Source of the DNA: Halorubellus sp. JP-L1
GTDB taxonomy: Archaea > Halobacteriota > Halobacteria > Halobacteriales > Natrialbaceae
Length of the DNA stretch: 64,000 nucleotides
Direction of reading: 5' to 3'
NCBI RefSeq assembly: GCF_011440375.1
Contig: NZ_JAAOIR010000002.1
Coordinates: 558,001-622,000 of the forward strand
The notes under the pieces are model-generated. The model saw only the letters and a program-made list of their open reading frames with translations. It had not been told where the DNA came from and did no database searches. The stretch's first letter is position 1. The number at the start of each line of letters is the position of its first letter. Shown piece by piece: positions 1 through 64,000 of the stretch. A program made the position numbers and the translations under genes.

Positions 1-76
1 GGCGGCCTGGGGCCAGGCGGATGCTGGTGGAATGGGTACCGGTGGAACCGGCGGCCTGGCGGCCGCCGGATGCTGG
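1..76. repeat. imperfect direct repeat upstream of the cob operon
   Basis: Two 27-base copies, at 1-27 and 50-76, start with ggcggcctgg and end with ggatgctgg. The left end is cut by the window, so more copies could lie upstream. There is no convincing TATA box before the first gene at 121; ttcaag at 91-96 is the best positioned candidate. Confidence 0.45.
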
Positions 77-120
77 CACAGTCAGCAACGTTCAAGTCCA
101 CTTTCGCCGAGTAAACTACA

Positions 121-801
121 GTGGCAGTATCGTTCGACCTGTTCGGGACGCTCGTCGACGTGACTCGCCCCGACGACCCCGCCGAAGCGGTCGCGCGCGA
201 ACTCCGGGAGCGCGACGTCGCGGTCCCCTATGATTGGGGGGCGGCGTACCGCGAGGTGCACGTGGACGCGCCCGAGGGCGCCGAGGTGCCGTTGCCGGCG
301 CACGTCGCTCGCGCGCTGGCGAGCCGTGGCGTCGACGCGCCCGGGAACGCGCCCCGTCGCGCGGTCGTCGCTGCGTTCGACCCCGACGTCACCGTCCGTC
401 CTGGCGCGCGCGAGGCGGTCGCGGCAGCACGCGAGCACGGGCCCGTCGCCGTGTGTTCGAACTGCGCGGTCCCCGGGCTCGTGCGGACGACGCTCGTCCG
501 CGCGGACGTGCGCGAGGAGTTCGACGCGGTCGTCGCGAGCGCGGCCTGCGGGTGGCGCAAACCCGACGCGCGGGTCTTCGAGCGGACCGCGGACGCGCTC
601 GACTGCGACCCCCGAGACCTCGTGCACGTCGGCGACGCGGACGCGGACGCCGGCGTCGAGGACGTCGGCGGGCACTTCGTGGACGTCCGGACGGTTCCGC
701 CGGCCGAGCTCGCCGACGTCGTCGCGTCGTTCGCCGCGAGCGCCGACACCGGAGGCGACGAAGCGAGCACTGACCGGACCGACGAGGGGGGGTCGCGGTG
801 A
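121..801 (+). CDS. HAD-superfamily hydrolase heading the cobalamin operon
   Basis: A 226-residue phosphatase-type HAD protein. Motif I is FDLFGTLVD near residues 5-13 (nucleophile Asp6), motif II is CSN near 119, the motif III lysine is in WRKPDARVF, and motif IV is HVGDADAD. A small alpha-helical cap lies between motifs I and II. The GTG start is directly followed by motif I, which fixes the N-terminus. The stop overlaps the start of cbiB by four bases, so the two are translationally coupled. The seen motifs show a hydrolase; the substrate is inferred only from context. It could be the phosphatase that removes the 5' phosphate of adenosylcobalamin phosphate, since no CobC or CobZ homologue is present in the operon. 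A general sugar or nucleotide phosphatase remains possible. Confidence 0.85.
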   Translation: MAVSFDLFGTLVDVTRPDDPAEAVARELRERDVAVPYDWGAAYREVHVDAPEGAEVPLPAHVARALASRGVDAPGNAPRRAVVAAFDPDVTVRPGAREAVAAAREHGPVAVCSNCAVPGLVRTTLVRADVREEFDAVVASAACGWRKPDARVFERTADALDCDPRDLVHVGDADADAGVEDVGGHFVDVRTVPPAELADVVASFAASADTGGDEASTDRTDEGGSR

Positions 802-1733
802 GCGCGCTCGCGGCGGTCGTCGTGGTCGCGGCGGCGGGCTTGGACGCGGCGGTCGGCGAACCGCCGGATCGCCTGCATCCGGTGGCGTGGTTCGGGCGCG
901 TCGTCGCGCTCGCGGACCGCGAGTGGGAGAACCCCGCGCTCGCGGGCGCGGCGGTCGCGGTCGCGCTCCCGCTCGCGGCGGCCGCGCTCGTCGCCGGCGT
1001 CGTGCTCGCGGTCGGGTACGTGCACGTGGCGCTGTCGGTCGTCGCGGCCGTTTTCGCGCTGTTTACGGCGACGAGCCGCCGGATGCTCCTCGCGCTCGCG
1101 CGGGACGTGGTGGCGGCGAGCGAGACCGACCTCGCCGTGGCGCGCGACGCGCTCCGCGGGCTCGCGGGGCGGGACGCGAGCGCGCTCTCGCCGGCGCAGG
1201 TGCGGTCGGCGGCCGTCGAGTCCGCGGCGGAGAACCTCGCGGACGGCCTCGTCGCGCCCCTGCTCGCGTTCGCACTCGCGCTCCCGTTCGGGGTCGCGGC
1301 CGGGGCGGGCGCGGCGGCGTGGGTGAAGGCCGTGAACACGCTCGACTCGATGCTCGGCTACCCCGGGAAACCCCACGGGACGGCGAGCGCGCGCCTCGAC
1401 GACGCGGTGATGTGGGTGCCGGCGCGGCTATCCGCCGGCCTGCTCGCGTTCGCTGGCGGGCGACCGGGCGCGCTCGCCGCGGCTCGCGAGTGGCTCGCGG
1501 GCGTGCCGTCGCCGAACTCCGGGTGGCCGATGGGGGCGCTCGCCGGGACCGTCGGCGTGCGACTGGAGAAACCCGGCGTCTACGTCCTGAACCCAGAGGA
1601 GCCGCTACCGTCGGCGGCGGTCGCCCGGCGCGCGCTCGCGGTCGTCGACCGCGCCGGCTGGCTCGCGGTCGCGTCCGCGGCGGCGCTCGCGCTCGCGGTG
1701 CCGACGCCACCGGAGGTGCTCGCGCTCCCGTGA
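798..1733 (+). CDS. cbiB: adenosylcobinamide-phosphate synthase CbiB
   Basis: A 311-residue polytopic membrane protein of the CbiB/CobD family, which joins aminopropanol phosphate to adenosylcobyric acid. Recognisable blocks are the N-terminal LDAAVGEPPDRLHPVAWFGR, the central SAAVESAAENLADGLVAPL, the conserved KAVNTLDSMLGY and the C-terminal PSPNSGWPMGALAG. Several Ala/Leu/Val membrane segments separate them. Length is normal for the family. The GTG start overlaps the HAD stop and its own stop overlaps the cobS start. It supplies the cobinamide phosphate used by cobY. Confidence 0.95.
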   Translation: MSALAAVVVVAAAGLDAAVGEPPDRLHPVAWFGRVVALADREWENPALAGAAVAVALPLAAAALVAGVVLAVGYVHVALSVVAAVFALFTATSRRMLLALARDVVAASETDLAVARDALRGLAGRDASALSPAQVRSAAVESAAENLADGLVAPLLAFALALPFGVAAGAGAAAWVKAVNTLDSMLGYPGKPHGTASARLDDAVMWVPARLSAGLLAFAGGRPGALAAAREWLAGVPSPNSGWPMGALAGTVGVRLEKPGVYVLNPEEPLPSAAVARRALAVVDRAGWLAVASAAALALAVPTPPEVLALP

Positions 1734-2590
1734 CGGGCGTCCTCGCGACCGGCGTCCGGGCGTTCGCGGGCGCCCTCGGCACGGGAGTGCGAGCGGTCGC
1801 GGGCGCGCTCGGGTTCCTGACGCGCGTCCCGGTGGGTCGCGACGGGGACGCGTGGGCGGCGTTCGCGGCGCACCCGGCGGCGGCGGTCGTCCCGGGGTAC
1901 GTCGTCGGCGCGCTCGCCGGCGCGGTCCCGGCGCTCGCGCTCGCGTTCGCTCCCGGCGTGCCGGCGGCCTCGGTCGCGCTCGCGTACGTCGTCGGCGTTT
2001 ACGCGCTCGTCGGCATCAACAACCTCGACGGCGTCGCGGACTGCGGGGACGCGATGGTCGTCCACGGCGACGCCGAACGCCGGCGCGACGTGCTCGCGGA
2101 CACGACGACGGGCGTGGGGGCGCTCGCCGCGGTCGCGCTCGTCGTCGCCGGGCTCGCGCTGGGCGCACTCGCGCTCGCCGGCACCGACCCGCTCGTCGCG
2201 TTTGCGGTCGCGCTCGCCGCCGAGGTCGGCGCGCGGACGGGGCTCGCGGCGCTCGCCGCGGTCGGGGATGCACCCCACGACGGCCTCGGGCGCACCATCA
2301 CGGACGGCGTCGGCCCGGGAACGCTCGTCGTCGCGCTCGCGCTCGCCGTACCAGCGCTCGCCGCACCCGCGGTCTCCGTGCCGCTTCTGACTGACAGTTC
2401 GAACGAAGCAGTCGCCGTCGCGGTCGCTGCGCTGGGGGCGTTCGCGGGCGCGCTCGCCGGAACGGGCGCGGTCGGCGCGTGGGCGCAGCGTCGCCTCGGC
2501 GGCCCGAGCGGCGACGTCTTCGGTGCGGCGACCGAGGTGGCGCGCGTCGTCGGCCTCCACGCGGGGGTGATCGCGTGGACGCTCTCGTGA
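1730..2590 (+). CDS. cobS: adenosylcobinamide-GDP ribazoletransferase (cobalamin synthase) CobS
   Basis: A membrane transferase that condenses adenosylcobinamide-GDP with alpha-ribazole phosphate. The signature region is [19 protein letters not shown], with the acidic metal-binding residues near residue 100, and the conserved GFLTRVPVG occurs near the N-terminus. Several hydrophobic segments follow. The open frame extends far upstream, but the GTG overlapping the cbiB stop gives 286 residues, close to family size; the upstream frame is Arg-rich shadow sequence. The 3' end overlaps cobY by 16 bases. Confidence 0.93.
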
Positions 2591-3225
2591 TGTGCGGCGG
2601 CGCGGGCACGCGCCTGGACGTCGACGTCGAGAAGCCGCTGTTCGAGGTCCGGGGGCGGGCGATGGTCGACCGCGTCGTGGACGCGCTCGACGCCGCGGAC
2701 GCAGTCGGGGGCGTGTACGCGGCGGTGTCGCCGCGGACGCCCGCGACCCGCGAGCACCTCGCCGCGCGCGACGACGTCGCGGTCGTCGACACGCCCGGCG
2801 ACGGCTACGTCGCGGACCTCGACCGCGCGCTCGACGCCGTCGGACGGCCCGCGGTGACCGTCGCCGCGGACCTCCCGCTGCTCGCGCCCGAGCACGTCCG
2901 GCGGGCGCTCGACGCCCGCGACCGGGCTGGACGCGAGCGTGCCGACCGCCAGCACGACGTAGCCGCCGACGCGGACGCACCGAACGCCTCGCTGTCGGTG
3001 TGCGTCCCGGTCGCGCTCAAGGAGCGACTCGGGGCGAGCGTCGACTCCTCCGTCGACGGCCTCGCACCGACGGGTTTGAACGTCGTCGACACCGGAGGAG
3101 ACACAATGCATACGACCTACGACGCTCGACTGGCCGTGAACGTGAACAGGCTCGCAGACGCCGACCTCGCCGCTGCGCTCGCGGGGCCGGACGAGACGTC
3201 GTCGCGCACGGAGGGCGAGCGATGA
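2575..3225 (+). CDS. cobY: adenosylcobinamide-phosphate guanylyltransferase CobY
   Basis: A GTP-dependent nucleotidyltransferase (216 residues), the archaeal non-orthologous replacement of bacterial CobU. The N-terminus [20 protein letters not shown] carries the G-rich nucleotide-binding loop and the conserved Lys of the MobA/CobY fold; [10 protein letters not shown] is the metal-binding Asp region; a family-typical [10 protein letters not shown] lies near the C-terminus. The GTG start lies inside the cobS 3' end; an internal ATG at 2590 is also possible but would cut the first strand. It makes adenosylcobinamide-GDP, the substrate of CobS. Confidence 0.93.
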
Positions 3226-4208
3226 GGGTCGTCCTCGCGGCGGGGTCGACGGAGACCGCGCGCATCGAGGGGCTCAGTGCCGCGGGCGCGGACGCGGAGG
3301 CGATGGCGCACACGCCGGGTGCGGACGCGGAAATCCTCGCGTACGGGGATGTCGTTCGCGCGCCGTCGGTGCCGGTGTCGCCGACGGGGACGCCGACGCC
3401 GGCGGTCGTGACGCGCGCCGCGCGCGAGGTCCTCGGGTTCGACGCGACGGTCGTCGACGCCGGCCTCGTGGAACCGACGGGCGCGCCGACCGTGACCGTC
3501 GGTGCGCGCGCCGGTGGAGACATCCGGGAGGCCGACCCGGTGTCGACGGCCCCAGGCGCGTACGCGGCGAGCATCCGACTCGGGCGTTCGCTCCCCGACG
3601 ACCACCTCGTGCTCGCCGAGACCGTCCCGGGCGGGACGACGACCGCGCTCGGCGTCCTCCGGGCACTCGGTGAGGACGTCTCGGTGTCGTCGTCGCTCCC
3701 GACGAACCCCATCGAACGCAAGCGCGAGGTCGTCGCCGAGGGTCTCGCGGCGAGCGGGCTCGACGCCGGGGACTGCGAGGGCGACCCGCGCGCGGCGGTG
3801 CGGCGGATGGGCGACCCGGTGCTCGCGACGCTCGCGGGCGTCGCGACTGGCGCGCTCGACGCCGGGAAGCGCGTGACGCTCGCGGGCGGCAGTCAGCAGC
3901 TCGCGGTCGCCGCGCTCGTCCGCCACGGCGGCGCGACCGGGCCACTGGACGTGGCGACGACGAGCTACGTCGCGGACGACGACGGCGTCGCGTTCCGCGA
4001 GACCGCTCGTCACTTCGACTGCGAGCCGACCGTGACCGACCCGCAGTTCGACCGCGCGCACGTCGGCTTCGGCGGGTACGTCGGCGGCGAGGCGAAGGAG
4101 GGCGTCGGCATGGGTGGCGCGCTCGCGCTCGCGACGGAGACCGGCGACCTCGCCGCGGTCCGCGAGCGCTCCCTCGCCGTCTACGACCGCCTGACGGAGG
4201 GCGAATGA
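3222..4208 (+). CDS. cobT: archaeal CobT, nicotinate-nucleotide:dimethylbenzimidazole phosphoribosyltransferase family
   Basis: A 328-residue protein of the archaeal CobT branch (TIGR00303/UPF0284 type), expected to activate the lower-ligand base as alpha-ribazole phosphate for CobS. Seen features are [19 protein letters not shown] at the N-terminus, the [15 protein letters not shown] segment, [14 protein letters not shown], and a Gly-rich [19 protein letters not shown] close to the C-terminus. It begins with an ATG that overlaps the cobY stop by four bases, giving strict translational coupling. Confidence 0.9.
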
Positions 4209-4238
4209 GGGGGTCGCGACTGCGCTCTGGAGAGGTGC

Positions 4239-5315
4239 GTGCGCGTGCTCCCTGAGGCGGTCGACGACGCCGAACGCGTCCCCCACGGCGGGACCGGGGA
4301 CCGCGACCTCCTGGAGTTCTCCGCGAACGTCAACCCCGAGCGGCCCGACGGCGTCCGCGCGACGTACGCGGACGCGCTCGACGGAGCCGACCGGTACCCG
4401 GACGACGACTACCCCGCGTTCCGCGCGGCCGCCGCGGCGTACGCGAGTCGCGCGTCCGAGCGCGACGTCGAACCCGCCGATGTCGTGCCGACGCCCGGCG
4501 GGCTCGCCGCCATCCGGCTCGCGATCGCGACGACCGTCGAACCCGGCGACCGGGTCGTCGTTCCCACGCCGTCGTTCGGCGAGTACGTTCGCGAGGTCGA
4601 CCTCGCGGGCGCCAGCGCCGAGTTCGTCCCGTACCGGGAGGTCGTCGACCTGGACGCCTCGGCCCTGGCGTCGGTCGCGCTGGTGATCGCGTGCAACCCG
4701 AACAATCCGACGGGGGACGCGTACGACGCGGACGCGCTCCGCGCGCTCGCCGCTCGCTGCCGGGATGCGGACACCGTCTTGCTCGTCGACGAGGCGTTCC
4801 TCGGATTCGCCGCGGAGCCGTCGCTCGCGGGCGAACCGGGCGTGATCGTCGCGCGTTCGCTCACGAAGCTGTTCGGGCTCCCGGGCCTGCGCGCGGGGTT
4901 CGCGGTCGCGACCGGACGCGAGCGCGACCGGCTGGCGACGGCCCGTCGCGCGTGGAACCTGGGCGCGCCCGCGGCGGCTGTCGGCGCACACTGCCTGCGC
5001 GACCGCGCGTTCGTCGCCGCGACCCGCGAGCGCGTCGCCGCCGAGCGCGAGCGCATCGTGGACGGTCTCCCCAGGGGCGTCGACGCGGTCGCCGCGGAAG
5101 CTGGTCGCGACGGCGTCGCACCGTTCGTCCTGCTCGACGTCGACGCGACGGGGCTCGCGGCCGACGCGGTCGTCGCCGGCTGCCTCGAGCGCGGCGTCGC
5201 GGTCCGGGACGCGACGACGTTCCGTGGCCTGGACTCGCACGTCCGCGTCGCCGTCCGTACCCCCGACGAGAACGACGAACTCCTGTCCGTGCTCGCGGCG
5301 GTGGTCGAGTCGTGA
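4239..5315 (+). CDS. cobD: threonine-phosphate decarboxylase CobD (PLP aminotransferase fold)
   Basis: A fold-type I PLP enzyme of 358 residues, related to HisC, that makes aminopropanol phosphate for CbiB. Seen are the N-terminal EFSANVNPERPDGV, the cofactor-binding CNPNNPTGD, LLVDEAFLGF with the ring-stacking Asp, and SLTKLFGLPGLRAGF with the Schiff-base Lys near residue 210, followed by the conserved phosphate-binding Arg. A histidinol-phosphate aminotransferase is the main alternative, but the cob context decides. A 30-base gap separates it from cobT and it overlaps cbiZ. Confidence 0.9.
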   Translation: MRVLPEAVDDAERVPHGGTGDRDLLEFSANVNPERPDGVRATYADALDGADRYPDDDYPAFRAAAAAYASRASERDVEPADVVPTPGGLAAIRLAIATTVEPGDRVVVPTPSFGEYVREVDLAGASAEFVPYREVVDLDASALASVALVIACNPNNPTGDAYDADALRALAARCRDADTVLLVDEAFLGFAAEPSLAGEPGVIVARSLTKLFGLPGLRAGFAVATGRERDRLATARRAWNLGAPAAAVGAHCLRDRAFVAATRERVAAERERIVDGLPRGVDAVAAEAGRDGVAPFVLLDVDATGLAADAVVAGCLERGVAVRDATTFRGLDSHVRVAVRTPDENDELLSVLAAVVES

Positions 5316-6112
5316 CCGGCGAGGAGCCCTCCGCGGAGTCGCCGCTGTTCGACGCGGCGATCCGCGACGATGACGTCCTCGAACTCGCACGCCAGGATAC
5401 GACGTGGCTGTCGACGGGCTGGCGCGGCGGGCGGACGACGGCGGACGCGGCGTACTGCCTGACGGTCCCCGAGGGCTGGGCGTGCGAGGACCTCGCGTGG
5501 TTCGTCGACGATCGACTCCGCGAGCGCGACGTCGACCCCGAGCGGGTCGCGGCAGCGGCCGGCGGGGACGCGCCCGTGCTCCTCACTGGCGTCGCGATGC
5601 GCCACGCACGCGGCGCGCGCCTCGGCCCGGTGGAGGCGTACGCGACCGCGGGCGTCTCGAACCCGGCGGCGCTCCCCACGGAGCCCGACGCGCTCCGGGA
5701 ACCAGCCGTCGCGAACGGCGGGGACGGCGAGCGAGACGACGGCCTGCCGGACGGCGAGTACGTGCCGGGGACGGTGAACGTCGTCGTCGGCACGACCCGC
5801 GACCTGGCGCCGGGGGCGCTCGCGAACCTCGTCGCGGTCGCGGCGGAGGCGCGCGCGACCACGCTCCTCGACCGCGTCGGATTTCCAGGGACGACGAGCG
5901 ACGCGGTCGTCGCCGCGTGCGACCCCGACGGCGACCCGGCGGCGTTCTCCGGGAGCGCGACCCGCGTCGGCGCCGCGGCACGCGCCTGCGTCCGGGAGGC
6001 CGTCGGCGCCGCGCTCGACGCGCGCTACCACGAGGACGACCCGCCGGCGTCGGTCGACGACGCCCGGTACGGGGTCCGAAACGACTCCAAAGCAATCGTC
6101 TTCGAGCCCTGA
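5312..6112 (+). CDS. cbiZ: adenosylcobinamide amidohydrolase CbiZ
   Basis: A CbiZ-family salvage enzyme (266 residues) that cleaves the aminopropanol arm of adenosylcobinamide to give adenosylcobyric acid, which CbiB can use again. Family blocks visible are DTTWLSTGWRGGRTTADAA, VLLTGVAMRHARGARLGPVEAYATAGVSNP in two pieces, PGTVNVVVGT and the GFPGTTSDAVVAAC segment. The GTG start overlaps the cobD stop. It is the last gene of the operon; a T-rich tract follows about 50 bases downstream. Confidence 0.9.
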   Translation: MTGEEPSAESPLFDAAIRDDDVLELARQDTTWLSTGWRGGRTTADAAYCLTVPEGWACEDLAWFVDDRLRERDVDPERVAAAAGGDAPVLLTGVAMRHARGARLGPVEAYATAGVSNPAALPTEPDALREPAVANGGDGERDDGLPDGEYVPGTVNVVVGTTRDLAPGALANLVAVAAEARATTLLDRVGFPGTTSDAVVAACDPDGDPAAFSGSATRVGAAARACVREAVGAALDARYHEDDPPASVDDARYGVRNDSKAIVFEP

Positions 6113-6154
6113 ACGGGGCGAGTGCGGTGCGTCGGTTCGCGAGCGAGTGGGCGC

Positions 6155-6172
6155 GCGGCTCTTTTTTCAGAA
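6155..6172 (+). terminator. T-rich terminator after the cobalamin operon
   Basis: A gctcttttttcagaagagc element, about 45 bases past the cbiZ stop, combines a six-T run with a short inverted repeat (gctctt and aagagc). Archaeal termination at T-runs by FttA is established; its use here is inferred. Confidence 0.5.
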
Positions 6173-6268
6173 GAGCGAGGGACCGAACCCGGCGAGGGCG
6201 TCCTGGCAGTCGTCGAGGCTCCGCGAGTCGACGACGTTGCCGAGGACGACGAAGCGGCGCGCTGGCAT
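6167..6268 (-). pseudogene. 33-codon fragment resembling the N-terminus of a SatD-like protein
   Basis: The reverse-strand frame starts MPARRFVVLGNVVDSRSLDD and stops after 33 residues. The pattern of a hydrophobic strand followed by G-x-V-V-D-S-R is like the start of SatD/haloarchaeal regulatory proteins, which are normally over 200 residues. Only about 50 bases remain before cbiZ, so the rest of the gene is gone. It could equally be a chance frame; support is the similarity of one motif only. Confidence 0.25.
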
Positions 6269-6615
6269 CGTCCCTGGACTCAAACGCGAACGGGTCAAAA
6301 CTCGTCCTTCAACTCTGAAGTGTTGACAGCTGATACAGTTGCAGTGTCGGCTCGCCGACCCGCCGTCGGATTGCCATTCGCGACTTGCGTCGCGGATATC
6401 CGTCGGTTGATTTTCCACCCCCTGGCCACAAACTATACGTGAGGCCGCGGTGAGAGATACGGTAGTCGAGGGGTGGACTCTCGACGTGTCACGCGCTCCG
6501 GTCCGAGTGGCCGACTGCTCTCCCCTTCGTCGGCGCACTCGGTGGCCCCGTGGGTGGGGTCGTCGTTTCTTTCGAACACCGAAACCGCTTAGAAACTCCG
6601 TCGGGTAGGTGTCGT

Positions 6616-7392
6616 ATGGTCGAAGCCATCGCCGTCGCGAGCGGGAAGGGCGGCACCGGGAAGACGACCGCCACGCTCGCGCTCGGGATGGCGCTCGCCG
6701 ACGACGGGCACGACGTCACGGTCGTCGACGCCGACACCGGCCTCGCGAACCTCCTCTTCCACGCCGGCCTCGACGACGCGCCGACGACGCTCCACGACCT
6801 CCTCGTCGGTGACGACGACGTCGCCGTCGCCGACGCCACCTACGACCGCTTCGGGATGGCCGTCGTCCCCTGCGGCACCGACCTCGCGGCGTTCGAGGCC
6901 GCCGATCCCGACCGGCTCGCCGACGTCGTCGAGGAACTCGCCGGCGACACCGACGTCCTCCTCCTGGACTCGCCCGCGGCACTCGGCTCGAAGTCCGCCG
7001 TCCTCCCCGTCGTGCTCGCCGACCGCATCGTGGTCGTCCTCCAGCCGACGATCCCCGCGCTCAGCGACGGCCTGAAGGTCCACGAGTACGCGCAAGCGTA
7101 CGGTACCGACACCGCGGGCGTCCTCTACAATCGCGTGCACGACCCCGGGGACGTCGACGGCGTCCGCGAGCAGACCGAGCGGTACTTCGACGCGCCCGTG
7201 CTCGGGAGCGTCCCCGCCGCCGACGCCGTCCGCGAAGCGAGGGCGGCGGGCGAACCGCTGCTCGCGCACGCGCCGTCGTCGCCGGCCGCGGCCGCGTTCC
7301 GCGACGCCGCCGCCGCGATCGACCTCGCGGACGGCGACGAGGACGCGGTCGCCGACCGGTTCGCGAGCGCGGTCGTCCCCGACCGGCCATGA
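6616..7392 (+). CDS. MinD/ParA-family P-loop ATPase
   Basis: A 258-residue deviant Walker A ATPase. It begins MVEAIAVASGKGGTGKTTAT with the KGGTGKTT signature, has the Mrp/MinD VDADTGLANLLF block (switch region) and LLLDSPAALG as Walker B. Haloarchaea have several MinD paralogues; some position archaella or chemosensory arrays, others have unknown roles. The C-terminus is Ala/Asp-rich and lacks an obvious MinD-type amphipathic membrane helix. The ATG has a TATA-like sequence about 25 bases upstream. It overlaps the next gene by four bases, so the two products probably work together. Confidence 0.9.
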   Translation: MVEAIAVASGKGGTGKTTATLALGMALADDGHDVTVVDADTGLANLLFHAGLDDAPTTLHDLLVGDDDVAVADATYDRFGMAVVPCGTDLAAFEAADPDRLADVVEELAGDTDVLLLDSPAALGSKSAVLPVVLADRIVVVLQPTIPALSDGLKVHEYAQAYGTDTAGVLYNRVHDPGDVDGVREQTERYFDAPVLGSVPAADAVREARAAGEPLLAHAPSSPAAAAFRDAAAAIDLADGDEDAVADRFASAVVPDRP

Positions 7393-7934
7393 AGCTCCCG
7401 CGCGGCGACCTCGTCGCGTCCCGCGTCGTCGACGACCACGCGGACGCGCTCGCGGACGCCCTCGACGAGACGCTCTCGGGGTACGTCGTCCTGGAGCCGA
7501 GCGCGACCCTCTTGCTCGGCGACGACGGTGCGGGCGTGCTCACCGTCCGCGACGGCGTCCCCGTCCTCGCCTCGCACACCGGCACCGGGAGCGGCGGCGC
7601 GAGCGCGCTCGCGGACCTCGCCGGCCCCGGCCCGGTGCAGGTCGAGTACCGCGCGGTCGACGCCGACGCGCTCGCGGGCGTCCACGACGCGGACGGCGTC
7701 GACGCGCTCGCGGTCCCGCCCGGCGAACCGGCGCGCGTCCTCGCGGGCGACGACGCCCTCGCCGACCGCACCCGGGACCGCGCCGACCCCGACCATCCCG
7801 GTCGCGACCGCGAAGCGGACCCGCTCGCCGCGTTCCTCGACGACCCCGAGCGCGTCGAGGCGCTCCGCGAGGACGCCCGCGCGGAGGCCGAACGCCGCGC
7901 CGAGGAGTGGGGGTTCGCCGACGAACTCTCCTGA
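7389..7934 (+). CDS. uncharacterised haloarchaeal protein coupled to the MinD-like ATPase
   Basis: A 181-residue acidic protein that I do not recognise as any characterised family. It has an alternating strand/loop N-terminal half (for example VVLEPSATLLLGDDGAGVL) that looks like a small beta-rich domain, and a C-terminal charged helix ending RAEERAEEWGFADELS-like. No cysteine motif, signal peptide or membrane segment is present. The ATG overlaps the stop of the MinD-like gene, implying a functional partnership, perhaps as cargo or activator of the ATPase; this is inference from position only. Confidence 0.8.
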   Translation: MKLPRGDLVASRVVDDHADALADALDETLSGYVVLEPSATLLLGDDGAGVLTVRDGVPVLASHTGTGSGGASALADLAGPGPVQVEYRAVDADALAGVHDADGVDALAVPPGEPARVLAGDDALADRTRDRADPDHPGRDREADPLAAFLDDPERVEALREDARAEAERRAEEWGFADELS

Positions 7935-8058
7935 CGGCCGAGCACGCGACCACGCGAGCAAGCGACCGCGCGACGAGCGAACCGAGGCGCGCGCGAACGG
8001 CTTCGGAAGGGGAACCGGCGGCAAGCTACTTGTGGATTCGTCGCGTTGCTCGGAGCGA

Positions 8059-8820
8059 ATGCACCTGGCGGCGTTCGTGGACGACCTCGAGGCGCCCGAA
8101 GTATCGCTGACGGTCGTGAACGTCGACGGCGTCGGGAGCGAGCACGTCGCCGGGATGTTCGAGGACCTCTTCGAACGCCAGTCCGTCGCCGTCGAGACAG
8201 TCGTCGATGCGGCGCGAGACGAGAACCTCGTGCTCCTGGAGCGAGACGGCGAGCGCGTCGCCGAGTCCGCGCTCGCCGACGTCGGGAACGCCGTCCTGTT
8301 CGTGAACTCGGACGTCTACATCTCGGGGTCGCGCGAACTCGCCGAGGTGGAGACGCCCGCGGTCCTCGCGGCCCTGACGGACGTCCCGTTCCGGGCGACG
8401 GGGTATCCGTCGACGCGCAAAGAGAAGTTCCTCCTCGTCGAGATCTCGCGGTTCATCGAGGCGCGCGCGTACCGCGAGGGCGCCGGTCGCCTGCACTCGG
8501 GGTTCCAGCGACTCTCTCGCATCGACGACGAGAAGGGCACGCAGACGGTGTACGAGACGCTCGCGGCGACGGACGTCGACACGCACGTGTACGGGGCCGG
8601 GGACTGGACGCCATCGGGGTCGCTGTCGGCGCACTCCGGCCACCCGGACCTGAACGAGGTGTGGTTCGTCGTGTACGTCCCGCCCGAGGGCGCCGAGACC
8701 GATCACGCGGCGCTCGTCTGCGTCGAGACCGACGCGGGTCACTGGCGGGGATTCTGGACGTTCGACGCCGAGCGCGTGCGGCCGATCGAGTCGTTCGTCG
8801 TCGACGAGTACCAGTCCTGA
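8059..8820 (+). CDS. DICT-domain sensory protein
   Basis: A 253-residue soluble protein that matches the haloarchaeal DICT domain type, a predicted sensory domain first noted in diguanylate cyclases and two-component proteins and linked to light responses. Visible conserved parts include the FVNSDVYISGSRELAEVETP segment, RATGYPSTRKEKFLLVEISR, LSRIDDEKGTQTVYETLA, and a C-terminal VYGAGDW...ETDAGHWRGFWTFD region rich in Trp. No DNA-binding domain is present. gctacttgtgg lies about 27 bases before the ATG. Only 25 bases separate it from the longest form of the LOV kinase frame, so they are likely co-expressed. Confidence 0.8.
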   Translation: MHLAAFVDDLEAPEVSLTVVNVDGVGSEHVAGMFEDLFERQSVAVETVVDAARDENLVLLERDGERVAESALADVGNAVLFVNSDVYISGSRELAEVETPAVLAALTDVPFRATGYPSTRKEKFLLVEISRFIEARAYREGAGRLHSGFQRLSRIDDEKGTQTVYETLAATDVDTHVYGAGDWTPSGSLSAHSGHPDLNEVWFVVYVPPEGAETDHAALVCVETDAGHWRGFWTFDAERVRPIESFVVDEYQS

Positions 8821-8962
8821 GAGGCGGCGGCGGACGACTGCTGCCGTGGTCATCGAACGACTACCGCCGGACTCGCGAATCGAACGTAGCGCCGATAGCC
8901 GAAGCGCATTACTTGGCCGAGCGCGTTCGGCGGAACGTGATACCGATCGGTCGGCCGACGAC

Positions 8963-10927
8963 GTGCCGCAGTCGAGTTCCGCGACACCACCGCCGCCCTC
9001 GGCGGCGAGGTGCGTCGGCGTGACGGTCGAGCACGCCGTCGCCGCCGGCCAGCCGGCAGTCGTCCTTGCCTCGGACGCGCTCGCCGATGCGCTCGAGGAC
9101 GCCGCCGTACCCGAGGCCGAACGGACGCTCGAGACGAGACTCGTCGGCGCGGACCGCCTCTCGGACGGCGTCGACGCCGGTGGCGTGGACTGCGTCGTCC
9201 TCACGCCCGAGGACCCCCTCGACCCGATCGCGACCGCCGCCGCCATCCCCGTCGTCTACTACGCACCGCGAGACGGGCTGGACGCCGAGCGCGTCCGCGA
9301 ACTCGCGGCCGCCGACCGCGTCGACTACGTCCCGGCGAACGACGACGCCGGCGACCACGCGCTCCTCCGCAGTCGCGTCGCCGAACGCGTCGCCACCGAA
9401 CGCGTCCGCCAGGACCGGGACGTCCGTGCCGCCGCGATGGACCAGGCCGGCGTCGGCATGACCGTCGCGACCGCCGCCGACCCCGACCTTCCGATCGTCT
9501 ACGCCAACGCCGTCTTCGAGACCATCACGGGCTACGCTGCCGACGAGGCGCTCGGGCGGAACTGTCGGTTCCTCCAGGGCGAGGACACCGACCGCGAGCA
9601 GGTCACGGCGCTCCGCGAAGCAATCGACGACGAGGTGTCCCGGACCGTCGACCTCCGGAACTATCGCGCGGACGGCACGCCGTTCTGGAATCGCGTCACC
9701 GTCGCACCCGTCTACGACGACGGCGACGTCAGTCACTACGTCGGCATCCAGAGCGACGTCACCGAGGAGGTCGACGCGCAGCGCGCACGCCAGCGACTGG
9801 TCGAAGTCACCGCCGACCCCGAACTCGACTTCGAGTCGAAGGTCGACGCCCTCCTGGAACTGGGCTGCGAGCGTTTCGACGTCGACGTCGGATTCCTGTC
9901 CGCGATCGACGACGAGTTCGAGGTCGTCGCCGCGGACAGCGCACACCCCGGTCTCCAGCCGGGCGAGACCGAACCGATGTCGACGACGTACTGTCGGCGC
10001 ACCATCGCCGCCGACGAACCGCTCGCGGTCGAGGACGCCGCCGACGAGTGGAGCGACGACCCCGCGTACGAGCGCTGGAACCTCGCGTGCTACGTCGGCG
10101 CGAAGGTCGAGGTCCGCGGCGAGCTGTACGGGACGCTGTGCTTCGCGGATACCACGCACTCGCGGCCGTTCACGGACGCGGAGAAGACGTTCGTCGAACT
10201 GCTCGCGACGTGGGTGAGTTACGAGCTCGAACGGCGCGAGCGCGAGGCGCGACTGGAGCGCGAGAACGAGCGGCTCTCGGAGTTCGCGAGCGTCGTCAGT
10301 CACGACCTCCGGAACCCACTTACGATCGCGAAAGGCCACCTGGAGGTGCTCGCCGCAGGCAATGCGGACGACGCGACCGTCGACGAGATCGCGGGCTCGC
10401 TCGACCGCATGGAGCAACTCATCGAGGACGTCCTGACGCTCGCGCGCGACGGCGAGGTCGTCGACGACCCCGAAGTGGTGAGTCCGTCGACCGCCGCGAC
10501 GGAGGCGTGGCGAGTGATCGACGCGGACGCGACGCTCGACGTCGACCCCGACCTCCCACACGTTTCGGCCGACCCGGAGCGCCTCCGGACGGTGTTCGAG
10601 AACCTGTTCCGGAACAGCGTCGAGCACGGCTCGACAGGCAGTCGGACGCAGTCCGGTGACGCGGTCGAGCACGGCGACGCCACCCGGATCGCGGTCGGTG
10701 TCGACGGAGCGACGCTCTACGTCGAGGACGACGGCTCGGGGATCCCCGAGAGCGAACGCGACGACGTCTTCGAGCACGGGTTCACGACGAACGAGGACGG
10801 CACCGGCTTCGGGCTCGCCATCGTCGCGGAGATCGCTGACGCCCACGGCTGGACCGTCTCGCTCGCCGAGAGCGACGACGGTGGGGCGCGCTTCGAGTTC
10901 GAGGGCGTCGAGTTCGTCGACGACTGA
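8963..10927 (+). CDS. LOV-GAF hybrid sensor histidine kinase (putative blue-light receptor)
   Basis: From the GTG used here it is 654 residues; the frame is open back to an ATG at 8846, but those extra residues are Arg-rich and unlike the rest. Order: a degenerate receiver-like region (about 1-150), a PAS domain with the complete LOV signature GRNCRFLQGEDTD in which Cys201 would form the flavin adduct, plus NYRADGTPFWN and GIQSDVTEEV that complete the flavin pocket; a GAF domain (about 285-435); HisKA with SHDLRNPL and phospho-acceptor His447; and HATPase_c with N box LFRNSVEH, DDGSGIP and GTGFGLAIV. No response regulator is adjacent. Family knowledge makes this a flavin photoreceptor kinase; its output target is unknown. 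Confidence 0.88.
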   Translation: MPQSSSATPPPPSAARCVGVTVEHAVAAGQPAVVLASDALADALEDAAVPEAERTLETRLVGADRLSDGVDAGGVDCVVLTPEDPLDPIATAAAIPVVYYAPRDGLDAERVRELAAADRVDYVPANDDAGDHALLRSRVAERVATERVRQDRDVRAAAMDQAGVGMTVATAADPDLPIVYANAVFETITGYAADEALGRNCRFLQGEDTDREQVTALREAIDDEVSRTVDLRNYRADGTPFWNRVTVAPVYDDGDVSHYVGIQSDVTEEVDAQRARQRLVEVTADPELDFESKVDALLELGCERFDVDVGFLSAIDDEFEVVAADSAHPGLQPGETEPMSTTYCRRTIAADEPLAVEDAADEWSDDPAYERWNLACYVGAKVEVRGELYGTLCFADTTHSRPFTDAEKTFVELLATWVSYELERREREARLERENERLSEFASVVSHDLRNPLTIAKGHLEVLAAGNADDATVDEIAGSLDRMEQLIEDVLTLARDGEVVDDPEVVSPSTAATEAWRVIDADATLDVDPDLPHVSADPERLRTVFENLFRNSVEHGSTGSRTQSGDAVEHGDATRIAVGVDGATLYVEDDGSGIPESERDDVFEHGFTTNEDGTGFGLAIVAEIADAHGWTVSLAESDDGGARFEFEGVEFVDD

Positions 10928-10932
10928 ACGAC

Positions 10933-10990
10933 CGTCGCAGAGACGAACGACGCCCGTCGCAGAGACGAACGACGCCCGTCGCAGAGACGA
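10933..10990. repeat. 22-bp tandem repeat (about 2.6 copies)
   Basis: Unit cgtcgcagagacgaacgacg plus cc, at 10933-10954 and 10955-10976, with a partial third copy to 10990. It sits between the kinase stop and the cold-shock gene; role unknown. Confidence 0.7.
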
Positions 10991-11177
10991 CCGTCGCCGA
11001 GAATCCGGTCTCGCCTCGTCGTCCGAGCGTCGAAGACGAGCTCGGTGCGGTGTGTCGGGGCCGGACTCGGTACCGGAGCGGTCGATACGAGCGTGCAGAG
11101 AGCGTGCGCTCGATCGCGCAACCATCGAAAAATCGGGATCGTCGTCTGTCGCGGTGAGCGACAGTCGTGACGTAGTA

Positions 11178-11384
11178 CTACTGGCGGACGACGTTCGCCG
11201 CGCGCGGTCCCTTGGGCGAGGACTCGATGTCGAACTCTACCTCGGTACCTTCAGTGAGATCTTCGCCGCCGACGTCCTCCATGTGGAAGAACACGTCCTC
11301 GTCGTCGTCGAGGTCGCCGTCGTCAGTCGAAATGAAACCGTAGCCGCCCGTGTCGTTGAAGAAGTCAACCTTACCGTTTGCCAT
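11178..11384 (-). CDS. cold-shock domain protein (CspA family)
   Basis: A 68-residue single cold-shock domain (OB fold). RNP1-like GGYGFISTDD and RNP2-like DVFFHMEDV are both present, and it starts MANGKVDFFNDT and ends PKGPRAANV as in other haloarchaeal Csp proteins. It would bind single-stranded RNA or DNA as a chaperone. An acidic loop GDLDDDEDV is a typical haloarchaeal expansion. On the reverse strand gggttatccc lies roughly 30 bases before the ATG. Confidence 0.95.
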   Translation of the reverse strand: MANGKVDFFNDTGGYGFISTDDGDLDDDEDVFFHMEDVGGEDLTEGTEVEFDIESSPKGPRAANVVRQ

Positions 11385-11571
11385 TACAAACAGACGAAGG
11401 GGTGGGAGAGGGATAACCCTTCCGAGGGTCGAGGTACCACGACTCTTCACGCGCCGTTCGAACCTCGCCGTCCCGATTCGCGCGCGCCAGCTCGGTTCGC
11501 GTCGGTCTCTGGAACGCTACCGGCCTCGAATGCTGTCCCTCTCGCGTACGCTCGTGGAAACCTGGTTCGAC

Positions 11572-12111
11572 TCACACGACGACGTCGACGATCGTCTCGC
11601 CGTCGGGCGTCGTGACTGTCACTTCGAACGCGACGGCGAGCACGGTGGTCTCGCCGGCTCTCTCTTGCACGACGACGCCGTCGATGGCCTCGCAGTCGCC
11701 GAACGCGCGACCGTCCCCGCTCGGGCAGTGCTCGCGAGCGTACGCGCTCGCCGCGTCCTGGTCGTAGTCGACGGCGTACGCGGTGCCCTTCGCAACTCGA
11801 GCGGTCCGGAGCGAGTCCAGGGCCGTCTCGAGGTCGTCGCGGACCGCCTCGGCGACCGCGTCGCGGTCGCCCCAGGGTTCGCCGGTGTGAGTGACGCGGG
11901 CATCGTCCACGGCGCGCTCGAGGACGCCGACCGCGCGGTCGGTCGCCTCGCGCGGCCCGACGTCGCGCTCGGCGGCGACGTCCGGGTGCGCGCCCAGCTG
12001 GAGGAACGCGGCGGTCATCGCGAGCAGCGCGACCGCGACCACGCCCGCCGCGGCGAGCACGAGCTGCGCGCGATCGTCGTCGCGCACCGATCCCGTCAGT
12101 CTACGGCTCAT
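11572..12111 (-). CDS. small membrane-anchored pilus-cluster accessory protein (DUF7261-like)
   Basis: 179 residues with one N-terminal hydrophobic segment (about residues 16-38, LVLAAAGVVAVALLAMTAAF) preceded by DDDRAQL and followed by an acidic extracytoplasmic domain. The R-A-Q-L sequence before the hydrophobic stretch looks like the reduced prepilin-type context of this cluster. Last gene of the minus-strand pilus operon; the ATG overlaps the preceding stop by four bases. The DUF number is recalled and unchecked. Probably a minor pilin-like or assembly component. Confidence 0.8.
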   Translation of the reverse strand: MSRRLTGSVRDDDRAQLVLAAAGVVAVALLAMTAAFLQLGAHPDVAAERDVGPREATDRAVGVLERAVDDARVTHTGEPWGDRDAVAEAVRDDLETALDSLRTARVAKGTAYAVDYDQDAASAYAREHCPSGDGRAFGDCEAIDGVVVQERAGETTVLAVAFEVTVTTPDGETIVDVVV

Positions 12112-12560
12112 GCGTACCACACTCGGATCGTGACGTCGCCGTACCTGGTCGGGACGGTCGCGACGCCGACGGCGACGCCGTCCGGCGGGTCGTAGCCGAC
12201 CGCGCCGTGGGGCGTCCGCACCTGGAACATGACGTTCTCGGGGAGGACGTCGACGACGCGCCGCTCGAGCGCGTCGCGTTCGCGCTCGAACGCGCTCGGG
12301 GAGCGCGCGACCTCCGCGAGCCGCGTCCCGCCGGCGTGGCGCGGACTCTCGCCGGAGAGCACGGTCGCGGCGTCCGCAGCCGTCCGATCGAGCGCGGCCG
12401 CGTCCCGGTCGGCCGCCGGCACGCCCGCGAGGAACGACCCGAGCGCGCCGAGGACGAGCAGGACGCCGACCGCCCCCTCGACCGCCGACAGCGACAGCTG
12501 GCCGCGGTCACAGCCGTCGCCCGCCGACGGTCTCGTCGTTCGCAATCCGTCACTCGACAT
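12108..12560 (-). CDS. pilus-cluster accessory protein with one N-terminal TM (DUF7262-like)
   Basis: 150 residues. DRGQLSLSAVEGAVGVLLVL is a Q-L-S-L-S type hydrophobic N-terminus similar to archaeal pilin-like proteins in which the hydrophobic helix follows a short charged leader; an extracytoplasmic domain of about 100 residues follows, ending VTIRVWYA. It overlaps both neighbours (11 bases with the upstream gene). Function is inferred from the operon alone. Confidence 0.8.
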   Translation of the reverse strand: MSSDGLRTTRPSAGDGCDRGQLSLSAVEGAVGVLLVLGALGSFLAGVPAADRDAAALDRTAADAATVLSGESPRHAGGTRLAEVARSPSAFERERDALERRVVDVLPENVMFQVRTPHGAVGYDPPDGVAVGVATVPTRYGDVTIRVWYA

Positions 12561-13239
12561 CGACGGTCACCTCCACGACGACCTTCCGCGAGTCCGCGGG
12601 CGCGTACGTGACCTCGACCGCGCCCGTGTCGAGGTCGTCGCCCGCGAACGCGAGCACTGGCGTGACGCGCCGGGAGACGTCCACGCGGTACCGGCCGCTC
12701 GCGAGGCCGTCCGGGTCGTGGAGGACGACGCGGTCGTTCGCGCGCACCGTCGTCACCTCGCCCGCGGCGGGCGTCAGGTCGATCGCGATCCACGGCGTCC
12801 GTCGGGGGAGGGTGACGCGGTCGCGGCCGTCGAGACCGGGCGTCACCGTCCGTGCCTCGCGGTCGACGACGAGCGCGATCCGCGAGACGGTCGTCCCGCC
12901 GGCGACGTCGCCGGTCGACGCGACCGTCTCGCCGTCGACGCGCACGCGGACGTCCGCGTCCTCGGGGACCGCGTCGAGGTCCCGTAGCGCGGCCGCGTCG
13001 AGCGATCCGAGGCGGGTCGCGTTCAGGGCGTTCTCGCGCTCGGCGAGCGCGCCGTCTGCTGCGAGGACGCGGTCCGCGACGGCGTTCGCGCGCTGGCGCT
13101 CGACGGGCTCGCGGGTCGCGTCCGCGAGCGCGCCGTCCGCGACGACGACCGCGACCGTCGACACCGTCGTCAGCGCGACCAGCGCCGCGACGAGCGCGAG
13201 GAGGTTCGCCTGCGCGCGCCGCTCGCTCCTGTCCAGCAC
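12550..13239 (-). CDS. pilus-cluster accessory protein (DUF7263-like)
   Basis: 229 residues: RRAQANLLALVAALVALTTV forms an N-terminal membrane helix beginning directly after R-R-A-Q-A-N-L, followed by a long Ala/Arg/Asp helical stretch and then a beta-rich domain (TVSRIALVVDREARTVTPGL and later VTPVLAFAGDDL). The arrangement is like a pilin or pseudopilin: helix then globular head. It sits between two similar small proteins, starting directly after its upstream neighbour. Not characterised to my knowledge. Confidence 0.8.
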   Translation of the reverse strand: MLDRSERRAQANLLALVAALVALTTVSTVAVVVADGALADATREPVERQRANAVADRVLAADGALAERENALNATRLGSLDAAALRDLDAVPEDADVRVRVDGETVASTGDVAGGTTVSRIALVVDREARTVTPGLDGRDRVTLPRRTPWIAIDLTPAAGEVTTVRANDRVVLHDPDGLASGRYRVDVSRRVTPVLAFAGDDLDTGAVEVTYAPADSRKVVVEVTVDVE

Positions 13240-13746
13240 TTACCGGCCCTCCAGGCGGACGACGAGTCCGCCGGGCGTCGACTCGACGACGATCACGACC
13301 GCGTCGCCGCTCCGGGCTTCGCCCGCGACGCGGTCGACCGCGTCCGGGAGTGCGAGCGGGACGGTCCGGGAGAGCGAGTCGTCGGGGTGATAGAGGACGA
13401 GTTCGCCACCCTCGAGCCGGACACGGTAGGCGTCGCCGCGGATGGTGCGCGGGACGTCGACCTCGTGCTCGACCGCGACGGCGACCACGCCGCCGTCGTC
13501 GGCGACGCCGCGGTCGGTCGTCGCCGGCACGGCGGACTCGACGTCCGTCGCCAGCGCCGCCGTCGTCCGGTCCGCGACCGAGTCCGCCGTACTCGCGCGG
13601 TACTCCGGGAGCACGCCGCCGTAGAACGTCGACACGAGCAGGCCGACGTAGAGCGCGAGCAGGCCGAGTTCGAGCGTCTTCCCGACGACCGACGACAGCG
13701 CCCGGTCGTCGCCGGCGAGCGCCGTCGGTGCGGGTGGTCCGCTCAC
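13240..13746 (-). CDS. pilus-cluster accessory protein (DUF7266-like)
   Basis: 168 residues from a GTG start that overlaps the stop of the upstream gene; the open frame runs further upstream but becomes Arg-rich there. DDRALSSVVGKTLELGLLAL is the characteristic start, where ALSSVVGKTLEL resembles the conserved pilin-like entry to a TM helix (about residues 17-42, ending YVGLLVSTFYGG). The rest is an acidic beta-rich domain. Adjacent small proteins share the same plan, so these are likely co-assembled. Confidence 0.8.
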   Translation of the reverse strand: MSGPPAPTALAGDDRALSSVVGKTLELGLLALYVGLLVSTFYGGVLPEYRASTADSVADRTTAALATDVESAVPATTDRGVADDGGVVAVAVEHEVDVPRTIRGDAYRVRLEGGELVLYHPDDSLSRTVPLALPDAVDRVAGEARSGDAVVIVVESTPGGLVVRLEGR

Positions 13747-14498
13747 GGCGCCACCTCCAGGTCGAGCGCGTGCACGACGAGATGGAGGCGACGCGACCCC
13801 GGGAACGACGCGACGACGCTCTCGACGCCGTCGCCGTCGACGTCGCGGGTGTCGACGGTCGCGCCGAGGGACTCGAAGTAGCGCCGCCAGGGGCCGGGCG
13901 TCGTCGTCTCCACGGCGAGGCGGTACGCGTCCGCGGGGAGCGTCTCCCGGTCGTGCTCGACGTCGACGGCGAGCGACGCCCGACCGCGGCCGCCGACGGC
14001 GTACTCGCCGCGTGCGCCGCTGGAGGCGTCGGGACCGAGCGCGGGCGCGCCGACGAGCAGGTCGTCCTCGCCGACCGCGATCGGCGGGTCCTCGACGAGC
14101 CACGCGTTCCCGGCGTTACCGCGGACGACGGCGCCGGCGAGGTACGCGACGCGGCGGTCGCCGGCCTCGAAGACGAGTGCGTCCGAGCGAACCCGACGGA
14201 CCACGTCGCCGTCGCCGTCGAGGACGCGGACGTCGCGCTCGACCGTCGACAGGTGGCCGTCGGCGAACGCGACCCGTTCGGTCCCGGGCCCGGTCCGCGA
14301 GACGGCGTCGACGTCCGCGAACGCGTCCGCGGCCCGGTCGGCGTCCGCGCGAGCGACCCCCGAGTCGACCGTGGAGCCGACGCCAGCGGTCACCGCCGCC
14401 ATCGCGACGACGGTCACGCCGAGCAAGAGCGCGACGCCGACGACGTGGGACTGCGCGCTGTCCCGGACGGGCACACCGGGTGCGTCCTCGCGAGTCAT
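13743..14498 (-). CDS. pilus-cluster pilin-like protein (DUF7289-like)
   Basis: 251 residues. After VRDSAQSHVVGVALLLGVTV comes one TM helix (about residues 16-40) and an extracytoplasmic beta-rich domain with YAVGGRGRASLAVDVEHDRE and a C-terminal FPGSRRLHLVVHALDLEV strand pair. The A-Q-S-H-V-V-G-V entry is like other haloarchaeal pilin-like proteins (S-x-x-V-G-x-x-L). First of five accessory genes; its ATG overlaps the stop of the PilC-like gene. Confidence 0.82.
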   Translation of the reverse strand: MTREDAPGVPVRDSAQSHVVGVALLLGVTVVAMAAVTAGVGSTVDSGVARADADRAADAFADVDAVSRTGPGTERVAFADGHLSTVERDVRVLDGDGDVVRRVRSDALVFEAGDRRVAYLAGAVVRGNAGNAWLVEDPPIAVGEDDLLVGAPALGPDASSGARGEYAVGGRGRASLAVDVEHDRETLPADAYRLAVETTTPGPWRRYFESLGATVDTRDVDGDGVESVVASFPGSRRLHLVVHALDLEVAP

Positions 14499-16318
14499 AG
14501 CAACCCTCCGAGGGAGAAGACGACGTACGCGAACGCGACGAGCAACCCGGAGTGCAGGAGCGCGTCGTACGTCCCGCGGCTGGCGGCGCCAGCGAACCAG
14601 CCGGAGGCGAGCATCGTCGCCTGCGTGACGACGTAGAACCGCCGGTGCTCGCGCGCGACGTCCACCGCGTCCGGGTCGAGGACGAACCCCGTCCCGGGCG
14701 TCGACACCGCCGAGAGTTGGGCGAACGAGTCGAGGACGTAGAGGTTCACGGCGACGACGATGCCGACGACGAGTATCGCGGTCGTCCAGCCGACGGCGGC
14801 GTACACGAGCATCTCGTCGCGCATCGACTGCTTCTCGTGGTGGAGCCGGCCGACCTCGGTCTGGAGCGTCTCGAAGACGGTCTCCGTGTCGCTGCCGGCG
14901 TCGAGCGCGCCCGTGACGAGCCGCATCGTCTGCTCGCTGAGGGGCGTGCCGACGCGCGCGACGAACCGGTCGAGCGCCGCCGTCCGCAGGTCGCCGTCCG
15001 TGCTCGTGAGGCCGGCGGCGAACGCGAGGTCGGCGACGTCCCCGTCGAGCGGCCCGAGGTCGACCTCGTCGGCGACGCGCGCGACGGCGTCCGGGAACGG
15101 CCGGCCGAGCGAGACGTGCCCGGAGACGGCGTGCACGAAGTCCTTGAGCTCGCGGTCCTTCGCGTCGTCCCGACGCGCGCGCCGGGTCGCGACCACGCCG
15201 ACCGGGACGGCGTACGCGACGTACCCGAGGGTCGCCGCGACGAGCAGGGAGCCGCCGGTCGCCCACGCGACGACGGCGGCGCTCGCGGCGAACGGAACGG
15301 CGACGACCGCGGCGCTCGCGGGATTCGAGAGCGCGGTCGCGAACGACTCCACGACGCCGGGCGGTCGCTCGTAGCTCGGCGTGACCGCGACCGGCCGGAG
15401 GGACACGACGACCGCGGCGGCGAGCGCGCCGACGGCGGCGACGAACACCGCGGCGCCGTACACGATCATCGCTCGCGGCGTCACCCCACCGAGTGGCGGC
15501 CCGATCGGCTGGTTCAGGCTCGGCGTCAGCACGCTCATCACGGACAGCACGACGACCAGCAAGGCGGGGAGGACGAGCAGGACGACGAACAGTTCAGCGA
15601 CGAGTTCGAGGAACCCGCTCGCGCGCTCGCGCTCCCTGGCCTGCCGGTGCCCGAGCATCCGACTCTCCATCCGCAGGTACCGCGAGAGCTCCTCGGGGCC
15701 CTGGGTCGCGTGCTCGCGGAACTTCATGAGGAACGGCGCGAGCGTGTCCTGGCTCGGCGTGTCGCGCGCGACGAGCCTGAGGCCCTCGTTCAGGCTCCCG
15801 GTGAGTTCGGCCTTCGCCAGCACCGCGCCCGCGGCCTCGGCGGTCGCGCCGTACGCGTCGTCGTTCTCGGCGACCTTCGCGAGCATCGTCCGCCGGTCGT
15901 CCGTCCCCGTCGAGAGCGCGCGCAGATACCGGACTGCGCCGGGGAGCGTCCGCTGGATGCCGATGCGGCGAGCGCGAGCGCGCCACGCCAGGTACCGGCC
16001 GCCGAGCGTCGTCGTCGACCGATGCGCGAGGGCGGCCGCGAGCACGCCCACGCCGCCGCGGACGACGACCGCAGGGACCGCGGAGACCGCGTCGGGCGCC
16101 GGGACGAGCGCGACCGGCACGAGCACCGCCGCGGTCGGTGCGGCGAGCGCGGCCAGCAACCACGCGAGCGCGTGCAAACGGGCGACGAACACGTCGAACG
16201 CGATCTCGACGCCCGCGCCACGGTACCGATCGCGGTCGCGCTCGTGCCGCCTCGCGTCCGCGCGCCGAGAGAACAGCGCGTACGCGGCCCTGTCCAGCGC
16301 CGACAGCGGCCGCGTCAC
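14495..16318 (-). CDS. type II secretion/type IV pilus membrane assembly protein (PilC/TadC-like, T2SSF)
   Basis: 607 residues with a tandem architecture: two T2SSF cytoplasmic helical domains, each followed by TM helices. RRIGIQRTLPGAVRYLRALS opens the first, and the second holds KDFVHAVSGHVSLGRPFPDAVARV. At least seven hydrophobic segments are visible, including LVAELFVVLLVLPALLVVV. The GTG start overlaps the PilB stop exactly as GTGA. It would be the inner-membrane platform on which the PilB ATPase acts. Confidence 0.9.
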   Translation of the reverse strand: MTRPLSALDRAAYALFSRRADARRHERDRDRYRGAGVEIAFDVFVARLHALAWLLAALAAPTAAVLVPVALVPAPDAVSAVPAVVVRGGVGVLAAALAHRSTTTLGGRYLAWRARARRIGIQRTLPGAVRYLRALSTGTDDRRTMLAKVAENDDAYGATAEAAGAVLAKAELTGSLNEGLRLVARDTPSQDTLAPFLMKFREHATQGPEELSRYLRMESRMLGHRQARERERASGFLELVAELFVVLLVLPALLVVVLSVMSVLTPSLNQPIGPPLGGVTPRAMIVYGAAVFVAAVGALAAAVVVSLRPVAVTPSYERPPGVVESFATALSNPASAAVVAVPFAASAAVVAWATGGSLLVAATLGYVAYAVPVGVVATRRARRDDAKDRELKDFVHAVSGHVSLGRPFPDAVARVADEVDLGPLDGDVADLAFAAGLTSTDGDLRTAALDRFVARVGTPLSEQTMRLVTGALDAGSDTETVFETLQTEVGRLHHEKQSMRDEMLVYAAVGWTTAILVVGIVVAVNLYVLDSFAQLSAVSTPGTGFVLDPDAVDVAREHRRFYVVTQATMLASGWFAGAASRGTYDALLHSGLLVAFAYVVFSLGGLL

Positions 16319-18609
16319 GACCACCCTCCGTCGCTCTCTGGAGTACCACTCCCGTAGCCGTCCTGTGCGTCGGTACAGTCGCCGTCCTGTGCGTCGGGAC
16401 CGGTATCGCCGCTGGCGCGTGCGGCGACGGTCGCGGCGGCGTCCGTTCGGAGGTCCGCGACGAGCGAGAACAGTTCGTCGACGTCGCGGACCTCCGAACG
16501 GACGAAGTGCTGGACGTACCGGTGCTTGCGGTGGAACTCGTCCTCGACCGCGTCGACCGTCCGGTCGGTCCGTCGCGCGACGGTCTCGAAGACGGCGTGC
16601 TCGCACGCCCTCGCGGTCGCGTCCTCGTGCAGGTCCGGGTGGTGGTAGGCGAGTTCGAACGTGCCGTCGGGCGTCCGCGACAGCACCTCGTTGTAGTACA
16701 CCGTCGCGTCGTCCTTCTCGACCGACCCCCGCGGGCCCGTGCACGACTCGTAGGTCGCCTCGTCGACGAACTCGACGACGCGCCCGACGTACCGCTCGCC
16801 GTCGACGTGCCGCGGGAACACCACGAGGTCCAGTTCAGCGAGCAGGTAGCTCGGGAGGCCCTGCTCGACGACGCGGTTCACGAGCTTCTCGACGCTCTCG
16901 GCGTGCGTCGTCCCGACGACGCCGTGGCCCGTGTTCAGGGTCTCCGCGAACGTCGCGAACGACTCCGGCGTGTTGACTTCGGCGATCACCTCCACGTCCG
17001 GGTTGAGGTAGTTCGTCTCCGTCATGAGGTCCGCCATCGTCACGCGCTTGTACGGCGTCTGGTGGTCCCGCGTCGTGAGCGACACCCCGGTCTCGTGGGG
17101 AAGCGATACCTCCCTCGACCCCTCGTCGATACTGACCGGGCGGTGGTCGAACGGCACGAACGGCATGTGGGCGTTCATGAGCGTCGTCTTCCCGACGCCC
17201 GTGGGGCCGGAGAACAGGACGACGCCGTGGTGCTCGTAGAGCATCCACAGCAGCGCGACGAGGTCCGCGGGGAGCGCGTCGCGCTCGAGGAGGTCGACGG
17301 GCGACAGCGAGTCCGCGGCCTGCTTGCGGATGGAGACGTGCGGGCCGCCTTCGCTGACGACGGGGAGCGCGACCGCACAGCGCACGGTCTCGTCGGTGCC
17401 GACGTCGAGGTTCACCTTCGCGCTCGGATTCGACGCGGTGAGTTCGACGCCGTCGCTCGCGGCGAGTTGCGTGACGACGTTCACGAACGACGCCTCGTCC
17501 TCGAACGCGAGGTTCGTCGGGACACGGCCGTCGTGGAGGTCGCTCCGCGGGACGACCTTCACGCGCTCGCCGACCCTGTTGGCTTCGACGTCCTCGAGGT
17601 TCGGGTCGTGGATCGGGACGGTGAGTTCGCCGTGGCCGACGTAGTCCCGGAGGACGTAGTAGACGAGGTCCTCGAGGCGGTCGCCGCTGTAGCGTTCGTC
17701 GACGGGTGGGAGCACGAGGTCGCGTTCGGCGAGCGCTTCGCGGACGCGATGCCGGGCGGCGTCCAGCCACGCGCTCGCCGAGCGCGCGTTCAGGGCGCGT
17801 TCGAGGTAGCGTTCCGCGCGGTCGCGGACGAGCGAGACGCGGTCGACGTCTGGCGTGGTGACGGCGTGCTCCCAGACGCGGTCCTCGCACGCGTCGACCA
17901 GTTCGCGGTCGCCCGGGAGGAGGTCGGGTTCGAGGACCGCGTACCGCGTGTTGAACGCGTCGCCGCCGACGGCGTGCTCGCGGTAGAGCACGACCGGAAT
18001 CTCGTAGGTCTCGAAGGAGACGGTGTAGCGCGCGAGGCGCTCGCTCGCGAACCGCCCGAGGCCGTCGACGTCCGCGTCGAGGCTGGTTGTGGCGGGCGCG
18101 AACCGGTCGGTGTGGACGCGGAGGGCGTCGTCCTCGACGTCGGCGACCTGGACGCGGTCGTCGAGCGCGAGCGGCGTGAGGTCTCCGAGACAGCGCAGAT
18201 CGCGGAGGAGGTGGTAGCGGACGCGGCGTTCGGCGGCCGGGGTCAGGTCGACGAGCCGCGAGACGACGCGCTCGTGCTTGCCCGTGAACCCCTCCGCGAG
18301 GCGGTCGCGGGCGGCCTCGCGCGTCCGAGGTGGTTGGAGGTTCGCGTCCTCGAAGTACGCTCGGACGCGGTCGACGACCGCTCGCTCGTCGGGACCGACC
18401 CCGGGTTCGCGGACGTCGTACGCGAAGCCGTCCTCGGTCTCGCGGACGGTCGCGACGACGTCGTCCGCGACGCGGTACTGGGCGCGGACGTCGGGTGCGT
18501 ACCACGCGTCGGGATCGTGGGGCGGGACGGGCGGTGGGACGTCCGCGGATTCGTCGCGGGCGGCGTCGTCGCCGTCCGTCGGGAGTTCGAGGGTCGGCGC
18601 GTCGGTCAT
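16315..18609 (-). CDS. type II/IV secretion ATPase (PilB/TadA-like)
   Basis: 764 residues from the ATG used here. Walker A SGPTGVGKTTLMN (Lys474), an acidic Walker B region with VIAEVNTPESFA, and a GTTHAES His box are present. The long N-terminal half is typical of archaeal PilB proteins of surface-filament systems. Upstream, aatttaag reading on the minus strand is centred 29 bases before this ATG, which favours it over one seven codons earlier. The last 20 residues contain a short duplication (DAQDGDC then DAQDGYG). First gene of a seven-gene operon. Confidence 0.93.
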   Translation of the reverse strand: MTDAPTLELPTDGDDAARDESADVPPPVPPHDPDAWYAPDVRAQYRVADDVVATVRETEDGFAYDVREPGVGPDERAVVDRVRAYFEDANLQPPRTREAARDRLAEGFTGKHERVVSRLVDLTPAAERRVRYHLLRDLRCLGDLTPLALDDRVQVADVEDDALRVHTDRFAPATTSLDADVDGLGRFASERLARYTVSFETYEIPVVLYREHAVGGDAFNTRYAVLEPDLLPGDRELVDACEDRVWEHAVTTPDVDRVSLVRDRAERYLERALNARSASAWLDAARHRVREALAERDLVLPPVDERYSGDRLEDLVYYVLRDYVGHGELTVPIHDPNLEDVEANRVGERVKVVPRSDLHDGRVPTNLAFEDEASFVNVVTQLAASDGVELTASNPSAKVNLDVGTDETVRCAVALPVVSEGGPHVSIRKQAADSLSPVDLLERDALPADLVALLWMLYEHHGVVLFSGPTGVGKTTLMNAHMPFVPFDHRPVSIDEGSREVSLPHETGVSLTTRDHQTPYKRVTMADLMTETNYLNPDVEVIAEVNTPESFATFAETLNTGHGVVGTTHAESVEKLVNRVVEQGLPSYLLAELDLVVFPRHVDGERYVGRVVEFVDEATYESCTGPRGSVEKDDATVYYNEVLSRTPDGTFELAYHHPDLHEDATARACEHAVFETVARRTDRTVDAVEDEFHRKHRYVQHFVRSEVRDVDELFSLVADLRTDAAATVAARASGDTGPDAQDGDCTDAQDGYGSGTPESDGGWS

Positions 18610-18634
18610 CGTGGGACTTTCCGACCCCATCCGA

Positions 18635-18642
18635 CTTAAATT
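18635..18642 (-). promoter_or_regulatory. TATA box of the minus-strand pilus operon
   Basis: aatttaag on the minus strand, centred about 29 bases upstream of the ATG at 18609, consistent with a leaderless transcript. Confidence 0.6.
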
Positions 18643-18758
18643 AATGGAACTTGTGGCCGTGTGCGTCGTCGGCGTCGACGACGCGCACGGACGCGGACGT
18701 CACCTGGTGGCGTCGACGCCGGCGAGTGCTTATCCCCCTCGGAGTCGTACGTTGAGCC

Positions 18759-19391
18759 ATGACGGAGGACGCAGCCAGCGAGGCGGAGATTCCGACGAGT
18801 GCGGAGCGCCCAGATAGCCCCATCCACACGACCGGCACGGACCACATCACGGTCTGGGGGTCGAACGCCGAGGACACGATCTCGTTCTACCGGGACCTGC
18901 TGGGGATGCCGCTGGTGCTGCGGCAGCCGAACCTCGACGACCCGAGTCAGACGCACCTGTTCTTCGACACGGGCGACGGCCGCATCCTCACGTTCTTCGT
19001 CAGTCCCGACCGCGACAGTCCACGCTCGCAGCGGACGCAGGTCGGGGGCGTCCACCATCTCTGCTTCTCGATCGCGCCCGAGGAGTTCGAGTCGACGATG
19101 GAGGCGCTCGAGGACGACGGCCGCGGGTACAACGTCTTCGACCGCGGCATCTTCTTCTCGCTGTATACGCGGGACAACAGCGGGCTCGTCATCGAGCTGA
19201 CGACGGACAAGTACGAGTTCCCCATGGAGCGGAAGGCGGAGGTGCTCGCGACCGCGCAGCGCATTCGCGAGGAGGAGGGCGCGGACTTCGCGAAGGACGA
19301 GCACCTGAAGGCCGCACTGGAGGAGCTCGGGATCGAGGTCGTCCCGAACGACCTCCCGGACGCCGCGAGCGGTACCGCCGACCTGGACTGA
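18759..19391 (+). CDS. VOC-family (glyoxalase/extradiol dioxygenase fold) protein
   Basis: 210 residues with two beta-alpha-beta-beta-beta modules. Candidate metal ligands are His in GTDHITVWG, His in GGVHHLCFSI and Glu in SGLVIELTTD. The region NAEDTISFYRDLLGMPLV is the usual helix after the first strand. The C-terminal 55 residues form a charged helical tail (RIREEEGADFAKDEHLKAAL). Substrate cannot be told from sequence; glyoxalase-like and ring-cleavage-like members exist. tgcttatcc lies 27 bases before the ATG, so the message is probably leaderless; it diverges from the pilus operon. Confidence 0.88.
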   Translation: MTEDAASEAEIPTSAERPDSPIHTTGTDHITVWGSNAEDTISFYRDLLGMPLVLRQPNLDDPSQTHLFFDTGDGRILTFFVSPDRDSPRSQRTQVGGVHHLCFSIAPEEFESTMEALEDDGRGYNVFDRGIFFSLYTRDNSGLVIELTTDKYEFPMERKAEVLATAQRIREEEGADFAKDEHLKAALEELGIEVVPNDLPDAASGTADLD

Positions 19392-19470
19392 ACGAGGTTC
19401 GTGCCGTTCCCGGCGGCCGTACAGCCCCGTCACCGAAACCCTCAGGGTAGTACCGTGCGAACCGTTCTCT

Positions 19471-20475
19471 ATGGATCGGGAGCGGCTGCGGGTCGTCCTC
19501 GTGGGCGTTCTCTGCGTGCTGGCTGTCTCCGCGGCCGCGGCGACGCTCTCCGCGCCAGAGGAGACGCGGGCCGACACGGGCGGCGGGTCGCTCCAGGCGG
19601 ACGACGAGGACCGCGAGCAGGGCGAGGGCGGCGAGTCGAACGCCGACCCGATCGGGAGCCCCGGGGAACTCGACTTCGACATCGGCGCGTGCATCCCGTG
19701 GCTGTACTCCGGGTGGTTCTGGCTCGTCGTCGCTGCCGTCGCCACCGGCATCTGGCTGCTCGCGCGCCACCACCAGGACTCGCTCGCGGCGACCGCGTAC
19801 GTCTCCGCGCTCGCGATGCCGTTCTCGCTCGTGTGGCTCCTCCTCAGCAAGTGCGGGGCCGACCCGAACGAGGAGCAGAGCATCGTCCCGAGCGACCTCG
19901 TCGTCACGCCCGACGGCGGCGACGCGGCGTTCGGCGTCCTCGGCGAGGCGGGCCGTGCGGCGTCGCCCGTATGGCTCGTCGCCGTCGTCGCGCTCGTCGG
20001 CCTCGGCGCGCTCGCCGTCGCGGTCACTCGGACGCCCGCGGACGCGGACGAGCCCGACGACTCGACGCCGGCGGCCGTCGACCCCGACGAGCACGAGGAC
20101 GTAGACGACCTGCGGGCGGCCGCCGGGCGCGCCGCCGACCGCATCGAGCGCGCCGCCGCCGTCGACAACGAGATCTACCGGGCGTGGGTGGAGATGACGG
20201 AGTACCTCGACGTCGAGCACCCCGAGTCGAGCACCCCCCGCGAGTTCGAGGCCGCAGCGGTCGACGCCGGGATCGAACCGGACACCGTCGCGGAGCTCAC
20301 GGCGCTGTTCGAGCGCGTGCGCTACGGCGACCAGCCGCCGACGGAGGCAGCCGAGGCCCGCGCCGTGGACGCGCTCCGGTCGATGGAGACCGCCGCGACG
20401 GACCTCGACGACGTGTGGGGCGACGACGACAGTGACGACGACGTCAGTGGCGAGCACTCGCAGTCGAGCGAGTGA
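19471..20475 (+). CDS. DUF4129-domain membrane protein, copy 1
   Basis: 334 residues. A signal-like N-terminal TM (about 7-25), TM segments near 80-98, 105-124 and 163-185, then a cytoplasmic C-terminal DUF4129 domain with DNEIYRAWVEMTEYLDVEHP and ELTALFERVRYGD. DUF4129 domains in other organisms accompany transglutaminase and MoxR/DUF58 genes, as here. Its C-terminal block is nearly identical at DNA level to that of the following paralogue. Acidic C-terminal tail. Confidence 0.88.
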   Translation: MDRERLRVVLVGVLCVLAVSAAAATLSAPEETRADTGGGSLQADDEDREQGEGGESNADPIGSPGELDFDIGACIPWLYSGWFWLVVAAVATGIWLLARHHQDSLAATAYVSALAMPFSLVWLLLSKCGADPNEEQSIVPSDLVVTPDGGDAAFGVLGEAGRAASPVWLVAVVALVGLGALAVAVTRTPADADEPDDSTPAAVDPDEHEDVDDLRAAAGRAADRIERAAAVDNEIYRAWVEMTEYLDVEHPESSTPREFEAAAVDAGIEPDTVAELTALFERVRYGDQPPTEAAEARAVDALRSMETAATDLDDVWGDDDSDDDVSGEHSQSSE

Positions 20476-20530
20476 TGCAGTCGAGCGCTGGCAGTCGAGC
20501 GAGTGCTGCATGTGGCCGAGTGACGCAAGC

Positions 20531-20545
20531 GAACGTTTGACGTTC
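20531..20545. promoter_or_regulatory. perfect palindrome before the second DUF4129 gene
   Basis: gaacgt-ttg-acgttc, six-base arms. It lies 10-20 bases upstream of ctttagtta, the likely TATA box 27 bases before the next ATG, so a regulator bound there could contact the transcription factors. Role inferred. Confidence 0.4.
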
Positions 20546-20583
20546 CACAACCCCTTTAGTTAGTAGTCGGTAACTCCGAATCG

Positions 20584-21555
20584 ATGAATCGCTCCGCCCT
20601 CCGCGTCGCCGTCGTCGCCCTGCTGGTCGCGGCCGCGATCGTCGCCGTCGCCGGCACCGTCGACGACCCGCCCACCGACGACGGTGGCGCACCGGGCGAG
20701 TCCCAGTCCGAACTGACGCAGACGCAGGTCCAGACGACGCAGTCCACGGAGACGGTCGCCGATACGAGCACGCAGCGCCCGATCCCGACGAAGGACCAGG
20801 AGTGCGTCGCGGCGGCGAAGAACCCGCTCGTCGTCCTCGGCGTCCTCGCCGTCCTCGGGGCCGTCCTCGCCCACGTCTACCGATCGTACGGGCAGGTCGA
20901 GGCGCTCTCGCTCGCGATGCTCTTGCTGGTGCTCGTGTTCTTCGCGTTCTCGGCGCTGGCGGTCTGTCCGCCGACGCCGGACGGCCCGGAGCCGAACCAA
21001 TCGGGTGGCGAACACAACGATACGAACCTGACGAGTTCGGCACCGGCCGGGACGGGCGGCACCGGTGACGAGGAGGGTGACGCGCGGGAGTTCCCGCTGG
21101 CGCTCGTCGCCATCGTCGCCGTGCTCGCCGTTGCCGCCGTCGGCGCCGTCCTCGTGACGCGCGAGGACGCCGACGCCGACGACCCGTTCGACGCGCTCGC
21201 CGAGGGCGGCGACGAAGCCGACGCGGAGGACGCGGTCGACGTCGACGAGTTCGCGGCCGCGGCCGGCCGCGCCGCCGACCGCATCGAGGACGCCGACGAC
21301 GTCGACAACGAGATCTACCGGGCGTGGGTGGAGATGACGGGGTACCTCGACGTCGAGCACCCCGAGTCGAGCACGCCCGGCGAGTTCGCGGCCGCGGCGG
21401 TCGACGCGGGCATCGACCGCGACGACGTCGTCGAACTCACGGACCTGTTCGAGCGCGTCCGGTACGGAGACACGGCGGCGACCGCCGAGCGCGAGGCGCG
21501 CGCGCTCGACGCGCTCAGACGCGTCGAGTCCCAGTACGGAGGGGATGACGCGTGA
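20584..21555 (+). CDS. DUF4129-domain membrane protein, copy 2
   Basis: 323 residues with the same plan as the preceding gene: N-terminal TM (about 8-24), TM near 80-96 and 104-124, a Ser/Thr-rich loop with SGGEHNDTNLTSS, a TM near 172-195 and the DUF4129 domain with DNEIYRAWVEMTGYLDVEHP. The last four bases overlap the next gene (GTG start), making this the first gene of a tightly coupled operon with the DUF58 gene. Likely a structural or regulatory partner of the MoxR system; biochemical role unknown. Confidence 0.88.
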   Translation: MNRSALRVAVVALLVAAAIVAVAGTVDDPPTDDGGAPGESQSELTQTQVQTTQSTETVADTSTQRPIPTKDQECVAAAKNPLVVLGVLAVLGAVLAHVYRSYGQVEALSLAMLLLVLVFFAFSALAVCPPTPDGPEPNQSGGEHNDTNLTSSAPAGTGGTGDEEGDAREFPLALVAIVAVLAVAAVGAVLVTREDADADDPFDALAEGGDEADAEDAVDVDEFAAAAGRAADRIEDADDVDNEIYRAWVEMTGYLDVEHPESSTPGEFAAAAVDAGIDRDDVVELTDLFERVRYGDTAATAEREARALDALRRVESQYGGDDA

Positions 21556-22115
21556 ACTTCGACACCGTCGCGTCCGCCGCGGGCGTCGTCCTCATCGTCG
21601 TCGGGTTCGCGATGCTGTTCGTTCCCGGGCTCGCGGGCCTGTTCTCGGCGAACGAGCTGTTCCTGAGTCTCGTCGGCGTCGGGTTCGCGCTCCAGACCGC
21701 GCGCGTCGTCAACGGTCGCCGGAAGACGCCGTACGAGCAAGGCGAGACGGACGACCCCGAGGTCGCACAGGACCTCCCGACGCCCGGCGACGACTTCGAC
21801 GACCTCATGGAGGCGGCGGGTCGGGCCCGACACAGCAGCCGTGAGCGTGAACTCGTCCGCGATCGCCTGCACGCCGCCGCGGTCGCCGTGCTCGTCCGCA
21901 CCGAGGGCGTCTCCCGCGAGGAAGCAATCGAGCGCATCGACGCAGGCACGTGGACGGACGACCCGTACGCGGCGGCGTTCTTCACGGGGAGCGTCGAGGG
22001 GACGTCGTTCGTCCAGCGCGTGTCGCTGTTCGACGGCTCGCGCTCGCAGTTCGAGCGCTGGTCGACGGCCGCCGCCCGAGCGATCGTCGAGCAGAGCGAG
22101 GAGGCAGATCAATGA
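21552..22115 (+). CDS. membrane protein in the DUF4129-DUF58 operon (DUF7269-like)
   Basis: 187 residues. Two N-terminal TM helices (about 8-28 and 32-52, VASAAGVVLIVVGFAMLFVP) are followed by a helical cytoplasmic domain with DDFDDLMEAAGRARHSSRER and a possible winged-helix-like region LVRTEGVSREEAIERIDAGT. The GTG start overlaps the DUF4129 stop and the end overlaps the DUF58 start. I recognise it as a haloarchaea-specific companion of DUF58 proteins; the number is unchecked. Confidence 0.82.
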   Translation: MNFDTVASAAGVVLIVVGFAMLFVPGLAGLFSANELFLSLVGVGFALQTARVVNGRRKTPYEQGETDDPEVAQDLPTPGDDFDDLMEAAGRARHSSRERELVRDRLHAAAVAVLVRTEGVSREEAIERIDAGTWTDDPYAAAFFTGSVEGTSFVQRVSLFDGSRSQFERWSTAAARAIVEQSEEADQ

Positions 22116-23566
22116 GCTCCACGACTACCACGACGGACGGCGACGACGACGCGGGGACGAGCACGGGCACGACGGCCGACGCGGACGCCTCGACGGACGG
22201 GGACGCCTCGACCGCCACCGACGCCTCGACCGACGCGGACGGTACGACCACGACGTTCGACGCTGACGCGGAGACGACGCTCGCGCGCGTCGTCCGGCTT
22301 CACGAGACGGAGACGCACCATTGGGAGGGCGTCGCGGCCGTGACGACGCTCTGCGGTGGCGCCGGCATCGTCTTCCGGTCGCCCGCGCTCCTGCTCGCGG
22401 CCGTCGTCGGCGTCGCGTTCGTCGCGTACGCGAAGGTCGCCGAACCCGTCGCGGTCGACCTCTCGGTCGCGCGAGCGCTCTCGGACGCCGATCCGGACCT
22501 CGGCGACGAGGTCGAGGTCACGGTCCACGTGAAGAACGCGGGCGGGCGAACGATCCCGGACCTGCGCCTGGTCGACGGCGTCCCCGACGCGCTCGAGGTC
22601 GTCGACGGTACCGCGCGCGTCGCGACCGTCCTCCGCGCCGGCGAGACGACGTCGTTCTCGTACACGGTCGCTGCGAAGCGCGGCACGCACGAGTTCCGGA
22701 CGCTCTCCGTGTACGCCAGAGGATTCAGTGGCGCCGTCGAGACGGAACTGGAGCTGGAGGCGTCGACGGAGATGGTGTCGACGCCGTCGCTCGAACCGAC
22801 GCGCGAGGTCCCGCTCCGCCAGCAGACGTCGCGGTACGCGGGCCGCGTCGACACCGACACGGGCGGCGAAGGCCTGGAGTTCTACCAGACCCGCGAGTAC
22901 CGTCCCGGCGACTCGCTGTCCCGCATCGACTGGAACCGGCACGCGCGCACCGGCGAACTCGCGACGCTGGAGTTCCGCGAGGAGAAGGCCGCGACCGTCG
23001 TCTGCGTCCTCGACCTCCGGCAGGCCGCGTACGTCCACGGCGAGGGCGACACCTTCCACGCCGCCGACCACGGCGTCGACGCCGCCGGCCAGGTGTTCGC
23101 GACGCTCCTCGAGACCGGGGACCGCGTCGGCATCGCCGCGCTCTCGGCGGACGACGTCTGGCTCGCCCCCGGCCTCGGGAACGAACACCGCATCCGCGCC
23201 GAGGAGCTGTTCGCGACCCATCCCGCGCTCTCCCCGGAACGGCCCGCGGACTACTTCTCGCTCGGACTCGGCGTCCGGAACCTCCGGAAGCGACTGCCGA
23301 ACGACGCGCAGGTCATCCTGTTCTCGCCGCTCGCAGACGACCAAGCCGCGAAGGCAGCACGGCTCCTGCACGCGCACGGACACGCCGTGACCGTCGTCAG
23401 TCCCGACCCGACCGACGACGCGACGCTCGGGCATCGACTCGCGCGCGTCGAACGGCTCGCGCGCCTCACGACGCTCCGCGAGGTGGGCGTGCACGTCGTC
23501 GACTGGGACGTCGACGAGTCGCTCGCGTCCACGCTCGCGCGATCCCAACGGCGGTGGTCCACGTGA
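22112..23566 (+). CDS. DUF58-domain protein
   Basis: 484 residues. A 45-residue Thr/Asp/Ala low-complexity head precedes two TM helices (about 75-112), a beta-rich region (VDLSVARALSDADPDLGDEV onwards) and the DUF58/vWA-like domain with the signature REYRPGDSLSRIDWNRHART near residues 265-285. DUF58 proteins are established operon partners of MoxR AAA ATPases and are thought to be their substrates or scaffolds. It is coupled at both ends by 4-base overlaps. Confidence 0.92.
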   Translation: MSSTTTTTDGDDDAGTSTGTTADADASTDGDASTATDASTDADGTTTTFDADAETTLARVVRLHETETHHWEGVAAVTTLCGGAGIVFRSPALLLAAVVGVAFVAYAKVAEPVAVDLSVARALSDADPDLGDEVEVTVHVKNAGGRTIPDLRLVDGVPDALEVVDGTARVATVLRAGETTSFSYTVAAKRGTHEFRTLSVYARGFSGAVETELELEASTEMVSTPSLEPTREVPLRQQTSRYAGRVDTDTGGEGLEFYQTREYRPGDSLSRIDWNRHARTGELATLEFREEKAATVVCVLDLRQAAYVHGEGDTFHAADHGVDAAGQVFATLLETGDRVGIAALSADDVWLAPGLGNEHRIRAEELFATHPALSPERPADYFSLGLGVRNLRKRLPNDAQVILFSPLADDQAAKAARLLHAHGHAVTVVSPDPTDDATLGHRLARVERLARLTTLREVGVHVVDWDVDESLASTLARSQRRWST

Positions 23567-24168
23567 GCGCGAACGCCGACGGTGCGGCAGAGGCGTCCGG
23601 TGCGGCGGCCGCGAGCGGCGAGACGGACGCGACCGGCGGCGGCGACAGCGGAGACGGCGGCGACGACCTGTCGGCCCGCGAGATCGACCGGCGGCCGACG
23701 CCGCTGTCGGCGGTCGTGGCGCTCGCGGCCGCCGCCATCACCGCGATCGCGGCGAGCGTCGGCAGCCCCGCGGGCGGCGCGCTCGCGGCCGTCGGCGTCG
23801 CCGTCCTCGCCCCCGCGGTCGTTCGCGGGTCGCGCTGGCTCGTGCACGTCGCCGGCCTCGTTCTGCTCGCGGGCGTCGTCCTCGGCGGCGCGGGCGACGC
23901 ACCGGAACTCTGGATCCTGACGGCGACCGTCGGCGCGGTCGTCGCGTGGGACGCCGGCCAGAACGCGATCAGTCTCGGCGAACAGCTCGGGCGCGACGCC
24001 GACACCGCCCGCGCCGAGGTCGCCCACAGCGCCGCGACGATCGGCCTCGGTGCGACGACCGTCGGCGTCGCGTACGTCCTCTACCAGTTCGCTGGCGGGA
24101 ATCGGCCCCTATCCGCGGTCGTCCTCCTGCTCGTCGCCGTCGCCGTCCTCCTGAACGTCCTCCGGTGA
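23563..24168 (+). CDS. multi-pass membrane protein ending the DUF58 operon (DUF7519-like)
   Basis: 201 residues from a GTG that overlaps the DUF58 stop. A Gly/Ala/Asp-rich head is followed by REIDRRPTPLSAVVALAAAA and five to six TM helices with GRDADTARAEVAHSAATIG as a conserved-looking cytoplasmic loop between them. No enzymatic motif is seen. The family is haloarchaeal and uncharacterised as far as I know. Confidence 0.8.
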   Translation: MSANADGAAEASGAAAASGETDATGGGDSGDGGDDLSAREIDRRPTPLSAVVALAAAAITAIAASVGSPAGGALAAVGVAVLAPAVVRGSRWLVHVAGLVLLAGVVLGGAGDAPELWILTATVGAVVAWDAGQNAISLGEQLGRDADTARAEVAHSAATIGLGATTVGVAYVLYQFAGGNRPLSAVVLLLVAVAVLLNVLR

Positions 24169-24183
24169 CGCGGCGACGGTGCG

Positions 24184-24735
24184 TCAGGCCGCGATGCGGT
24201 GGGACTCGTCGTCGCACTCGCGACACTCGGCGACGAGCGCGGTCGGGTCGCCGGCCTCGTCCGTCTCGAGCCCGAACGACTGTTCGGTTCGCTCGCCGCA
24301 CGTCGGACAGGAGATGAGGTAGTCTCCTTCGCCCTGGTACTCGCTGGGTGCGCCGAGCGCGAGGAGCGCGGCCGGGTCGTCGCTCCGGTTCACGACGAAC
24401 TGGTACGTGTCCGGCGGGACGCGGACGACCTCGTCCGTCTCGACGACGAGCGCGTCGTCTTCGGCGGGATCTGCGACGGCATCCTCGGCGGGCGTCTCGA
24501 CCGTCACCGTCCCCGAGAGGACGTAGAACACCTCCTCCTGTTCGGGGTGCCTGTGCATCGAGTGCGCGGGGCTCTCGCCCGGGGCGAGGACGAAGTGGTT
24601 CAGCGCGAAGTTCGTCGCGCCGAGGCGTTCGCCGAGCTGGCGGACGCCGCCGATGGACGTCGCCATCGCGTCCTCGGGGACGTTCTCGTCTGGCGGTGCC
24701 GCCGCGTCGATGTCGTCGATGCTGACCTTCTCCAT
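24184..24735 (-). CDS. cupin-domain protein with C-terminal zinc ribbon
   Basis: 183 residues. The cupin core shows HSMHRHPEQEEVFYVLSGTV, containing the His-His-Glu metal ligand pattern, and a later VRVPPDTYQFVVNRSDD strand. The tail adds CPTCG and CREC pairs about 30 residues apart, an independent Zn-ribbon. A metal-binding sensor or small-molecule-binding protein is likely; an enzyme is possible. It lies between, and opposite to, the DUF58 operon and next to moxR in the same direction. Confidence 0.88.
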   Translation of the reverse strand: MEKVSIDDIDAAAPPDENVPEDAMATSIGGVRQLGERLGATNFALNHFVLAPGESPAHSMHRHPEQEEVFYVLSGTVTVETPAEDAVADPAEDDALVVETDEVVRVPPDTYQFVVNRSDDPAALLALGAPSEYQGEGDYLISCPTCGERTEQSFGLETDEAGDPTALVAECRECDDESHRIAA

Positions 24736-24855
24736 GCGTGGATCGCTCGTCGGAAGGGAACGTGGCTGGCGCCCGGAAAAATCTCAGTGTGGTATGCCAT
24801 TACGGGGCGAACGACTGCGGTGCGGTCCAGACGCGGACGGCCGGGCGGGACGCCG

Positions 24856-25806
24856 TCACTCGACGGTCGGGACGGGCACCGAGTCGAGGACGGCGTCGAC
24901 GACCTGGGACTTCTCGACGTTGTTCACCATCGCGTCCGGCGTCAGCACGAGCCGATGGGCGAGCACTGGCTGGGCGACGCGCTTGATGTCGTCCGGCGTG
25001 ACGTAGTCCCGGCCGACGAGCGTCGCGTACGCGCGGGACGCCTCGAACAACCGCTGGGTGCCGCGCGGGGAGACGCCGACTTCGACGCGGCCGTCCTCGC
25101 GCGTCTGGCGCGTCAACTGTGCCATGTACCCGAGCAGGTCCTCGTCGACGCGGACGTCCTCGGGGACCTGCCGGAGGTCCGCGACTTCCTGGTCGCTGAG
25201 GACGCGCCCGACGCTCGGCGCCTGCTCGACGCGGCCCGCGCGCCGCCGGAGCAGTTCGACCTCGCCGTCCTCGTCCGGGTACCCGATGCTGGACTTCACC
25301 ATGAACCGGTCGACCTGCGCCTCCGGGAGCGGGAACGTCCCCTCCTGCTCGACGGGGTTCTGGGTCGCGATCACGAAGAACGGCTTCGGGAGTTCGCGGG
25401 TCTCGCCGTCGACCGTGACCTGGGCCTCCTCCATCGCCTCCAGGAGTGCCGCTTGGGTCTTCGGTGGTGCGCGGTTGATCTCGTCCGCGAGGACGATGTT
25501 CGCGAAGATCGGGCCTTCCTGGAACTCGAACTCGCGGGTCTCCTCGTTGAACACGTGCGTCCCCGTCACGTCGGCGGGGAGGAGGTCGGGCGTGAACTGG
25601 ACGCGCGAGAACTCGAGGCCGAGCGCGCTCGCCATTGCGCGCGCGGTGAGCGTCTTCCCGGTCCCTGGCACGTCCTCGAGGAGGACGTGGCCGCGTGCGA
25701 CCCCGCCGAGGAGGACGGTCTCGAGGAACTCTCGGTCGGCGATGACGGCGTTACTGATCTCGTCGAGGACGGCAGCGCAGTCCTCGCTCGCTTGAGCGAC
25801 GTCCAT
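24856..25806 (-). CDS. MoxR-family AAA+ ATPase
   Basis: 316 residues. Walker A EDVPGTGKTLTAR, Walker B IVLADEINRAPPKTQAALLE, sensor 1 FVIATQNPVEQEGTFPLPEA and the C-terminal AAA lid with GVSPRGTQRLFEASRAYA are all present. MoxR proteins act as chaperones that mature or activate partners carrying vWA/DUF58 domains; the DUF58 gene lies on the opposite strand nearby. actaaattgc on the minus strand is about 28 bases before the ATG, so a leaderless transcript is likely. Confidence 0.95.
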   Translation of the reverse strand: MDVAQASEDCAAVLDEISNAVIADREFLETVLLGGVARGHVLLEDVPGTGKTLTARAMASALGLEFSRVQFTPDLLPADVTGTHVFNEETREFEFQEGPIFANIVLADEINRAPPKTQAALLEAMEEAQVTVDGETRELPKPFFVIATQNPVEQEGTFPLPEAQVDRFMVKSSIGYPDEDGEVELLRRRAGRVEQAPSVGRVLSDQEVADLRQVPEDVRVDEDLLGYMAQLTRQTREDGRVEVGVSPRGTQRLFEASRAYATLVGRDYVTPDDIKRVAQPVLAHRLVLTPDAMVNNVEKSQVVDAVLDSVPVPTVE

Positions 25807-25910
25807 GTTCCACGAGAAACACGTACCGCAATTTAGTGGTGGCGATAACTCACACGCCCACCGGACGAATCGAAACCCATAAAATCGTGACCCGCGAATC
25901 GCAGGGTGTA

Positions 25911-25995
25911 GCCGAGGTAGCCTAGCCCGGCCAAGGCGGTTGCTTCGAGAGCAACTGTCCGCAAGGACTCAGGAGTTCAAATCTCCTCCTCGGCG
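25911..25995 (+). tRNA. tRNA-Ser (anticodon CGA)
   Basis: 85 bases with acceptor stem GCCGAGG/CCTCGGC, D arm, a five-pair anticodon stem (GTTGC/GCAAC) around loop TTCGAGA giving anticodon CGA, a long class II variable arm (GTCC gcaa GGAC) and a T arm with GTTCAAATC. The G discriminator base and the long variable arm agree with serine. No intron and no encoded CCA. Confidence 0.95.
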
Positions 25996-25996
25996 C

Positions 25997-26047
25997 TTCT
26001 TCCAGCACATCGACGACGAACGTAGTGAGTCGTCCGTGCTGGAAGAA
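25997..26047. repeat. long two-part hairpin directly after tRNA-Ser
   Basis: Outer 12-bp perfect arms ttcttccagcac (25997-26008) and gtgctggaagaa (26036-26047), inner arms gacgac and gtcgtc, loop about 11 bases. It begins two bases past the tRNA discriminator. Confidence 0.75.
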
Positions 26048-26059
26048 CGCCAGCAGCGT

Positions 26060-26108
26060 GATTTGAACCAGGGAGCGGCTCGCTGCGACCGTGGTCCAAA
26101 TCTCCTCC
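26060..26108. repeat. second inverted repeat ending in a partial copy of the tRNA-Ser 3' end
   Basis: gatttgaacca at 26060-26070 pairs with tggtccaaatc at 26092-26102 with one mismatch. The right part gtccaaatctcctcc (26094-26108) matches 14 of 15 bases of the T-arm/acceptor of the tRNA at 25975-25989, 119 bases away: an att-like direct repeat. Confidence 0.6.
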
Positions 26109-26146
26109 CCAGGGCTCTTCGGAACGACGACGAGCGTCAGCGAGTC

Positions 26147-26238
26147 GTTCGTGGCGTCACGTGGTCGGTTCGTGGCGTCACGTGGTCGGTTCGTGGGGTA
26201 GCGTGAGCGGTTCGTGGGGTAGCGTGAGCGGTTCCTGG
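26147..26238. repeat. 21-bp tandem repeats
   Basis: Four adjacent units: two of gttcgtggcgtcacgtggtcg, then two of gttcgtggggtagcgtgagcg, then a partial unit gttcctgg. Identical pairs suggest recent duplication. No spacers, so not CRISPR. Confidence 0.85.
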
Positions 26239-26526
26239 AAGGTGGGGAGTGGACTGCCGGCGTGGTTGGTCGTCGAGGGCTGTGGAGTCGTCGGTCGTTG
26301 TTCGGGTGGTGGGTTGTGCTGGCTTGTTTGCGGTTCATCTACTGGTGGCCGATGCGTAGGTGTATCTACGGGCGCGTATGTGGAGTTCAGTTACCAGCTG
26401 AAACTGGCATCATATATAAAGATAGGCGCTGGTTTTAAATGACTGGAGGGATTACAATTAGTTACTGAAGCAGTCCGAGTCCAGTTACGCAACCACCGAC
26501 GATGCGGACCCGCCCTCCCCCATACG

Positions 26527-27543
26527 ATGTCAAGTTCTCGAACTCGAACGACCGACGAACGGACAGACGAACGCACCACCGACGAGCGGACGGCGCGCGA
26601 AGCCGAAGGCGAGCACGAACACGAACGAGAGCAGACCGAGAAGCAGACGTGCCCCGAGTGCGGCGGCCGTCTGCAGACCGACGAGGCTCACGGCGAGACC
26701 GTCTGCGCGGACTGTGGACTCGTCGTCGAGGAGGACGCCGTCGACCGCGGCCCCGAATGGCGTGCGTTCGACGCCAGCGAGAAGGACGAGAAGTCCCGCG
26801 TCGGCGCCCCGACGACCAACATGATGCACGACCAGGGGTTGTCGACGAACATCGGCTGGCAGAACAAGGACGCCTACGGCAACAGCCTCTCCTCGAACCA
26901 GCGTCAGAAGATGCAGCGCCTGCGCACCTGGAACGAGCGCTTTCGCACGCGCGACTCGAAGGAACGGAATCTCAAGCAGGCGCTGGGCGAGATCGACCGC
27001 ATGGCCAGCGCGCTCGGCCTGCCGGACAACGTCCGCGAGACCGCTAGCGTCATCTATCGCCGCGCGCTCGCCGAGGACCTGCTCCCCGGTCGGAGCATCG
27101 AGGGCGTCGCCACCGCGAGCCTCTACGCCGCCGCCCGGCAGGCCGGCACCCCCCGCAGCCTCGACGAAGTCGCCGCCGTGTCGCGCGTCGACGCGATGGA
27201 GTTCAAGCGCGCGTACCGGTACGTCGTCCGCGAGCTCAACCTCGAGGTAGAGCCCGCGGACCCCCTCCAGTACGTGCCGCGGTTCGCGAGCGAACTCGAC
27301 CTCAGCGACGAGGCCGAACGCACCGCTCGCGAACTCCTCTCGAGCGCGAAGCGCGAGGGCATCCACTCCGGGAAGTCCCCCGTCGGTCTCGCCGCCGCCG
27401 CGGTGTACGCCGCCAGCCTCCTCTCGAACGAGAAGGTCACGCAGAACGCGGTCAGCGAGGTGGCGAACGTCAGCGAGGTCACCATCCGCAACCGCTACAA
27501 GGAACTTCTGGAGAACGCCGACCAGGCGAACGCACTCGCCTGA
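26527..27543 (+). CDS. tfb: transcription initiation factor TFIIB (TFB), paralogue 1
   Basis: 338 residues. A 40-residue Arg/Glu/Thr-rich head is followed by a zinc ribbon (CPECGGR and [10 protein letters not shown]), B-reader-like region RVGAPTTNMMHDQGLSTNIG, and two cyclin folds with the recognition-helix sequences EGVATASLYAAARQAGTPRS and [16 protein letters not shown] recruits RNA polymerase to TBP-bound promoters. It differs from the second TFB in this window in the reader (STNIGWQNKDAYG against [13 protein letters not shown]) and in the first cyclin repeat, so promoter preference may differ. Preceded by three possible TATA boxes. Confidence 0.96.
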   Translation: MSSSRTRTTDERTDERTTDERTAREAEGEHEHEREQTEKQTCPECGGRLQTDEAHGETVCADCGLVVEEDAVDRGPEWRAFDASEKDEKSRVGAPTTNMMHDQGLSTNIGWQNKDAYGNSLSSNQRQKMQRLRTWNERFRTRDSKERNLKQALGEIDRMASALGLPDNVRETASVIYRRALAEDLLPGRSIEGVATASLYAAARQAGTPRSLDEVAAVSRVDAMEFKRAYRYVVRELNLEVEPADPLQYVPRFASELDLSDEAERTARELLSSAKREGIHSGKSPVGLAAAAVYAASLLSNEKVTQNAVSEVANVSEVTIRNRYKELLENADQANALA

Positions 27544-27771
27544 GGACATCCGAACCAGGGCGCTGTGCGTCGATTCGGAAGCCCGTCGCGGCCCGTCGCG
27601 GCCAGCGTCGCCGCGTGACCGAACCCTCTTGTTCGAAACCAAGACCAGGAGCGACGCGTCCCGAGCCGGACGACGCGTCGGTCCTGGCGGGCGTCCCACC
27701 CGCCGACGCGCCGAACGCCACGGGTGGGTTGCTCGCGAGACCGACGGACGCAGAGTGACTACTCGGTCGCG

Positions 27772-28119
27772 CTAGGACTCCACGCGAACCACGTCGCCGA
27801 CGTCGACGTCCCCGGCGGCACCCGCCGGCAATTCGACGAGGACGTCCGCTCGTGCGCGACCGAGCCCGAGCCACGAGCGGAGGCGCTCGACCTGCGTGAC
27901 CTCGTCGTCGACGAGCCAGACGGCGTCGATGGGGAACGGCACGAACAGCATGTGGACGTCGCGAGCAGCGGCCCCGTCGAACTCGAAGACGAGCGCGTAG
28001 TCGTCCGGGATCGACCGCCGGAACATCAGTCCCCGGGCGCGCGAGAGCGTCGACGCGGCGACGTCGACGTCGCGCGCCAACACCCGCGTATTCCCGTCTC
28101 GTTCGTGGAGGACGCGCAT
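27772..28119 (-). CDS. DUF192-family protein
   Basis: 115 residues. Conserved parts are LSRARGLMFRRSIPDDYALVFEF in pieces, HMLFVPFPIDAVWLVDDEVTQ, and VELPAGAAGDVDVGDVV at the C-terminus, matching the whole DUF192 domain. A compact beta-barrel of unknown biochemical function; no signal peptide. About 230 bases downstream of tfb on the other strand; that gap holds no visible gene. Confidence 0.88.
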   Translation of the reverse strand: MRVLHERDGNTRVLARDVDVAASTLSRARGLMFRRSIPDDYALVFEFDGAAARDVHMLFVPFPIDAVWLVDDEVTQVERLRSWLGLGRARADVLVELPAGAAGDVDVGDVVRVES

Positions 28120-28303
28120 ACAGCGAGACGTCGCCGTCGGCAGTCAAGAGGGTTCCGGCAGCCTCGCGGCCGTATTCGGTGACAGGTGCGAACGGTCGCC
28201 AGTGGAGCGTGTGACCGTCGGAATTGCTCGAATCGGGTCCGGGTAGCGGTGGCTCACGAACGAACTCCCGCGAACACTCCGGGTTCGAGGAATGCTCGAC
28301 CGG

Positions 28304-30223
28304 TTACTTGAACCGGAACGTCTCGAGGTTCTTCGGCGCGAACGTCCGCATGTTGAAGTCGTGGTAGAGCGACGACGACAGGTCCTGCACCGAGGATTCG
28401 TCGCCGTGGACGCACAGCACCTTCTCCGGTCGGGGATTCATCGTCCGGACGAAGTTCTCGAGGCCCTGGCGGTCGGCGTGCCCGGAGAACCCGTCGACGG
28501 TCTCGACGTGCATCTTCATCTTCATCGTGTTCCCGCGACTGCCGTCCTCGCTGATCGGGATCTCGTCCCAGCCGTTCTGGATGCGGCGCCCGAGCGTCCC
28601 CTGGGCCTGGTAGCCGACGAACGTCATCGTCGACTCGTCCTCGCTCCCGAGGTGGCGGAGCCAGGACATGATCGGGCCGCCCGTGACCATCCCGCTCGTG
28701 GAGAGGATGATGCACGGGCCGCCGTCGGCGACCTCCTGGCGTTCCTCCTCGCCGCCGTCGATGTGATTGAACTGGTCGGCGAGGAACGGGTTCTCGTCGT
28801 CGTGGAAGATGCGGTCGCGGAGGTCGTCCCGGAGGTACTCGGGGTACGTCGTGTGGATCGCGGTCGCTTCCCACATCATCCCGTCGAGGTGCACTGGCAT
28901 CTCGGGGATGTCGCCTTCGCGCATCGCCTCCTCGAGGACGAGCATGAGTTCCTGGCTGCGGCCGACCGCGAACGCGGGGATGAGGACTTTCCCCTCGCGC
29001 TCGTAGGTCTCGTTGATGACTTCCTTCAGGCGGCGCTCGGAGTCCTCCTGGTCGGTCTGGTAGTCGTTCCGTCCACCGTACGTGGATTCGAGGACGAGCG
29101 TCTCGACGCGCGGGAAGTCGTTCACCGCCCCGTTGAACAGGCGGGTGTCGTCGTAGTGGATGTCGCCGGAGAATGCGACGTTGTAGAGGCCGTCGCCGAT
29201 GTGGAAGTGCGTGACCGCGCTCCCGAGGATGTGCCCGGCGTTGTGGAACGTCAGCTTCACGTCCGGCGCGATGTCCGTGACGTCACCGTACTCGAGGGGG
29301 ATGCAGTGCTTGATCGCTTCGCGGACCTGCTCGGAGTCGTACGGCGGCGTACGACCCTCCTTGGCTGCGACGTCGAGGTAGTCGAGCGTCAACAGCCCCA
29401 TGAGGTCCCGCGTCGGCTCGGTACAGTAGATCGGGCCGTCGTACCCGTACTTGAACAGGAGCGGGATGAGTGCGGAGTGGTCGAGGTGCGCGTGCGTGAG
29501 GACGACCGCGTCGAGCGAGTTCGCGCCCGACCCGAGCGCCTCGGGAACCTGGAGGTACGGGACTTCGCCCTCTGCGCCGGGTTTGTCGCCGCAGTCGATG
29601 AGGATGCGGGTCTCGGGCGTCGACAGGATGAAGCTCGCACGACCGACTTCGCGACAGCAGCCCAGCGTCGTGATGCGCACCCACTCGTCGTCCTGCATCT
29701 CCTCGCGGTGGATCTGGCGGCCGACCTTCTCGAGGATGTCGCGGCGGTCGTCGCGCTCCTGCTTGAGGAAGCTCCGGACGTTCGAGACGGTCGAGGACTC
29801 GATCGGCGGCGTGCGGACGACTTCGGGCGTCCACCCGACTTTCTTCGTGATCTCGCGGAGCGTGGAGCCGTGGCGGCCGATGACCATCCCGGGCTTCTGG
29901 GCTTCGATGACGACCTCGCCGGTGTCGGCGTGGAAGTCGAGGTCGGTGACGCCCGCGTCCTCGGGGATGACGTCCATGATCTGCTCCCGGGCTTCGTCGG
30001 GGTGACTGAGGACGTCCGGGTCGGGGCGGACGGTGATGCGCTTGCGGAGCTTGGAGGCGAGTTGCCGGATGAGGTCGCCTTGCTGGGCGAACTTCTTCGG
30101 GTCGCGCGTGTACACGACCAGTTCCGGGCCCTCGTACTTCACGTCGGAGACGGTGATGTCGTCGGGTATCTCGCTCGTGATCTTTGCCTTCAGGTCGTCG
30201 AGTTGGCGGTCTACTGAACTCAT
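28304..30223 (-). CDS. fttA: transcription termination factor / beta-CASP RNase FttA (aCPSF1)
   Basis: 639 residues: two N-terminal KH domains (the second with GMVIGRHGSTLREITKK), a metallo-beta-lactamase core with THAHLDHS near residue 243, the beta-CASP insertion with YGGRNDYQTD and LILSTSGMVTGGP-type block (PCIILSTSGMVTGGPIM), and the C-terminal GFSGHADRQGL and VCVHGDES. This archaeal CPSF73 homologue cuts nascent RNA at U-rich sites and ends transcription. Length is as expected. The 278 bases upstream, shared with a divergent gene, hold no other gene. Confidence 0.96.
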   Translation of the reverse strand: MSSVDRQLDDLKAKITSEIPDDITVSDVKYEGPELVVYTRDPKKFAQQGDLIRQLASKLRKRITVRPDPDVLSHPDEAREQIMDVIPEDAGVTDLDFHADTGEVVIEAQKPGMVIGRHGSTLREITKKVGWTPEVVRTPPIESSTVSNVRSFLKQERDDRRDILEKVGRQIHREEMQDDEWVRITTLGCCREVGRASFILSTPETRILIDCGDKPGAEGEVPYLQVPEALGSGANSLDAVVLTHAHLDHSALIPLLFKYGYDGPIYCTEPTRDLMGLLTLDYLDVAAKEGRTPPYDSEQVREAIKHCIPLEYGDVTDIAPDVKLTFHNAGHILGSAVTHFHIGDGLYNVAFSGDIHYDDTRLFNGAVNDFPRVETLVLESTYGGRNDYQTDQEDSERRLKEVINETYEREGKVLIPAFAVGRSQELMLVLEEAMREGDIPEMPVHLDGMMWEATAIHTTYPEYLRDDLRDRIFHDDENPFLADQFNHIDGGEEERQEVADGGPCIILSTSGMVTGGPIMSWLRHLGSEDESTMTFVGYQAQGTLGRRIQNGWDEIPISEDGSRGNTMKMKMHVETVDGFSGHADRQGLENFVRTMNPRPEKVLCVHGDESSVQDLSSSLYHDFNMRTFAPKNLETFRFK

Positions 30224-30470
30224 GAGTGCTGCAGATATGCGGGACGGCGGGCGCGACGCGGTGGTCGCTCCCGCAGGGGGTCCCTGAACGCGTCGCAGGG
30301 CTGTTCGCCGCCGCGACGGCGACGACGCACGTGCGAACTGAACGTGGACTGTCGATTACAGCAGTAGTTCATCGGTGATGTACCCCGGGCCGGCTGGCCA
30401 CTCGGACGATTCCGTCGCCCGCTGGGGGGAGTCCAGGGAGAACCCGCTTACTCGTCGCTATACCCGCGGA

Positions 30471-30480
30471 GTTATAAAAG
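30471..30480 (+). promoter_or_regulatory. consensus TATA box of the following gene
   Basis: gttataaaag, centred 27 bases before the GTG at 30502: the best consensus TATA of the window, and it decides the start of the downstream gene. Confidence 0.75.
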
Positions 30481-30501
30481 CCTTCGCAAAGTTGAGGCGT
30501 C

Positions 30502-31056
30502 GTGGCCCGGTACGGAGCGTATGCGAGTGCTCCTGGAGGTGCGAGCGTCGTGGACGTGACGCCGGCGACGGTCGTCGACGAGTACGAGTGGGTTCGCGAG
30601 CGCGCTGACGCGGTCGTGCCGTTGATCAATGCGGTCCGGGACGACCTCGGGGACCTGTTCGAGGTCGACGTCGACCACGTGACTGCCGACCAGTACCGGG
30701 GGGTCGTGGACGAGACGTTCGCCGACGGCGACCGTGCGGTGAACGTCGCGGCGCTGACCGCCATCTTGCGCGATCTGGACGTCGAGGGCGACTATCCGGG
30801 GTTCGTCGTCGACGAGGTCCTGGGTCGCGAGCTCGCGGGCACCATCGCGGGTGGCCAGCCGCTCCGCATGCTCGGCGAGGCGACGTTCCACTATGCCGAT
30901 ATCCACACGCACGGCGAGGACGACGAGGCCGCAGGCGCGGACGACCTCGACGCGGCGCTCGCCGCGGGCGTTCAGGAGCACGTCCCCGGCTGGGGGTGGA
31001 CCGAGGAACCGAGTCCGTTCGCGGTCGCGGACGCGGTCGAACGCGCGAACCGGTAA
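30502..31056 (+). CDS. uncharacterised haloarchaeal protein
   Basis: 184 residues from the GTG placed exactly one TATA-to-start distance after ttataaaa; a GTG at 30550 is a shorter option. All-alpha, acidic, with DEYEWVRERADAVVPLINAV, ADQYRGVVDETFADGDRAVN and a C-terminal VPGWGWTEEPSPFAVADAVE. No Cys motif, TM or known catalytic motif. I recognise it only as a conserved haloarchaeal family without function; it diverges from fttA. Confidence 0.78.
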   Translation: MARYGAYASAPGGASVVDVTPATVVDEYEWVRERADAVVPLINAVRDDLGDLFEVDVDHVTADQYRGVVDETFADGDRAVNVAALTAILRDLDVEGDYPGFVVDEVLGRELAGTIAGGQPLRMLGEATFHYADIHTHGEDDEAAGADDLDAALAAGVQEHVPGWGWTEEPSPFAVADAVERANR

Positions 31057-31141
31057 GGCGGGTCACTCCCGATGCTGCTCCGGTGAAACTCGCGTTAGAG
31101 TCTCGACAAGACATTTACCGAACGTGGACGCTGATGCTGGC

Positions 31142-31987
31142 ATGAAACGCGTCTCTCGCCGTGCCGTCGTCGCTGCCGTCGTGCCGGCGGTCGCCGCGAC
31201 GGCGGGCTGTCTCGACGCGACCGACGGTGGCGGCGGCACGACCGAGCCCACCGGGACGCGGTCGACGACGACGAACGCGACGACGCAAGACGAGACCGGC
31301 GAGGGGGATGCGGCTCCCGCGAGACGCGCGGACGTCGACGGTCGGTCGGTCCGGCTGGCGTCGGCGCGGACGTCGCGCGCCATCGTCACGCTCCTCGCCG
31401 GCGTCCACCCGAGCGTGAGCGCCGAGGCCGACCGACAGTACGTCGTCGTCGAACTCGAGGTGTCCGGCGACGACCCACAGCAGGCGGCGCGAGACGCCTG
31501 CGAGCTTCGCGTCGACGACGCCGCTATCGAGCCGGTCTCCGAGACCGTCCAGCCGTTCACGGACGCCGTCCACCTCGCGTTCTCGCTTCCGCTCGACGTC
31601 GACCCCGAGGCGGTGGCGCTGGCGTGGGTCGGCGCGGTCGAAACCCCGGTGTTTCCGCTCACGAACTCGCTGGCCCCCTCGCTGAGGAACCCTCCCGCGT
31701 TCGAGGTGCGGTCGTTCCAGGTTCCGGCGCGCGCGGACGGCGACGAGGTTGCGGTGTCGTTCACGGTCGCGAACGTCGGCGAGGGCGACGGCGAGTTCCT
31801 CGCGGAACTCGGCTCGCGCGCCGTCTCGGACCAGGGCGAGCTCCGCGTCGAGGTCGCGGCGGGCGAGACGAAGACGGTGACGCGGTCGGTCGGCCTGGTG
31901 CCGAGTGTGGACGAGCAGGCGGTCGTCCTCGACTGGGGGTCGGGGAGCATGGAACGCACGGTCTCGGTCCCGACGACGACCGAGTGA
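31142..31987 (+). CDS. predicted Tat-exported lipoprotein
   Basis: 281 residues. MKRVSRRAVVAAVVPAVAAT contains a twin-arginine S-R-R-A-V-V motif and a hydrophobic stretch ending at T-A-G-C, a lipobox with Cys22, followed by a Gly/Thr/Asp-rich spacer typical of haloarchaeal surface lipoproteins. The rest is beta-rich, with a CARDB/adhesin-like Ig region (EVAVSFTVANVGEGDGEFL and ETKTVTRSVGLVPSVDEQ) near the C-terminus. catttaccg is 27 bases before the ATG. Ligand unknown. Confidence 0.85.
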   Translation: MKRVSRRAVVAAVVPAVAATAGCLDATDGGGGTTEPTGTRSTTTNATTQDETGEGDAAPARRADVDGRSVRLASARTSRAIVTLLAGVHPSVSAEADRQYVVVELEVSGDDPQQAARDACELRVDDAAIEPVSETVQPFTDAVHLAFSLPLDVDPEAVALAWVGAVETPVFPLTNSLAPSLRNPPAFEVRSFQVPARADGDEVAVSFTVANVGEGDGEFLAELGSRAVSDQGELRVEVAAGETKTVTRSVGLVPSVDEQAVVLDWGSGSMERTVSVPTTTE

Positions 31988-32016
31988 CTTAGTGGGTCGC
32001 GTGCGTCGCCCGACCT

Positions 32017-32070
32017 GTGACCGACGATTCGGGCGTGACCGACGATTCGGGCGTGACCGACGACTCCGGC
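32017..32070. repeat. 18-bp tandem repeat in the DUF488 N-terminus
   Basis: Three units of gtgaccgacgattcgggc, the third slightly diverged (gactccggc). Each unit begins with a possible GTG start in the same frame. Confidence 0.9.
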
Positions 32071-32514
32071 GCACGTGGCCGGGTGCTCGACACGTACGTC
32101 GCGGCACTCCAGCACGACCTCGCGGACGTCGGGGACGCGACGCGCGTGGGCGTCGTCAGGCGGCCGACGCGGTGGTTCTCGGGGAGCGTCGACGAGAACG
32201 TGCCCGCGCTCGCCCCGCCCGAGGCCCTCCTCGACGAGACGAAGCGGCGACAGGAGGACTTCGAGATGGCGGGCGTCTGCGAGGAGGAGGCGCACAACGA
32301 GGCGTGGCTCGAGGCGGAGTTCTCGGACCGCTATCGCTCGCACCTCGAGTCGGACGCGGACGCGACGGTCGCACTGTCGGAACTCGCGGAGCGCGTCCGC
32401 GACGGCGAGGACGTCGCGCTCGTCTGCTTCGAGAACACCGACAAGAAGCGCTGTCACCGCACCATCCTCCGCGACGTCCTCGAATCGCGGTTCGACGGCG
32501 TGGACGAGCGGTGA
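32017..32514 (+). CDS. DUF488-family protein
   Basis: 165 residues. The DUF488 hallmark is the C-terminal ALVCFENTDKKRCHRTIL with its C-H-R motif; RVGVVRRPTRWFSG opens the domain. The first 18 residues are three copies of T-D-D-S-G-V/A encoded by an 18-bp repeat, and each copy carries an in-frame GTG (32017, 32035, 32053), so the start is ambiguous; cttagtg about 27 bases upstream favours the first. Function unknown; some DUF488 proteins resemble DNA-modification or nucleotide enzymes. Confidence 0.85.
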   Translation: MTDDSGVTDDSGVTDDSGARGRVLDTYVAALQHDLADVGDATRVGVVRRPTRWFSGSVDENVPALAPPEALLDETKRRQEDFEMAGVCEEEAHNEAWLEAEFSDRYRSHLESDADATVALSELAERVRDGEDVALVCFENTDKKRCHRTILRDVLESRFDGVDER

Positions 32515-32566
32515 CCTCGCGGTCGTGTCCGAACGCTTGATTGTCCCCGCGCTCGCACGGGCCGGC

Positions 32567-33133
32567 ATGGACGACGGTGGGGCGCGCGAGGTCGCGGTCG
32601 ACGGCATCGAGACGGCGGTGCCGAGCGCGGCGTTCGCGAGCGAGCGCGACGAGGCGACGATCTGCTACCCGATCCGGGGCGACCTCCCGCTCGGGGACGA
32701 CGACGAACTCCTGATGATCCGCAAGCGCCGCGGGCTCGGCGCGGACCTGTACAACGGCCCGGGCGGGAAGGTCGAGCCCGGCGAGACGCCCGCCGAGGCC
32801 GCGGTCCGGGAGACGCGCGAGGAGACCGGCGTCGACGTCGGCGCGGTCGACAAGCGCGGCGAGTTCGACTTCTTCTTCGGCGACGAGCACGTGTTCTGCT
32901 GCCACGTCTACGTCGGCCGCGAGGTGTCCGGGGTCCCCGAGGACACGCCGGAGGCGTTCCCGGAGTGGCGCGCACGCCGCGACGTTCCCTACGACGAGAT
33001 GTGGGAGGACGACGTGCTCTGGGTGCCCCGGGTCCTCGACGGTGACACCATCCGCGGCGTCTTCTACTTCGACGACGACGGCGACGACCTCCTCGAGTAC
33101 GACGTCGCCGCTGGCGTCGACGGATTCGATTGA
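32567..33133 (+). CDS. Nudix hydrolase (MutT/MTH1-like)
   Basis: 188 residues. The Nudix box is complete: GGKVEPGETPAEAA followed by VRETREETGV, with the REETG metal-binding glutamates. LLMIRKRRGLGADLYNGPG before it and ECHVYVGREVSG-like strands after it resemble oxidised-purine NTP hydrolases such as MTH1, which would sanitise the nucleotide pool; this substrate is inferred. cgcttgatt lies about 28 bases before the ATG. Confidence 0.93.
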   Translation: MDDGGAREVAVDGIETAVPSAAFASERDEATICYPIRGDLPLGDDDELLMIRKRRGLGADLYNGPGGKVEPGETPAEAAVRETREETGVDVGAVDKRGEFDFFFGDEHVFCCHVYVGREVSGVPEDTPEAFPEWRARRDVPYDEMWEDDVLWVPRVLDGDTIRGVFYFDDDGDDLLEYDVAAGVDGFD

Positions 33134-33163
33134 GCGGTCGCGCCCGGCGAACGCACCTGACGG

Positions 33164-34117
33164 TCAGTCGTCCGCAGCGTCGCCCCTGGCGTCCACGTCG
33201 CCACGAGTCGGTTCGTAGACGTCTTTGGCCACTCCGACGTGACCCTCGGTCAGGTACGCCCAGGCGACGACGAGCAGGCAGACGCACCCGAGTTCGAGGA
33301 GCCGCACTTCGAGGTTCGCCGGGAGCGTGTTCCGCGCGATCGTCAGCGCAGCCGTGAGTTCGACGCCGAGCATCTCGAATCCGCTCAGGAGTTCCAGCGA
33401 CATCCGACCGAAGTGAACGCCCAGTGGGAGCCCCAGGTCGCCGGTGAGGAGGTACGCCAGCGCGAACGTGACGCCGACCATCGCGGCGTCGACGCCGACC
33501 ACGACGTTCCCGCGGAGCGGGACGTGGTACGCGCCGAACAGCAACAGGCTCCCGGCGGTCGCGGGGACGACGGCCCACGCCGGCGAGCGACCGCGCGCCG
33601 AGAGCCCCTCCGCGAAGTTCTGGAGCATGATCCCCCGGTAGACGACCTCCTCGTAGACGTTCCCGAGCAGGAAGTACAGCGCGAACGCGAGGAGTGCGAC
33701 CGCGACGAGCAGCGGTTCGTCGACGCCGCTCGCTGCCGACGAGAGGTCGACGGCGCGGTGGCCGCGGGCGACGCCCCACCAGAGCGACAGTGCGATTCCG
33801 GCCGCGCTGATGACCGTCCCGGCGGCGAAGTTCCCGAGCCACGCCGCATCGACCGAGAGCCCGAACTCCGCGTACCGCCGACGGTCGAGCGTCGTGGCGA
33901 TCCGGAGCGCGATCCCGATCGTCGCGACGTACAGGGCGAACAGGAGGACTCGGATCGAGACCGTCTCGGCCGCGGAGAGCGCCGTTCCCGCCGGCTCGAA
34001 GACGGTCTGGATGGCCGCGCGCCCGGCCAGGAGCACCAGGAGCGTTACGGCGGCGGGGAGGACGCCGCGGAGGCTCGCACGCAACCGGGTCGAGTTCGAT
34101 TCGCGAAGGACGCTCAC
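33164..34117 (-). CDS. CPBP-family intramembrane metalloprotease
   Basis: 317 residues and about eight TM helices. The ABI/CAAX protease motifs are EEVVYRGIML near residue 155 (motif 1, Glu-Glu-x3-Arg), LLLFGAYHVP (motif 2 His) and GLPLGVHFGR (motif 3 His), so the metal site is complete. In other organisms such proteins process prenylated or bacteriocin-type peptides; the substrate here is unknown. ggttaagtgg on the minus strand is 29 bases before the ATG and is followed by a palindrome. Confidence 0.92.
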   Translation of the reverse strand: MSVLRESNSTRLRASLRGVLPAAVTLLVLLAGRAAIQTVFEPAGTALSAAETVSIRVLLFALYVATIGIALRIATTLDRRRYAEFGLSVDAAWLGNFAAGTVISAAGIALSLWWGVARGHRAVDLSSAASGVDEPLLVAVALLAFALYFLLGNVYEEVVYRGIMLQNFAEGLSARGRSPAWAVVPATAGSLLLFGAYHVPLRGNVVVGVDAAMVGVTFALAYLLTGDLGLPLGVHFGRMSLELLSGFEMLGVELTAALTIARNTLPANLEVRLLELGCVCLLVVAWAYLTEGHVGVAKDVYEPTRGDVDARGDAADD

Positions 34118-34119
34118 AC

Positions 34120-34139
34120 GTTCGTGAACCTACACGAAC
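34120..34139. promoter_or_regulatory. operator-like palindrome at the CPBP protease promoter
   Basis: gttcgtg-aaccta-cacgaac, perfect seven-base arms, placed between the TATA-like box and the start codon of the CPBP gene, covering the expected transcription start. A repressor there would block the promoter. Inference from position. Confidence 0.5.
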
Positions 34140-34276
34140 CACTTAACCGCAGTCATTTCGGCTCACTGTCGAGGGTCGTCGACGTACCCGGCCCGCCGTC
34201 CCACACGCGGGGTTCGCTCCGCGGCGGCGGAACCCCTTCAGGGGACTTAAGGTAGCGGTGGGCGTCGAATCGAGTA

Positions 34277-35776
34277 ATGAGTGGCGAGCAGGAACTCGGC
34301 GTCACGGAGAGCAAGAACCACAACACGGGCGAGTGGTACGCGGAGGTCGTCCAGAAGGCGAAACTCGCGGACTACGCGCCGATTGGTGGGTTCATCGTCA
34401 CGCGACCGCGGGGGTACGAGCTCTGGGAGCGCCTCCAGAACCACCTCGACGGCTGGTTCAAGGAGACGGGCGCGCAGAACGCGTACTTCCCCCTGCTGAT
34501 CCCGGAGTCGTTCCTGGAGCGGGAGGCGGACATCGTCGAGGGGTTCGACCCGGAGGTCGCGTGGGTGACTCACGGCGGGTACGACGAACTCGAGGAGCGA
34601 CTGGCGGTGCGGCCGACGAGCGAGTCCATCATCACGCCGTTCATGGCGGAGTGGACGCGCAGTCACCGCGACCTCCCGCTCCGGCTGAACCAGTGGGCGA
34701 GCGTCGTGCGGTGGGAGGCGACGGAGACGAAGCCGTTCTTCCGGACGAAGGAGTTCCTCTGGCAGGAGGGGCACACGGCGCACGCGACCGAGGACGGCGC
34801 GATGGACGAGGTCATGATGCGCCTCGGGCAGTACGAGCGATTGTACGAGGACGTGCTCGCGATTCCGGTCCTGCGCGGCCAGAAGCCCGATCACGACAAG
34901 TTCCCGGGCGCGGACGTGACGACGACCGTCGAGGCGTTGATGCCGGACGGGAAGTCGGTGCAGGGCGGGACGAGTCACGCGCTCGGGCAGTCGTTCGCGG
35001 AGGCGTACGACGTGACGTACACGGACGAGGACGAGGAGGAGCGGACGGCGTGGACGACGTCGTGGGGGCTCTCGTGGCGTGCGCTCGGGGCGCTCATCAT
35101 GACGCACAGCGACGACCAGGGGCTCGTGCTGCCGCCGGCGGTGGCGCCCGAGCAGGTCGTCGTCGTCCCGATCTGGCAGGAGGACACGAAGGACGAGGTC
35201 CTCCAGTACGCGACCGAGGTCGCGGCGGAACTGGAGGAGGAAGGTGACGTGCGCGTGCACCTCGACGACCGCGACGAGCGCAATCCGGGGTTCAAGTACA
35301 ACGAGTGGGAGCTCAAGGGCGTCCCGCTCCGCGTCGAGATCGGGCCGAACGAGGTCGACGACGAGGTCGTCACCGCGGTCCGGCGGTCGGACAACCAGAA
35401 CCAGAAGCGCGAGCTGGAGCGCTCCAACCTCGTCGAGGCGGTCGACGACCAGCTCGAGACGGTGTTCGACGAGCTCTACGAGACGGCCGCCCAGAACCTC
35501 GTCGAGAACGTTCGGTCGGCGACCGAGCCCGAGGAGATCATGGGGACGATCGGCCAGCACGGCGGGTTCGTGAAGACGCCGTGGTGCGGCGACGAGGCCT
35601 GCGAGGAGGTCATCAAGGAGAAGGTCGCGGCGGAGATCGCGATGGTCCCCCTCGAGGAGGGCGTCGCGCCGGAGGCGGACGTCGAGGGCGGCGAAGAAGT
35701 CGCGGTCGAGGGCGACGAGTGTACGATGTGCGGCGAGCCGGCGAGCGAGGTCGCGTACTTCGCGAAGACGTACTGA
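34277..35776 (+). CDS. proS: prolyl-tRNA synthetase (archaeal/eukaryotic type)
   Basis: 499 residues. Class II motif 1 lies near ELWERLQNHLDGWFKETGAQ with ending P, motif 2 is FRTKEFLWQEGHTAHAT, motif 3 is GLSWRALGALIMTHSDD. The anticodon-binding domain follows (VVVVPIWQ), then the C-terminal zinc-binding extension of the archaeal type with WCGDEACEE and CTMCGEPASE, ending in the conserved YFAKTY. acttaagg is about 29 bases upstream of the ATG. Confidence 0.97.
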   Translation: MSGEQELGVTESKNHNTGEWYAEVVQKAKLADYAPIGGFIVTRPRGYELWERLQNHLDGWFKETGAQNAYFPLLIPESFLEREADIVEGFDPEVAWVTHGGYDELEERLAVRPTSESIITPFMAEWTRSHRDLPLRLNQWASVVRWEATETKPFFRTKEFLWQEGHTAHATEDGAMDEVMMRLGQYERLYEDVLAIPVLRGQKPDHDKFPGADVTTTVEALMPDGKSVQGGTSHALGQSFAEAYDVTYTDEDEEERTAWTTSWGLSWRALGALIMTHSDDQGLVLPPAVAPEQVVVVPIWQEDTKDEVLQYATEVAAELEEEGDVRVHLDDRDERNPGFKYNEWELKGVPLRVEIGPNEVDDEVVTAVRRSDNQNQKRELERSNLVEAVDDQLETVFDELYETAAQNLVENVRSATEPEEIMGTIGQHGGFVKTPWCGDEACEEVIKEKVAAEIAMVPLEEGVAPEADVEGGEEVAVEGDECTMCGEPASEVAYFAKTY

Positions 35777-35916
35777 CTCGATCGGTGGCGTGCGGTCGTG
35801 CCGTTCGGCGTCGCCGTCTCGATTATTCTCGCGTTCGTCCACCGTTTCGGCGACGAAGCGCGCGGTTCGCGTGGAAATCCCGCGAGGACTGCGAAGATGG
35901 TACTCGCATCCGAATA

Positions 35917-35940
35917 CCTTAAATCTCCTAGTAGGGGATT
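35917..35940 (+). promoter_or_regulatory. gltB promoter with overlapping palindrome
   Basis: ccttaaat at 35917-35924 is the TATA-like box. It runs into aatctcc-tagta-ggggatt (35922-35940), an inverted repeat with one mismatch that covers the region between TATA box and expected start of transcription. A regulator binding site for nitrogen control is plausible but unproven. Confidence 0.45.
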
Positions 35941-35998
35941 AAGAGACCCTTAGTGATTCAGGAGTAGCCTCTTGTAGGTGCTCGTGGGACCCAGTGGC

Positions 35999-38900
35999 AT
36001 GACTCAGCCACACGACCGGTCCGGCGACGCTCGACCGGCCGATGCAGCGGGCGATTCTGGCCGTACCGATTCGGGCGACGATTCTGGCCGTACCGATTCG
36101 GGCGACGACTCTGGGATGGCCGATTCGGGCGACGATACCGGACTGGCGGATCCGACCGCCGCGCGTGCGAACTGCGGCGTCGGCGTCGTCATGGACTTCG
36201 ACGCGAGCCCCAGTCACGACGTCGTCGCCGACGGCCTCGACTTGCTCGTGAACCTCGAACACCGCGGCACGACCGGCGCGGAACCCGACACCGGCGACGG
36301 CGCCGGCATCCTCCTCCGTCGCCCGGACGAGTTCTTCGCAGGTGTCCTCGACGCCGACCTCTCCGACGCGTACGCCGTCGGGTCGCTCTACTTCCCGCAG
36401 GACGACGCCGCCCGCGAGGCGCTCCAGGGACTCGTCGCCGAGGAACTCGCCGCACGCGGCGTGGACGTCCTCGAGTGGCGGGATGTGCCGACGGACGCGA
36501 GCGACCTGGGCGCGACCGCTCGCGAGGCCGAACCGGACGTCTGGCAGGTCGCGGTCGCACCCAGCGACGGGCAGTCCGCCGACGAGTTCGACACGGACCT
36601 GTTCGTCGCACGGAAGCGCATCGAGCACCGCGTCGACGGCACCGCCGAAGCCGGCGACGCCCCGGCGTTCGAGCACCCCGACGTCGACGACGCGGCCGCC
36701 GACCGGTTCTACGTCTGCTCGCTCGACCGCCAGACGCTCGTCTACAAGGGCCTCCTCAAGGGCGAGCAGGTCCGCTCGTATTACCCGGACCTCGCCGACG
36801 AACGGATGGCGTCGACGTTCGCGATGGTGCACGAGCGCTTCTCGACGAACACCCTCGGCGCGTGGCACCTCGCGCATCCCTACCGGAACATCGTCCACAA
36901 CGGCGAGTTCAACACGCTCCGCGGGAACGTCAACTGGATGCGCGCCCGCGAGGGCGACCTGGCGACCGACGCGTTCGACGTGGACGACGTTCGCCCCGTC
37001 ATCGACGACCCCGAGCAGTCCGACACCGCGAGCATCGACAACTCGCTCGAACTCCTCATGGAAGCCGGCCGTGACCTCCCGCACGCACTCCGGACGCTCG
37101 TCCCGGAGGCCTGGCGCGGCGACGACGCGATGGCCCAGGAACGCAAGGACTTCTACGACTACCACGCGAGCCTCGTCGAGCCGTGGGACGGCCCCGCGCT
37201 CGTCGCGGCGACCGACGGGGAGCGCGTCGGCGCCGTCCTCGACCGGAACGGCCTCCGGCCGTGCCGGTACGACGTGACGACCGACGGCCGGCTCGTGATG
37301 GCGAGCGAGGCCGGCGCGCTCGACGTCGACGAGGCCGACGTTCGCGAGCGCGGCCGCCTCGAACCCGGCCAGTGCTTCCTCGCCGACCCCGACGAGGGCG
37401 TGCTCACCGACGACGAGGTGTTCGCGGAACTCACCGACGAGAGGTACGCCGAGTGGGTCGACAGCGAGCAAGTGCGTCTCGACGACCTGACCCCCGGCGA
37501 CGACCCGACGCCCGGCGACGAACGCGGCGACGGCGAGCGGGCTCGAGCGGCGCCCGACGAGCCCGCCGAGGGCGGCGTCGTCGACGAGGTCGAGGACGTT
37601 CGCGGGACCCAGGCGGCGTTCGGGTACACGCACGACGAGATCGACGAACTCGTCGAACCGATGAGTCAGAAGGGCAAGGACCCCGTCGGGTCGATGGGCG
37701 ACGACACGCCGCTGTCGGTGCTCTCGGATCACGACCGCCCGCTGTTCTCGTACTTCAAGCAGCTGTTCGCGCAGGTGACGAACCCGCCGCTGGACTACAT
37801 CCGCGAGGAGCGCGTCACGAGCCTGGAGACGCGGCTGGGGCGCCAGCGGAACCTCCTCGCGGAGACGCCCGCGCACGCCCGCCAGCTCGTCGCTGACTCG
37901 CCCGTGCTCTCGCTCGCCGAGCGCGACGCCATCGTGGAACTGGACGGCTCGAACCGGGCGAACGGCCTGACGTCGACCGTCGTCGACGCGACGTACGACC
38001 CCGAGGCGACGACCCTGGAGGCGGCGGTCGAGCGAATTCGCGCGGACGCCCGCGACGCCATCGAGGCGGGCACGGACGTCGTCGTGCTCTCGGACCGCGA
38101 GACGGGCCCGGAGCGAGCGGCGATCCCGAGTCTGCTCGCGACCGGCGGCGTCCACCACCACCTCGTCCGCACCGGCGCTCGCGCGAAGGCAGGGTTGGTC
38201 GTCGACTCCGGCGACCCCCGGACCGTCCACCACCACGCGACGCTCGTCGGGTACGGCGCGGACGCGGTCTGTCCGTACCTCGCGTACGAGACGCTCGCCG
38301 ACCTCACCGCGGGCGGCGACGGCGCGAGCACCGACGCGGCGCTCGCCGCGTACCGCGACGCGCTCGAGGGCGGGCTATTGAAGATCATGGCGAAGATGGG
38401 GATCTCCACCGTGGAGTCCTATCAGGGCGCGCAGGTGTTCGAGGCCGTCGGCCTCGACGCGGACTTCGTCGCGGAATACTTCGAGGGCACCGAGAACCGC
38501 ACGGGCGGCATCGACGTCGCGGACGTCGGCGAGGACGTCGCCGCCCGGCACGCGTTCGCGTTCGGCGACGACCCCGACCTCGAGCGTCAGGGCGAGTTCC
38601 GGCACCGCAACGGCGGGCGCCGGCACTCCTGGAACCCGGAGACCGTCGGGGCGCTCCAGCGCGCCGTGCGGACTGGCGACTACGAGGAGTACAGGAACTT
38701 CGCGAGTGCGACGAACGAAACGCCCGACGACGAGGCCCCGGAGGCGCTCCGCGGCCTGCTCGAGTTCGACGCCGACGCGCGCAAGTCAATCCCGCTCGGG
38801 TCCGTCCAGCCGGTCCACGAGATCGTCGAGCGGTTCTCGACGGCCGCGATGAGCCTCGGGAGCCTCTCTCCCGAAGCGCACGAGAACAACGCGGTCGCGA

Positions 38901-40780
38901 TGAACCGGATCGGCGGGAAGGCGAACACGGGCGAGGGCGGGGAGCCGCCCGAGCGCTTCGACACCGAGAAGGAGTGCTCGGTGAAGCAGGTCGCCTCGGG
39001 CCGCTTCGGCGTGACGTCGACGTACCTCTCGAGCGCGGACGAGATCCAGATCAAGATGGCGCAGGGCTCCAAGCCCGGCGAGGGCGGGCACTTACCCGGT
39101 GAGAAGGTCAACGAGATGATCGCGCACGTCCGGAAGTCCACGCCCGGCGTCGGCCTCATCTCGCCGCCGCCGCTGCACGACATCTACTCGATCGAGGACC
39201 TCAAGCAACTCATCCACGACCTGAAGGCGGCGAGTCCGGATGCGGACATCAACGTGAAGCTCGTGTCCGAGGCGGGTATCGGAACGGTCGCGGCGGGCGT
39301 GGCGAAGGCGAACGCGGACGTCGTCCACATCAGCGGGCACTCGGGCGGAACGGGCGCGAGTCCGAAGACGAGCATCAAGCACGCGGGCCTGCCGTGGGAG
39401 CTCGGGCTCGCGGAGGCCGTCCAGACCCTCCAGCGAACGGGTCTCCGTGACCGCATCCGCGTGACCGTCGACGGGGGCATGAAGACCGGTCGCGACGTCG
39501 CGATCGCTGCACTTCTGGGCGCGGAGGAGTACGTGTTCGGGACGGCGAGCCTCGTCTCCTCGGGCTGCGTGATGGCGCGCCAGTGCCACAAGAACACCTG
39601 CCCGGTCGGGGTTGCGACCCAGCGCGAGGAGCTCCGCGAGCGCTTCCCGGGCGAGCCCGAGCACGTCGTCAACTACATGACGTTCCTCGCACAGGAGCTC
39701 CGCGAGACGATGGCGGAGCTCGGGTTCGAGACGGTCGAGGAGATGGTCGGGCGCGTCGACTGCCTCGAACAGCGCGACGTCGATCACGAGCGCGCGAGCA
39801 AGCTCGACCTCTCGGGCGTCCTCGCGGACGTCGGCGACGGCCCGCGGACGAAGGTCCGCGAGCAGACCCACGAGGTCGACGCCCAGCTCGACTGGGAGCT
39901 CCTCGAGGACGCCGAGGCCGCGGTCGCGGACCGCCAGCCCGTCGGCGTCTCGGCGACGATCTCGAACACGGACCGCGCGGTCGGCGCGACCCTCAGTCAC
40001 GAGGTGACGAAGCGCCACGGCGAGACCGGACTGCCAGCCGGCACGCTCACCGTCGACCTGGAGGGGACGGCGGGGCAGTCCTTCGGTGCGTTCCTCGCGT
40101 CCGGCGTCGCACTCCACCTCCGCGGTGGCGCGAACGACTACGTCGGGAAGGGCCTCAGCGGCGGTCGGGTCGTGGTCGACACGCCCGACCGCGCCGGGTT
40201 CGACCCGAGCGAGAACGTCGTCGCCGGCAACGTCGCACTGTACGGCGCGACCGACGGCGAGTGCTACCTGAACGGGCGCGCAGGCGAGCGCTTCGCGGTC
40301 CGGAACTCGGGCGCGCACGCGGTCGTCGAGGGCGTCGGCGACCACGGCTGCGAGTACATGACCGGCGGGGTCGTCGCCGTCCTCGGTGACGTCGGCGCGA
40401 ACTTCGCCGCCGGCATGAGCGGCGGTCTCGCGTACGTCCTCGACGAGAGCGAGTTCTTCGGCGACGCCGAGAGCGCCGACGTCGCGTTCGAGGACCGCGT
40501 GAACGAGGGCATGGTGCACGTCGAGCACGACCTCGACGAGCGCGACGCCACCGTCCTCCGCCGGCTCGTCGAGAACCACCACGCATACACGGGGAGCGAG
40601 CGCGCCGCCGCGCTCCTCGCGAACTGGGAGGCCGCACTCGCCGCGTTCGCGAAGGTCCTCCCCGACGCCTACGAGGAGGTGCTCAGCGAGCGCGACGGCT
40701 ACGACGTCCGCGACAGCCCGCCCGCGAGCGCCACCGCCGACGCCGCGAGCGCGAGGGGGTACGCGAGCAGCGACGACTGA
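35999..40780 (+). CDS. gltB: glutamate synthase, large subunit (GltB/GltS)
   Basis: 1593 residues from the ATG used here. The Ntn-type glutaminase begins at Cys59 (NCGVGVVMDF), so a 58-residue propeptide must be removed, longer than usual and built largely of repeated S-G-x-T-D-S-G-D-D. Then come the GATase domain with HERFSTNTLGAWHLAHPYR, a central domain, the FMN/alpha-ketoglutarate domain with SGHSGGTGASPKTSIKHAG, the 3Fe-4S cysteines in CVMARQCHKNTCPVG, and the GXGXG barrel (GANDYVGKGLSGG). It makes glutamate from glutamine and 2-oxoglutarate. No gltD is adjacent, so a ferredoxin-dependent form is likely. Confidence 0.97.
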   Translation: MTQPHDRSGDARPADAAGDSGRTDSGDDSGRTDSGDDSGMADSGDDTGLADPTAARANCGVGVVMDFDASPSHDVVADGLDLLVNLEHRGTTGAEPDTGDGAGILLRRPDEFFAGVLDADLSDAYAVGSLYFPQDDAAREALQGLVAEELAARGVDVLEWRDVPTDASDLGATAREAEPDVWQVAVAPSDGQSADEFDTDLFVARKRIEHRVDGTAEAGDAPAFEHPDVDDAAADRFYVCSLDRQTLVYKGLLKGEQVRSYYPDLADERMASTFAMVHERFSTNTLGAWHLAHPYRNIVHNGEFNTLRGNVNWMRAREGDLATDAFDVDDVRPVIDDPEQSDTASIDNSLELLMEAGRDLPHALRTLVPEAWRGDDAMAQERKDFYDYHASLVEPWDGPALVAATDGERVGAVLDRNGLRPCRYDVTTDGRLVMASEAGALDVDEADVRERGRLEPGQCFLADPDEGVLTDDEVFAELTDERYAEWVDSEQVRLDDLTPGDDPTPGDERGDGERARAAPDEPAEGGVVDEVEDVRGTQAAFGYTHDEIDELVEPMSQKGKDPVGSMGDDTPLSVLSDHDRPLFSYFKQLFAQVTNPPLDYIREERVTSLETRLGRQRNLLAETPAHARQLVADSPVLSLAERDAIVELDGSNRANGLTSTVVDATYDPEATTLEAAVERIRADARDAIEAGTDVVVLSDRETGPERAAIPSLLATGGVHHHLVRTGARAKAGLVVDSGDPRTVHHHATLVGYGADAVCPYLAYETLADLTAGGDGASTDAALAAYRDALEGGLLKIMAKMGISTVESYQGAQVFEAVGLDADFVAEYFEGTENRTGGIDVADVGEDVAARHAFAFGDDPDLERQGEFRHRNGGRRHSWNPETVGALQRAVRTGDYEEYRNFASATNETPDDEAPEALRGLLEFDADARKSIPLGSVQPVHEIVERFSTAAMSLGSLSPEAHENNAVAMNRIGGKANTGEGGEPPERFDTEKECSVKQVASGRFGVTSTYLSSADEIQIKMAQGSKPGEGGHLPGEKVNEMIAHVRKSTPGVGLISPPPLHDIYSIEDLKQLIHDLKAASPDADINVKLVSEAGIGTVAAGVAKANADVVHISGHSGGTGASPKTSIKHAGLPWELGLAEAVQTLQRTGLRDRIRVTVDGGMKTGRDVAIAALLGAEEYVFGTASLVSSGCVMARQCHKNTCPVGVATQREELRERFPGEPEHVVNYMTFLAQELRETMAELGFETVEEMVGRVDCLEQRDVDHERASKLDLSGVLADVGDGPRTKVREQTHEVDAQLDWELLEDAEAAVADRQPVGVSATISNTDRAVGATLSHEVTKRHGETGLPAGTLTVDLEGTAGQSFGAFLASGVALHLRGGANDYVGKGLSGGRVVVDTPDRAGFDPSENVVAGNVALYGATDGECYLNGRAGERFAVRNSGAHAVVEGVGDHGCEYMTGGVVAVLGDVGANFAAGMSGGLAYVLDESEFFGDAESADVAFEDRVNEGMVHVEHDLDERDATVLRRLVENHHAYTGSERAAALLANWEAALAAFAKVLPDAYEEVLSERDGYDVRDSPPASATADAASARGYASSDD
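36053..36140. repeat. 27-bp repeats encoding the GltB propeptide
   Basis: About three units of gattctggccgtaccgattc plus gggcgac, in frame, coding for the acidic 9-residue repeat of the GltB propeptide. Confidence 0.8.
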
Positions 40781-40820
40781 CGCGCCAGGCTCGCCGCCGA
40801 CGATCGTCCTCCTGGGTCCG

Positions 40821-41033
40821 TCACCCCCAGTGGTTCCCGGCGACGTCGCTGTCGTCGTCACGTTCGTCGCCGGCGTGCTCTCGGCTGTTCTCGTCGTCCT
40901 TCCGCGCTCGCGAGCGCGCGTCGTCCCACGACGTGGCCTGGTCTGGGTCCTCGGCGTCGAGCATCCCGTAGACGAAGAACGGGACGACGAGGGCGAGCAG
41001 TGCGAGGACGGCGACGAACCCGACGGCGGTCAT
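40821..41033 (-). CDS. small single-TM acidic protein
   Basis: 70 residues: an N-terminal TM helix (VGFVAVLALLALVVPFFVYG, about residues 4-24) and a highly charged cytoplasmic tail (DAEDPDQATSWDDARSRARK). Coding is supported by the acidic composition and clean hydrophobic start. Unknown function; convergent with gltB. Confidence 0.65.
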   Translation of the reverse strand: MTAVGFVAVLALLALVVPFFVYGMLDAEDPDQATSWDDARSRARKDDENSREHAGDERDDDSDVAGNHWG

Positions 41034-41055
41034 CTACAGGGAGACACGCGGCGGG

Positions 41056-41268
41056 TCATCCGAAGAAGACGTCGGCGAGGTCGCTCCCGCGGCGGCGGTC
41101 CGATCGGTAGAGCTCGGAGTACCCGCAGTTCGCACAGGATATCACGTCGAAGTTCTTCGACTGGACGTCGAACATCTTCGAGAGGCCGCCGCCGGTGGTC
41201 GAGATGCTGTCCGTGATCGCGTCCTGATGCCCGCACTTCGGGCAGCCGTCGTCGGTGGAGGGCGACAT
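41056..41268 (-). CDS. small zinc-ribbon protein
   Basis: 70 residues with CPKCGHQDA near the start and CANCGYSELYR about 35 residues later, the two knuckles of a four-Cys zinc ribbon. Haloarchaeal proteins of this type are annotated as nucleic-acid-binding zinc ribbons. The ATG chosen gives a compact domain; the longer upstream frame is not halophilic in composition. The next gene on this strand is the small TM protein, 22 bases downstream. Confidence 0.85.
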   Translation of the reverse strand: MSPSTDDGCPKCGHQDAITDSISTTGGGLSKMFDVQSKNFDVISCANCGYSELYRSDRRRGSDLADVFFG

Positions 41269-41374
41269 GTCAACACGAACGACTCGATTACTTGAGTATT
41301 TTTCGCTCGCGTTGAGTCGCCACTGGCGTGCCGCGAGCGCCACGCTCTTTTCGCGCGACCGAGTCCCCTCTCGC

Positions 41375-42523
41375 ATGGACAGCGCATTCGTCGTCGGCGG
41401 GACGCGATTCGTCGGCCGACACCTCGTCGAGGACCTCCTCGAGCACGACTACGACGTCACGATCTTCAACCGCGGCACCCACGAGAATCCCTTCGCCGAG
41501 GACGACCGCGTGACTCGCGTCGAGGGCGACCGCACGGACGACGGCGACCTCGCGAGCGCCGCCCGCCAGAGCGAGTACGACGCCGTGTTCGACGTGGTCG
41601 CGTACCAGCCCCGGGAGGTCCGCACGGCGACGCGTATCTTCGACGACGCCGACGCGTACGTCTACGTCTCCTCCGGCGACTCCTATGGAAACGAGGAGAT
41701 ACCGAAGCGCGAGGGCGCGCTTCGCGCGTCCTCGGAACGAGCGAGTAGCGCGGAACGAAGTTCCGCGGACCATTCGAGCGGGCATCGCCCGCGAGAAGAC
41801 GGCGACGCCGCGAGCCGCGAGGGCGCGCTCCAGCGGGTAGACGGTGCCACCGCGCTGCGGCCGTGTAGCGACGAGCAGGCGACCGACGACACCTCGGAGA
41901 CGTACGGGAACCGGAAGGCCGAGGGCGATCGCGCGGTGTTCGCGGCCGCCGAGGAACGCGGGCTGCGCGCGATGGCGGTCCGGCCCTGCATCGTCTACGG
42001 CCCGCACGACTACACGGAGCGCCTGGACTTCTGGATCGACCGCGTCCTGAACGCCGATCGCGTGGTGGTGCCGGGAGACGGGACGAACGTCTGGCATCGC
42101 GCGTACGTCGAGGACGTCGCGAGCGCGCTCCGCGTCGTCGCCGAAGAGGGGACGGCGGGCGAGGCGTACAACGTCGGCGACCGCCGACTCGTCACGCTCG
42201 AGGAGATGCTGGACCTGATCGGGGACTGCCTCGACGACGCCAGGGCCGCACCCGCCGGTGCGGGCGAGTTCGAGGTCGTGCACGCGAGCGAGCGCGAGCT
42301 CTCCATCGCGGACCTCTCCGGGGACGACTACGTCCTCTACCGCGACTACCCGCACGTCCTCGACACGACCAAGCTCGCCTCGCTCGGCTGGGCGTCCACG
42401 CCGCTGCGCGAGGCGATGCAGCGGACCGTCGACGACCACCTCGCGAGCGACCGCGACGGCAGCGAGCACGACCCCGGCCGCGAGAACGAACGGGCGCTGC
42501 TCGACGTCCTCGACACGCTCTGA
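41375..42523 (+). CDS. NAD-dependent epimerase/dehydratase (extended SDR) with in-frame insertion
   Basis: 382 residues. Rossmann start FVVGGTRFVGRHLVEDLL, VAYQPREV, catalytic YVYVSSGDSYG and ETYGNRKAEGDRAV (Tyr-x3-Lys), RPCIVYGPHDYTERL, and a C-terminal substrate domain. Between IPKREG and QATDDTSETYG sits an extra segment of roughly 45-50 residues (about 113-160) rich in Ser, Arg, Glu and Ala (ASSERASSAERSSADHSSGH) that is coded by palindromic DNA. Such proteins are usually near 330 residues, so this looks like an insertion close to the active site that kept the frame. Substrate unknown, likely a nucleotide sugar or mRNA-binding-type paralogue. Confidence 0.88.
   Translation: MDSAFVVGGTRFVGRHLVEDLLEHDYDVTIFNRGTHENPFAEDDRVTRVEGDRTDDGDLASAARQSEYDAVFDVVAYQPREVRTATRIFDDADAYVYVSSGDSYGNEEIPKREGALRASSERASSAERSSADHSSGHRPREDGDAASREGALQRVDGATALRPCSDEQATDDTSETYGNRKAEGDRAVFAAAEERGLRAMAVRPCIVYGPHDYTERLDFWIDRVLNADRVVVPGDGTNVWHRAYVEDVASALRVVAEEGTAGEAYNVGDRRLVTLEEMLDLIGDCLDDARAAPAGAGEFEVVHASERELSIADLSGDDYVLYRDYPHVLDTTKLASLGWASTPLREAMQRTVDDHLASDRDGSEHDPGRENERALLDVLDTL
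41711..41835. repeat. palindrome-rich insertion inside the epimerase gene
   Basis: Contains the perfect palindromes cgcggaac-gaa-gttccgcg (41749-41767) and gcgggc-atc-gcccgc (41778-41792), and a shorter gcgcg/cgcgc pair near 41716-41729. The style matches the hairpins in the intergenic region near 45.5-45.8 kb. Possibly a REP-like element that is translated. Confidence 0.6.
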
Positions 42524-42584
42524 GTGGGCCGCAGCGCTCGAGAAGCGTGCCGTCGCAGGACACCAGGAGGCGAACTGTCGGCCG

Positions 42585-43766
42585 TCAGGTCCACCAGACG
42601 GCGAATAGGAGCGTGAACATCGCATACGCGCCGATCGTCGACAGGAGCGGGACGACGTTCTGCATCACGAGGACGCGGCCGGTGGTCGCGGGATCGAAGA
42701 GGTCCGCGGCGGACGGGATGTCGTCGGGTTCCTCGTCGCCGATCGCGGGCGCTTCCTCGCCGGGTTCCTCCGCGGTGAGCGCGCCGACGGAGACGCTCGG
42801 GGACTCCTCGCCGCTGACGACCTCGGTCACCTTCGCGGTCCGGGTCGCGCGCCCCCAGCCGAGGCCGACGATGGAGGTCGTGGCGATGATGACGAACGAC
42901 GCGGGAATGCCGATGACGGAGAGGAAGATGACGATCGTCGAGGAGACGACGGCGACGACGATCGCCGCCGTCAGCGGGAGGTCCGTGATGTCGTCGCCGA
43001 GCGTGTCGAGCGTGCGGCGCGCGATCGTGAACGCGCCGACGGCGACCGCGCCACAGCCGAGGATGATCATCGTGTTCAACTCGACGACCTCCGCGCCGAC
43101 CAGGGGCGCGATCGCGTTCGCGATGTTCGAAGTCCCCGAGGAGAACGCCATCAGGCACCCGATGAAGATGACGACCGTGCCGCCGAACAGCTCCCGGCGG
43201 GTCGTGTTCGGGCCCGCGGTCGGTCGCGGCACGACGCCGGAGCGGTCGATCTCGAACAGCGCGCCCTCGGTGGTCTCGATGGCGACCCAGCGGTTGATGC
43301 GCGGATAGAGGTAGCGACCGATCATCGCGGACGTCCAGAAGCCGACGATGGGGGCGACGATCCACCAGACCGCGATGCTCCCCATGACGGTCCAGTCGAG
43401 CGATCCCGTGGCGACGCCGAGACCGGCGATCGCGCCGACGGCGGTCATAGAGGTCGAGGCGGGGACGCCGAAGTAGTTCCCGACGAACAGCGCGCCACCG
43501 ATGAAGAACAGGAGGACGATGCTGGATTCGAGCGTGAACACGCCCGATTGCGTGATGAGGTCGTTCCCGAGCGTGTCGACGACCTCCCGGCCGATCGTCC
43601 ACGCGCCGACGAAGAAGAACACTGCCATGAGGGCGGCAGCACCCGTCTTCGAGATCGACTTCGAGCCGACTGCGGGCCCGAACGCCGGTCCCGTGGTGGC
43701 ACCACCGATGTTGAATCCGACGAACAGCGAGACGGCGACGCCGACGACGAGAAGAAGTTCGACCAT
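42585..43766 (-). CDS. pitA: inorganic phosphate transporter (PiT family)
   Basis: 393 residues, about ten TM helices. The two PiT signature repeats are seen as GFNIGGATTGPAFGPAVGSK near residues 17-36 and GTSNIANAIAPLVGA near 215, with the duplicated GxxND-like motif altered to N-I-G/N-I-A. A cytoplasmic acidic loop (EEPGEEAPAIGDEEPDD) precedes the last helix. Phosphate uptake driven by H+ or Na+ is the family role. ggttttagag on the minus strand is about 27 bases before the ATG. Divergent from the VEET-repeat gene. Confidence 0.9.
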   Translation of the reverse strand: MVELLLVVGVAVSLFVGFNIGGATTGPAFGPAVGSKSISKTGAAALMAVFFFVGAWTIGREVVDTLGNDLITQSGVFTLESSIVLLFFIGGALFVGNYFGVPASTSMTAVGAIAGLGVATGSLDWTVMGSIAVWWIVAPIVGFWTSAMIGRYLYPRINRWVAIETTEGALFEIDRSGVVPRPTAGPNTTRRELFGGTVVIFIGCLMAFSSGTSNIANAIAPLVGAEVVELNTMIILGCGAVAVGAFTIARRTLDTLGDDITDLPLTAAIVVAVVSSTIVIFLSVIGIPASFVIIATTSIVGLGWGRATRTAKVTEVVSGEESPSVSVGALTAEEPGEEAPAIGDEEPDDIPSAADLFDPATTGRVLVMQNVVPLLSTIGAYAMFTLLFAVWWT

Positions 43767-43938
43767 ACCGGATGGATTGTCCGAACGCTCTAAAACCCAC
43801 CGTCATCGGGGGCTCTCTCGACGGGAGCGAACGTGCGGTCCATCCGGAGCGACCCGCTGGGATGGACGGATATTCCCGTCTGGGCTACGTAATCACTGGT
43901 ATGCACTTGGGACATGGACTGGGAGAGAGGGGTGGGGT

Positions 43939-44838
43939 ATGAATCCGCAACGCGTCGACTTCGCGGTCGACCTCGCGTACGGGATCGCGATCGCGGCCGC
44001 CATCGGGCTCGTCCTCCTGGTGGAGACGGTCGTGGGGATCGCGTTCGGGATGGGGGTTCTCGTGTCGTACGTCATCCACATCGCGTGGAAGATGGCGCGG
44101 TTCGACCCCGAGTGGATGACTCGGGAGGTCGCCGAAGCCGTGGAGGAGACCGTGAGCGAGGAAGTCGAGAAGACCGTGGAGGACACGGTCGGGAAAGAGG
44201 TCAAGGAGACCGTCGGGAAGACCGTCGAGGACACGGTCAACGAGAAGGTCGAGGAGACGGTCGGGAAGGAAGTCGAGAAGTCCGTTGGCGAGACGGTGAG
44301 CAAGGAGGTCGACGAGGTCGCGGAGAAGGTGGAGAAGACCGTCGAGGAGACGGTGAGCAAGGAAGTCGAGGAGACGGTCGGGAAGGAGGTCGAGGAGACG
44401 GTGAGCCAGGAGGTCGACGAGGTCGCGGAGAAGGTCGGCGAGACGGTCACCGAGGAGGTCAGCAAGGAGGTGGAGGAGACGGTCGAGCACACGGTCAGCG
44501 AGAAGGTCGAGGAGACCGTCGGGAAGGAAGTCGAAGAGACGGTCGAGGAGACGGTGGAGGACACTGTCGAAAAGACTGTCGAGGAGACGGTGGAGGATAC
44601 TGTCGAAGAGACGGTCGAGGAGACGGTGGAGGATACTGTCGAAGAGACGGTCGAGGAGACGGTGGAGGATACTGTCGAAGAGACGGTCGAGGAGACGGTG
44701 GAGGATACTGTCGAAGAGACGGTCGAGGAGACGGTGGAGGACACTGTCGAGGAGAAGGTCGAGGAAGTCGTCGACGGCGAGGGGACCGCCGACGCAGCGG
44801 AGGAAGACGACGGGTCCGAGGAGAAAGCGTCCCAGTAA
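43939..44838 (+). CDS. membrane-anchored tetrapeptide-repeat (V-E-E-T) protein
   Basis: 299 residues. Two N-terminal TM helices (about 12-48, YGIAIAAAIGLVLLVETVVG onwards) are followed, from about residue 60 to 280, by an unbroken run of four-residue units of the pattern V-E-x-T, such as VEETVEDTVEETVEET, with some units carrying Lys (VGKEVEETVSKEV). Val recurs at every fourth position, so the segment should be one very long, highly acidic helix with a slowly turning hydrophobic stripe rather than a regular heptad coiled coil. No known domain is recognised. It could be a rod or spacer lying along the inner membrane. The last third comes from a 36-bp tandem repeat. Confidence 0.8.
   Translation: MNPQRVDFAVDLAYGIAIAAAIGLVLLVETVVGIAFGMGVLVSYVIHIAWKMARFDPEWMTREVAEAVEETVSEEVEKTVEDTVGKEVKETVGKTVEDTVNEKVEETVGKEVEKSVGETVSKEVDEVAEKVEKTVEETVSKEVEETVGKEVEETVSQEVDEVAEKVGETVTEEVSKEVEETVEHTVSEKVEETVGKEVEETVEETVEDTVEKTVEETVEDTVEETVEETVEDTVEETVEETVEDTVEETVEETVEDTVEETVEETVEDTVEEKVEEVVDGEGTADAAEEDDGSEEKASQ
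44533..44748. repeat. 36-bp tandem repeat inside the V-E-E-T gene
   Basis: Six adjacent units of gaagagacggtcgaggagac plus ggtggaggatactgtc; the units at 44605, 44641 and 44677 are identical and the others differ by a few bases. Each codes for three tetrapeptides. Confidence 0.95.
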
Positions 44839-44892
44839 GTCGCGGATCGGTCGTTCGGGGGACCGGTGCGGTGAGGGGCGGAGCGAGTGCGG

Positions 44893-45196
44893 TCAGGAGC
44901 CGGGTCGGTCGCCGGTGACGTTCCCGCTGTGACGTGCGGCGCGTCGACGGAGCGCCTGGGCGACGCGTTCGTGGTGGTTCTCGCAGGACTCGATCGCGCA
45001 GCCGACGGCGTCGGCGTCGTCGCTCTCTACGGGGACCTCGTGGACGGTCGCGCGCATCGCGCACGCCGAGTCGACGTCCTCGGGGAGCGTCGACGCCGTC
45101 GCGGACGACGAACCCGACCTCGTACGCGACCGCCGGCTCGTGCTCGCACGACAGCTCGCCACCGTCGAGACCCGCAGGCCGTCCGGGATCGGTCAT
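44893..45196 (-). pseudogene. frameshifted small cysteine-containing protein gene
   Basis: Reading from the ATG at 45196 the frame is halophile-like for about 37 codons (ELSCEHEPAVAYEVGFVVRD), then turns Arg-rich. Starting at the run of four C on the minus strand (45082-45085 on the plus strand) the next frame takes over with PEDVDSACAMRATVHEVPVE and VGCAIESCENHHERVAQAL to a stop at 44893. Removing one base of the run joins both into a protein of about 99 residues with several Cys and His. Either a real frameshift mutation, programmed shift, or a sequence error. The family is not recognised. Confidence 0.6.
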
Positions 45197-45314
45197 GACG
45201 CCGACTCCGAGCGCCGACGGCTTCACGATTCGGGCCCGATTCGTGGCTCGATATCGACCGCTAGCGAACTCCGGATCCCCCGCCACCGCCAGTCGCACTC
45301 GCCAGATGACACCC

Positions 45315-45490
45315 CGCGAACGCACAGAATGCCTCGGTGGTCACATGCGTTCGACGGCGAGCAACCGCGAACGCACAGAAAGCCCCGGTGGTCGCATGCA
45401 TTCGACGGCGAGCAACCGCGAACGCACAGAAAGCCCCGGTGGTCGCATGCATTCGACGGCGAGCAACCGCGAACGCACAGAAAGCCCCGG
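45315..45490. repeat. 51-bp tandem repeat, 3.4 copies
   Basis: Units at 45315, 45366, 45417 and a 23-base partial at 45468. The unit starts cgcgaacgcacagaaagccc and ends cggcgagcaac. The second and third copies are identical, the first has about five changes. No spacer sequences. Confidence 0.95.
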
Positions 45491-45581
45491 CGGGTTCGGG
45501 CGCCCTCGCTCGCTGTGGTCCTCGTCGCTCACTGCGTTCGCTCCTGCGGTCCTTTCGTCGCGACGGCGCCCGAACCCGCCG
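45488..45581. repeat. 17-bp perfect inverted repeat with 60-base loop
   Basis: Arms 45488-45504 (cggcgggttcgggcgcc) and 45565-45581 are exact reverse complements. The left arm begins in the last partial unit of the 51-bp repeat. Confidence 0.85.
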
Positions 45582-45892
45582 CCCCTTTCATCCCCGCCCG
45601 GCCGCATCGCGCCTCGTCCTCCCCAACCGACTCCCGCGGCGACTCCCTCCGGTCGTCGCCGCGGTCGTCCAGTGTGAGAGCAAGCTCTCACTGGCTCCCG
45701 CTCGCTTCGTCGCCGGCGCTACGCGCCGGCTTCCAGCGGGACCTCCGGTCCCGCCCGGCTCGCGGGAACCTCGCGCAATATCGACGCGGTCGCGCTCGTG
45801 TCGACGACCACGACCGCGACAGCGCGCGCCGACGGACCGATGCGTCGGTCGGAGGCGAAAGGTTTCTCCGGCCCTACCGCGACGAATCGGGT

Positions 45893-46951
45893 ATGTTCCA
45901 GAAGTCGGCGTGGATTCGACTCCCGCGGAACGTCGTCGTCGGGCACGACGTGCTCTCGCGGACGGTCGACGTCGTTGACGACATCCACCTCACGGGGCGG
46001 CCACTCATCGTGACGAGTCCGACGCCCCGGGACGTCGCCGCGGCACCGATCGTCGCGCAGTACGAGGAGCGGGGCGTCGACCCGGAGGTCGTAACCGTCG
46101 AACGGGCATCGTTCGAGTCCGTCGAGGAAGTGGCCGAGGCCGCGGGGAACGACGAGATCGGGTACCTGCTCGGCGTCGGCGGCGGGAAAGCGATCGACAT
46201 CGCGAAGATGGCGAGCGACCACTGCGGGAAGGGGTTCGTGAGCGTCCCGACGGCGGCGAGTCACGACGGCATCGTCTCCGGGCGCTCGTCGATCCCCGAA
46301 GGCGATACGCGGCACTCGGTCGCCGCGGAACCGCCGCTCGCGGTCATCGCGGACACGGGCGTGCTCGCGGAAGCGCCGTGGGAGCTCACGACCGCGGGGT
46401 GTGCGGACATCATCTCGAACTACACCGCCGTGATGGACTGGCGGCTCGCGAACCGACTCCAGGACGTCGAGTACAGCGAGTACGCCGCGGCGCTCAGCGA
46501 GATGACGGCGGAGATCCTCGTCGACAACGCGAGCATGGTGCGTCCCGGCCTCGAGGAGTCCGCGTGGGTCGTCACGAAGGCACTGATGTCCTCGGGCGTC
46601 GCGATGAGCATCGCGGACTCGTCGCGGCCCGCGTCGGGCGCCGAGCACCTGTTCAGTCACCAGCTCGACCGGCTCGCGCCGAACGCCGCCCTGCACGGCC
46701 ACCAGGTGGGCGTCGGTTCGATCGTGACGGCGTACCTCCACGGCGGCGAGCGCGGCATCTGGCAGGACATCCGGAGTGCGCTCGCCGCGATCGACGCGCC
46801 GACGACCGCCGCGGAACTCGGGGTCGACCCGGAGACGGTCGTCGAAGCGCTGACGACGTGCCACGAGATCCGGGACCGTTACACGATCCTCGGGAACGGC
46901 ATGAGCGAACCGGCCGCTCGCGAGGTCGCACGGAAGACGGACGTCATCTGA
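45893..46951 (+). CDS. egsA: sn-glycerol-1-phosphate dehydrogenase
   Basis: 352 residues. Iron-type dehydrogenase fold with the NAD(P)-binding LLGVGGGKAIDIAKMAS, FVSVPTAASHDGIVSGRSSI, zinc ligands in AGCADIISNYTAVMDW (Asp), GAEHLFSHQLD (His) and ALHGHQVGVGSI (His). It makes the G1P backbone of archaeal membrane lipids from dihydroxyacetone phosphate. Length and motifs are complete. It follows the repeat-rich region; cgaaaggtttct is about 28 bases before the ATG. Confidence 0.97.
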   Translation: MFQKSAWIRLPRNVVVGHDVLSRTVDVVDDIHLTGRPLIVTSPTPRDVAAAPIVAQYEERGVDPEVVTVERASFESVEEVAEAAGNDEIGYLLGVGGGKAIDIAKMASDHCGKGFVSVPTAASHDGIVSGRSSIPEGDTRHSVAAEPPLAVIADTGVLAEAPWELTTAGCADIISNYTAVMDWRLANRLQDVEYSEYAAALSEMTAEILVDNASMVRPGLEESAWVVTKALMSSGVAMSIADSSRPASGAEHLFSHQLDRLAPNAALHGHQVGVGSIVTAYLHGGERGIWQDIRSALAAIDAPTTAAELGVDPETVVEALTTCHEIRDRYTILGNGMSEPAAREVARKTDVI

Positions 46952-47006
46952 CGGCGCTATCGCTCGAACTGCGACGTCGAAGAATGGCGGGCGGCAGTCG
47001 ATGCGA

Positions 47007-47852
47007 CTATCCGAGTTCTGCGTTCTCGAACCGCCAGTAGCCGAAGGCGAGCGGGACGGCGAGCCAGAAGAGGAGGACGACGGCCGCGAACCACGTCTCC
47101 GTGTAGAACCCGCTCGGTGCACCCATCGCCTGGCCGGCGGCGGCCTGCTGCGCGCTGTCGCTGAGGACGTCGCGGATGAGGACGCTGTACGCGCCCGTCG
47201 GATTGATCGCGTTCGTGAACCCGAGGACGTCGGTGAGCGTCTCCGAAGCGAGGTCCGTGAACTCGTTCAGGAGTAGCGTGAGGACGAACGTGAAGATGTT
47301 CCAGAGGAGCGTGAACAGGAGCACGAGCGCGATCGCGCCGACGATCGCGATCGTGTCGGACTTCGTCGACGCCGAGAACCCGATACCGATCGCGACGAAC
47401 ACCGCGCCGAGCACGACCGTCAAGAGGAGGAAGGCGAGGTATTCGACGGCGGGGAACGAACTCGCGAATATCGCGAACACGATCGCGCCGACGAGCGACC
47501 CGACGACGACGGCGGTCCCGACGACCGCCGAGCGACCGAGGAACTTCCCTGCGAGGACGTCCTGGCGCGTGTTCGGGAGCGAGAGCAGGAGCTTGATCGT
47601 CCCGGACGTTCGTTCGCCGACGATCGCCTTGTACCCGACCATGATGCCCATGATGGGGAGGAAGATCGAGGTCGGCGTGGTCAGCGACGCCAGGAGCGCG
47701 TCGCCGGCGACGGCGTTGCTCCCGGCCTGGATGTCACCGAAGAACCACGCTGCGGCGCCGAGGAACAGCGAGAAGATGACGACGAGCGCCCAGAGGGTCT
47801 TCGCGCGAGCGGCGTCCTCGAAGTCCTTCCGGGCGACGGTCGCGACGTTCAT
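47007..47852 (-). CDS. ABC transporter permease (ABC-2 type)
   Basis: 281 residues, six TM helices. It starts MNVATVARKDFEDAARAKTL, a common cytoplasmic entry of ABC-2/NosY-like permeases, has the GYKAIVGERTSGTIKLLLSL coupling region and GKFLGRSAVVGTAVV. It ends in GYWRFENAELG. The ATG overlaps the stop of the ATPase gene, so the pair is one exporter; substrate unknown. Confidence 0.9.
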   Translation of the reverse strand: MNVATVARKDFEDAARAKTLWALVVIFSLFLGAAAWFFGDIQAGSNAVAGDALLASLTTPTSIFLPIMGIMVGYKAIVGERTSGTIKLLLSLPNTRQDVLAGKFLGRSAVVGTAVVVGSLVGAIVFAIFASSFPAVEYLAFLLLTVVLGAVFVAIGIGFSASTKSDTIAIVGAIALVLLFTLLWNIFTFVLTLLLNEFTDLASETLTDVLGFTNAINPTGAYSVLIRDVLSDSAQQAAAGQAMGAPSGFYTETWFAAVVLLFWLAVPLAFGYWRFENAELG

Positions 47853-48772
47853 GCTTCCACCCGTCGTTCGTCGGTGGTGTACGCGGCGAACAGTTCCTCG
47901 AGCGACGCCTCCTCGGTAGCGAAGTCCTCGACGGTCACGCCCTCGTCCTCGAGTGCGGAGAGGACGTCCGTCTTCGCGCTCTCGCCCGTGGAGAGCGCGA
48001 GCGTGTTCCCGTCGACGGTCACGTTGCTCACGCCGGGAACGCGCTCGACGGCGCCGACAGCGGCGTCGGCCGACCCGGCGAACGTGACGGTGAGTCGGTC
48101 GCCGCTACCGACGTTGTCGCGGAGGTTCTCGATGGTGTCGACGGCGACGAACTGGCCGTCGCGGAGGATGCCGACGCGGTCGCAGACCGCCTCGACCTGC
48201 TCGAGGATGTGACTCGAGAAGAACACGGTCGCGCCGCGCGCGGCCTCCTCCTTCACGAGTTCGCGCATCTCTCGGGCGCCGTTCGGGTCGAGGCCCGTCG
48301 TCGGTTCGTCGAGGACGAGGAGGTCGGGTTCGCCCGCGATCGCCATCGCGAGGACGATGCGCTGCTGCATCCCCTTCGAGTACCCGCCGGCCTTGCGGTC
48401 GGCGGCGTCGAGCATGTCGACGCGCCCCAGGAGTTCGTCGACGTCGCCGTCCTCGCCCTTCGATTCGAGCGCGAACTCGACGTGCTTGCGGCCAGTGAGG
48501 CGGTCGTAGACGTCGAATCCTTCCGGGAGGACGCCGGTACGTTGGCGGACTTCTTGGCTTCGTTCGTTCGCGTCCATGCCGAGCACCTCGACGCGGCCCG
48601 CGGTCGGGCGGATGAAGTCCAGTAGCATGTTGATGGTCGTGGACTTCCCGGCGCCGTTCGGGCCGAGGAAGCCGAACACTTCGCCTTCCTCGACGGTGAG
48701 GTCGAGGCCGTCGACGGCGGTGAGATTCCCGAATCGCTTCGTGAGGTTCTCTGTTCGTATAGCGGGACCCAT
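47849..48772 (-). CDS. ABC transporter ATP-binding protein
   Basis: 307 residues from the ATG placed about 26 bases after cttacaaaag on the minus strand. Walker A GPNGAGKSTTINML, Q-loop region, signature AGGYSKGMQQRIVLAMAIAG, Walker B LLVLDEPTTGLDP and FFSSHILEQVEAVCD (H-loop). The C-terminal 80 residues form a DUF4162-like regulatory domain. Together with the downstream permease it forms an ABC-2 exporter of the CcmA/NatA type. Confidence 0.94.
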   Translation of the reverse strand: MGPAIRTENLTKRFGNLTAVDGLDLTVEEGEVFGFLGPNGAGKSTTINMLLDFIRPTAGRVEVLGMDANERSQEVRQRTGVLPEGFDVYDRLTGRKHVEFALESKGEDGDVDELLGRVDMLDAADRKAGGYSKGMQQRIVLAMAIAGEPDLLVLDEPTTGLDPNGAREMRELVKEEAARGATVFFSSHILEQVEAVCDRVGILRDGQFVAVDTIENLRDNVGSGDRLTVTFAGSADAAVGAVERVPGVSNVTVDGNTLALSTGESAKTDVLSALEDEGVTVEDFATEEASLEELFAAYTTDERRVEA

Positions 48773-48844
48773 GCTTCGTTCACCACACGCTCCTTTTGTA
48801 AGTTTTCTCACTCGACGTGGCGACTGGTGCGACGAAGCGGGCTG

Positions 48845-49102
48845 TCACTCGACGAGGTGGTCGGTGTCATTCGCGAGGACGCGCGACCAGACCGTCTGGG
48901 CGACAGCGACCGCGAGCACGACGACGACCCCGGCGAGCGCGTACCACGTCGTCAGTTGGACGGCGAACCGCGGGCCGAACGCTCGCGACGCGTACAGATA
49001 TAGCGGGACGCCGAAGGCGGCGACGGGGAGGGCGATCACGGTGAACCACCAGTGCGTGGCGAGGAGCCGCCGGACGTCCTCGGCGTACGACCGGACGTTC
49101 AT
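48845..49102 (-). CDS. small two-TM membrane protein
   Basis: 85 residues, TM helices near 18-38 (WWFTVIALPVAAFGVPLYLY) and 50-72 (TWYALAGVVVVLAVAVAQTV). The ATG at 49102 lies 27 bases after cttatctt on the minus strand, so it is preferred to the one four codons upstream. Unknown; conserved-looking small integral protein. Confidence 0.75.
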   Translation of the reverse strand: MNVRSYAEDVRRLLATHWWFTVIALPVAAFGVPLYLYASRAFGPRFAVQLTTWYALAGVVVVLAVAVAQTVWSRVLANDTDHLVE

Positions 49103-49158
49103 CACTTCAGACAACTATGGGCTGGAAGATAAGCGTTCGGTGTGCTCGGCGCGGGCCG

Positions 49159-50994
49159 CTACAGGTGTTCGTCGAGGAACTCGGCGACCGCGGAGTACGC
49201 CTCAACCCGGTTCTCGAGCTTCGAGAACCCGTGGCCCTCGTCGTCGAATATCAGCTTGCGGACGGGGACGCCCTGCTCGCGGGCCTGCTCGACCACCTGC
49301 TCGGCCTCGCCGACGGGGACGCGCGGGTCGTTCTCGCCGTGCAGCACGAACAGGGGCGCCGCAATCTTCTCGACGGTGTTGATCGGGCTGATGGACTCCA
49401 GGAACTCGCGGTCCTCGGCGAGCGAGCCGTACTCGGCCTCGCGGAGCTTCCGACGCCACTCGCCGGTGTTCTCGAGGAACGTGACGAAGTTCGCGATGCC
49501 GACGACGTCCACGCCCGCCGCCCACAGCTCCGGGTACTCCGTCATGCACGCGAGCACCATGAACCCGCCGTAGGACCCGCCCATGCACGCGATCCGGTCG
49601 GGGTCGACCGCGGGATGGTCGTGCAGCCACTCGACGCAGGCTTTCACGTCCGCGACCGAGTCCATGCGCTTCTCGACGTCGTCAAGCCTGGTGTACGTCT
49701 CGCCGTACCCCGTCGACCCGCGGACGTTCGGCTCGAAGTACGCGTACCCCCGGTTGAGGAAGTACTGCTTGACGGGATTGAACGACGGCCGGCGCTGGCT
49801 CTCCGGGCCGCCGTGGATGCTCACGACCACTGGCGTGTCCCCGCTCTCGCCATCCGCGGCGTCGCCCTCGGCGGCCTCGGGGAGCGTCAGGAACCCCGGC
49901 ACTTCCACGCCGTCGAAGCTCTCCACGTGCACGAGCTCGGGCTCCCTGAACGACTCCTCGGGGATGCCCGCGGTCGCCGCGTACGTCCACCGTTCGGTGT
50001 CGCCCGTCTCCGTCTCGACGACGTACACGTTCGTGTTCACGGCCGCGCCGGTCGCCGTGATCGCGTACTTCTCGCCGTCGGGCCCCCAGGAGACGCCGCC
50101 GGCGATGCCGCCGGGGAGGTCGGGGCTCGGGAATACCTCGTACTCGGTCGTCCCTGAGAACTCGGCAACGGTCAGGTCCGTGTAACCGTCGACGTTCCGC
50201 GAGAACGCGAACCGCCCGCTGTCGTGGTCGACGCTCACGCCGCCGACGTTCCATTCGCCGCCCTCGGCCACGACTTCGCGCTCCAGGGTCTCCAGGTCGA
50301 TCCGCGCCAGGTACAGCGTGTCCGAGCCGTCGTCCGTACAGCAGTAGACGGCGTCGCCGTCGGGCCCGAACGACGGGCTGTAGAATCGAACGTCGTCGTC
50401 GTGGGGCGTGATGCACTCGAGATCGCCCGACGGGTCGTCGCGGTCGAGGTCGAGGACGTACACGTCCTGGTCGACGTTCGAGTACGCCTCGCTCACGAGG
50501 AGGCGGTCGTCGCTCGGCGACCAGCCCGCGGCCGTCAGCCAGCCGTCACCCTCGTGGACGAGTTCCGCGTCGTTCCCGGTCTCGTCCCTGCCCTGTACGT
50601 ACACGTCGAACACGCTCTCGTCGCGGCGGTTCGACGTGAACGCGAACCGTTCGCCGTCGTGACTCCACCCACCCCAGCGGTGCTTCGCGTCCGGGCGCTG
50701 CGTGAGGTTCACCACCTCGCTTCCGTCGCCCGCGAGCCGGTACAGTTGCGCGCGCTCGTTCCCGCCCTCGTCCATCCCGAACGCGAGCTCGTCGCGCTCC
50801 GGCGACCAGGACGCGAACGTCACGCGCTCGTCGTAGAACGTCCGCTGGACCGGCCAGTCCTTCGGTTCGTCGACCGTCCAGACCTGCGACGTCCCCGTCG
50901 TGTCCATCAGGAACGAGAGCCGCTCGCCGTCCGGGCCGAACGACGCGCCGCTGGCCGACCGCACGTTCAGGTAGCGCTCGATGTCGTACGTCAT
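49159..50994 (-). CDS. S9-family prolyl-oligopeptidase-like serine peptidase
   Basis: 611 residues: an N-terminal beta-propeller of repeated WSPERDEL/WSHDGERFAF/WSPSDDRLL-type blades, then the alpha/beta hydrolase domain with VVVSIHGGPESQ, nucleophile motif GGSYGGFM (Ser near residue 473), Asp in ENDPRVP and His in DDEGHGFSK: a complete catalytic triad. Acyl-aminoacyl- or dipeptidyl-peptidase activity on short peptides is expected. No signal peptide, so cytoplasmic. cgccttacgtcc on the minus strand is near the expected TATA position for this ATG. Confidence 0.94.
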   Translation of the reverse strand: MTYDIERYLNVRSASGASFGPDGERLSFLMDTTGTSQVWTVDEPKDWPVQRTFYDERVTFASWSPERDELAFGMDEGGNERAQLYRLAGDGSEVVNLTQRPDAKHRWGGWSHDGERFAFTSNRRDESVFDVYVQGRDETGNDAELVHEGDGWLTAAGWSPSDDRLLVSEAYSNVDQDVYVLDLDRDDPSGDLECITPHDDDVRFYSPSFGPDGDAVYCCTDDGSDTLYLARIDLETLEREVVAEGGEWNVGGVSVDHDSGRFAFSRNVDGYTDLTVAEFSGTTEYEVFPSPDLPGGIAGGVSWGPDGEKYAITATGAAVNTNVYVVETETGDTERWTYAATAGIPEESFREPELVHVESFDGVEVPGFLTLPEAAEGDAADGESGDTPVVVSIHGGPESQRRPSFNPVKQYFLNRGYAYFEPNVRGSTGYGETYTRLDDVEKRMDSVADVKACVEWLHDHPAVDPDRIACMGGSYGGFMVLACMTEYPELWAAGVDVVGIANFVTFLENTGEWRRKLREAEYGSLAEDREFLESISPINTVEKIAAPLFVLHGENDPRVPVGEAEQVVEQAREQGVPVRKLIFDDEGHGFSKLENRVEAYSAVAEFLDEHL

Positions 50995-51043
50995 GCTCAC
51001 TCGTCCGCCGTCCGGGGACGTAAGGCGTTGGGTCTGGGACTCC

Positions 51044-51259
51044 TCACTCCGCTCGCGCGAACGCGACGAGGGACGCGGTGCCACCGACGACGCCGAGCAG
51101 CACGTAGAAGAACGGGTCCGAGAGCATGTCGAGCGCCGCCGCTGGCGAATCGACGACCGAGACGGTCGCGAGCGCGCCGAGCACGATGCTCGCGACCATC
51201 AGGATCACCATCACTGGCACCGGGAGCCACGGTTCTGGTTCGTCGACGTCGTCGATCAT
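51044..51259 (-). CDS. small two-TM membrane protein
   Basis: 71 residues: DVDEPEPWLPVPVMVILMVA enters a first TM helix (about 14-34) and DPFFYVLLGVVGGTASLVAF forms a second. Acidic head typical of halophiles. Upstream of, and in the same direction as, the S9 peptidase gene, separated by about 50 bases. Function unknown. Confidence 0.75.
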   Translation of the reverse strand: MIDDVDEPEPWLPVPVMVILMVASIVLGALATVSVVDSPAAALDMLSDPFFYVLLGVVGGTASLVAFARAE

Positions 51260-51387
51260 CCGTTCGTTCCGAACTTTCGCCCCCGGATGAAAGTGGCTTC
51301 GCTTCCGGAGTCGGACTCGGGTCCCCCGCCGCGGTCGCTCGCCGGACGGCAGGCGCGAAAAAGTGGATCGGACGGCGGGAGACGGGC

Positions 51388-52350
51388 CTAGCTGTGGATG
51401 CCCATCGCTTCGATCTGCTCCTGGTAGCGGTTCCGGATCGTGACCTCGGTGACCTGCGCGACGTCCGCGACCTCGCGCTGGGTCTTCTTCTCGTTACAGA
51501 GCAGGCTCGCGGCGTAGATGGCAGCCGCGGCGTAGCCGGTCGGGGACTTCCCCGAGAGCAGTCCCTTCTCGGCGGTCGTCTCGATGATCTCGTTGGCCTT
51601 CGTCTGGACTTCCTCGGAGAGTTCGAGTTCCGAGCAGAATCGCGGGACGTACTTCTTCGGGTCGACGGGCTTCATCTCCAGGCCGAGTTCCTGACTGATG
51701 TAGCGGTACGTCCGCCCGATCTCTTTGCGTTCGACGCGCGATACTTCGCTGATCTCTTCGAGGCTTCGCGGGATGCCCTCCTTCCGGCAGGCGGCGTAGA
51801 GCGCCGAGGTGGCGACGCCCTCGATCGACCGCCCGCGGATGAGGTCCTCCTTGAGCGCGCGCCGGTAGATCACGGACGCGACCTCCCGGACCGACCGTGG
51901 GACGCCGAGCGCCGAGGCCATCCGGTCGATCTCCGAAAGTGCGAACTGCAGGTTGCGTTCCCCCGCGTCCTTCGTTCGGATGCGCTCCTGCCACTTGCGC
52001 AGTCGGTGCATCTGACTGCGCTTCTTCGAGGAGATCGATCGTCCGTACGCGTCCTTGTCCTTCCAGTCGATCGTCGTCGTCAGCCCCTTGTCGTGCATCG
52101 TCTGGGTCGTTGGGGCGCCGACCCGGGACTTCTCCTGTCGCTCCTGATGGTTGAACGCACGCCACTCCGGACCGGGATCGATTTGCTCCTCCTCGACGAC
52201 CAGCCCGCAGTCGTCGCAGACGAGTTCTCCCCTGTCCGAACTCTTGACCAGGTTGTCGGATTCGCACTCGGGGCACTCCCGAACCCCTTCCTGCTCCTCC
52301 GACTCGTCGGCCTCGAGGTCTCGCTCCCGCTGGCGGGTGGACCGTGTCAT
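51388..52350 (-). CDS. tfb: transcription initiation factor TFIIB (TFB), paralogue 2
   Basis: 320 residues. Zinc ribbon [10 protein letters not shown] and [13 protein letters not shown]-reader [20 protein letters not shown] with DWKDKDAYG, and two cyclin repeats with [20 protein letters not shown] and [18 protein letters not shown]. The closeness to the family consensus suggests this is the general TFB, while paralogue 1 is more divergent. On the minus strand gtttaagg lies some 30 bases before the ATG and an actataaaag nearer. Confidence 0.97.
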
Positions 52351-52529
52351 CGCACTTTTATAGTAGCAGTTCCATTGGCCTTAAACCTTGGGACGGTTTC
52401 TGCCCTGCTTCGAGAGGTCAGAATTGCCTGCGCCGAAGAGCAAAACCGCCGGACGGCGCACGTTTTAATTTCGCTGACATCCAGGTGGAATCAGAAGCGT
52501 TATACCCGAGAACGGGTGACCAAGGGTCA

Positions 52530-53123
52530 ATGCCGGTCATCGAGTGCGACGTCGAGACCGCCCGCGAGGCGCTCGCCGACGCCGGAGCGACAGTCGAACC
52601 GGGCAACACCGAACACGAACGGTACCGGGCCACCCTCGACGACGCCACGGCCGTCGCGTACGACGACAAACTCGTCGTCCAGGGCGCGAACCCCGCGAGC
52701 ATCGAGGCCGTCGTCCGCGACGAGAGCGGTCGCGCGCACCTCTACTTCGACGGCGCGTGCCGGGGCAACCCGGGCCCGTCGGCCGTCGGCTGGGTGATCG
52801 TCACCGACGACGGCATCGTCGCCGAGGGCGGCGAGACCGTCGGGCGCGCGACGAACAACCAGGCGGAGTACGAGGCGCTCGTCGCCGTCCTCGAGGCCGC
52901 GCGCGACTACGGGTACGACGAGGTCCAGGTACGGGGCGACTCCGAACTCATCGTCAAGCAGGTCACCGGCGAGTACGGCGTCAACGACCCCGACCTCCGC
53001 GAGTACCGCGTCCGCGTCCACGAACTCCTCCGCGCGTTCGACGACTGGACGATCTCGCACGTCCCCCGAGAGATTAACGAGCGCGCGGACGAACTGGCGA
53101 ACGAAGCACTCGACGATGCCTGA
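52530..53123 (+). CDS. rnhA: ribonuclease HI
   Basis: 197 residues. An N-terminal region of about 65 residues precedes the catalytic domain, which starts AHLYFDGACRGNPGPSAVG. Active-site acidic residues are Asp in YFDGAC, Glu in QAEYEAL, Asp in RGDSELIV and Asp in NERADELANEAL. It removes RNA from RNA-DNA hybrids. agcgttatacc lies about 28 bases before the ATG, so leaderless. It overlaps the following gene by 8 bases. Confidence 0.96.
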   Translation: MPVIECDVETAREALADAGATVEPGNTEHERYRATLDDATAVAYDDKLVVQGANPASIEAVVRDESGRAHLYFDGACRGNPGPSAVGWVIVTDDGIVAEGGETVGRATNNQAEYEALVAVLEAARDYGYDEVQVRGDSELIVKQVTGEYGVNDPDLREYRVRVHELLRAFDDWTISHVPREINERADELANEALDDA

Positions 53124-53844
53124 CGACGACACCACGCACGATTCCGCGGAGACGCACGACCCCGACCCCGCCGAGGACGCCACGCACGACCCCGCCGAGG
53201 CCGCGGCGCGCGACGCCGCCGGCCTCACCGACCGCACAGCCGACGGCGGCAGCGACGGCGACGGCGGCGACGGAGACGACGCGGACGACGACCGGCCCGT
53301 TCCGGCGTCGGTCGTCGACGCGGCCGAGCGCCTCACGCACCTGGCGCGCGAAGCCGTGGACGACGACGAGGCCGACGCGTATCGCGCGGACCGGGACGAC
53401 CAGCTCGCCGACTTCGACTACACCGCGCGAGTGCGGGAGGCGGACGCGGCCGCGACGCTCGTTCTCCACCCAGCGGAGTGGGTCGAGGACGGGACCGTCC
53501 GCCCCGACCGCATCGAGGACACCGACCGGGCGATCGAGGTCGCGCTCGCCGGGACCGGCGACCCCGACGAGTGGGCGGACGTGGACGCGCACAACCGCGA
53601 GATCGTCGCTCGGGTCCGCGAAGAACACGGCGACGTCCACGCGGCGAACGTGGACGTGCTCGCGGACTTCGCCGGCAACCACTACGCGAAACCCATCGAG
53701 GACCTGACCGCGGCCGAACTGCGGGAGTTCGCGGACGACTACGCGACGCGGAACGCGTGGCTCGACGACGAGCAGGCCGCGGCACTAGCACAGAGCGTGC
53801 GCTACGCGTTCGACGCTGCGAAAGAACGGGTGCCCGATTGGTGA
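53116..53844 (+). CDS. rnhA operon protein
   Basis: 242 residues, very acidic. After an 55-residue Asp/Ala/Gly-rich head, a helical domain with LTHLAREAVDDDEADAYRAD, TLVLHPAEWVEDGTVRPDRI and FAGNHYAKPIEDLTAAELRE follows and the protein ends VRYAFDAAKERVPDW. It is the conserved partner that follows rnhA in haloarchaea and overlaps it here. No catalytic motif recognised; a role with RNase H is inferred from gene order. Confidence 0.85.
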   Translation: MPDDDTTHDSAETHDPDPAEDATHDPAEAAARDAAGLTDRTADGGSDGDGGDGDDADDDRPVPASVVDAAERLTHLAREAVDDDEADAYRADRDDQLADFDYTARVREADAAATLVLHPAEWVEDGTVRPDRIEDTDRAIEVALAGTGDPDEWADVDAHNREIVARVREEHGDVHAANVDVLADFAGNHYAKPIEDLTAAELREFADDYATRNAWLDDEQAAALAQSVRYAFDAAKERVPDW

Positions 53845-53876
53845 CCGCGTAGCGCGGCCGGATGCCAGATGGCCGC

Positions 53877-54236
53877 CTACTGCTGTTCGTCGACGAGCTC
53901 GCGGAGTTCGTCCGCGCGGTCGTCGTCGGTGACGAGCTTCGAGAGCGTCCACTCGATCTGGTCCATGACGGCCGCGTAGCCGTCGTCGGTGAGCTCGTAC
54001 TGGTTCGTGCGCTTGTCCAGCTCGGACTTCTCGACGAGGTCCATGCCGACGAGTTCGTCCAGGTTCGGGTAGAGTCGGCCGTGGTTGACTTCGGTCCCGT
54101 AGTAGTCCTCGAGCTCGCGCTTGATGGCGAGGCCGTACATCGGTTCCTTGCCGAGGATGACGAGGATGTTGTGCTGGAACGCGGTGAGTTCGCGCGCGAT
54201 GCCCTGTTTGCCGGTCACGGATTGCGCCTCTGACAT
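53877..54236 (-). CDS. PadR-type winged-helix transcriptional regulator
   Basis: 119 residues. The winged helix reads ELTAFQHNILVILGKEPMYG (helices 1-2), LAIKRELEDYYGTEVNHGRL (recognition helix) and a wing with ELDKRTNQYELTDDG; a C-terminal helix allows dimerisation. PadR proteins are small-molecule or stress-responsive repressors. The ATG at 54236 is 26 bases after gttaaatag, and a palindrome surrounds that box, suggesting autoregulation. Confidence 0.9.
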   Translation of the reverse strand: MSEAQSVTGKQGIARELTAFQHNILVILGKEPMYGLAIKRELEDYYGTEVNHGRLYPNLDELVGMDLVEKSELDKRTNQYELTDDGYAAVMDQIEWTLSKLVTDDDRADELRELVDEQQ

Positions 54237-54549
54237 ACGTAGATACATGTCATCGAACTATTTAACAGTTCTCAACTCTTCGAACCTCGCCGGTTCGAAT
54301 CGGGGCTTCGTGGGCCGGAAAAGCCGGTAAAACCGCCCCGGGCGCTCTGGAAATGGCCATCGGCTATCCAGTCTGATACATGATTCTATTGCTTTGCTAT
54401 CCAAGTGCGTCCTCGAACGGTTCGCGAGAAGGCTGTTCGTCACTGTCTCGTGACGTATCTGTCTACTGACTGGTTGCGGTCTCTGAAGCTCCGGTGCGCC
54501 GAGGGAATCGAAGGGCCTATTTCGCTCTCCCCCGCAGTCTCGGCCTGCA
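54237..54549. other. intergenic region between padR-type gene and ppa
   Basis: Contains the divergent promoters of both genes. From about 54300 to 54420 the sequence is A+T-richer than its surroundings, with aaaagccggtaaaaccgc and gatacatgattctattgctt. ggcctatttcg at about 54514-54524 is the probable ppa TATA region. No coding sequence seen. Confidence 0.55.
54255..54271. promoter_or_regulatory. palindrome around the PadR promoter
   Basis: gaact-atttaac-agttc encloses the TATA-like gttaaat (minus strand). A dimeric regulator here would exclude TBP; the neighbouring PadR protein is the natural candidate. Confidence 0.55.
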
Positions 54550-55080
54550 ATGACGAACCTCTGGGAAGACCTCGAGACGGGCCCGAACCCGCCCGAGGAG
54601 ATCTACGCAGTCGTGGAGTGCCTCAAGGGCGAACGGAACAAGTACGAGTACGACAAGGACGTCCCCGGCGTCGTCCTCGACCGCGTGCTCCACTCGAACG
54701 TGCACTACCCGAGCGACTACGGGTTCATCCCGCAGTCGTACTACGACGACGAGGACCCCTTCGACGTCCTCGTCCTCGTCGAGGACCAGACGTTCCCCGG
54801 GTGCATCATCGAGGCCCGTCCCGTCGCGCTGATGAAGATGGACGACGACGGCGAGCAGGACGACAAGGTCATCGCGGTCCCGACGGAGGACCCGCGCTAC
54901 GACCACGTCGAGGACCTCGAGGACATCCCCCAGCAGCAACTCGACGAGATCGACGAGTTCTTCTCGACGTACAAGAACCTCGAGGAGGGCAAGGAAGTGG
55001 AGACGCTCGGGTGGGAGGACAAGGCCGCCGCGAAAGACGCCATCGAGCACGCGATGGACCTCTACGAGGAGAACTTCTGA
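54550..55080 (+). CDS. ppa: inorganic pyrophosphatase (family I)
   Basis: 176 residues. Family I signature residues: ERNKYEYDKDVPG (Glu/Lys), NVHYPSDYGFIPQSY, DEDPFDVLVL with the metal-binding Asp cluster, RPVALMKMDDDGEQDDKVIAVP, and a C-terminal YKNLEEGKEVETLGWEDK. Length equals typical archaeal enzymes. It hydrolyses PPi from biosynthesis. The whole active site is present. Confidence 0.97.
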   Translation: MTNLWEDLETGPNPPEEIYAVVECLKGERNKYEYDKDVPGVVLDRVLHSNVHYPSDYGFIPQSYYDDEDPFDVLVLVEDQTFPGCIIEARPVALMKMDDDGEQDDKVIAVPTEDPRYDHVEDLEDIPQQQLDEIDEFFSTYKNLEEGKEVETLGWEDKAAAKDAIEHAMDLYEENF

Positions 55081-55228
55081 CGGCGACCGCGTGACGACGG
55101 TCACGAACGGCTCCGTCCTCACGCTCGCATCTCCGTTCGGCATTCGTCCGAGTTATCGCATCCGACCACACAGATGCGTTATGAGCATGGGTAATATTAT
55201 GCGGGCGTGGTGCGTAGGTCCTCTCGTC

Positions 55229-55378
55229 ATGGCCACCGCACGTCACCCCACCGTCGACGCCGACGGCGACCCCGACGCCGACCACGACGAGGACCACGAC
55301 GGTCCGTCCTCGGACCGCCCAGCCATCGGCATCGACCACCGGACCGTCGTCCCGACGAACTTCGAGCGACGGGATTGA
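55229..55378 (+). CDS. possible 49-residue acidic protein
   Basis: MATARHPTVDADGDPDADHD continues acidic and ends DHRTVVPTNFERRD. taatatta lies about 33 bases before the ATG and the composition is halophilic, which supports coding, but it is short, low in complexity and no homologue is known to me. It stands alone between ppa and the phosphatase gene. Confidence 0.4.
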   Translation: MATARHPTVDADGDPDADHDEDHDGPSSDRPAIGIDHRTVVPTNFERRD

Positions 55379-55528
55379 GCGGTCTCCGTGGCCGACGCCC
55401 CCGCTCGAACCGACTGACCGCGCGGCTCCCAGGACGAACTGCGCTCGGGAGGCTCTGGAATCTCCGGGCTCACGGCCACTTCTCGCAGTAAAAGAAAGTT
55501 CTTGTATCCCACCCCGTTACAGGCTGGT

Positions 55529-56872
55529 ATGGGTCTCTTCGACCGGCTTCGCGGCGACGACGCACCCCGCGTCGCCTTCTTCGGAATCGACGGGGTACCG
55601 TACAGTCTCGTTCGTGACAACCCCGACGTCTTCCCGAACCTGAACGCGCTCGCCAAGGAGGGGAGTGCGGGCGCGATCGACTCGATCGTCCCGCCGGAGT
55701 CCTCGGCGTGCTGGCCGGCGCTCACGACCGGGCGGAATCCCGGCGAGACGGGCGTCTACGGGTTCCAGGACCGAGAGGTCGGATCGTACGACACGTACGT
55801 GCCGATGGGGCGGGACGTCCAGGTGAACCGCGTCTGGGATCGCGTCACCGACGACGGCCGGAACGCGACCGTGATGAACGTCCCCGTGACGTTCCCGCCG
55901 CAGCGCGACGTCCAGCGGATGGTCAGCGGATTCCTGTCGCCGGGCATCGACAAGGCGTCGTACCCCGACGACCTCCGCGAGTACCTCGAGTCGATCGACT
56001 ACAAGATCGACGCGAACGCGAAACTCGGGCACCAGGACGACAAGACGGAGTTCATGGAGAACGCACATGCGACCGTCGACGCGCGCTACGAGGCGTTCTC
56101 GCACTACGTCGCGGAGGACGACTGGGACCTCTTCTTCGGCGTGTTCATGACGACCGACCGCGTCAACCACTTCCTGTTCAAGGACTACGAGGACGGGACC
56201 GAGAACAAGGAGCTGTTCATGGAGTTCTACAGCAAGGTCGACGAGTACCTCGGGAAGCTCCGCGACCAGCTCCCCGACGACGTGACGATGATCGTCGCGT
56301 CGGACCACGGGTTCACGAGTCAGGACTACGAAGTCCACCTGAACGCGTGGCTGGAGGACGCCGGCTGGCTGTCGTACGAGGACGACGACCACAGCGAGCT
56401 CGGCGACATCGCGGACGACACGCGAGCGTACTCGCTCATCCCGGGTCGGTTCTACCTGAACCTCGAGGGTCGGGAGCCGCGCGGGAGCGTGCCGGAGGAC
56501 GAGTACGAGGCGGTCCGCGACGAACTCAAGGCCGAACTGGAGGCGCTCGAGGGACCGGACGGGAAGAAGGTCGCGCAGCGCGTCGTCGAGAAGGAGGACG
56601 CGTTCCGCGGCGACCACGAGGACATCGCGCCGGACCTCGTCGTCATCCCGAACCACGGGTTCGACCTCAAGGCCGGGTTCAAGGGCCACGAGGACGTCTT
56701 CGGGAGCGGTCCGCGGAACGGCATGCATAGCTTCGAGAACGCGAGCCTGTTCGTCGACGACGACGACGCGAACGTCTCGGACACGGACCTCTACGACATC
56801 TCGCCGACGATCCTCGACCTGATGGACGTCGACTACGACCGGACCGAGTTCGACGGCGCGAGCCTGGTGTAG
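55529..56872 (+). CDS. alkaline-phosphatase-superfamily phosphodiesterase/nucleotide pyrophosphatase
   Basis: 447 residues. The type I phosphodiesterase fold is recognised from the metal Asp in FFGIDGVPYSLV, the nucleophile region PPESSACWPALTTGRNPGET, FMTTDRVNHFLFKDY and the second metal site IVASDHGF, with a C-terminal His in GMHSFENASLF and DISPTILDLMDV. No signal peptide, so cytoplasmic; haloarchaeal relatives often sit near surface-glycan genes but not here. The ATG nine codons into the open frame is chosen because of MGLFDRLRGDD. Confidence 0.9.
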   Translation: MGLFDRLRGDDAPRVAFFGIDGVPYSLVRDNPDVFPNLNALAKEGSAGAIDSIVPPESSACWPALTTGRNPGETGVYGFQDREVGSYDTYVPMGRDVQVNRVWDRVTDDGRNATVMNVPVTFPPQRDVQRMVSGFLSPGIDKASYPDDLREYLESIDYKIDANAKLGHQDDKTEFMENAHATVDARYEAFSHYVAEDDWDLFFGVFMTTDRVNHFLFKDYEDGTENKELFMEFYSKVDEYLGKLRDQLPDDVTMIVASDHGFTSQDYEVHLNAWLEDAGWLSYEDDDHSELGDIADDTRAYSLIPGRFYLNLEGREPRGSVPEDEYEAVRDELKAELEALEGPDGKKVAQRVVEKEDAFRGDHEDIAPDLVVIPNHGFDLKAGFKGHEDVFGSGPRNGMHSFENASLFVDDDDANVSDTDLYDISPTILDLMDVDYDRTEFDGASLV

Positions 56873-56938
56873 GGTCGCCTGCGGGGGCGTGCTGTCGACA
56901 CGACAACGCTTTTTCGCGTGGTGCTCGAACCGTCGCGT

Positions 56939-57385
56939 ATGGCGGACCACTCCGGGTCGCGGTCGTACACGGGTGCGGTGTCGCTATTGGTCCTGGGAGT
57001 GGCACTCACGGGGTTGTTCCTCGGCGTCGAGAACTGGTGGGTCGCGTTCGTGGTCGGGTACGGCGTGATCGTTCCGCTGGTCGGGATGCTGACCGGCGAG
57101 GAGCCCGAGACCGACGAGGAGACGGACGACGGTCGCGAGTCCGTCGACGCCCCGCGAGAGGCCTCGAACGTGCCCGGGTCGAAGGCCGACGCCCTAGACA
57201 CGCTCCGGGACCGGTACGCGCGCGGCGAACTCTCCGAAGCGCAGTTCGAGCGAAAGCTTGAACGCTTGCTCGAGACCGAGACGCTCGAGGACGCCCGAGA
57301 TACGGTCGACCGGCACAAACGCGACCGGGCAGACGCCCAGCGGACGACGGACGAATCGACGGACCGCGAACTCGAGTACGAGTAA
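56939..57385 (+). CDS. SHOCT-domain membrane protein
   Basis: 148 residues. Two TM helices (about 11-30 and 34-54, VSLLVLGVALTGLFLGVENW) precede an acidic linker and a SHOCT domain ALDTLRDRYARGELSEAQFE near residues 83-115. SHOCT is a short oligomerisation-type C-terminal helix pair. The tail is charged. Function unknown; follows the phosphatase gene in the same direction. Confidence 0.85.
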   Translation: MADHSGSRSYTGAVSLLVLGVALTGLFLGVENWWVAFVVGYGVIVPLVGMLTGEEPETDEETDDGRESVDAPREASNVPGSKADALDTLRDRYARGELSEAQFERKLERLLETETLEDARDTVDRHKRDRADAQRTTDESTDRELEYE

Positions 57386-57390
57386 CCGCA

Positions 57391-57470
57391 GATGCGGCTG
57401 CGGTCGCGGTTACGGATGCAGTTGCGATGGCGGTCGCGGATGCGGTGGCGGTCGCAGATGCGATAGCGGT
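57391..57470. repeat. degenerate gatgcggtcgcgg-type repeats
   Basis: About six imperfect 12-14-base units of the form gatgcggtngcggtcgc follow the SHOCT gene stop. No coding role is visible. Confidence 0.5.
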
Positions 57471-57492
57471 GCTGTGTCGTCCAGCGCGCCCA

Positions 57493-57527
57493 CCGAGCGC
57501 GAACGAAGTGAGCGCTCGGGCTTTTTT
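57493..57527 (+). terminator. hairpin and T-run after the SHOCT gene
   Basis: ccgagcgc (57493-57500) pairs with gcgctcgg (57512-57519), and a six-T run follows at 57522-57527: it looks like a bacterial-style intrinsic terminator. A second T-run lies at 57536-57541. Confidence 0.6.
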
Positions 57528-57547
57528 CATCAACGTTTTTTCAAGGA

Positions 57548-57581
57548 GGGTGCGCCTCTGGCGCACCCGACGCAGAAAAAA
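57548..57581 (-). terminator. A/T-run and hairpin after cetZ
   Basis: On the minus strand a T-run (57575-57581) directly follows the cetZ stop, then a perfect 9-bp hairpin gggtgcgcc-tct-ggcgcaccc (57548-57568) and further T-runs. Convergent with the SHOCT terminator. Confidence 0.5.
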
Positions 57582-57588
57582 GGTTGTC

Positions 57589-58668
57589 TCAGAAGAGGTC
57601 GTCGAGTTCGTCGTTCTGGAAGGTTTCTGTGTGGTCGACTGCGTCTCGTTGGTTGCGTTTGTGGGCTTCTCTGGCTCGTTCCATGAATTCGTCGACGCGG
57701 CGGCTGCGTTCGACGCCGCCGAGGAGGACGAGGGCGGCGAGGCGGTCGCTGTCGAGGGGGAAGTCGCCGCCGCGGACTTGGAGGCTGCCGGTTTCGTCTT
57801 CGAGCCACTTGCGTGCTTTCTCGACGCCTTTGCGTGGGATGACGTCGCTGCGGCCCGCGATGATGAGGAGGGCGGCGTCGGCGGTGGTGGCGTCGGGGAG
57901 GCTGGTGCCGGTGAGGAGGGCGTTCCGCGTGATGGTGGTGACGGCGTTGATGTTGTCTTCGGCGGTGTCGCCGCTGACGGCGCTGGCGTAGCCGAGGCAG
58001 GCGATGCCGCCTTCGCGGAGGGTGTTGATGATCTCCGAGGAGTCGACGACGGATTCGGCGACGCCGTCGACGTTCTCGCCGCTCGCGAAGAGGAGGCCGA
58101 CGCGCTGGGCGATGTTCTGGTTGATGGTCGCGAAGGCTTCCTCGACGCTTTCGCCGGCGTCGTGCCAGGCGTCGTTGTCGACGAGGAGCGTCGAGTCGGT
58201 TTCGCGGGCGAGCGTCTTCAGGGAGCGTCCGGCGTTCGCCTGGTACATGGCGCCTTCGCCGCGGCCGGGGAGGATGCCGAGGCCGTAGACGGGAACCGAG
58301 TAGACGCGCTGGAGTTCCTTCGCGAGGACGGGCGCGCCGCCGCTGCCGGTGCCGCCGCCGAGGCCGGCGACGACGAAGATCGCTTCGGCGCTCGCGGTGA
58401 TCTTCCCGTCGAGGCCGTCCATCACTTCGATGGCGTCCGCTTGCATGACCTCGGCGCCGAGTTCGTTGTCGCCGCCGACGCCGTGGCCGTTCACGCGATC
58501 CTGGCCGACGAGTTGCGTCTCGATGTCGAGGTTCCGGAGGTCGGCTTCGGCGGTGTTGACGGCGAGTGCGCCCTGGACGGCGCCGAAGTCCATCTCTTGG
58601 TCGAACTCGGCGAGGCGCTGGGTGAGTTTCCCACCCGCCTGTCCGACGCCGATGAGGACCACTTTCAT
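57589..58668 (-). CDS. cetZ: CetZ-family tubulin-like GTPase
   Basis: 359 residues. N-terminus MKVVLIGVGQAGGKLTQRLA is the CetZ nucleotide-binding loop; the tubulin signature reads VVAGLGGGTGSGGAPVLAKE, in which FtsZ would have GGGTGTG. T7-like NTLREGGIACLGYASAV and a C-terminal tail ending NDELDDLF follow; the tail is a likely partner-binding peptide. CetZ proteins control cell shape and motility in haloarchaea. The length of about 360 is nearer to CetZ2-type proteins than to CetZ1, but subgroup is not settled. Confidence 0.94.
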   Translation of the reverse strand: MKVVLIGVGQAGGKLTQRLAEFDQEMDFGAVQGALAVNTAEADLRNLDIETQLVGQDRVNGHGVGGDNELGAEVMQADAIEVMDGLDGKITASAEAIFVVAGLGGGTGSGGAPVLAKELQRVYSVPVYGLGILPGRGEGAMYQANAGRSLKTLARETDSTLLVDNDAWHDAGESVEEAFATINQNIAQRVGLLFASGENVDGVAESVVDSSEIINTLREGGIACLGYASAVSGDTAEDNINAVTTITRNALLTGTSLPDATTADAALLIIAGRSDVIPRKGVEKARKWLEDETGSLQVRGGDFPLDSDRLAALVLLGGVERSRRVDEFMERAREAHKRNQRDAVDHTETFQNDELDDLF

Positions 58669-58801
58669 GTCACGCTGTTTTCCGTGGTGGGCACATAGAC
58701 CTTCCCCATGCCCGATGGGTGTCGACGCCGCGGCAGTGGGTGGTCGGCGACGGCTCCCTGACGCCGAGGGTTGATGTGAGAGGGGGCGGCGAGGTGGCTG
58801 C

Positions 58802-59593
58802 ATGCCAGGTGACTTCGAGGAGCGGCTCGCGGCGGTCGACGATGCGCTGGACGACGGGACGCCGACGGCGTCCGGCGACGACCCGGGAGCGACGGCGTTC
58901 GGCGACGACCCGGGAGCGACGGCGCCCGGAGGCGCCGCTGACGCGGCGAGCGGCGCGAGTGCGAGCGCTGCGGACGCGACGGGCGGCGGAACTGCGAACG
59001 CGGGCGACGGTGCCGGGTGGTCGGCGTCCGCGGCCGACGACGGGACGGTGGCCGACGACGGGAGCGCGGCCGCGGCGGACGTGGCGGCGTTGACCGAGCG
59101 CGTCGCGGAGCTGGAGGCGGCGGTGCAGGCGCTCCGGGGGTACGCGGGGAGCGTGCGCGCGGTGAACGACCGCGTGGAGGAGCGCGCGGACGCGGCGGTC
59201 GCGACCGCGGACGACCTCCGCGAGCGCGTTGCCGCGCTGGAACGGGACGCTCCCCGTGGTTCCGGGGCGTCCGCGGGCCGCGAGCGAGCACCGACGTCCG
59301 ACCGAAGTCGGGTGCCGGTGGACGCGAGCGAGGCGACCAGTGGAGGGACCGAGACCCGTGCGTCGACTACCGACCACGGTCGGCCTCGCGACGCTGGCCG
59401 GGGCGCCGACGAGCGTCGACGGGACGACTCCGCCCGAGCCGGCGATGGTGGCCGCCGTCGCGATGGCGCCGACACGGAGGGCGAGGTGGTCGCGTGGCCG
59501 CCCGAGGAGCCGCGGGCGCCGTACGAGGATCCGGACGCGGACGACGACCGCGAGCAGCCGGGGTTAGTCGCGCGGCTCCGTGACGCGCTGTGA
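58802..59593 (+). CDS. coiled-coil protein heading the second pilus-like cluster (DUF7310-like)
   Basis: 263 residues: PGDFEERLAAVDDALDDGTP, then a long Ala/Gly/Asp linker with a repeated F/S-G-D-D-P-G-A-T-A unit (27-bp repeat near 58875-58925), a coiled coil (TERVAELEAAVQALRGYAGS onwards, about residues 98-152), an unstructured Arg/Asp/Ser part and a conserved VAWPPEEPRAPYEDP tail. No TM. Probably a cytoplasmic partner of the ATPase encoded downstream; the GTGA overlap couples it to the next gene. Confidence 0.78.
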   Translation: MPGDFEERLAAVDDALDDGTPTASGDDPGATAFGDDPGATAPGGAADAASGASASAADATGGGTANAGDGAGWSASAADDGTVADDGSAAAADVAALTERVAELEAAVQALRGYAGSVRAVNDRVEERADAAVATADDLRERVAALERDAPRGSGASAGRERAPTSDRSRVPVDASEATSGGTETRASTTDHGRPRDAGRGADERRRDDSARAGDGGRRRDGADTEGEVVAWPPEEPRAPYEDPDADDDREQPGLVARLRDAL

Positions 59594-60519
59594 CGCTCCG
59601 GGTCCTGGCGGCGGTCGCGCTCGCGGTGGCGTTGCTCGCGGTCGCCGCGCCCGGCATCGAGGCGGCGCGCGAGCGTGCGACCGTCGAGGCGGTCTCGGGG
59701 GACGCCGACCGACTGGCGCTGGCGGTCGAGCACGTCTCGGGGGCGCCGCGGGGGACGCGGCGCGTCGTCGCCGTCGACGTTCCGGAGGCCGCGGTCGGAA
59801 CGGCTGGCGTCGCCGAGGTCCGGGTGTCGGGGCGCACGGTCCGGTACCGGCTCGCGAGCGGTCGCCGCGGCGGTCGCGCGCTGCCCGCATCCGTCAGCGC
59901 GCCGGACGGCCCGCTCGTACTGGAGACGTCGGGCATGCACCGGATCGCGGTGTCGAAGACGGCGTGTGGCGTGGTGGTCGCGCGCGCCACCGGGGACGCC
60001 GAGCGTTTATCGGGGGAGGCGCGGCCACCGTCGGCATGTTCGACCGACGCGACGACTGTGCGTGCACGACGAGCATCGAGGGCGGCGCGCTCTGCGTCGA
60101 CGGAAGCGACTGCGATGGTGACGCGCTCTGCGTCGACGGAAGCGACTGCGATGGTGACGGCGACCTCGTCGCGAACGAGGGCTGTCGCGCGACCGTCGTC
60201 GCCGCGTGCCGCGACCGCACCGTGGACGCCGTCAGGGTGCGCGCGCGTGGGTTCGAGCGTCGGTACGGCGACCGCGCGGTCGCGCTGTTCGTCGCTGCCG
60301 GTCGATTCCTCGCTCGACTCGGCGACGCCTCTGACCCGCTCGCGGAGCGCGTCCGTCGCGACCCGCTCGGGGCGGCCGAGAGCGCTCGCGCTCGCGCTCC
60401 GCCGGTCTCGGAGTGGGCGGCCGAATCCGGGCTCCTCGTTGCGGCCGAAGGCATCGCCGGTTACGACGCGCTCGCCGTCCACGAGGGCCCCGTCGTCGCA
60501 CCGGTCCGCGTCCGCCTGA
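59590..60519 (+). CDS. single-TM accessory protein (DUF7311-like); 3' end uncertain
   Basis: The first 140 or so residues look real: an N-terminal signal/TM (TLRVLAAVALAVALLAVAAP), then beta-rich ATVEAVSGDADRLALAVEHV and TRRVVAVDVPEAAVGTAGVA. Beyond about position 60035 the frame is Arg/Ser-rich and overlaps the ATPase gene, so the product probably ended near there in the ancestor. No stop exists in any of the three frames from 59594 to 60118; the first in this frame is at 60517. The given end is that stop, not a claim that the tail is functional. Confidence 0.5.
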   Translation: MTLRVLAAVALAVALLAVAAPGIEAARERATVEAVSGDADRLALAVEHVSGAPRGTRRVVAVDVPEAAVGTAGVAEVRVSGRTVRYRLASGRRGGRALPASVSAPDGPLVLETSGMHRIAVSKTACGVVVARATGDAERLSGEARPPSACSTDATTVRARRASRAARSASTEATAMVTRSASTEATAMVTATSSRTRAVARPSSPRAATAPWTPSGCARVGSSVGTATARSRCSSLPVDSSLDSATPLTRSRSASVATRSGRPRALALALRRSRSGRPNPGSSLRPKASPVTTRSPSTRAPSSHRSASA

Positions 60520-61931
60520 CTCCGCCCGCCGACTGGACCGCCGAAGAGACACGGAGCCTCTCGACGGGCGGCGTGGCGACGCGGTACCGCGACGACCGCG
60601 GTCGGCCGCGCTACCACCTCCGGCCGGCGTGGGCGTCGCTCGACGACGCGGGCCGGGACGCGTTCCGGCGGGCGTACGAGCGCGTCGCCGCCGGCGACTA
60701 CGGCGGCACGGCTCGCGCCCGCCGGCGCGCGGTGGACGCCGTTACGGACGGCGACGCGGATTCGGACCCGGACTCGGACCGGAACTCGCGCGTCGTCGAC
60801 GTGCTCCGTCGACAGACCGCGGGCGACGGCGTCCTCGAGGACGCGTTCGCCGACCCCGCGGTGACGGACGTGTACGCGCCGAGCGACGACGACGGCCCGG
60901 CGCTGCGCGTTGGCCTCGGCGAGGACGGGTCGGTACCGACGAATTGCCGGGTGACGGTCGACGGCGCGAGCGCGCTCGCGTCGCGGGTCCGCGCGGAGAG
61001 CGGGCGGGCGTTCTCGCGAGCGACGCCGACGGTGGACGCGGCGACGACCGTCGGCGAGACCCCCGTACGCGTCGCTGGCGTTCGCGACCCGGTCGCGGAC
61101 GGCGTCGGGTTCGCGTTCCGTCGCGGCGGCGAGGACGCGTTCACGCTCCCGGCGCTCGTCGCGAACGACACCGTGCCGGCCGAGGCGGCGGCGCTCCTGT
61201 CGCTCGCGACGACCAGGGCCGCGGCGACGCTCGTCGCCGGCGCTCGCGGCGCGGGGAAGACGACGCTCCTGGGCGCGCTCTGCTTCGAGCTCGACGCGAC
61301 GACGCGTGCAGTCCTCGTCGAGGATACGCCCGAACTCCCGGTCGAAGCGCTCCGCGCGGACGACCGCGACGTCCAGGGGTTGCAGACGAGCGAACGCGGC
61401 GACGCGCTCTCCGCCGCGGACGCGCTCCGGACGGCGCTCCGCCTCGGGGAGGGCGCGCTCGTCGTCGGCGAGGTCCGCGGCGAGGAGGCCCAGGTGCTCT
61501 ACGAGGCGATGCGCGTCGGCGCGAGCAGCGACGCCGTCCTCGGGACGATCCACGGGGACGGCGCGAGAGCGGTGCGCGAGCGCGTGGTCGAGGACCTCGG
61601 CGTGTCGGCGTCGTCGTTCGCCGCGACGGACTGCGTGGTGACGTGCCGGCGCGTGACGGTCGACGGGAGCGTCGAGCGGCGCGTCGCTCGCATCGAGGAG
61701 GTCGTCGGCGCGGGCGACGACGCGACGTTCCGCTCGCTATACGAACTCGACGACGACGGCCGCTTGCGGGCGACGAGCCGCATCGCTCGCGGGAACAGCG
61801 CGCTCGTCGCGGATCTGGCGACGCCGACGGAGGACTACGCGGCCGTCCGGGATGCGCTCGCGGACCGCGAGGCGCTGCTCGCCGACCGGGCGAGGGCGGG
61901 GCGACTCGACCCCGGAGCGTGGTCGGCGTGA
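60036..61931 (+). CDS. type II/IV secretion ATPase of the second cluster, with Cys-rich N-terminus
   Basis: 631 residues. MFDRRDDCACTTSIEGG is followed by two copies of A-L-C-V-D-G-S-D-C-D-G-D and a further Cys (EGCRATVV), a likely metal-binding head. Walker A is AGARGAGKTTLLG, Walker B is ALVVGEVRGEEAQ, with GTIHGDGARA as His box. VLEDAFADPAVTDVYAPSDD is the N2-like domain. cgtttatcgg lies 27 bases before the ATG, so it may be leaderless with its own promoter. Coupled to the membrane protein gene by GTGA. Confidence 0.88.
   Translation: MFDRRDDCACTTSIEGGALCVDGSDCDGDALCVDGSDCDGDGDLVANEGCRATVVAACRDRTVDAVRVRARGFERRYGDRAVALFVAAGRFLARLGDASDPLAERVRRDPLGAAESARARAPPVSEWAAESGLLVAAEGIAGYDALAVHEGPVVAPVRVRLTPPADWTAEETRSLSTGGVATRYRDDRGRPRYHLRPAWASLDDAGRDAFRRAYERVAAGDYGGTARARRRAVDAVTDGDADSDPDSDRNSRVVDVLRRQTAGDGVLEDAFADPAVTDVYAPSDDDGPALRVGLGEDGSVPTNCRVTVDGASALASRVRAESGRAFSRATPTVDAATTVGETPVRVAGVRDPVADGVGFAFRRGGEDAFTLPALVANDTVPAEAAALLSLATTRAAATLVAGARGAGKTTLLGALCFELDATTRAVLVEDTPELPVEALRADDRDVQGLQTSERGDALSAADALRTALRLGEGALVVGEVRGEEAQVLYEAMRVGASSDAVLGTIHGDGARAVRERVVEDLGVSASSFAATDCVVTCRRVTVDGSVERRVARIEEVVGAGDDATFRSLYELDDDGRLRATSRIARGNSALVADLATPTEDYAAVRDALADREALLADRARAGRLDPGAWSA
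60087..60158. repeat. 36-bp duplication in the ATPase head
   Basis: Two exactly adjacent, identical units at 60087-60122 and 60123-60158 (gcgctctgcgtcgacggaag plus cgactgcgatggtgac), doubling the Cys-containing 12-residue motif. Confidence 0.95.
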
Positions 61932-63721
61932 CCTCGGGCGTCGGAGACGACGTCACCGGCCCGCGCGAACGCGAGCGACGGGTCGCGGTCGCGTGCGGGC
62001 TGCTCGCCGCGCTCGCGCCGGTCGAGGCAGCGGCCGGCGAGGACCTGCGCGGGGCGCTCGGCGACCTCGGCGTCCCGGTCGCCGCGGAGACGCTCGTCCG
62101 CGCCGGCTACGGCGCTGGCGTCCTCGTGGCACTCGCTGGCTTCCTCGCGGGCTGGGTCGTCGGGCTGTCCGTGTTCGTGCTCGCGCCAGTCGCGCTCGCG
62201 GTCGTCGTCGCCGTCGCGCACGGCGTCCACGAACTCCCGGGCATGCTCGTCGCGGTCCGGAAGCGGCGCGCGCTCGGGCGAGCGCCCGACCTCGTCGCCC
62301 GGATCGCACTTCGATTGCACGTCGAACCGGCCCTGGAGCCCGCGGTGGCGTTCGCCGCGGACGCGACGGACGACCCGCTCGCTGACGCCCTCGGCGCGCA
62401 CGCCCGGCGCAGCGGCCGCCTCGACCGGGCGCTCGCCGCGTTCGCGGACGCGCACGCCGACGCCGCACCGGGCCTCCGGAGGGCGTGTCACCTGCTCGCG
62501 AGCGCGCCCGACGCGCCAGACGGCGACCGCGGGCGCCGCATCGATCGCGCGTTCACCGCGGTCCTCGACGGCACCCGCGACCGCCTCCGCACGTACACCA
62601 CGGGACTCAGCGGCCCCGTGAACGCGCTGTACGCGTTCGGCGTCCTCCTCCCGCTCGCGCTCGTCGCCGTTCTCCCCGCCGCCGGCGCCGTCGGCCTCCC
62701 CGCCACGCTCCCGCTCGTCGTCGCCGTCTACGACGTCGCGCTCCCGCTCGTCCTCCTTGGGGCGACGGCGTGGGTGCTCGCGAACCGGCCCGTGGCGTTC
62801 CCGCCGCCGCGCGTCCCCCGCGACCACCCGGCCGTCCCGACGCGACGGTGGCCGGCCCTCGTCGTCGGCGCACTTGCCGGCGCGACCGTCGCCGGCGGCG
62901 TCCTCGCGCTCGCCGACGGGGCCGTCGTCGAACTCCCCGTCACCGAACTCGTCCCGCGATGGGTCGCGCCGATCCTCGGTGTCGCGGTCGGCGTCGGCGT
63001 CGCCAGCCATCGCCTCGCCGCGGCCGCGGGCGACGTCCGGGACCGCGCGCTCGCCGTCGAGGACGGCCTCGTCGACGCGGCGTACGCGGTCGGGCGACGG
63101 GTCGCGGACGGGGACGCCGTCGAGGACGCGCTCGCGGCCGGCGCGGACGTCCCCGGCGCGACCGGCGAGGCGTTCGCGGACGCGCTCGGCGTCCAGCGCC
63201 GCCTCGGCGTCGGCCCCCGCGACGCGTTCCTCGGCGAGCACGGCGCGGTCGCTGCGCTCCCGAGTCAGCGTACCCGCGCCGTCGTCGACCTGCTCGCGCT
63301 CGCCGCCGCCCAGGGCGCACCCGCGGGCGAGGCGGTCGTCGCGGTCGCTGACCACCTCGAGGACCTCGCCGCCGTCGAGCGCGCGTGTCGCGACGACCTC
63401 GCCGCGGTCACGGGCACGCTCCGGTCGACGGGACGCGGGTTCGGGCCGCTCGTCGGCGGCGCCACCGTCTCGCTCGCCGGGAGCCTCGCCGCACCGGGCT
63501 CGCTCCTCGGCGACGCACCGAGCACGGGCATCGACCCGACCGCACTGGGCCTCGCCGTCGGCGCGTACGTCCTCGTGCTCGCCGCCATCCTCGCCGTGCT
63601 CGCCGTCGTCCTCGAAGCCGGCCTGGACCGCGTCGCCGTCGGCCGCGAGGTCGCCGCCGCAATCCCGACGGCGGGCGTCTCGTTCACAGCCGGCGTCGTC
63701 CTCACGAACGCACTCGTCTGA
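61928..63721 (+). CDS. PilC/TadC-like membrane protein of the second cluster
   Basis: 597 residues, about eight TM helices in two halves. The first half has GVLVALAGFLAGWVVGLSVF with KRRALGRAPDLVARIALRLH as the T2SSF-like helical domain, the second VEDGLVDAAYAVGRRVADGD and TRAVVDLLALAAAQGAPAGE. It is less similar to the T2SSF consensus than the PilC of the first cluster, and very Ala/Val-rich. GTG start overlaps the ATPase stop. It should be the membrane platform for that ATPase. Confidence 0.85.
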   Translation: MTSGVGDDVTGPRERERRVAVACGLLAALAPVEAAAGEDLRGALGDLGVPVAAETLVRAGYGAGVLVALAGFLAGWVVGLSVFVLAPVALAVVVAVAHGVHELPGMLVAVRKRRALGRAPDLVARIALRLHVEPALEPAVAFAADATDDPLADALGAHARRSGRLDRALAAFADAHADAAPGLRRACHLLASAPDAPDGDRGRRIDRAFTAVLDGTRDRLRTYTTGLSGPVNALYAFGVLLPLALVAVLPAAGAVGLPATLPLVVAVYDVALPLVLLGATAWVLANRPVAFPPPRVPRDHPAVPTRRWPALVVGALAGATVAGGVLALADGAVVELPVTELVPRWVAPILGVAVGVGVASHRLAAAAGDVRDRALAVEDGLVDAAYAVGRRVADGDAVEDALAAGADVPGATGEAFADALGVQRRLGVGPRDAFLGEHGAVAALPSQRTRAVVDLLALAAAQGAPAGEAVVAVADHLEDLAAVERACRDDLAAVTGTLRSTGRGFGPLVGGATVSLAGSLAAPGSLLGDAPSTGIDPTALGLAVGAYVLVLAAILAVLAVVLEAGLDRVAVGREVAAAIPTAGVSFTAGVVLTNALV

Positions 63722-63811
63722 GATCGGACGCGACGGGTCGACCGCGAGCGTCGCGCGGACGCGTCGAGAGGCCGCCGAGGGTTCAAGTACGGAGCCGCGG
63801 CGACGCCCTGC

Positions 63812-64000
63812 ATGTTCGACGTGCCGCTATCCGCGACGTACTGCTTCCTGGGGCTCGCCGCCGCGAGCCTCGTCGTGGTCGGCGTCGCCGCCGACCTACC
63901 GACGCGACCGCCGCCGGACGCTCGCGCAGCGGCGAACTCCGTGGACGCGCTCGCCGCGAGCGACTACCCCGGGACCGCGACCCATCCCCTCGAGGCTTCG
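63812..64000 (+). CDS. pilus-cluster accessory protein, partial (DUF7283-like)
   Basis: 63 residues visible before the window ends. MFDVPLSATYCFLGLAAASL with a TM helix at about 11-28 (ending VVVGVAADLPTRPPPDAR) and then an exported domain. It resembles the first of a run of small single-TM proteins that follow PilC in haloarchaeal clusters; the number is recalled, unchecked. 3' end outside the window. Confidence 0.7.
   Translation, partial: MFDVPLSATYCFLGLAAASLVVVGVAADLPTRPPPDARAAANSVDALAASDYPGTATHPLEAS

Follow-up and report, generated by a model that had tools for sequence, protein, structure and literature searches.

A LOV histidine kinase gene adjoining a stand-alone DICT gene in Halorubellus: a candidate blue-light sensing pair

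The window, that is, the whole stretch of 64,000 nucleotides of Halorubellus sp. JP-L1 DNA analysed here, carries a gene coding for a stand-alone DICT-family protein followed, on the same strand, by a gene coding for a LOV histidine kinase (Table 1). The open reading frame of the kinase opens at position 8846, but coding statistics do not mark the initial 58 codons as coding sequence. The gene caller starts the kinase at the GTG codon at position 9020, and the orthologue of the sister species Halorubellus salinus begins at the same codon (MSVDYAVETGQPAVVLAS vs. MTVEHAVAAGQPAVVLAS). Since coding statistics and the start of the sister orthologue agree, this GTG was taken as the start, and therefore the kinase has 635 residues and is separated from the DICT gene by 199 nt, not by 25.

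Table 1. Features of the DICT and LOV kinase genes (window coordinates)
Feature	Position	Strand	Basis
TACTTG, putative core of the DICT promoter	8027..8032	+	H. salinus conserves the block GAACCGGCGGCAAGnTACTTGTG
Stand-alone DICT-family protein, 253 aa	8059..8820	+	Homology; AlphaFold2 model, pLDDT 91.7; fold search
GCATTACT, weak candidate for a kinase promoter element	8907..8914	+	CATTACT common to the sister species upstream of the kinase
LOV histidine kinase, 635 aa	9020..10927	+	GTG start; Pfam domains, coding statistics, sister orthologue
Receiver-like N-terminal domain, no clear phosphoacceptor site	9053..9385	+	(Beta-alpha)5 pattern in the model, weak profile match
LOV domain, C182 and all flavin-contact residues	9422..9790	+	Match to phototropin LOV1, fold search
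GAF domain	9833..10225	+	Pfam PF01590, E = 6.7e-12
HisKA phosphoacceptor domain	10274..10450	+	Pfam PF00512, E = 4.5e-14; H box SHDLRNP at 10298
HATPase domain	10571..10900	+	Pfam PF02518, E = 2.4e-19

The kinase is composed of receiver-like, LOV, GAF, HisKA and HATPase domains, in this order. Pfam models of PAS, GAF, HisKA and HATPase domains match the protein, the last three exceeding the Pfam cut-offs, and the H, N, G1, F and G2 boxes are all intact. Judging from its residues and its predicted structure, the PAS domain belongs to the LOV type. The signature described in the earlier note was located piece by piece: GRNCRFLQ, which includes the adduct-forming cysteine, at nt 9554-9577, NYRADG at 9659-9676, FWN at 9683-9691, and GIQSDVT at 9743-9763. 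The closest solved relative of this domain is the LOV1 domain of Chlamydomonas phototropin (E = 1.6e-30), and the alignment to it places all the flavin contacts, both phosphate-contacting arginines included (N181, R183, Q186, R199, N214, N224, and Q244). In the fold search, the kinase model matches LOV photoreceptors with Z values of 13.5-15 (best 15.2). The topology of the N terminus fits a (beta-alpha)5 arrangement in a model of medium confidence, the match to the receiver profile being weak and the fold-search list being filled by LOV domains. By sequence, the protein is a canonical LOV histidine kinase, convincing as a blue-light sensor.

Proteins of this type are not rare. The LOV motif is present in 228 of the 293 Halobacteriales genomes sampled (203 of the 255 good ones), and the window genome itself contains three. 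A catalogue of archaeal LOV kinases, with receiver, GAF and PAS units among their building blocks, dates from 2014 (Losi et al., PMC4844311), and a photocycle has been demonstrated for a canonical LOV domain from an archaeon (Valle et al. 2025, PMC12202551). The window kinase shares with these archaeal proteins the receiver-like, LOV, GAF and histidine kinase units as well as the canonical LOV cysteine; however, its receiver-like domain lacks an obvious phosphoacceptor, and the available excerpts of both papers mention no DICT neighbour. The LOV-HK of Brucella abortus, which is among the structural matches of the kinase model, likewise uses a LOV domain to drive a histidine kinase, whereas the window protein adds the N-terminal receiver-like domain and the GAF domain. 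Because the motif is so widespread in Halobacteriales and such architectures have been published, the kinase alone can be regarded, from its sequence features, as an ordinary member of an already-known type.

The upstream gene had been presented in the earlier note as a stand-alone DICT gene. This assignment holds through homology, although the protein is too divergent for the Pfam model: PF10069 does not match it up to E = 10, but 27 of the 29 members of its family are matched (best E = 8.8e-17), and the assignment holds for that reason. Five residues (R131, E134, F149, Q150, and W202) are invariant in all 29 members, and the identity of the window protein is 41-51% to most members of its subfamily and 30-33% to the divergent ones. 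As here, the haloarchaeal form of the family is stand-alone. DICT matches were found in 318 of the 345 good-quality haloarchaeal genomes sampled. The window genome possesses a second, divergent DICT gene (L074 5859-6563, G000:C4), which does match the Pfam model.

The AlphaFold2 model of the DICT protein, built from 60 input sequences, is confident. Residues ~100-253 of this predicted model resemble phospholipase-D-like domains and the domain with which the archaeal regulator TrmB binds its ligand (Z about 9-11), reaching a Z of 11.1 to TrmB 2f5t and TrmBL2 5box for the C-terminal 150 residues. In contrast to members of the TrmB effector/phospholipase D superfamily, to which its identity is ~10%, the DICT protein has neither the HKD motif nor a DNA-binding domain. 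Residues ~12-110 resemble thioredoxin with a Z of 7.5, a value near the level that can mean a common arrangement only. Neither the phospholipase HKD motif (HxKxxxxD) nor the thioredoxin CxxC motif occurs in any of 107 DICT members, which rules out an active phospholipase or thioredoxin. A response regulator is likewise ruled out: the protein has no receiver or phosphotransfer domain (Pfam detects no receiver), and the predicted fold is different. The label of two-component pair proposed earlier for the two genes is consequently not supported. Sequence searches retrieved no solved DICT structure and no match pointing to a phage or defence origin, and the literature searched contains no statement of a TrmB/phospholipase-D-like fold combined with a thioredoxin-like part for DICT. 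According to sequence and model, the protein is neither a receiver nor an evident enzyme; since both a receiver domain and catalytic motifs are missing, a ligand-binding or adaptor role would be the natural one to propose, and the predicted structure is best read as that of an accessory sensor or adaptor.

Sequences of the tacttg type had been noticed at promoter distance of both genes, an observation that is weaker for the kinase gene than for the DICT gene. The DICT element is situated 27-32 nt ahead of the ATG, within a stretch that H. salinus conserves; this spacing possibly fits a leaderless transcript, and the DICT gene appears to have its own promoter. The TACTTG at position 8910 lies 105-110 nt ahead of the refined kinase start, and the conserved part is only CATTACT. 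With nine copies of TACTTG in the window, the presence of the hexamer proves nothing on its own.

The scanned neighbours of the two genes include neither a receiver nor an HTH gene, in agreement with the earlier note, and a cognate response regulator gene is absent from the same set. Orphan kinases are common in haloarchaea, so that a missing adjacent regulator does not exclude a histidine kinase. The DICT gene is preceded by a gene coding for a MinD-like ATPase and by a 181-aa gene that belongs to no known family; these two overlap by 4 nt (window 6616-7934).

Halorubellus salinus GX3 is the only other Halorubellus genome found in the DICT-based search. It keeps both the DICT gene (79% identity) and the kinase gene (77%) on the same strand, 4.5 kb apart. 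The order MinD, 181-aa gene and DICT is preserved (88, 76 and 79% identity, respectively), and between DICT and kinase lie genes coding for a CBS-like protein, a BAT/HTH_10 regulator, a HalOD1 protein, a DUF3179 protein and a small membrane protein. The best match of the BAT/HTH_10 regulator in the window genome shows 43% identity, whereas the flanking genes show 73-88%, indicating that a gain or loss separates the two genomes at this place. The linkage of the exact gene pair of the window is, therefore, weak. The survey of LOV loci points in the same direction. The ~5-kb flanks of 116 LOV loci, taken from the Halobacteriales motif survey and from the two Halorubellus genomes, were read in six frames, and none of these 116 other loci has a DICT gene within 5 kb. 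A DICT-kinase operon conserved across Halobacteria is ruled out for the window kinase. The conservation of the pair across Halobacteria, suggested in the earlier note, was not found for this kinase, although the pairing recurs with another kinase lineage (see below); the absence of the DICT neighbour in related genomes, named there as an argument against the proposal, is what we find in part, namely for the lineage of the window kinase.

By themselves, the LOV survey and the split in the sister species would make the window pair look like chance. A genuine LOV photoreceptor kinase might lie beside an unrelated DICT gene, the adjacency being fortuitous or neutral and the DICT gene belonging with the MinD-like and 181-aa genes, which stay together with it in H. 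salinus while the kinase is found 4.5 kb off behind five other genes. The 199-nt gap ahead of the kinase gene, which perhaps holds a promoter of its own, fits this explanation too. We consider it a serious contender, with a likelihood somewhat short of even. Against it, the two genes are on the same strand and within 5 kb of each other in both Halorubellus species, and pairs of this kind exceed chance expectation in other lineages.

This recurrence was counted in a set of 80 loci taken by DICT similarity alone, the genome scan using the closer subset of the DICT alignment; the hypothesis of a DICT-LOV pairing had been fixed before the count by the earlier note. A LOV kinase gene lies immediately beside the DICT gene in two of them, in Haloplanus LUM.53 (L278) and Haloparvum sedimenti (L261). 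About 0.06 LOV neighbours would be expected (P about 0.002), assuming ~1.3 LOV genes per genome, as estimated from the survey, two neighbour positions and ~3,600 genes. With two LOV genes per genome P is still near 0.004, and for 109 loci the expectation is 0.08 (P = 0.003). The kinase of these two loci is a different, 470-aa PAS-LOV-HK protein; with the LOV domain left aside, its identity to the window kinase is 25-29%. A targeted search with this kinase and its DICT partner confirmed the pair in G088, first spotted by comparing lists, and added G373, G170 and G129; these four genomes are not unbiased counts. The kinase beside DICT is intact in G088, G170 and G373 and frame-broken in G129. 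In the latter genome, the PAS-LOV kinase is split into two reading frames and has an in-frame TGA (L327 6852-8298), its DICT neighbour being intact.

Apart from kinase-to-kinase matches, the paired loci of different genera have only the kinase and DICT genes in common. The kinase precedes DICT on one strand, with the exception of Haloparvum, where the genes are divergent. The DICT-LOV link is thus more than a case of one window, as it recurs with another kinase lineage and with other DICT branches, and this recurrence hints that DICT and LOV kinase work together. Kinase neighbours were seen for only seven of 110 DICT genes, and in genus g77 a paralogue group of the short kinase adjoins an ABC transporter instead of DICT. 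Two related genomes, G078 and G086, carry a more distant DICT gene beside a receiver-HalX regulator and a GAF/PAS histidine kinase (L042 9175-12696 and L043 1033-4451), and a second, closer DICT gene is located a few kb from the receiver-HalX locus.

In the DICT tree, which contains some long branches, LOV-paired members are spread over three or more distinct positions, namely those of Halorubellus, of Haloparvum and of the Haloplanus-type clade. The LOV tree joins the Halorubellus domain to those of two large proteins from G209 and G280 and keeps it separate from the PAS-LOV-HK clade. However, a single clade for both LOV-domain groups is not rejected by the tree test (p = 0.31), so that the independence of the two kinase lineages is not proven. 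Because the second lineage consists of a single kinase family, the strongest statement that can be made is that one PAS-LOV-HK family is linked to DICT genes of two branches, plus the Halorubellus case.

What the analysis shows is the sequence anatomy and the fact that DICT genes are found repeatedly beside LOV kinase genes. Our preferred reading, to which we give a probability of roughly 0.45, is that the window encodes a blue-light LOV kinase for which the DICT protein acts as accessory sensor or adaptor, the two being true partners in this Halorubellus. Blue light would induce a flavin-cysteine adduct in the LOV domain, as the intact residues suggest, and the signal would pass via the GAF domain to the HisKA and HATPase domains, altering autophosphorylation. 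The phosphate would then be transferred to a receiver protein encoded elsewhere. The DICT protein, devoid of receiver and catalytic site, could bind the kinase and/or a small ligand and so tune or gate the signal. A wider proposal is distinctly more tentative and, in our opinion, rather doubtful: LOV kinases and DICT proteins might constitute a haloarchaeal blue-light module, assembled repeatedly from different kinases and DICT branches, in which a non-catalytic DICT protein of TrmB/PLD fold would integrate a metabolite or redox cue with light.

The DICT protein could instead be the output of the kinase, being phosphorylated by it or released from it to act on a Bat-type transcription regulator. 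The BAT/HTH_10 regulator and the HalOD1 protein encoded between the two genes in H. salinus, as well as the DICT gene beside the receiver-HalX and kinase genes in G078 and G086, would suit such a role. Nevertheless, we regard it as improbable: DICT has no receiver or phosphotransfer domain, and the in-between regulator of H. salinus lacks a window-genome orthologue above that 43% identity. It is very improbable that the LOV domain works in the cell as a redox or flavin-reduction sensor and not as a light sensor since, although LOV domains can signal by flavin photoreduction without the cysteine (PMC4682037) and related archaeal regulators such as Bat are described as redox-responsive (PMC4844311), the window kinase retains the cysteine together with every flavin contact, and the slow photocycle of an archaeal LOV domain is reported to be normal in salt of up to 3 M (PMC12202551).

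In the literature, the connection of DICT with light is a prediction only (PMC8612252), and a 2022 review places DICT among the sensory domains without discernible physiological purpose (PMC8846402). Our searches found no literature on DICT in Haloferax or on a DICT-LOV pair, and the DdfA cell-shape papers do not mention a DICT link. A recurrent pair with a photoreceptor kinase provides a concrete and testable partner for these widespread domains. If the kinase and DICT indeed form a blue-light module, this would be the first function for the DICT family, and a linked accessory protein would offer a handle on archaeal LOV kinases.

Other parts of the window deserve a brief mention. A run of genes at 798-6112 resembles a cobalamin salvage cluster (CbiZ, NTP transferase, aminotransferase, and others) and, in the part that was compared, is syntenic in the sister species. 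Downstream, on the minus strand, a type IV pilus or secretion-like cluster occupies positions 11572-18609 and includes a T2SSF protein and pilin-like DUF7261, DUF7263, DUF7266 and DUF7289 genes. A homologue of the window T2SSF protein (62% identity) is encoded near the Haloplanus kinase-DICT pair (L278 9299-10696), possibly by chance.

Follow-up and report, generated by a model that had tools for sequence, protein, structure and literature searches.

The window analyzed here, a stretch of 64,000 nucleotides from Halorubellus sp. JP-L1, contains a tRNA-Ser(CGA) gene (Rfam tRNA match of 54 bits) that is followed downstream by a set of nested repeats in the order X - hairpin 1 - X' - core - X. 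X is the host tRNA's own T-loop and acceptor end, and X' is an inverted copy of X. The features of the locus are collected in the following table.

Features at and downstream of the tRNA-Ser(CGA) gene, in window coordinates
Feature	Coordinates	Strand	Basis
tRNA-Ser(CGA), anchor of the array	25911..25996	+	ARAGORN; Rfam RF00005
X: from T loop to end of acceptor; left arm of the 94-nt palindrome	25975..25996	+	repeat comparison; DNA fold
Hairpin 1: stem TTCTTCCAGCAC/GTGCTGGAAGAA, inner palindrome GACGAC..GTCGTC	25997..26047	+	repeats; DNA fold
X': X in inverted orientation, in part degenerate, with a perfect GATTTGAAC	26048..26068	-	fold of 25975-26068; minus-strand self-match
Type A core (CAGGGAGC - tip - GCGACCGTG), conserved across Halobacteriales	26069..26093	+	core patterns
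Second X: tRNA 3' end repeated directly (83% over 23 nt)	26094..26116	+	repeat comparison
Degenerate hairpin 1 of a would-be next unit	26117..26153	+	z of 0.12 for the fold of 26115-26160; D3-D5, direct repeats shared with hairpin 1
21-bp tandem repeat, a local minisatellite	26147..26238	+	tandem-repeat detection; genome self-comparison

A sequence-only reading of this DNA had pointed to a duplication of the tRNA 3' end 119 bases downstream, with inverted repeats inside it, and both are present. The segment 25975-25997 recurs directly at 26094-26116, with 14 of the first 15 nucleotides identical, and 25997-26008 pairs with 26036-26047 at all 12 positions. As DNA, 25997-26047 folds with a z of -5.2, equaled by none of 200 shuffled sequences. 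That reading overlooked a 94-nt palindrome at 25975-26068, which gives a z of -6.1 (again 0 of 200 shuffles equally good) and which, by its extent, makes the 3' end of the tRNA-Ser(CGA) gene itself one of the two arms. A further DNA fold lies at 26058-26104 (z -3.1; 2 of 200 shuffles equally good), and the RNA fold of 25997-26260 has a z of -3.2.

The 21-bp tandem repeats (4.4 copies, 91%) and the A+T-rich zone (about 26396-26460) that the same reading described beyond the duplication were also recovered, and both look ordinary. No other copy of the 21-bp repeat occurs among the own-genome matches of a 330-bp query. The repeat apparently grew out of hairpin 1 of a second unit that would have decayed in the window; the fold of that presumed remnant, at 26115-26160, is no better than chance. 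Other tandem repeats in the window have periods of 51 bp (45314-45490), 36 bp (60086-60159) and 22 bp (10928-10998). The A+T-rich stretch directly precedes a TFB (TFIIB) gene (26527-27543) and looks like its promoter region. The archaeal termination factor FttA/aCPSF1 (Pfam KH_TffA, Beta-Casp and RMMBL) is also encoded near the tRNA-Ser(CGA) and TFB genes, at 28304-30223 on the minus strand.

Rather than a lone scar, the locus is a single unit from a large family of hairpin repeats found behind many haloarchaeal tRNA genes. By BLAST, the 330-bp query matches eight places in its own genome, beside tRNA-Ser, Leu(CAA), Lys(CTT), Leu(TAG), Gln and Asp genes (ARAGORN). A search for similar hairpins behind other tRNA genes, as the sequence-only reading had proposed, found the same plan behind many of them, each built with its own 3' end. 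For this the downstream DNA of all 43 tRNAs found by Rfam in Halorubellus sp. JP-L1 was inspected, and an own-end copy was defined as the last 20 nt of the tRNA, with at most 5 edits, within 450 nt downstream. Among the 42 tRNAs with a recognized T loop, 25 are followed by an own-end copy, 20 by an inverted T loop and 19 by both; the corresponding numbers in Halorubellus salinus GX3 are 20, 20 and 16 of 41. Copies per tRNA in JP-L1 amount to 0.79 for the tRNA's own end, versus 0.18 for the ends of other tRNAs and 0.017 in shuffled flanks, so that own-end copies are above chance genome-wide. Some tRNAs in this genome have two or three units in tandem, and 17 of the 42 have no own-end copy by the same definition; with so many tRNAs lacking a unit, it is dispensable at any single one. 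A total of 244 unique units were parsed behind 38 isoacceptor classes (7 of 272 tRNA entries were dropped because no T loop was recognized), and near-identical units stand in tandem at three loci (L106, L179 and L093). Another hairpin type, AGTCCC..GGGACTCC followed by the tRNA end, occurs in JP-L1 behind tRNA-Ala(CGC), Arg(CCG), Arg(CCT) and Arg(GCG) (L047, L056, L063 and L077), where the T-stem/acceptor part alone is copied, without the T loop.

The core is found in most sampled genera of Halobacteriales. A strict pattern, AGGGAGC-N-GACCGTGGTTC, matches 109 of 293 genomes of the order and 52 of 87 genera, and a relaxed pattern matches 226 genomes and 75 genera; reversed versions of both, searched as a control in the same 293 genomes, gave no match. 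A pattern that ignores the core, GGATTTGAA-N-TTCAAATCC, was searched in 294 genomes of the phylum and occurs in 40 of 53 from Halobacteriales and in none of 241 from outside the order. Carriers include Halorubrum, Natrialba, Natrinema, Halobellus, Halorubellus, Haloferax elongans and Actinarchaeum. In the extracted loci, 120 of 139 strict core matches have a tRNA gene on the same strand no more than 700 bp upstream. The other 19 do not, and those listed among them include five arrays whose extracted stretch has no tRNA (L117, L174, L182, L184 and L186) and nine viral stretches. These nine, the only strict-core matches in viral contigs, are all unrelated and have no T copies, and carriage by viruses was accordingly set aside; the core-blind pattern matches 109 viral stretches, in a set so large that chance matches are expected. 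The sequence-only reading had reasoned that conservation of the structure in distant genera would favor a regulatory or processing role over a scar. The family does extend to distant genera, though its sequence turns over fast.

Within the units the core is strictly oriented. It points the same way in all 186 typed units (58 of the 244 are untyped), and core inversion, the expectation of simple inverted-repeat recombination, is thus seen in none of them; one untyped array (L304) can be read from two convergent tRNAs. The arms of the hairpins covary. Inside CAGRGA..GAYYG, among 130 distinct type A strings, the first inner pair is G-C in 103 and A-T in 17, and the second is C-G in 55, T-A in 45 and G-C in 22. 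Between the hairpin 1 stems of the two Halorubellus species, 10 pairs have changed on both sides, 1 on one side and 37 not at all, while 32 are not comparable; for the window's own hairpin 1 against H. salinus the counts are 3, 1 and 8. In the X copies (n = 163), 20 of 27 insertions fall at four positions in the middle of the T loop while X' mostly retains the tRNA form of that loop, which produces a bulge in the right arm. Such insertions could mark a crossover point, or could reflect avoidance of a perfect T loop. Inspection of the core by eye for a kink-turn or bulge-helix-bulge motif gave no match.

Comparison of the locus in relatives, also suggested by the sequence-only reading, covered 30 loci of the family at tRNA-Ser(CGA), where unit number and core type vary between species. 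The parser recorded units at 18 of the 30, with JP-L1 and H. salinus entered under other locus ids and one locus (L250) scored 0 although its units are visible by eye. In H. salinus, one extra unit lies between the tRNA and a core that matches the window's core A. Presence and absence are precise behind tRNA-Leu(CAA) of Halorubrum, where 50 loci, from 50 of 52 genomes, include 23 with a core A unit, 19 without it, 6 with a fused form and 2 that are unreadable; the differences may represent gain or loss. In the absent state a short acceptor-only unit comes right after the tRNA, and in the fused state hairpin 1 is joined to that short unit, which is present at all 48 readable loci; a similar sequence is also found in JP-L1. 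At three Halorubrum loci of the same region (L438, L443 and L446), the DNA downstream contains another tRNA-Leu copy, a defective one whose variable arm has a core-like hairpin inserted.

Across 146 type A entries, which were assigned by pattern and so let in a few other cores, the core distance is 0.218 at the same tRNA in other genomes versus 0.368 at other tRNAs in the same genome, and in a label-shuffle test 499 of 500 shuffles gave a distance no higher than the same-genome one. Intragenomic spread was thus looked for and not found. With cores closer at the same tRNA across genomes, nothing points to recent copy-and-paste; core inheritance is mainly vertical, the arrays being inherited with their tRNA and remodeled there. 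The location of most strict core matches behind tRNAs, together with the lack of greater likeness among cores of one genome, also sets the family apart from dispersed mobile repeats of the MITE, PATE or REP kind, which occupy many unrelated sites and are alike within a genome.

In one account, unlikely but deserving serious consideration, the array is a structured RNA trailer that is co-transcribed with the tRNA, with X'-core-X imitating a minihelix of acceptor and T arm and directing 3' processing, termination or decay. The arrays do lie always downstream, on the sense strand and in a single orientation (a fixed orientation behind a transcribed gene being compatible with RNA too), and the constancy of the short acceptor-only unit in Halorubrum and the RNA fold downstream of tRNA-Ser(CGA) are in keeping with it. 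A sense RNA selected to fold should show more G.T than A.C mismatches on the sense strand, as tRNA stems do; the acceptor and T stems at the same loci have a G.T:A.C ratio of 40:2 (24:0 and 16:2). Hairpin 1 shows no such preference (26:34; Fisher p 1.5e-8 against the tRNA stems), nor do the inner core pairs (9:6; p 0.003) or the X':X arms (77:69, with events counted once per isoacceptor). An excess in T/anti-T 9-mers (39:15, p 0.0015) was seen before correction for relatedness and was not upheld in that per-isoacceptor count, and another zip method gave 81:120 for hairpin 1, from which it is evident that such counts depend on method. The core tips do lean to a sense-strand fold and against a DNA reading, at 8:1 for core A and 9:3 for other cores. 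In Rfam only the tRNA reaches threshold, and a permissive search adds chance-level matches only; close relatives within Halorubrum, moreover, freely lack units. On our reading, complementarity is mainly kept by a process at the DNA level, while an RNA role of the core is possible.

Template switching driven by the palindromes, with unequal recombination at tRNA ends, might make and homogenize copies that are neutral by-products without function. The joint change of hairpin arms, the near-identical tandem units and the exact presence, absence and fusion of units in Halorubrum all agree with this, but free template switching should symmetrize or invert the core, whereas the asymmetric CAGGGA..GACCG is held in one orientation in 75 of 87 genera, and the family is limited to one order; we regard this account as improbable. 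The sequence-only reading, for its part, had likened the locus to the scar, or a minimal element, of a past integration. The tRNA 3' end is indeed repeated directly around a small unit, as in an att duplication, and in Halorubrum the presence or absence of a unit between two X copies is exact, so that the notion of a minimal unit of insertion and deletion has held up. A single integration scar at tRNA-Ser(CGA) has not, in view of the inverted tRNA-end copy and the conserved core, both foreign to an att duplication, and of units behind many tRNAs, each with its own end, in most sampled haloarchaeal genera. The search for an integrase that the same reading suggested gave none near this tRNA: JP-L1 has nine Phage_integrase matches, and on the contig of tRNA-Ser(CGA) the closest is more than 450 kb away. 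Haloarchaeal integrases do use such tRNAs, and a Phage_integrase gene adjoins four of the five arrays that lack a tRNA (L117, L174, L184 and L186). There, the insertion point of integrative elements seems to have been between tRNA and array, upstream of the array, which was left behind. The scar or attachment-site remnant is thus largely refuted and very unlikely indeed. Use of the tRNA itself by integrase elements likewise weakens the idea that the arrays are decoy attachment sites, and a casposon-like insertion, with target-site duplication at the tRNA end, was rejected because the insert has no terminal inverted repeats of its own.

The best reading is that the arrays are ancient, vertically inherited, hairpin-forming DNA repeats anchored on tRNA ends. 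In its full form, in which our belief and doubt are about equally balanced, this is a haloarchaea-specific family of palindromic arrays whose hairpins act chiefly as DNA, whose units are gained and lost via X copies and whose core is a recognition structure for a putative protein. X comprises about 20 nt at the end of the host tRNA, from the T loop through the 3' strands of T stem and acceptor to the discriminator, and an array consists of zero to three units directly behind the tRNA in constant orientation. The hairpins may form as cruciforms or as single-strand hairpins, units may be added or removed when X copies recombine or when the template is switched between them, and the invariant asymmetric core would be recognized by a putative haloarchaeal protein. 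A bolder version, which we consider distinctly improbable, is strand-specific recombination anchored on tRNAs: the folded X'-core-X hairpin would be an attC-like single-strand site with crossover in the universal T loop, the one-base mid-T-loop insertions would be junction marks, and one hypothetical haloarchaeal recombinase would add, delete and exchange cassettes devoid of genes behind almost all tRNAs.

The open-access literature yielded nothing on such tRNA-end arrays, and the part of a paper treating trailers that was consulted (PMC7714728) does not mention them; the family is apparently undescribed, a provisional statement in that the search covered open-access sources and subscription literature lay outside it. 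tRNA genes are well studied, yet in most sampled haloarchaeal genera they are followed by arrays with copies of the host tRNA's own end, alternately direct and inverted. If the description holds, the arrays open the question of how tRNA-adjacent DNA is copied and stays in step with the gene, and may affect both the integration sites of mobile elements and the annotation of partial tRNA copies; lab-accessible archaea are available for testing.

Several known systems share features with the arrays. Behind the tyrT gene of E. coli, the rtT region consists of 178-bp tandem repeats, each with about 19 bp of the tRNA 3' end. The haloarchaeal arrays likewise are tandem repeats that contain the upstream tRNA 3' end; tyrT/rtT, however, is bacterial, concerns a single tRNA and is not known to have an inverted X' or a core common to many tRNAs. 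An archaeal palindrome behind tRNA genes is known from M. kandleri, where it follows about half of them and, according to its authors, is found only there; in the portion of that report consulted it is a single short palindrome, without tRNA-end copies and without arrays (PMC5217627). The PATEs and other small mobile repeats of Haloquadratum walsbyi are also short, non-coding, palindromic haloarchaeal elements, but they are dispersed and related to IS605 ends, with no tie to tRNA genes described in the sections of the source that were seen (PMC3119063). Elements moved by tRNA-targeting archaeal tyrosine recombinases have the tRNA 3' end duplicated at their borders; as presented in the consulted part of that work, they differ in having an integrase and one direct att repeat, without an inverted copy or a shared core (PMC8371274). 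Integron attC sites, the subject of PMC2727003 among others, resemble the units in that they form imperfect hairpins that covary and differ in length, with some unpaired bases conserved and the strand fixed, and in that units are gained and lost. The tRNA-end units do combine a covarying folded hairpin, a variable tip and a conserved strand. In contrast to these units, attC sites are not built from tRNA; no integrase is associated with the tRNA-end unit here, and no gene cassettes were seen.
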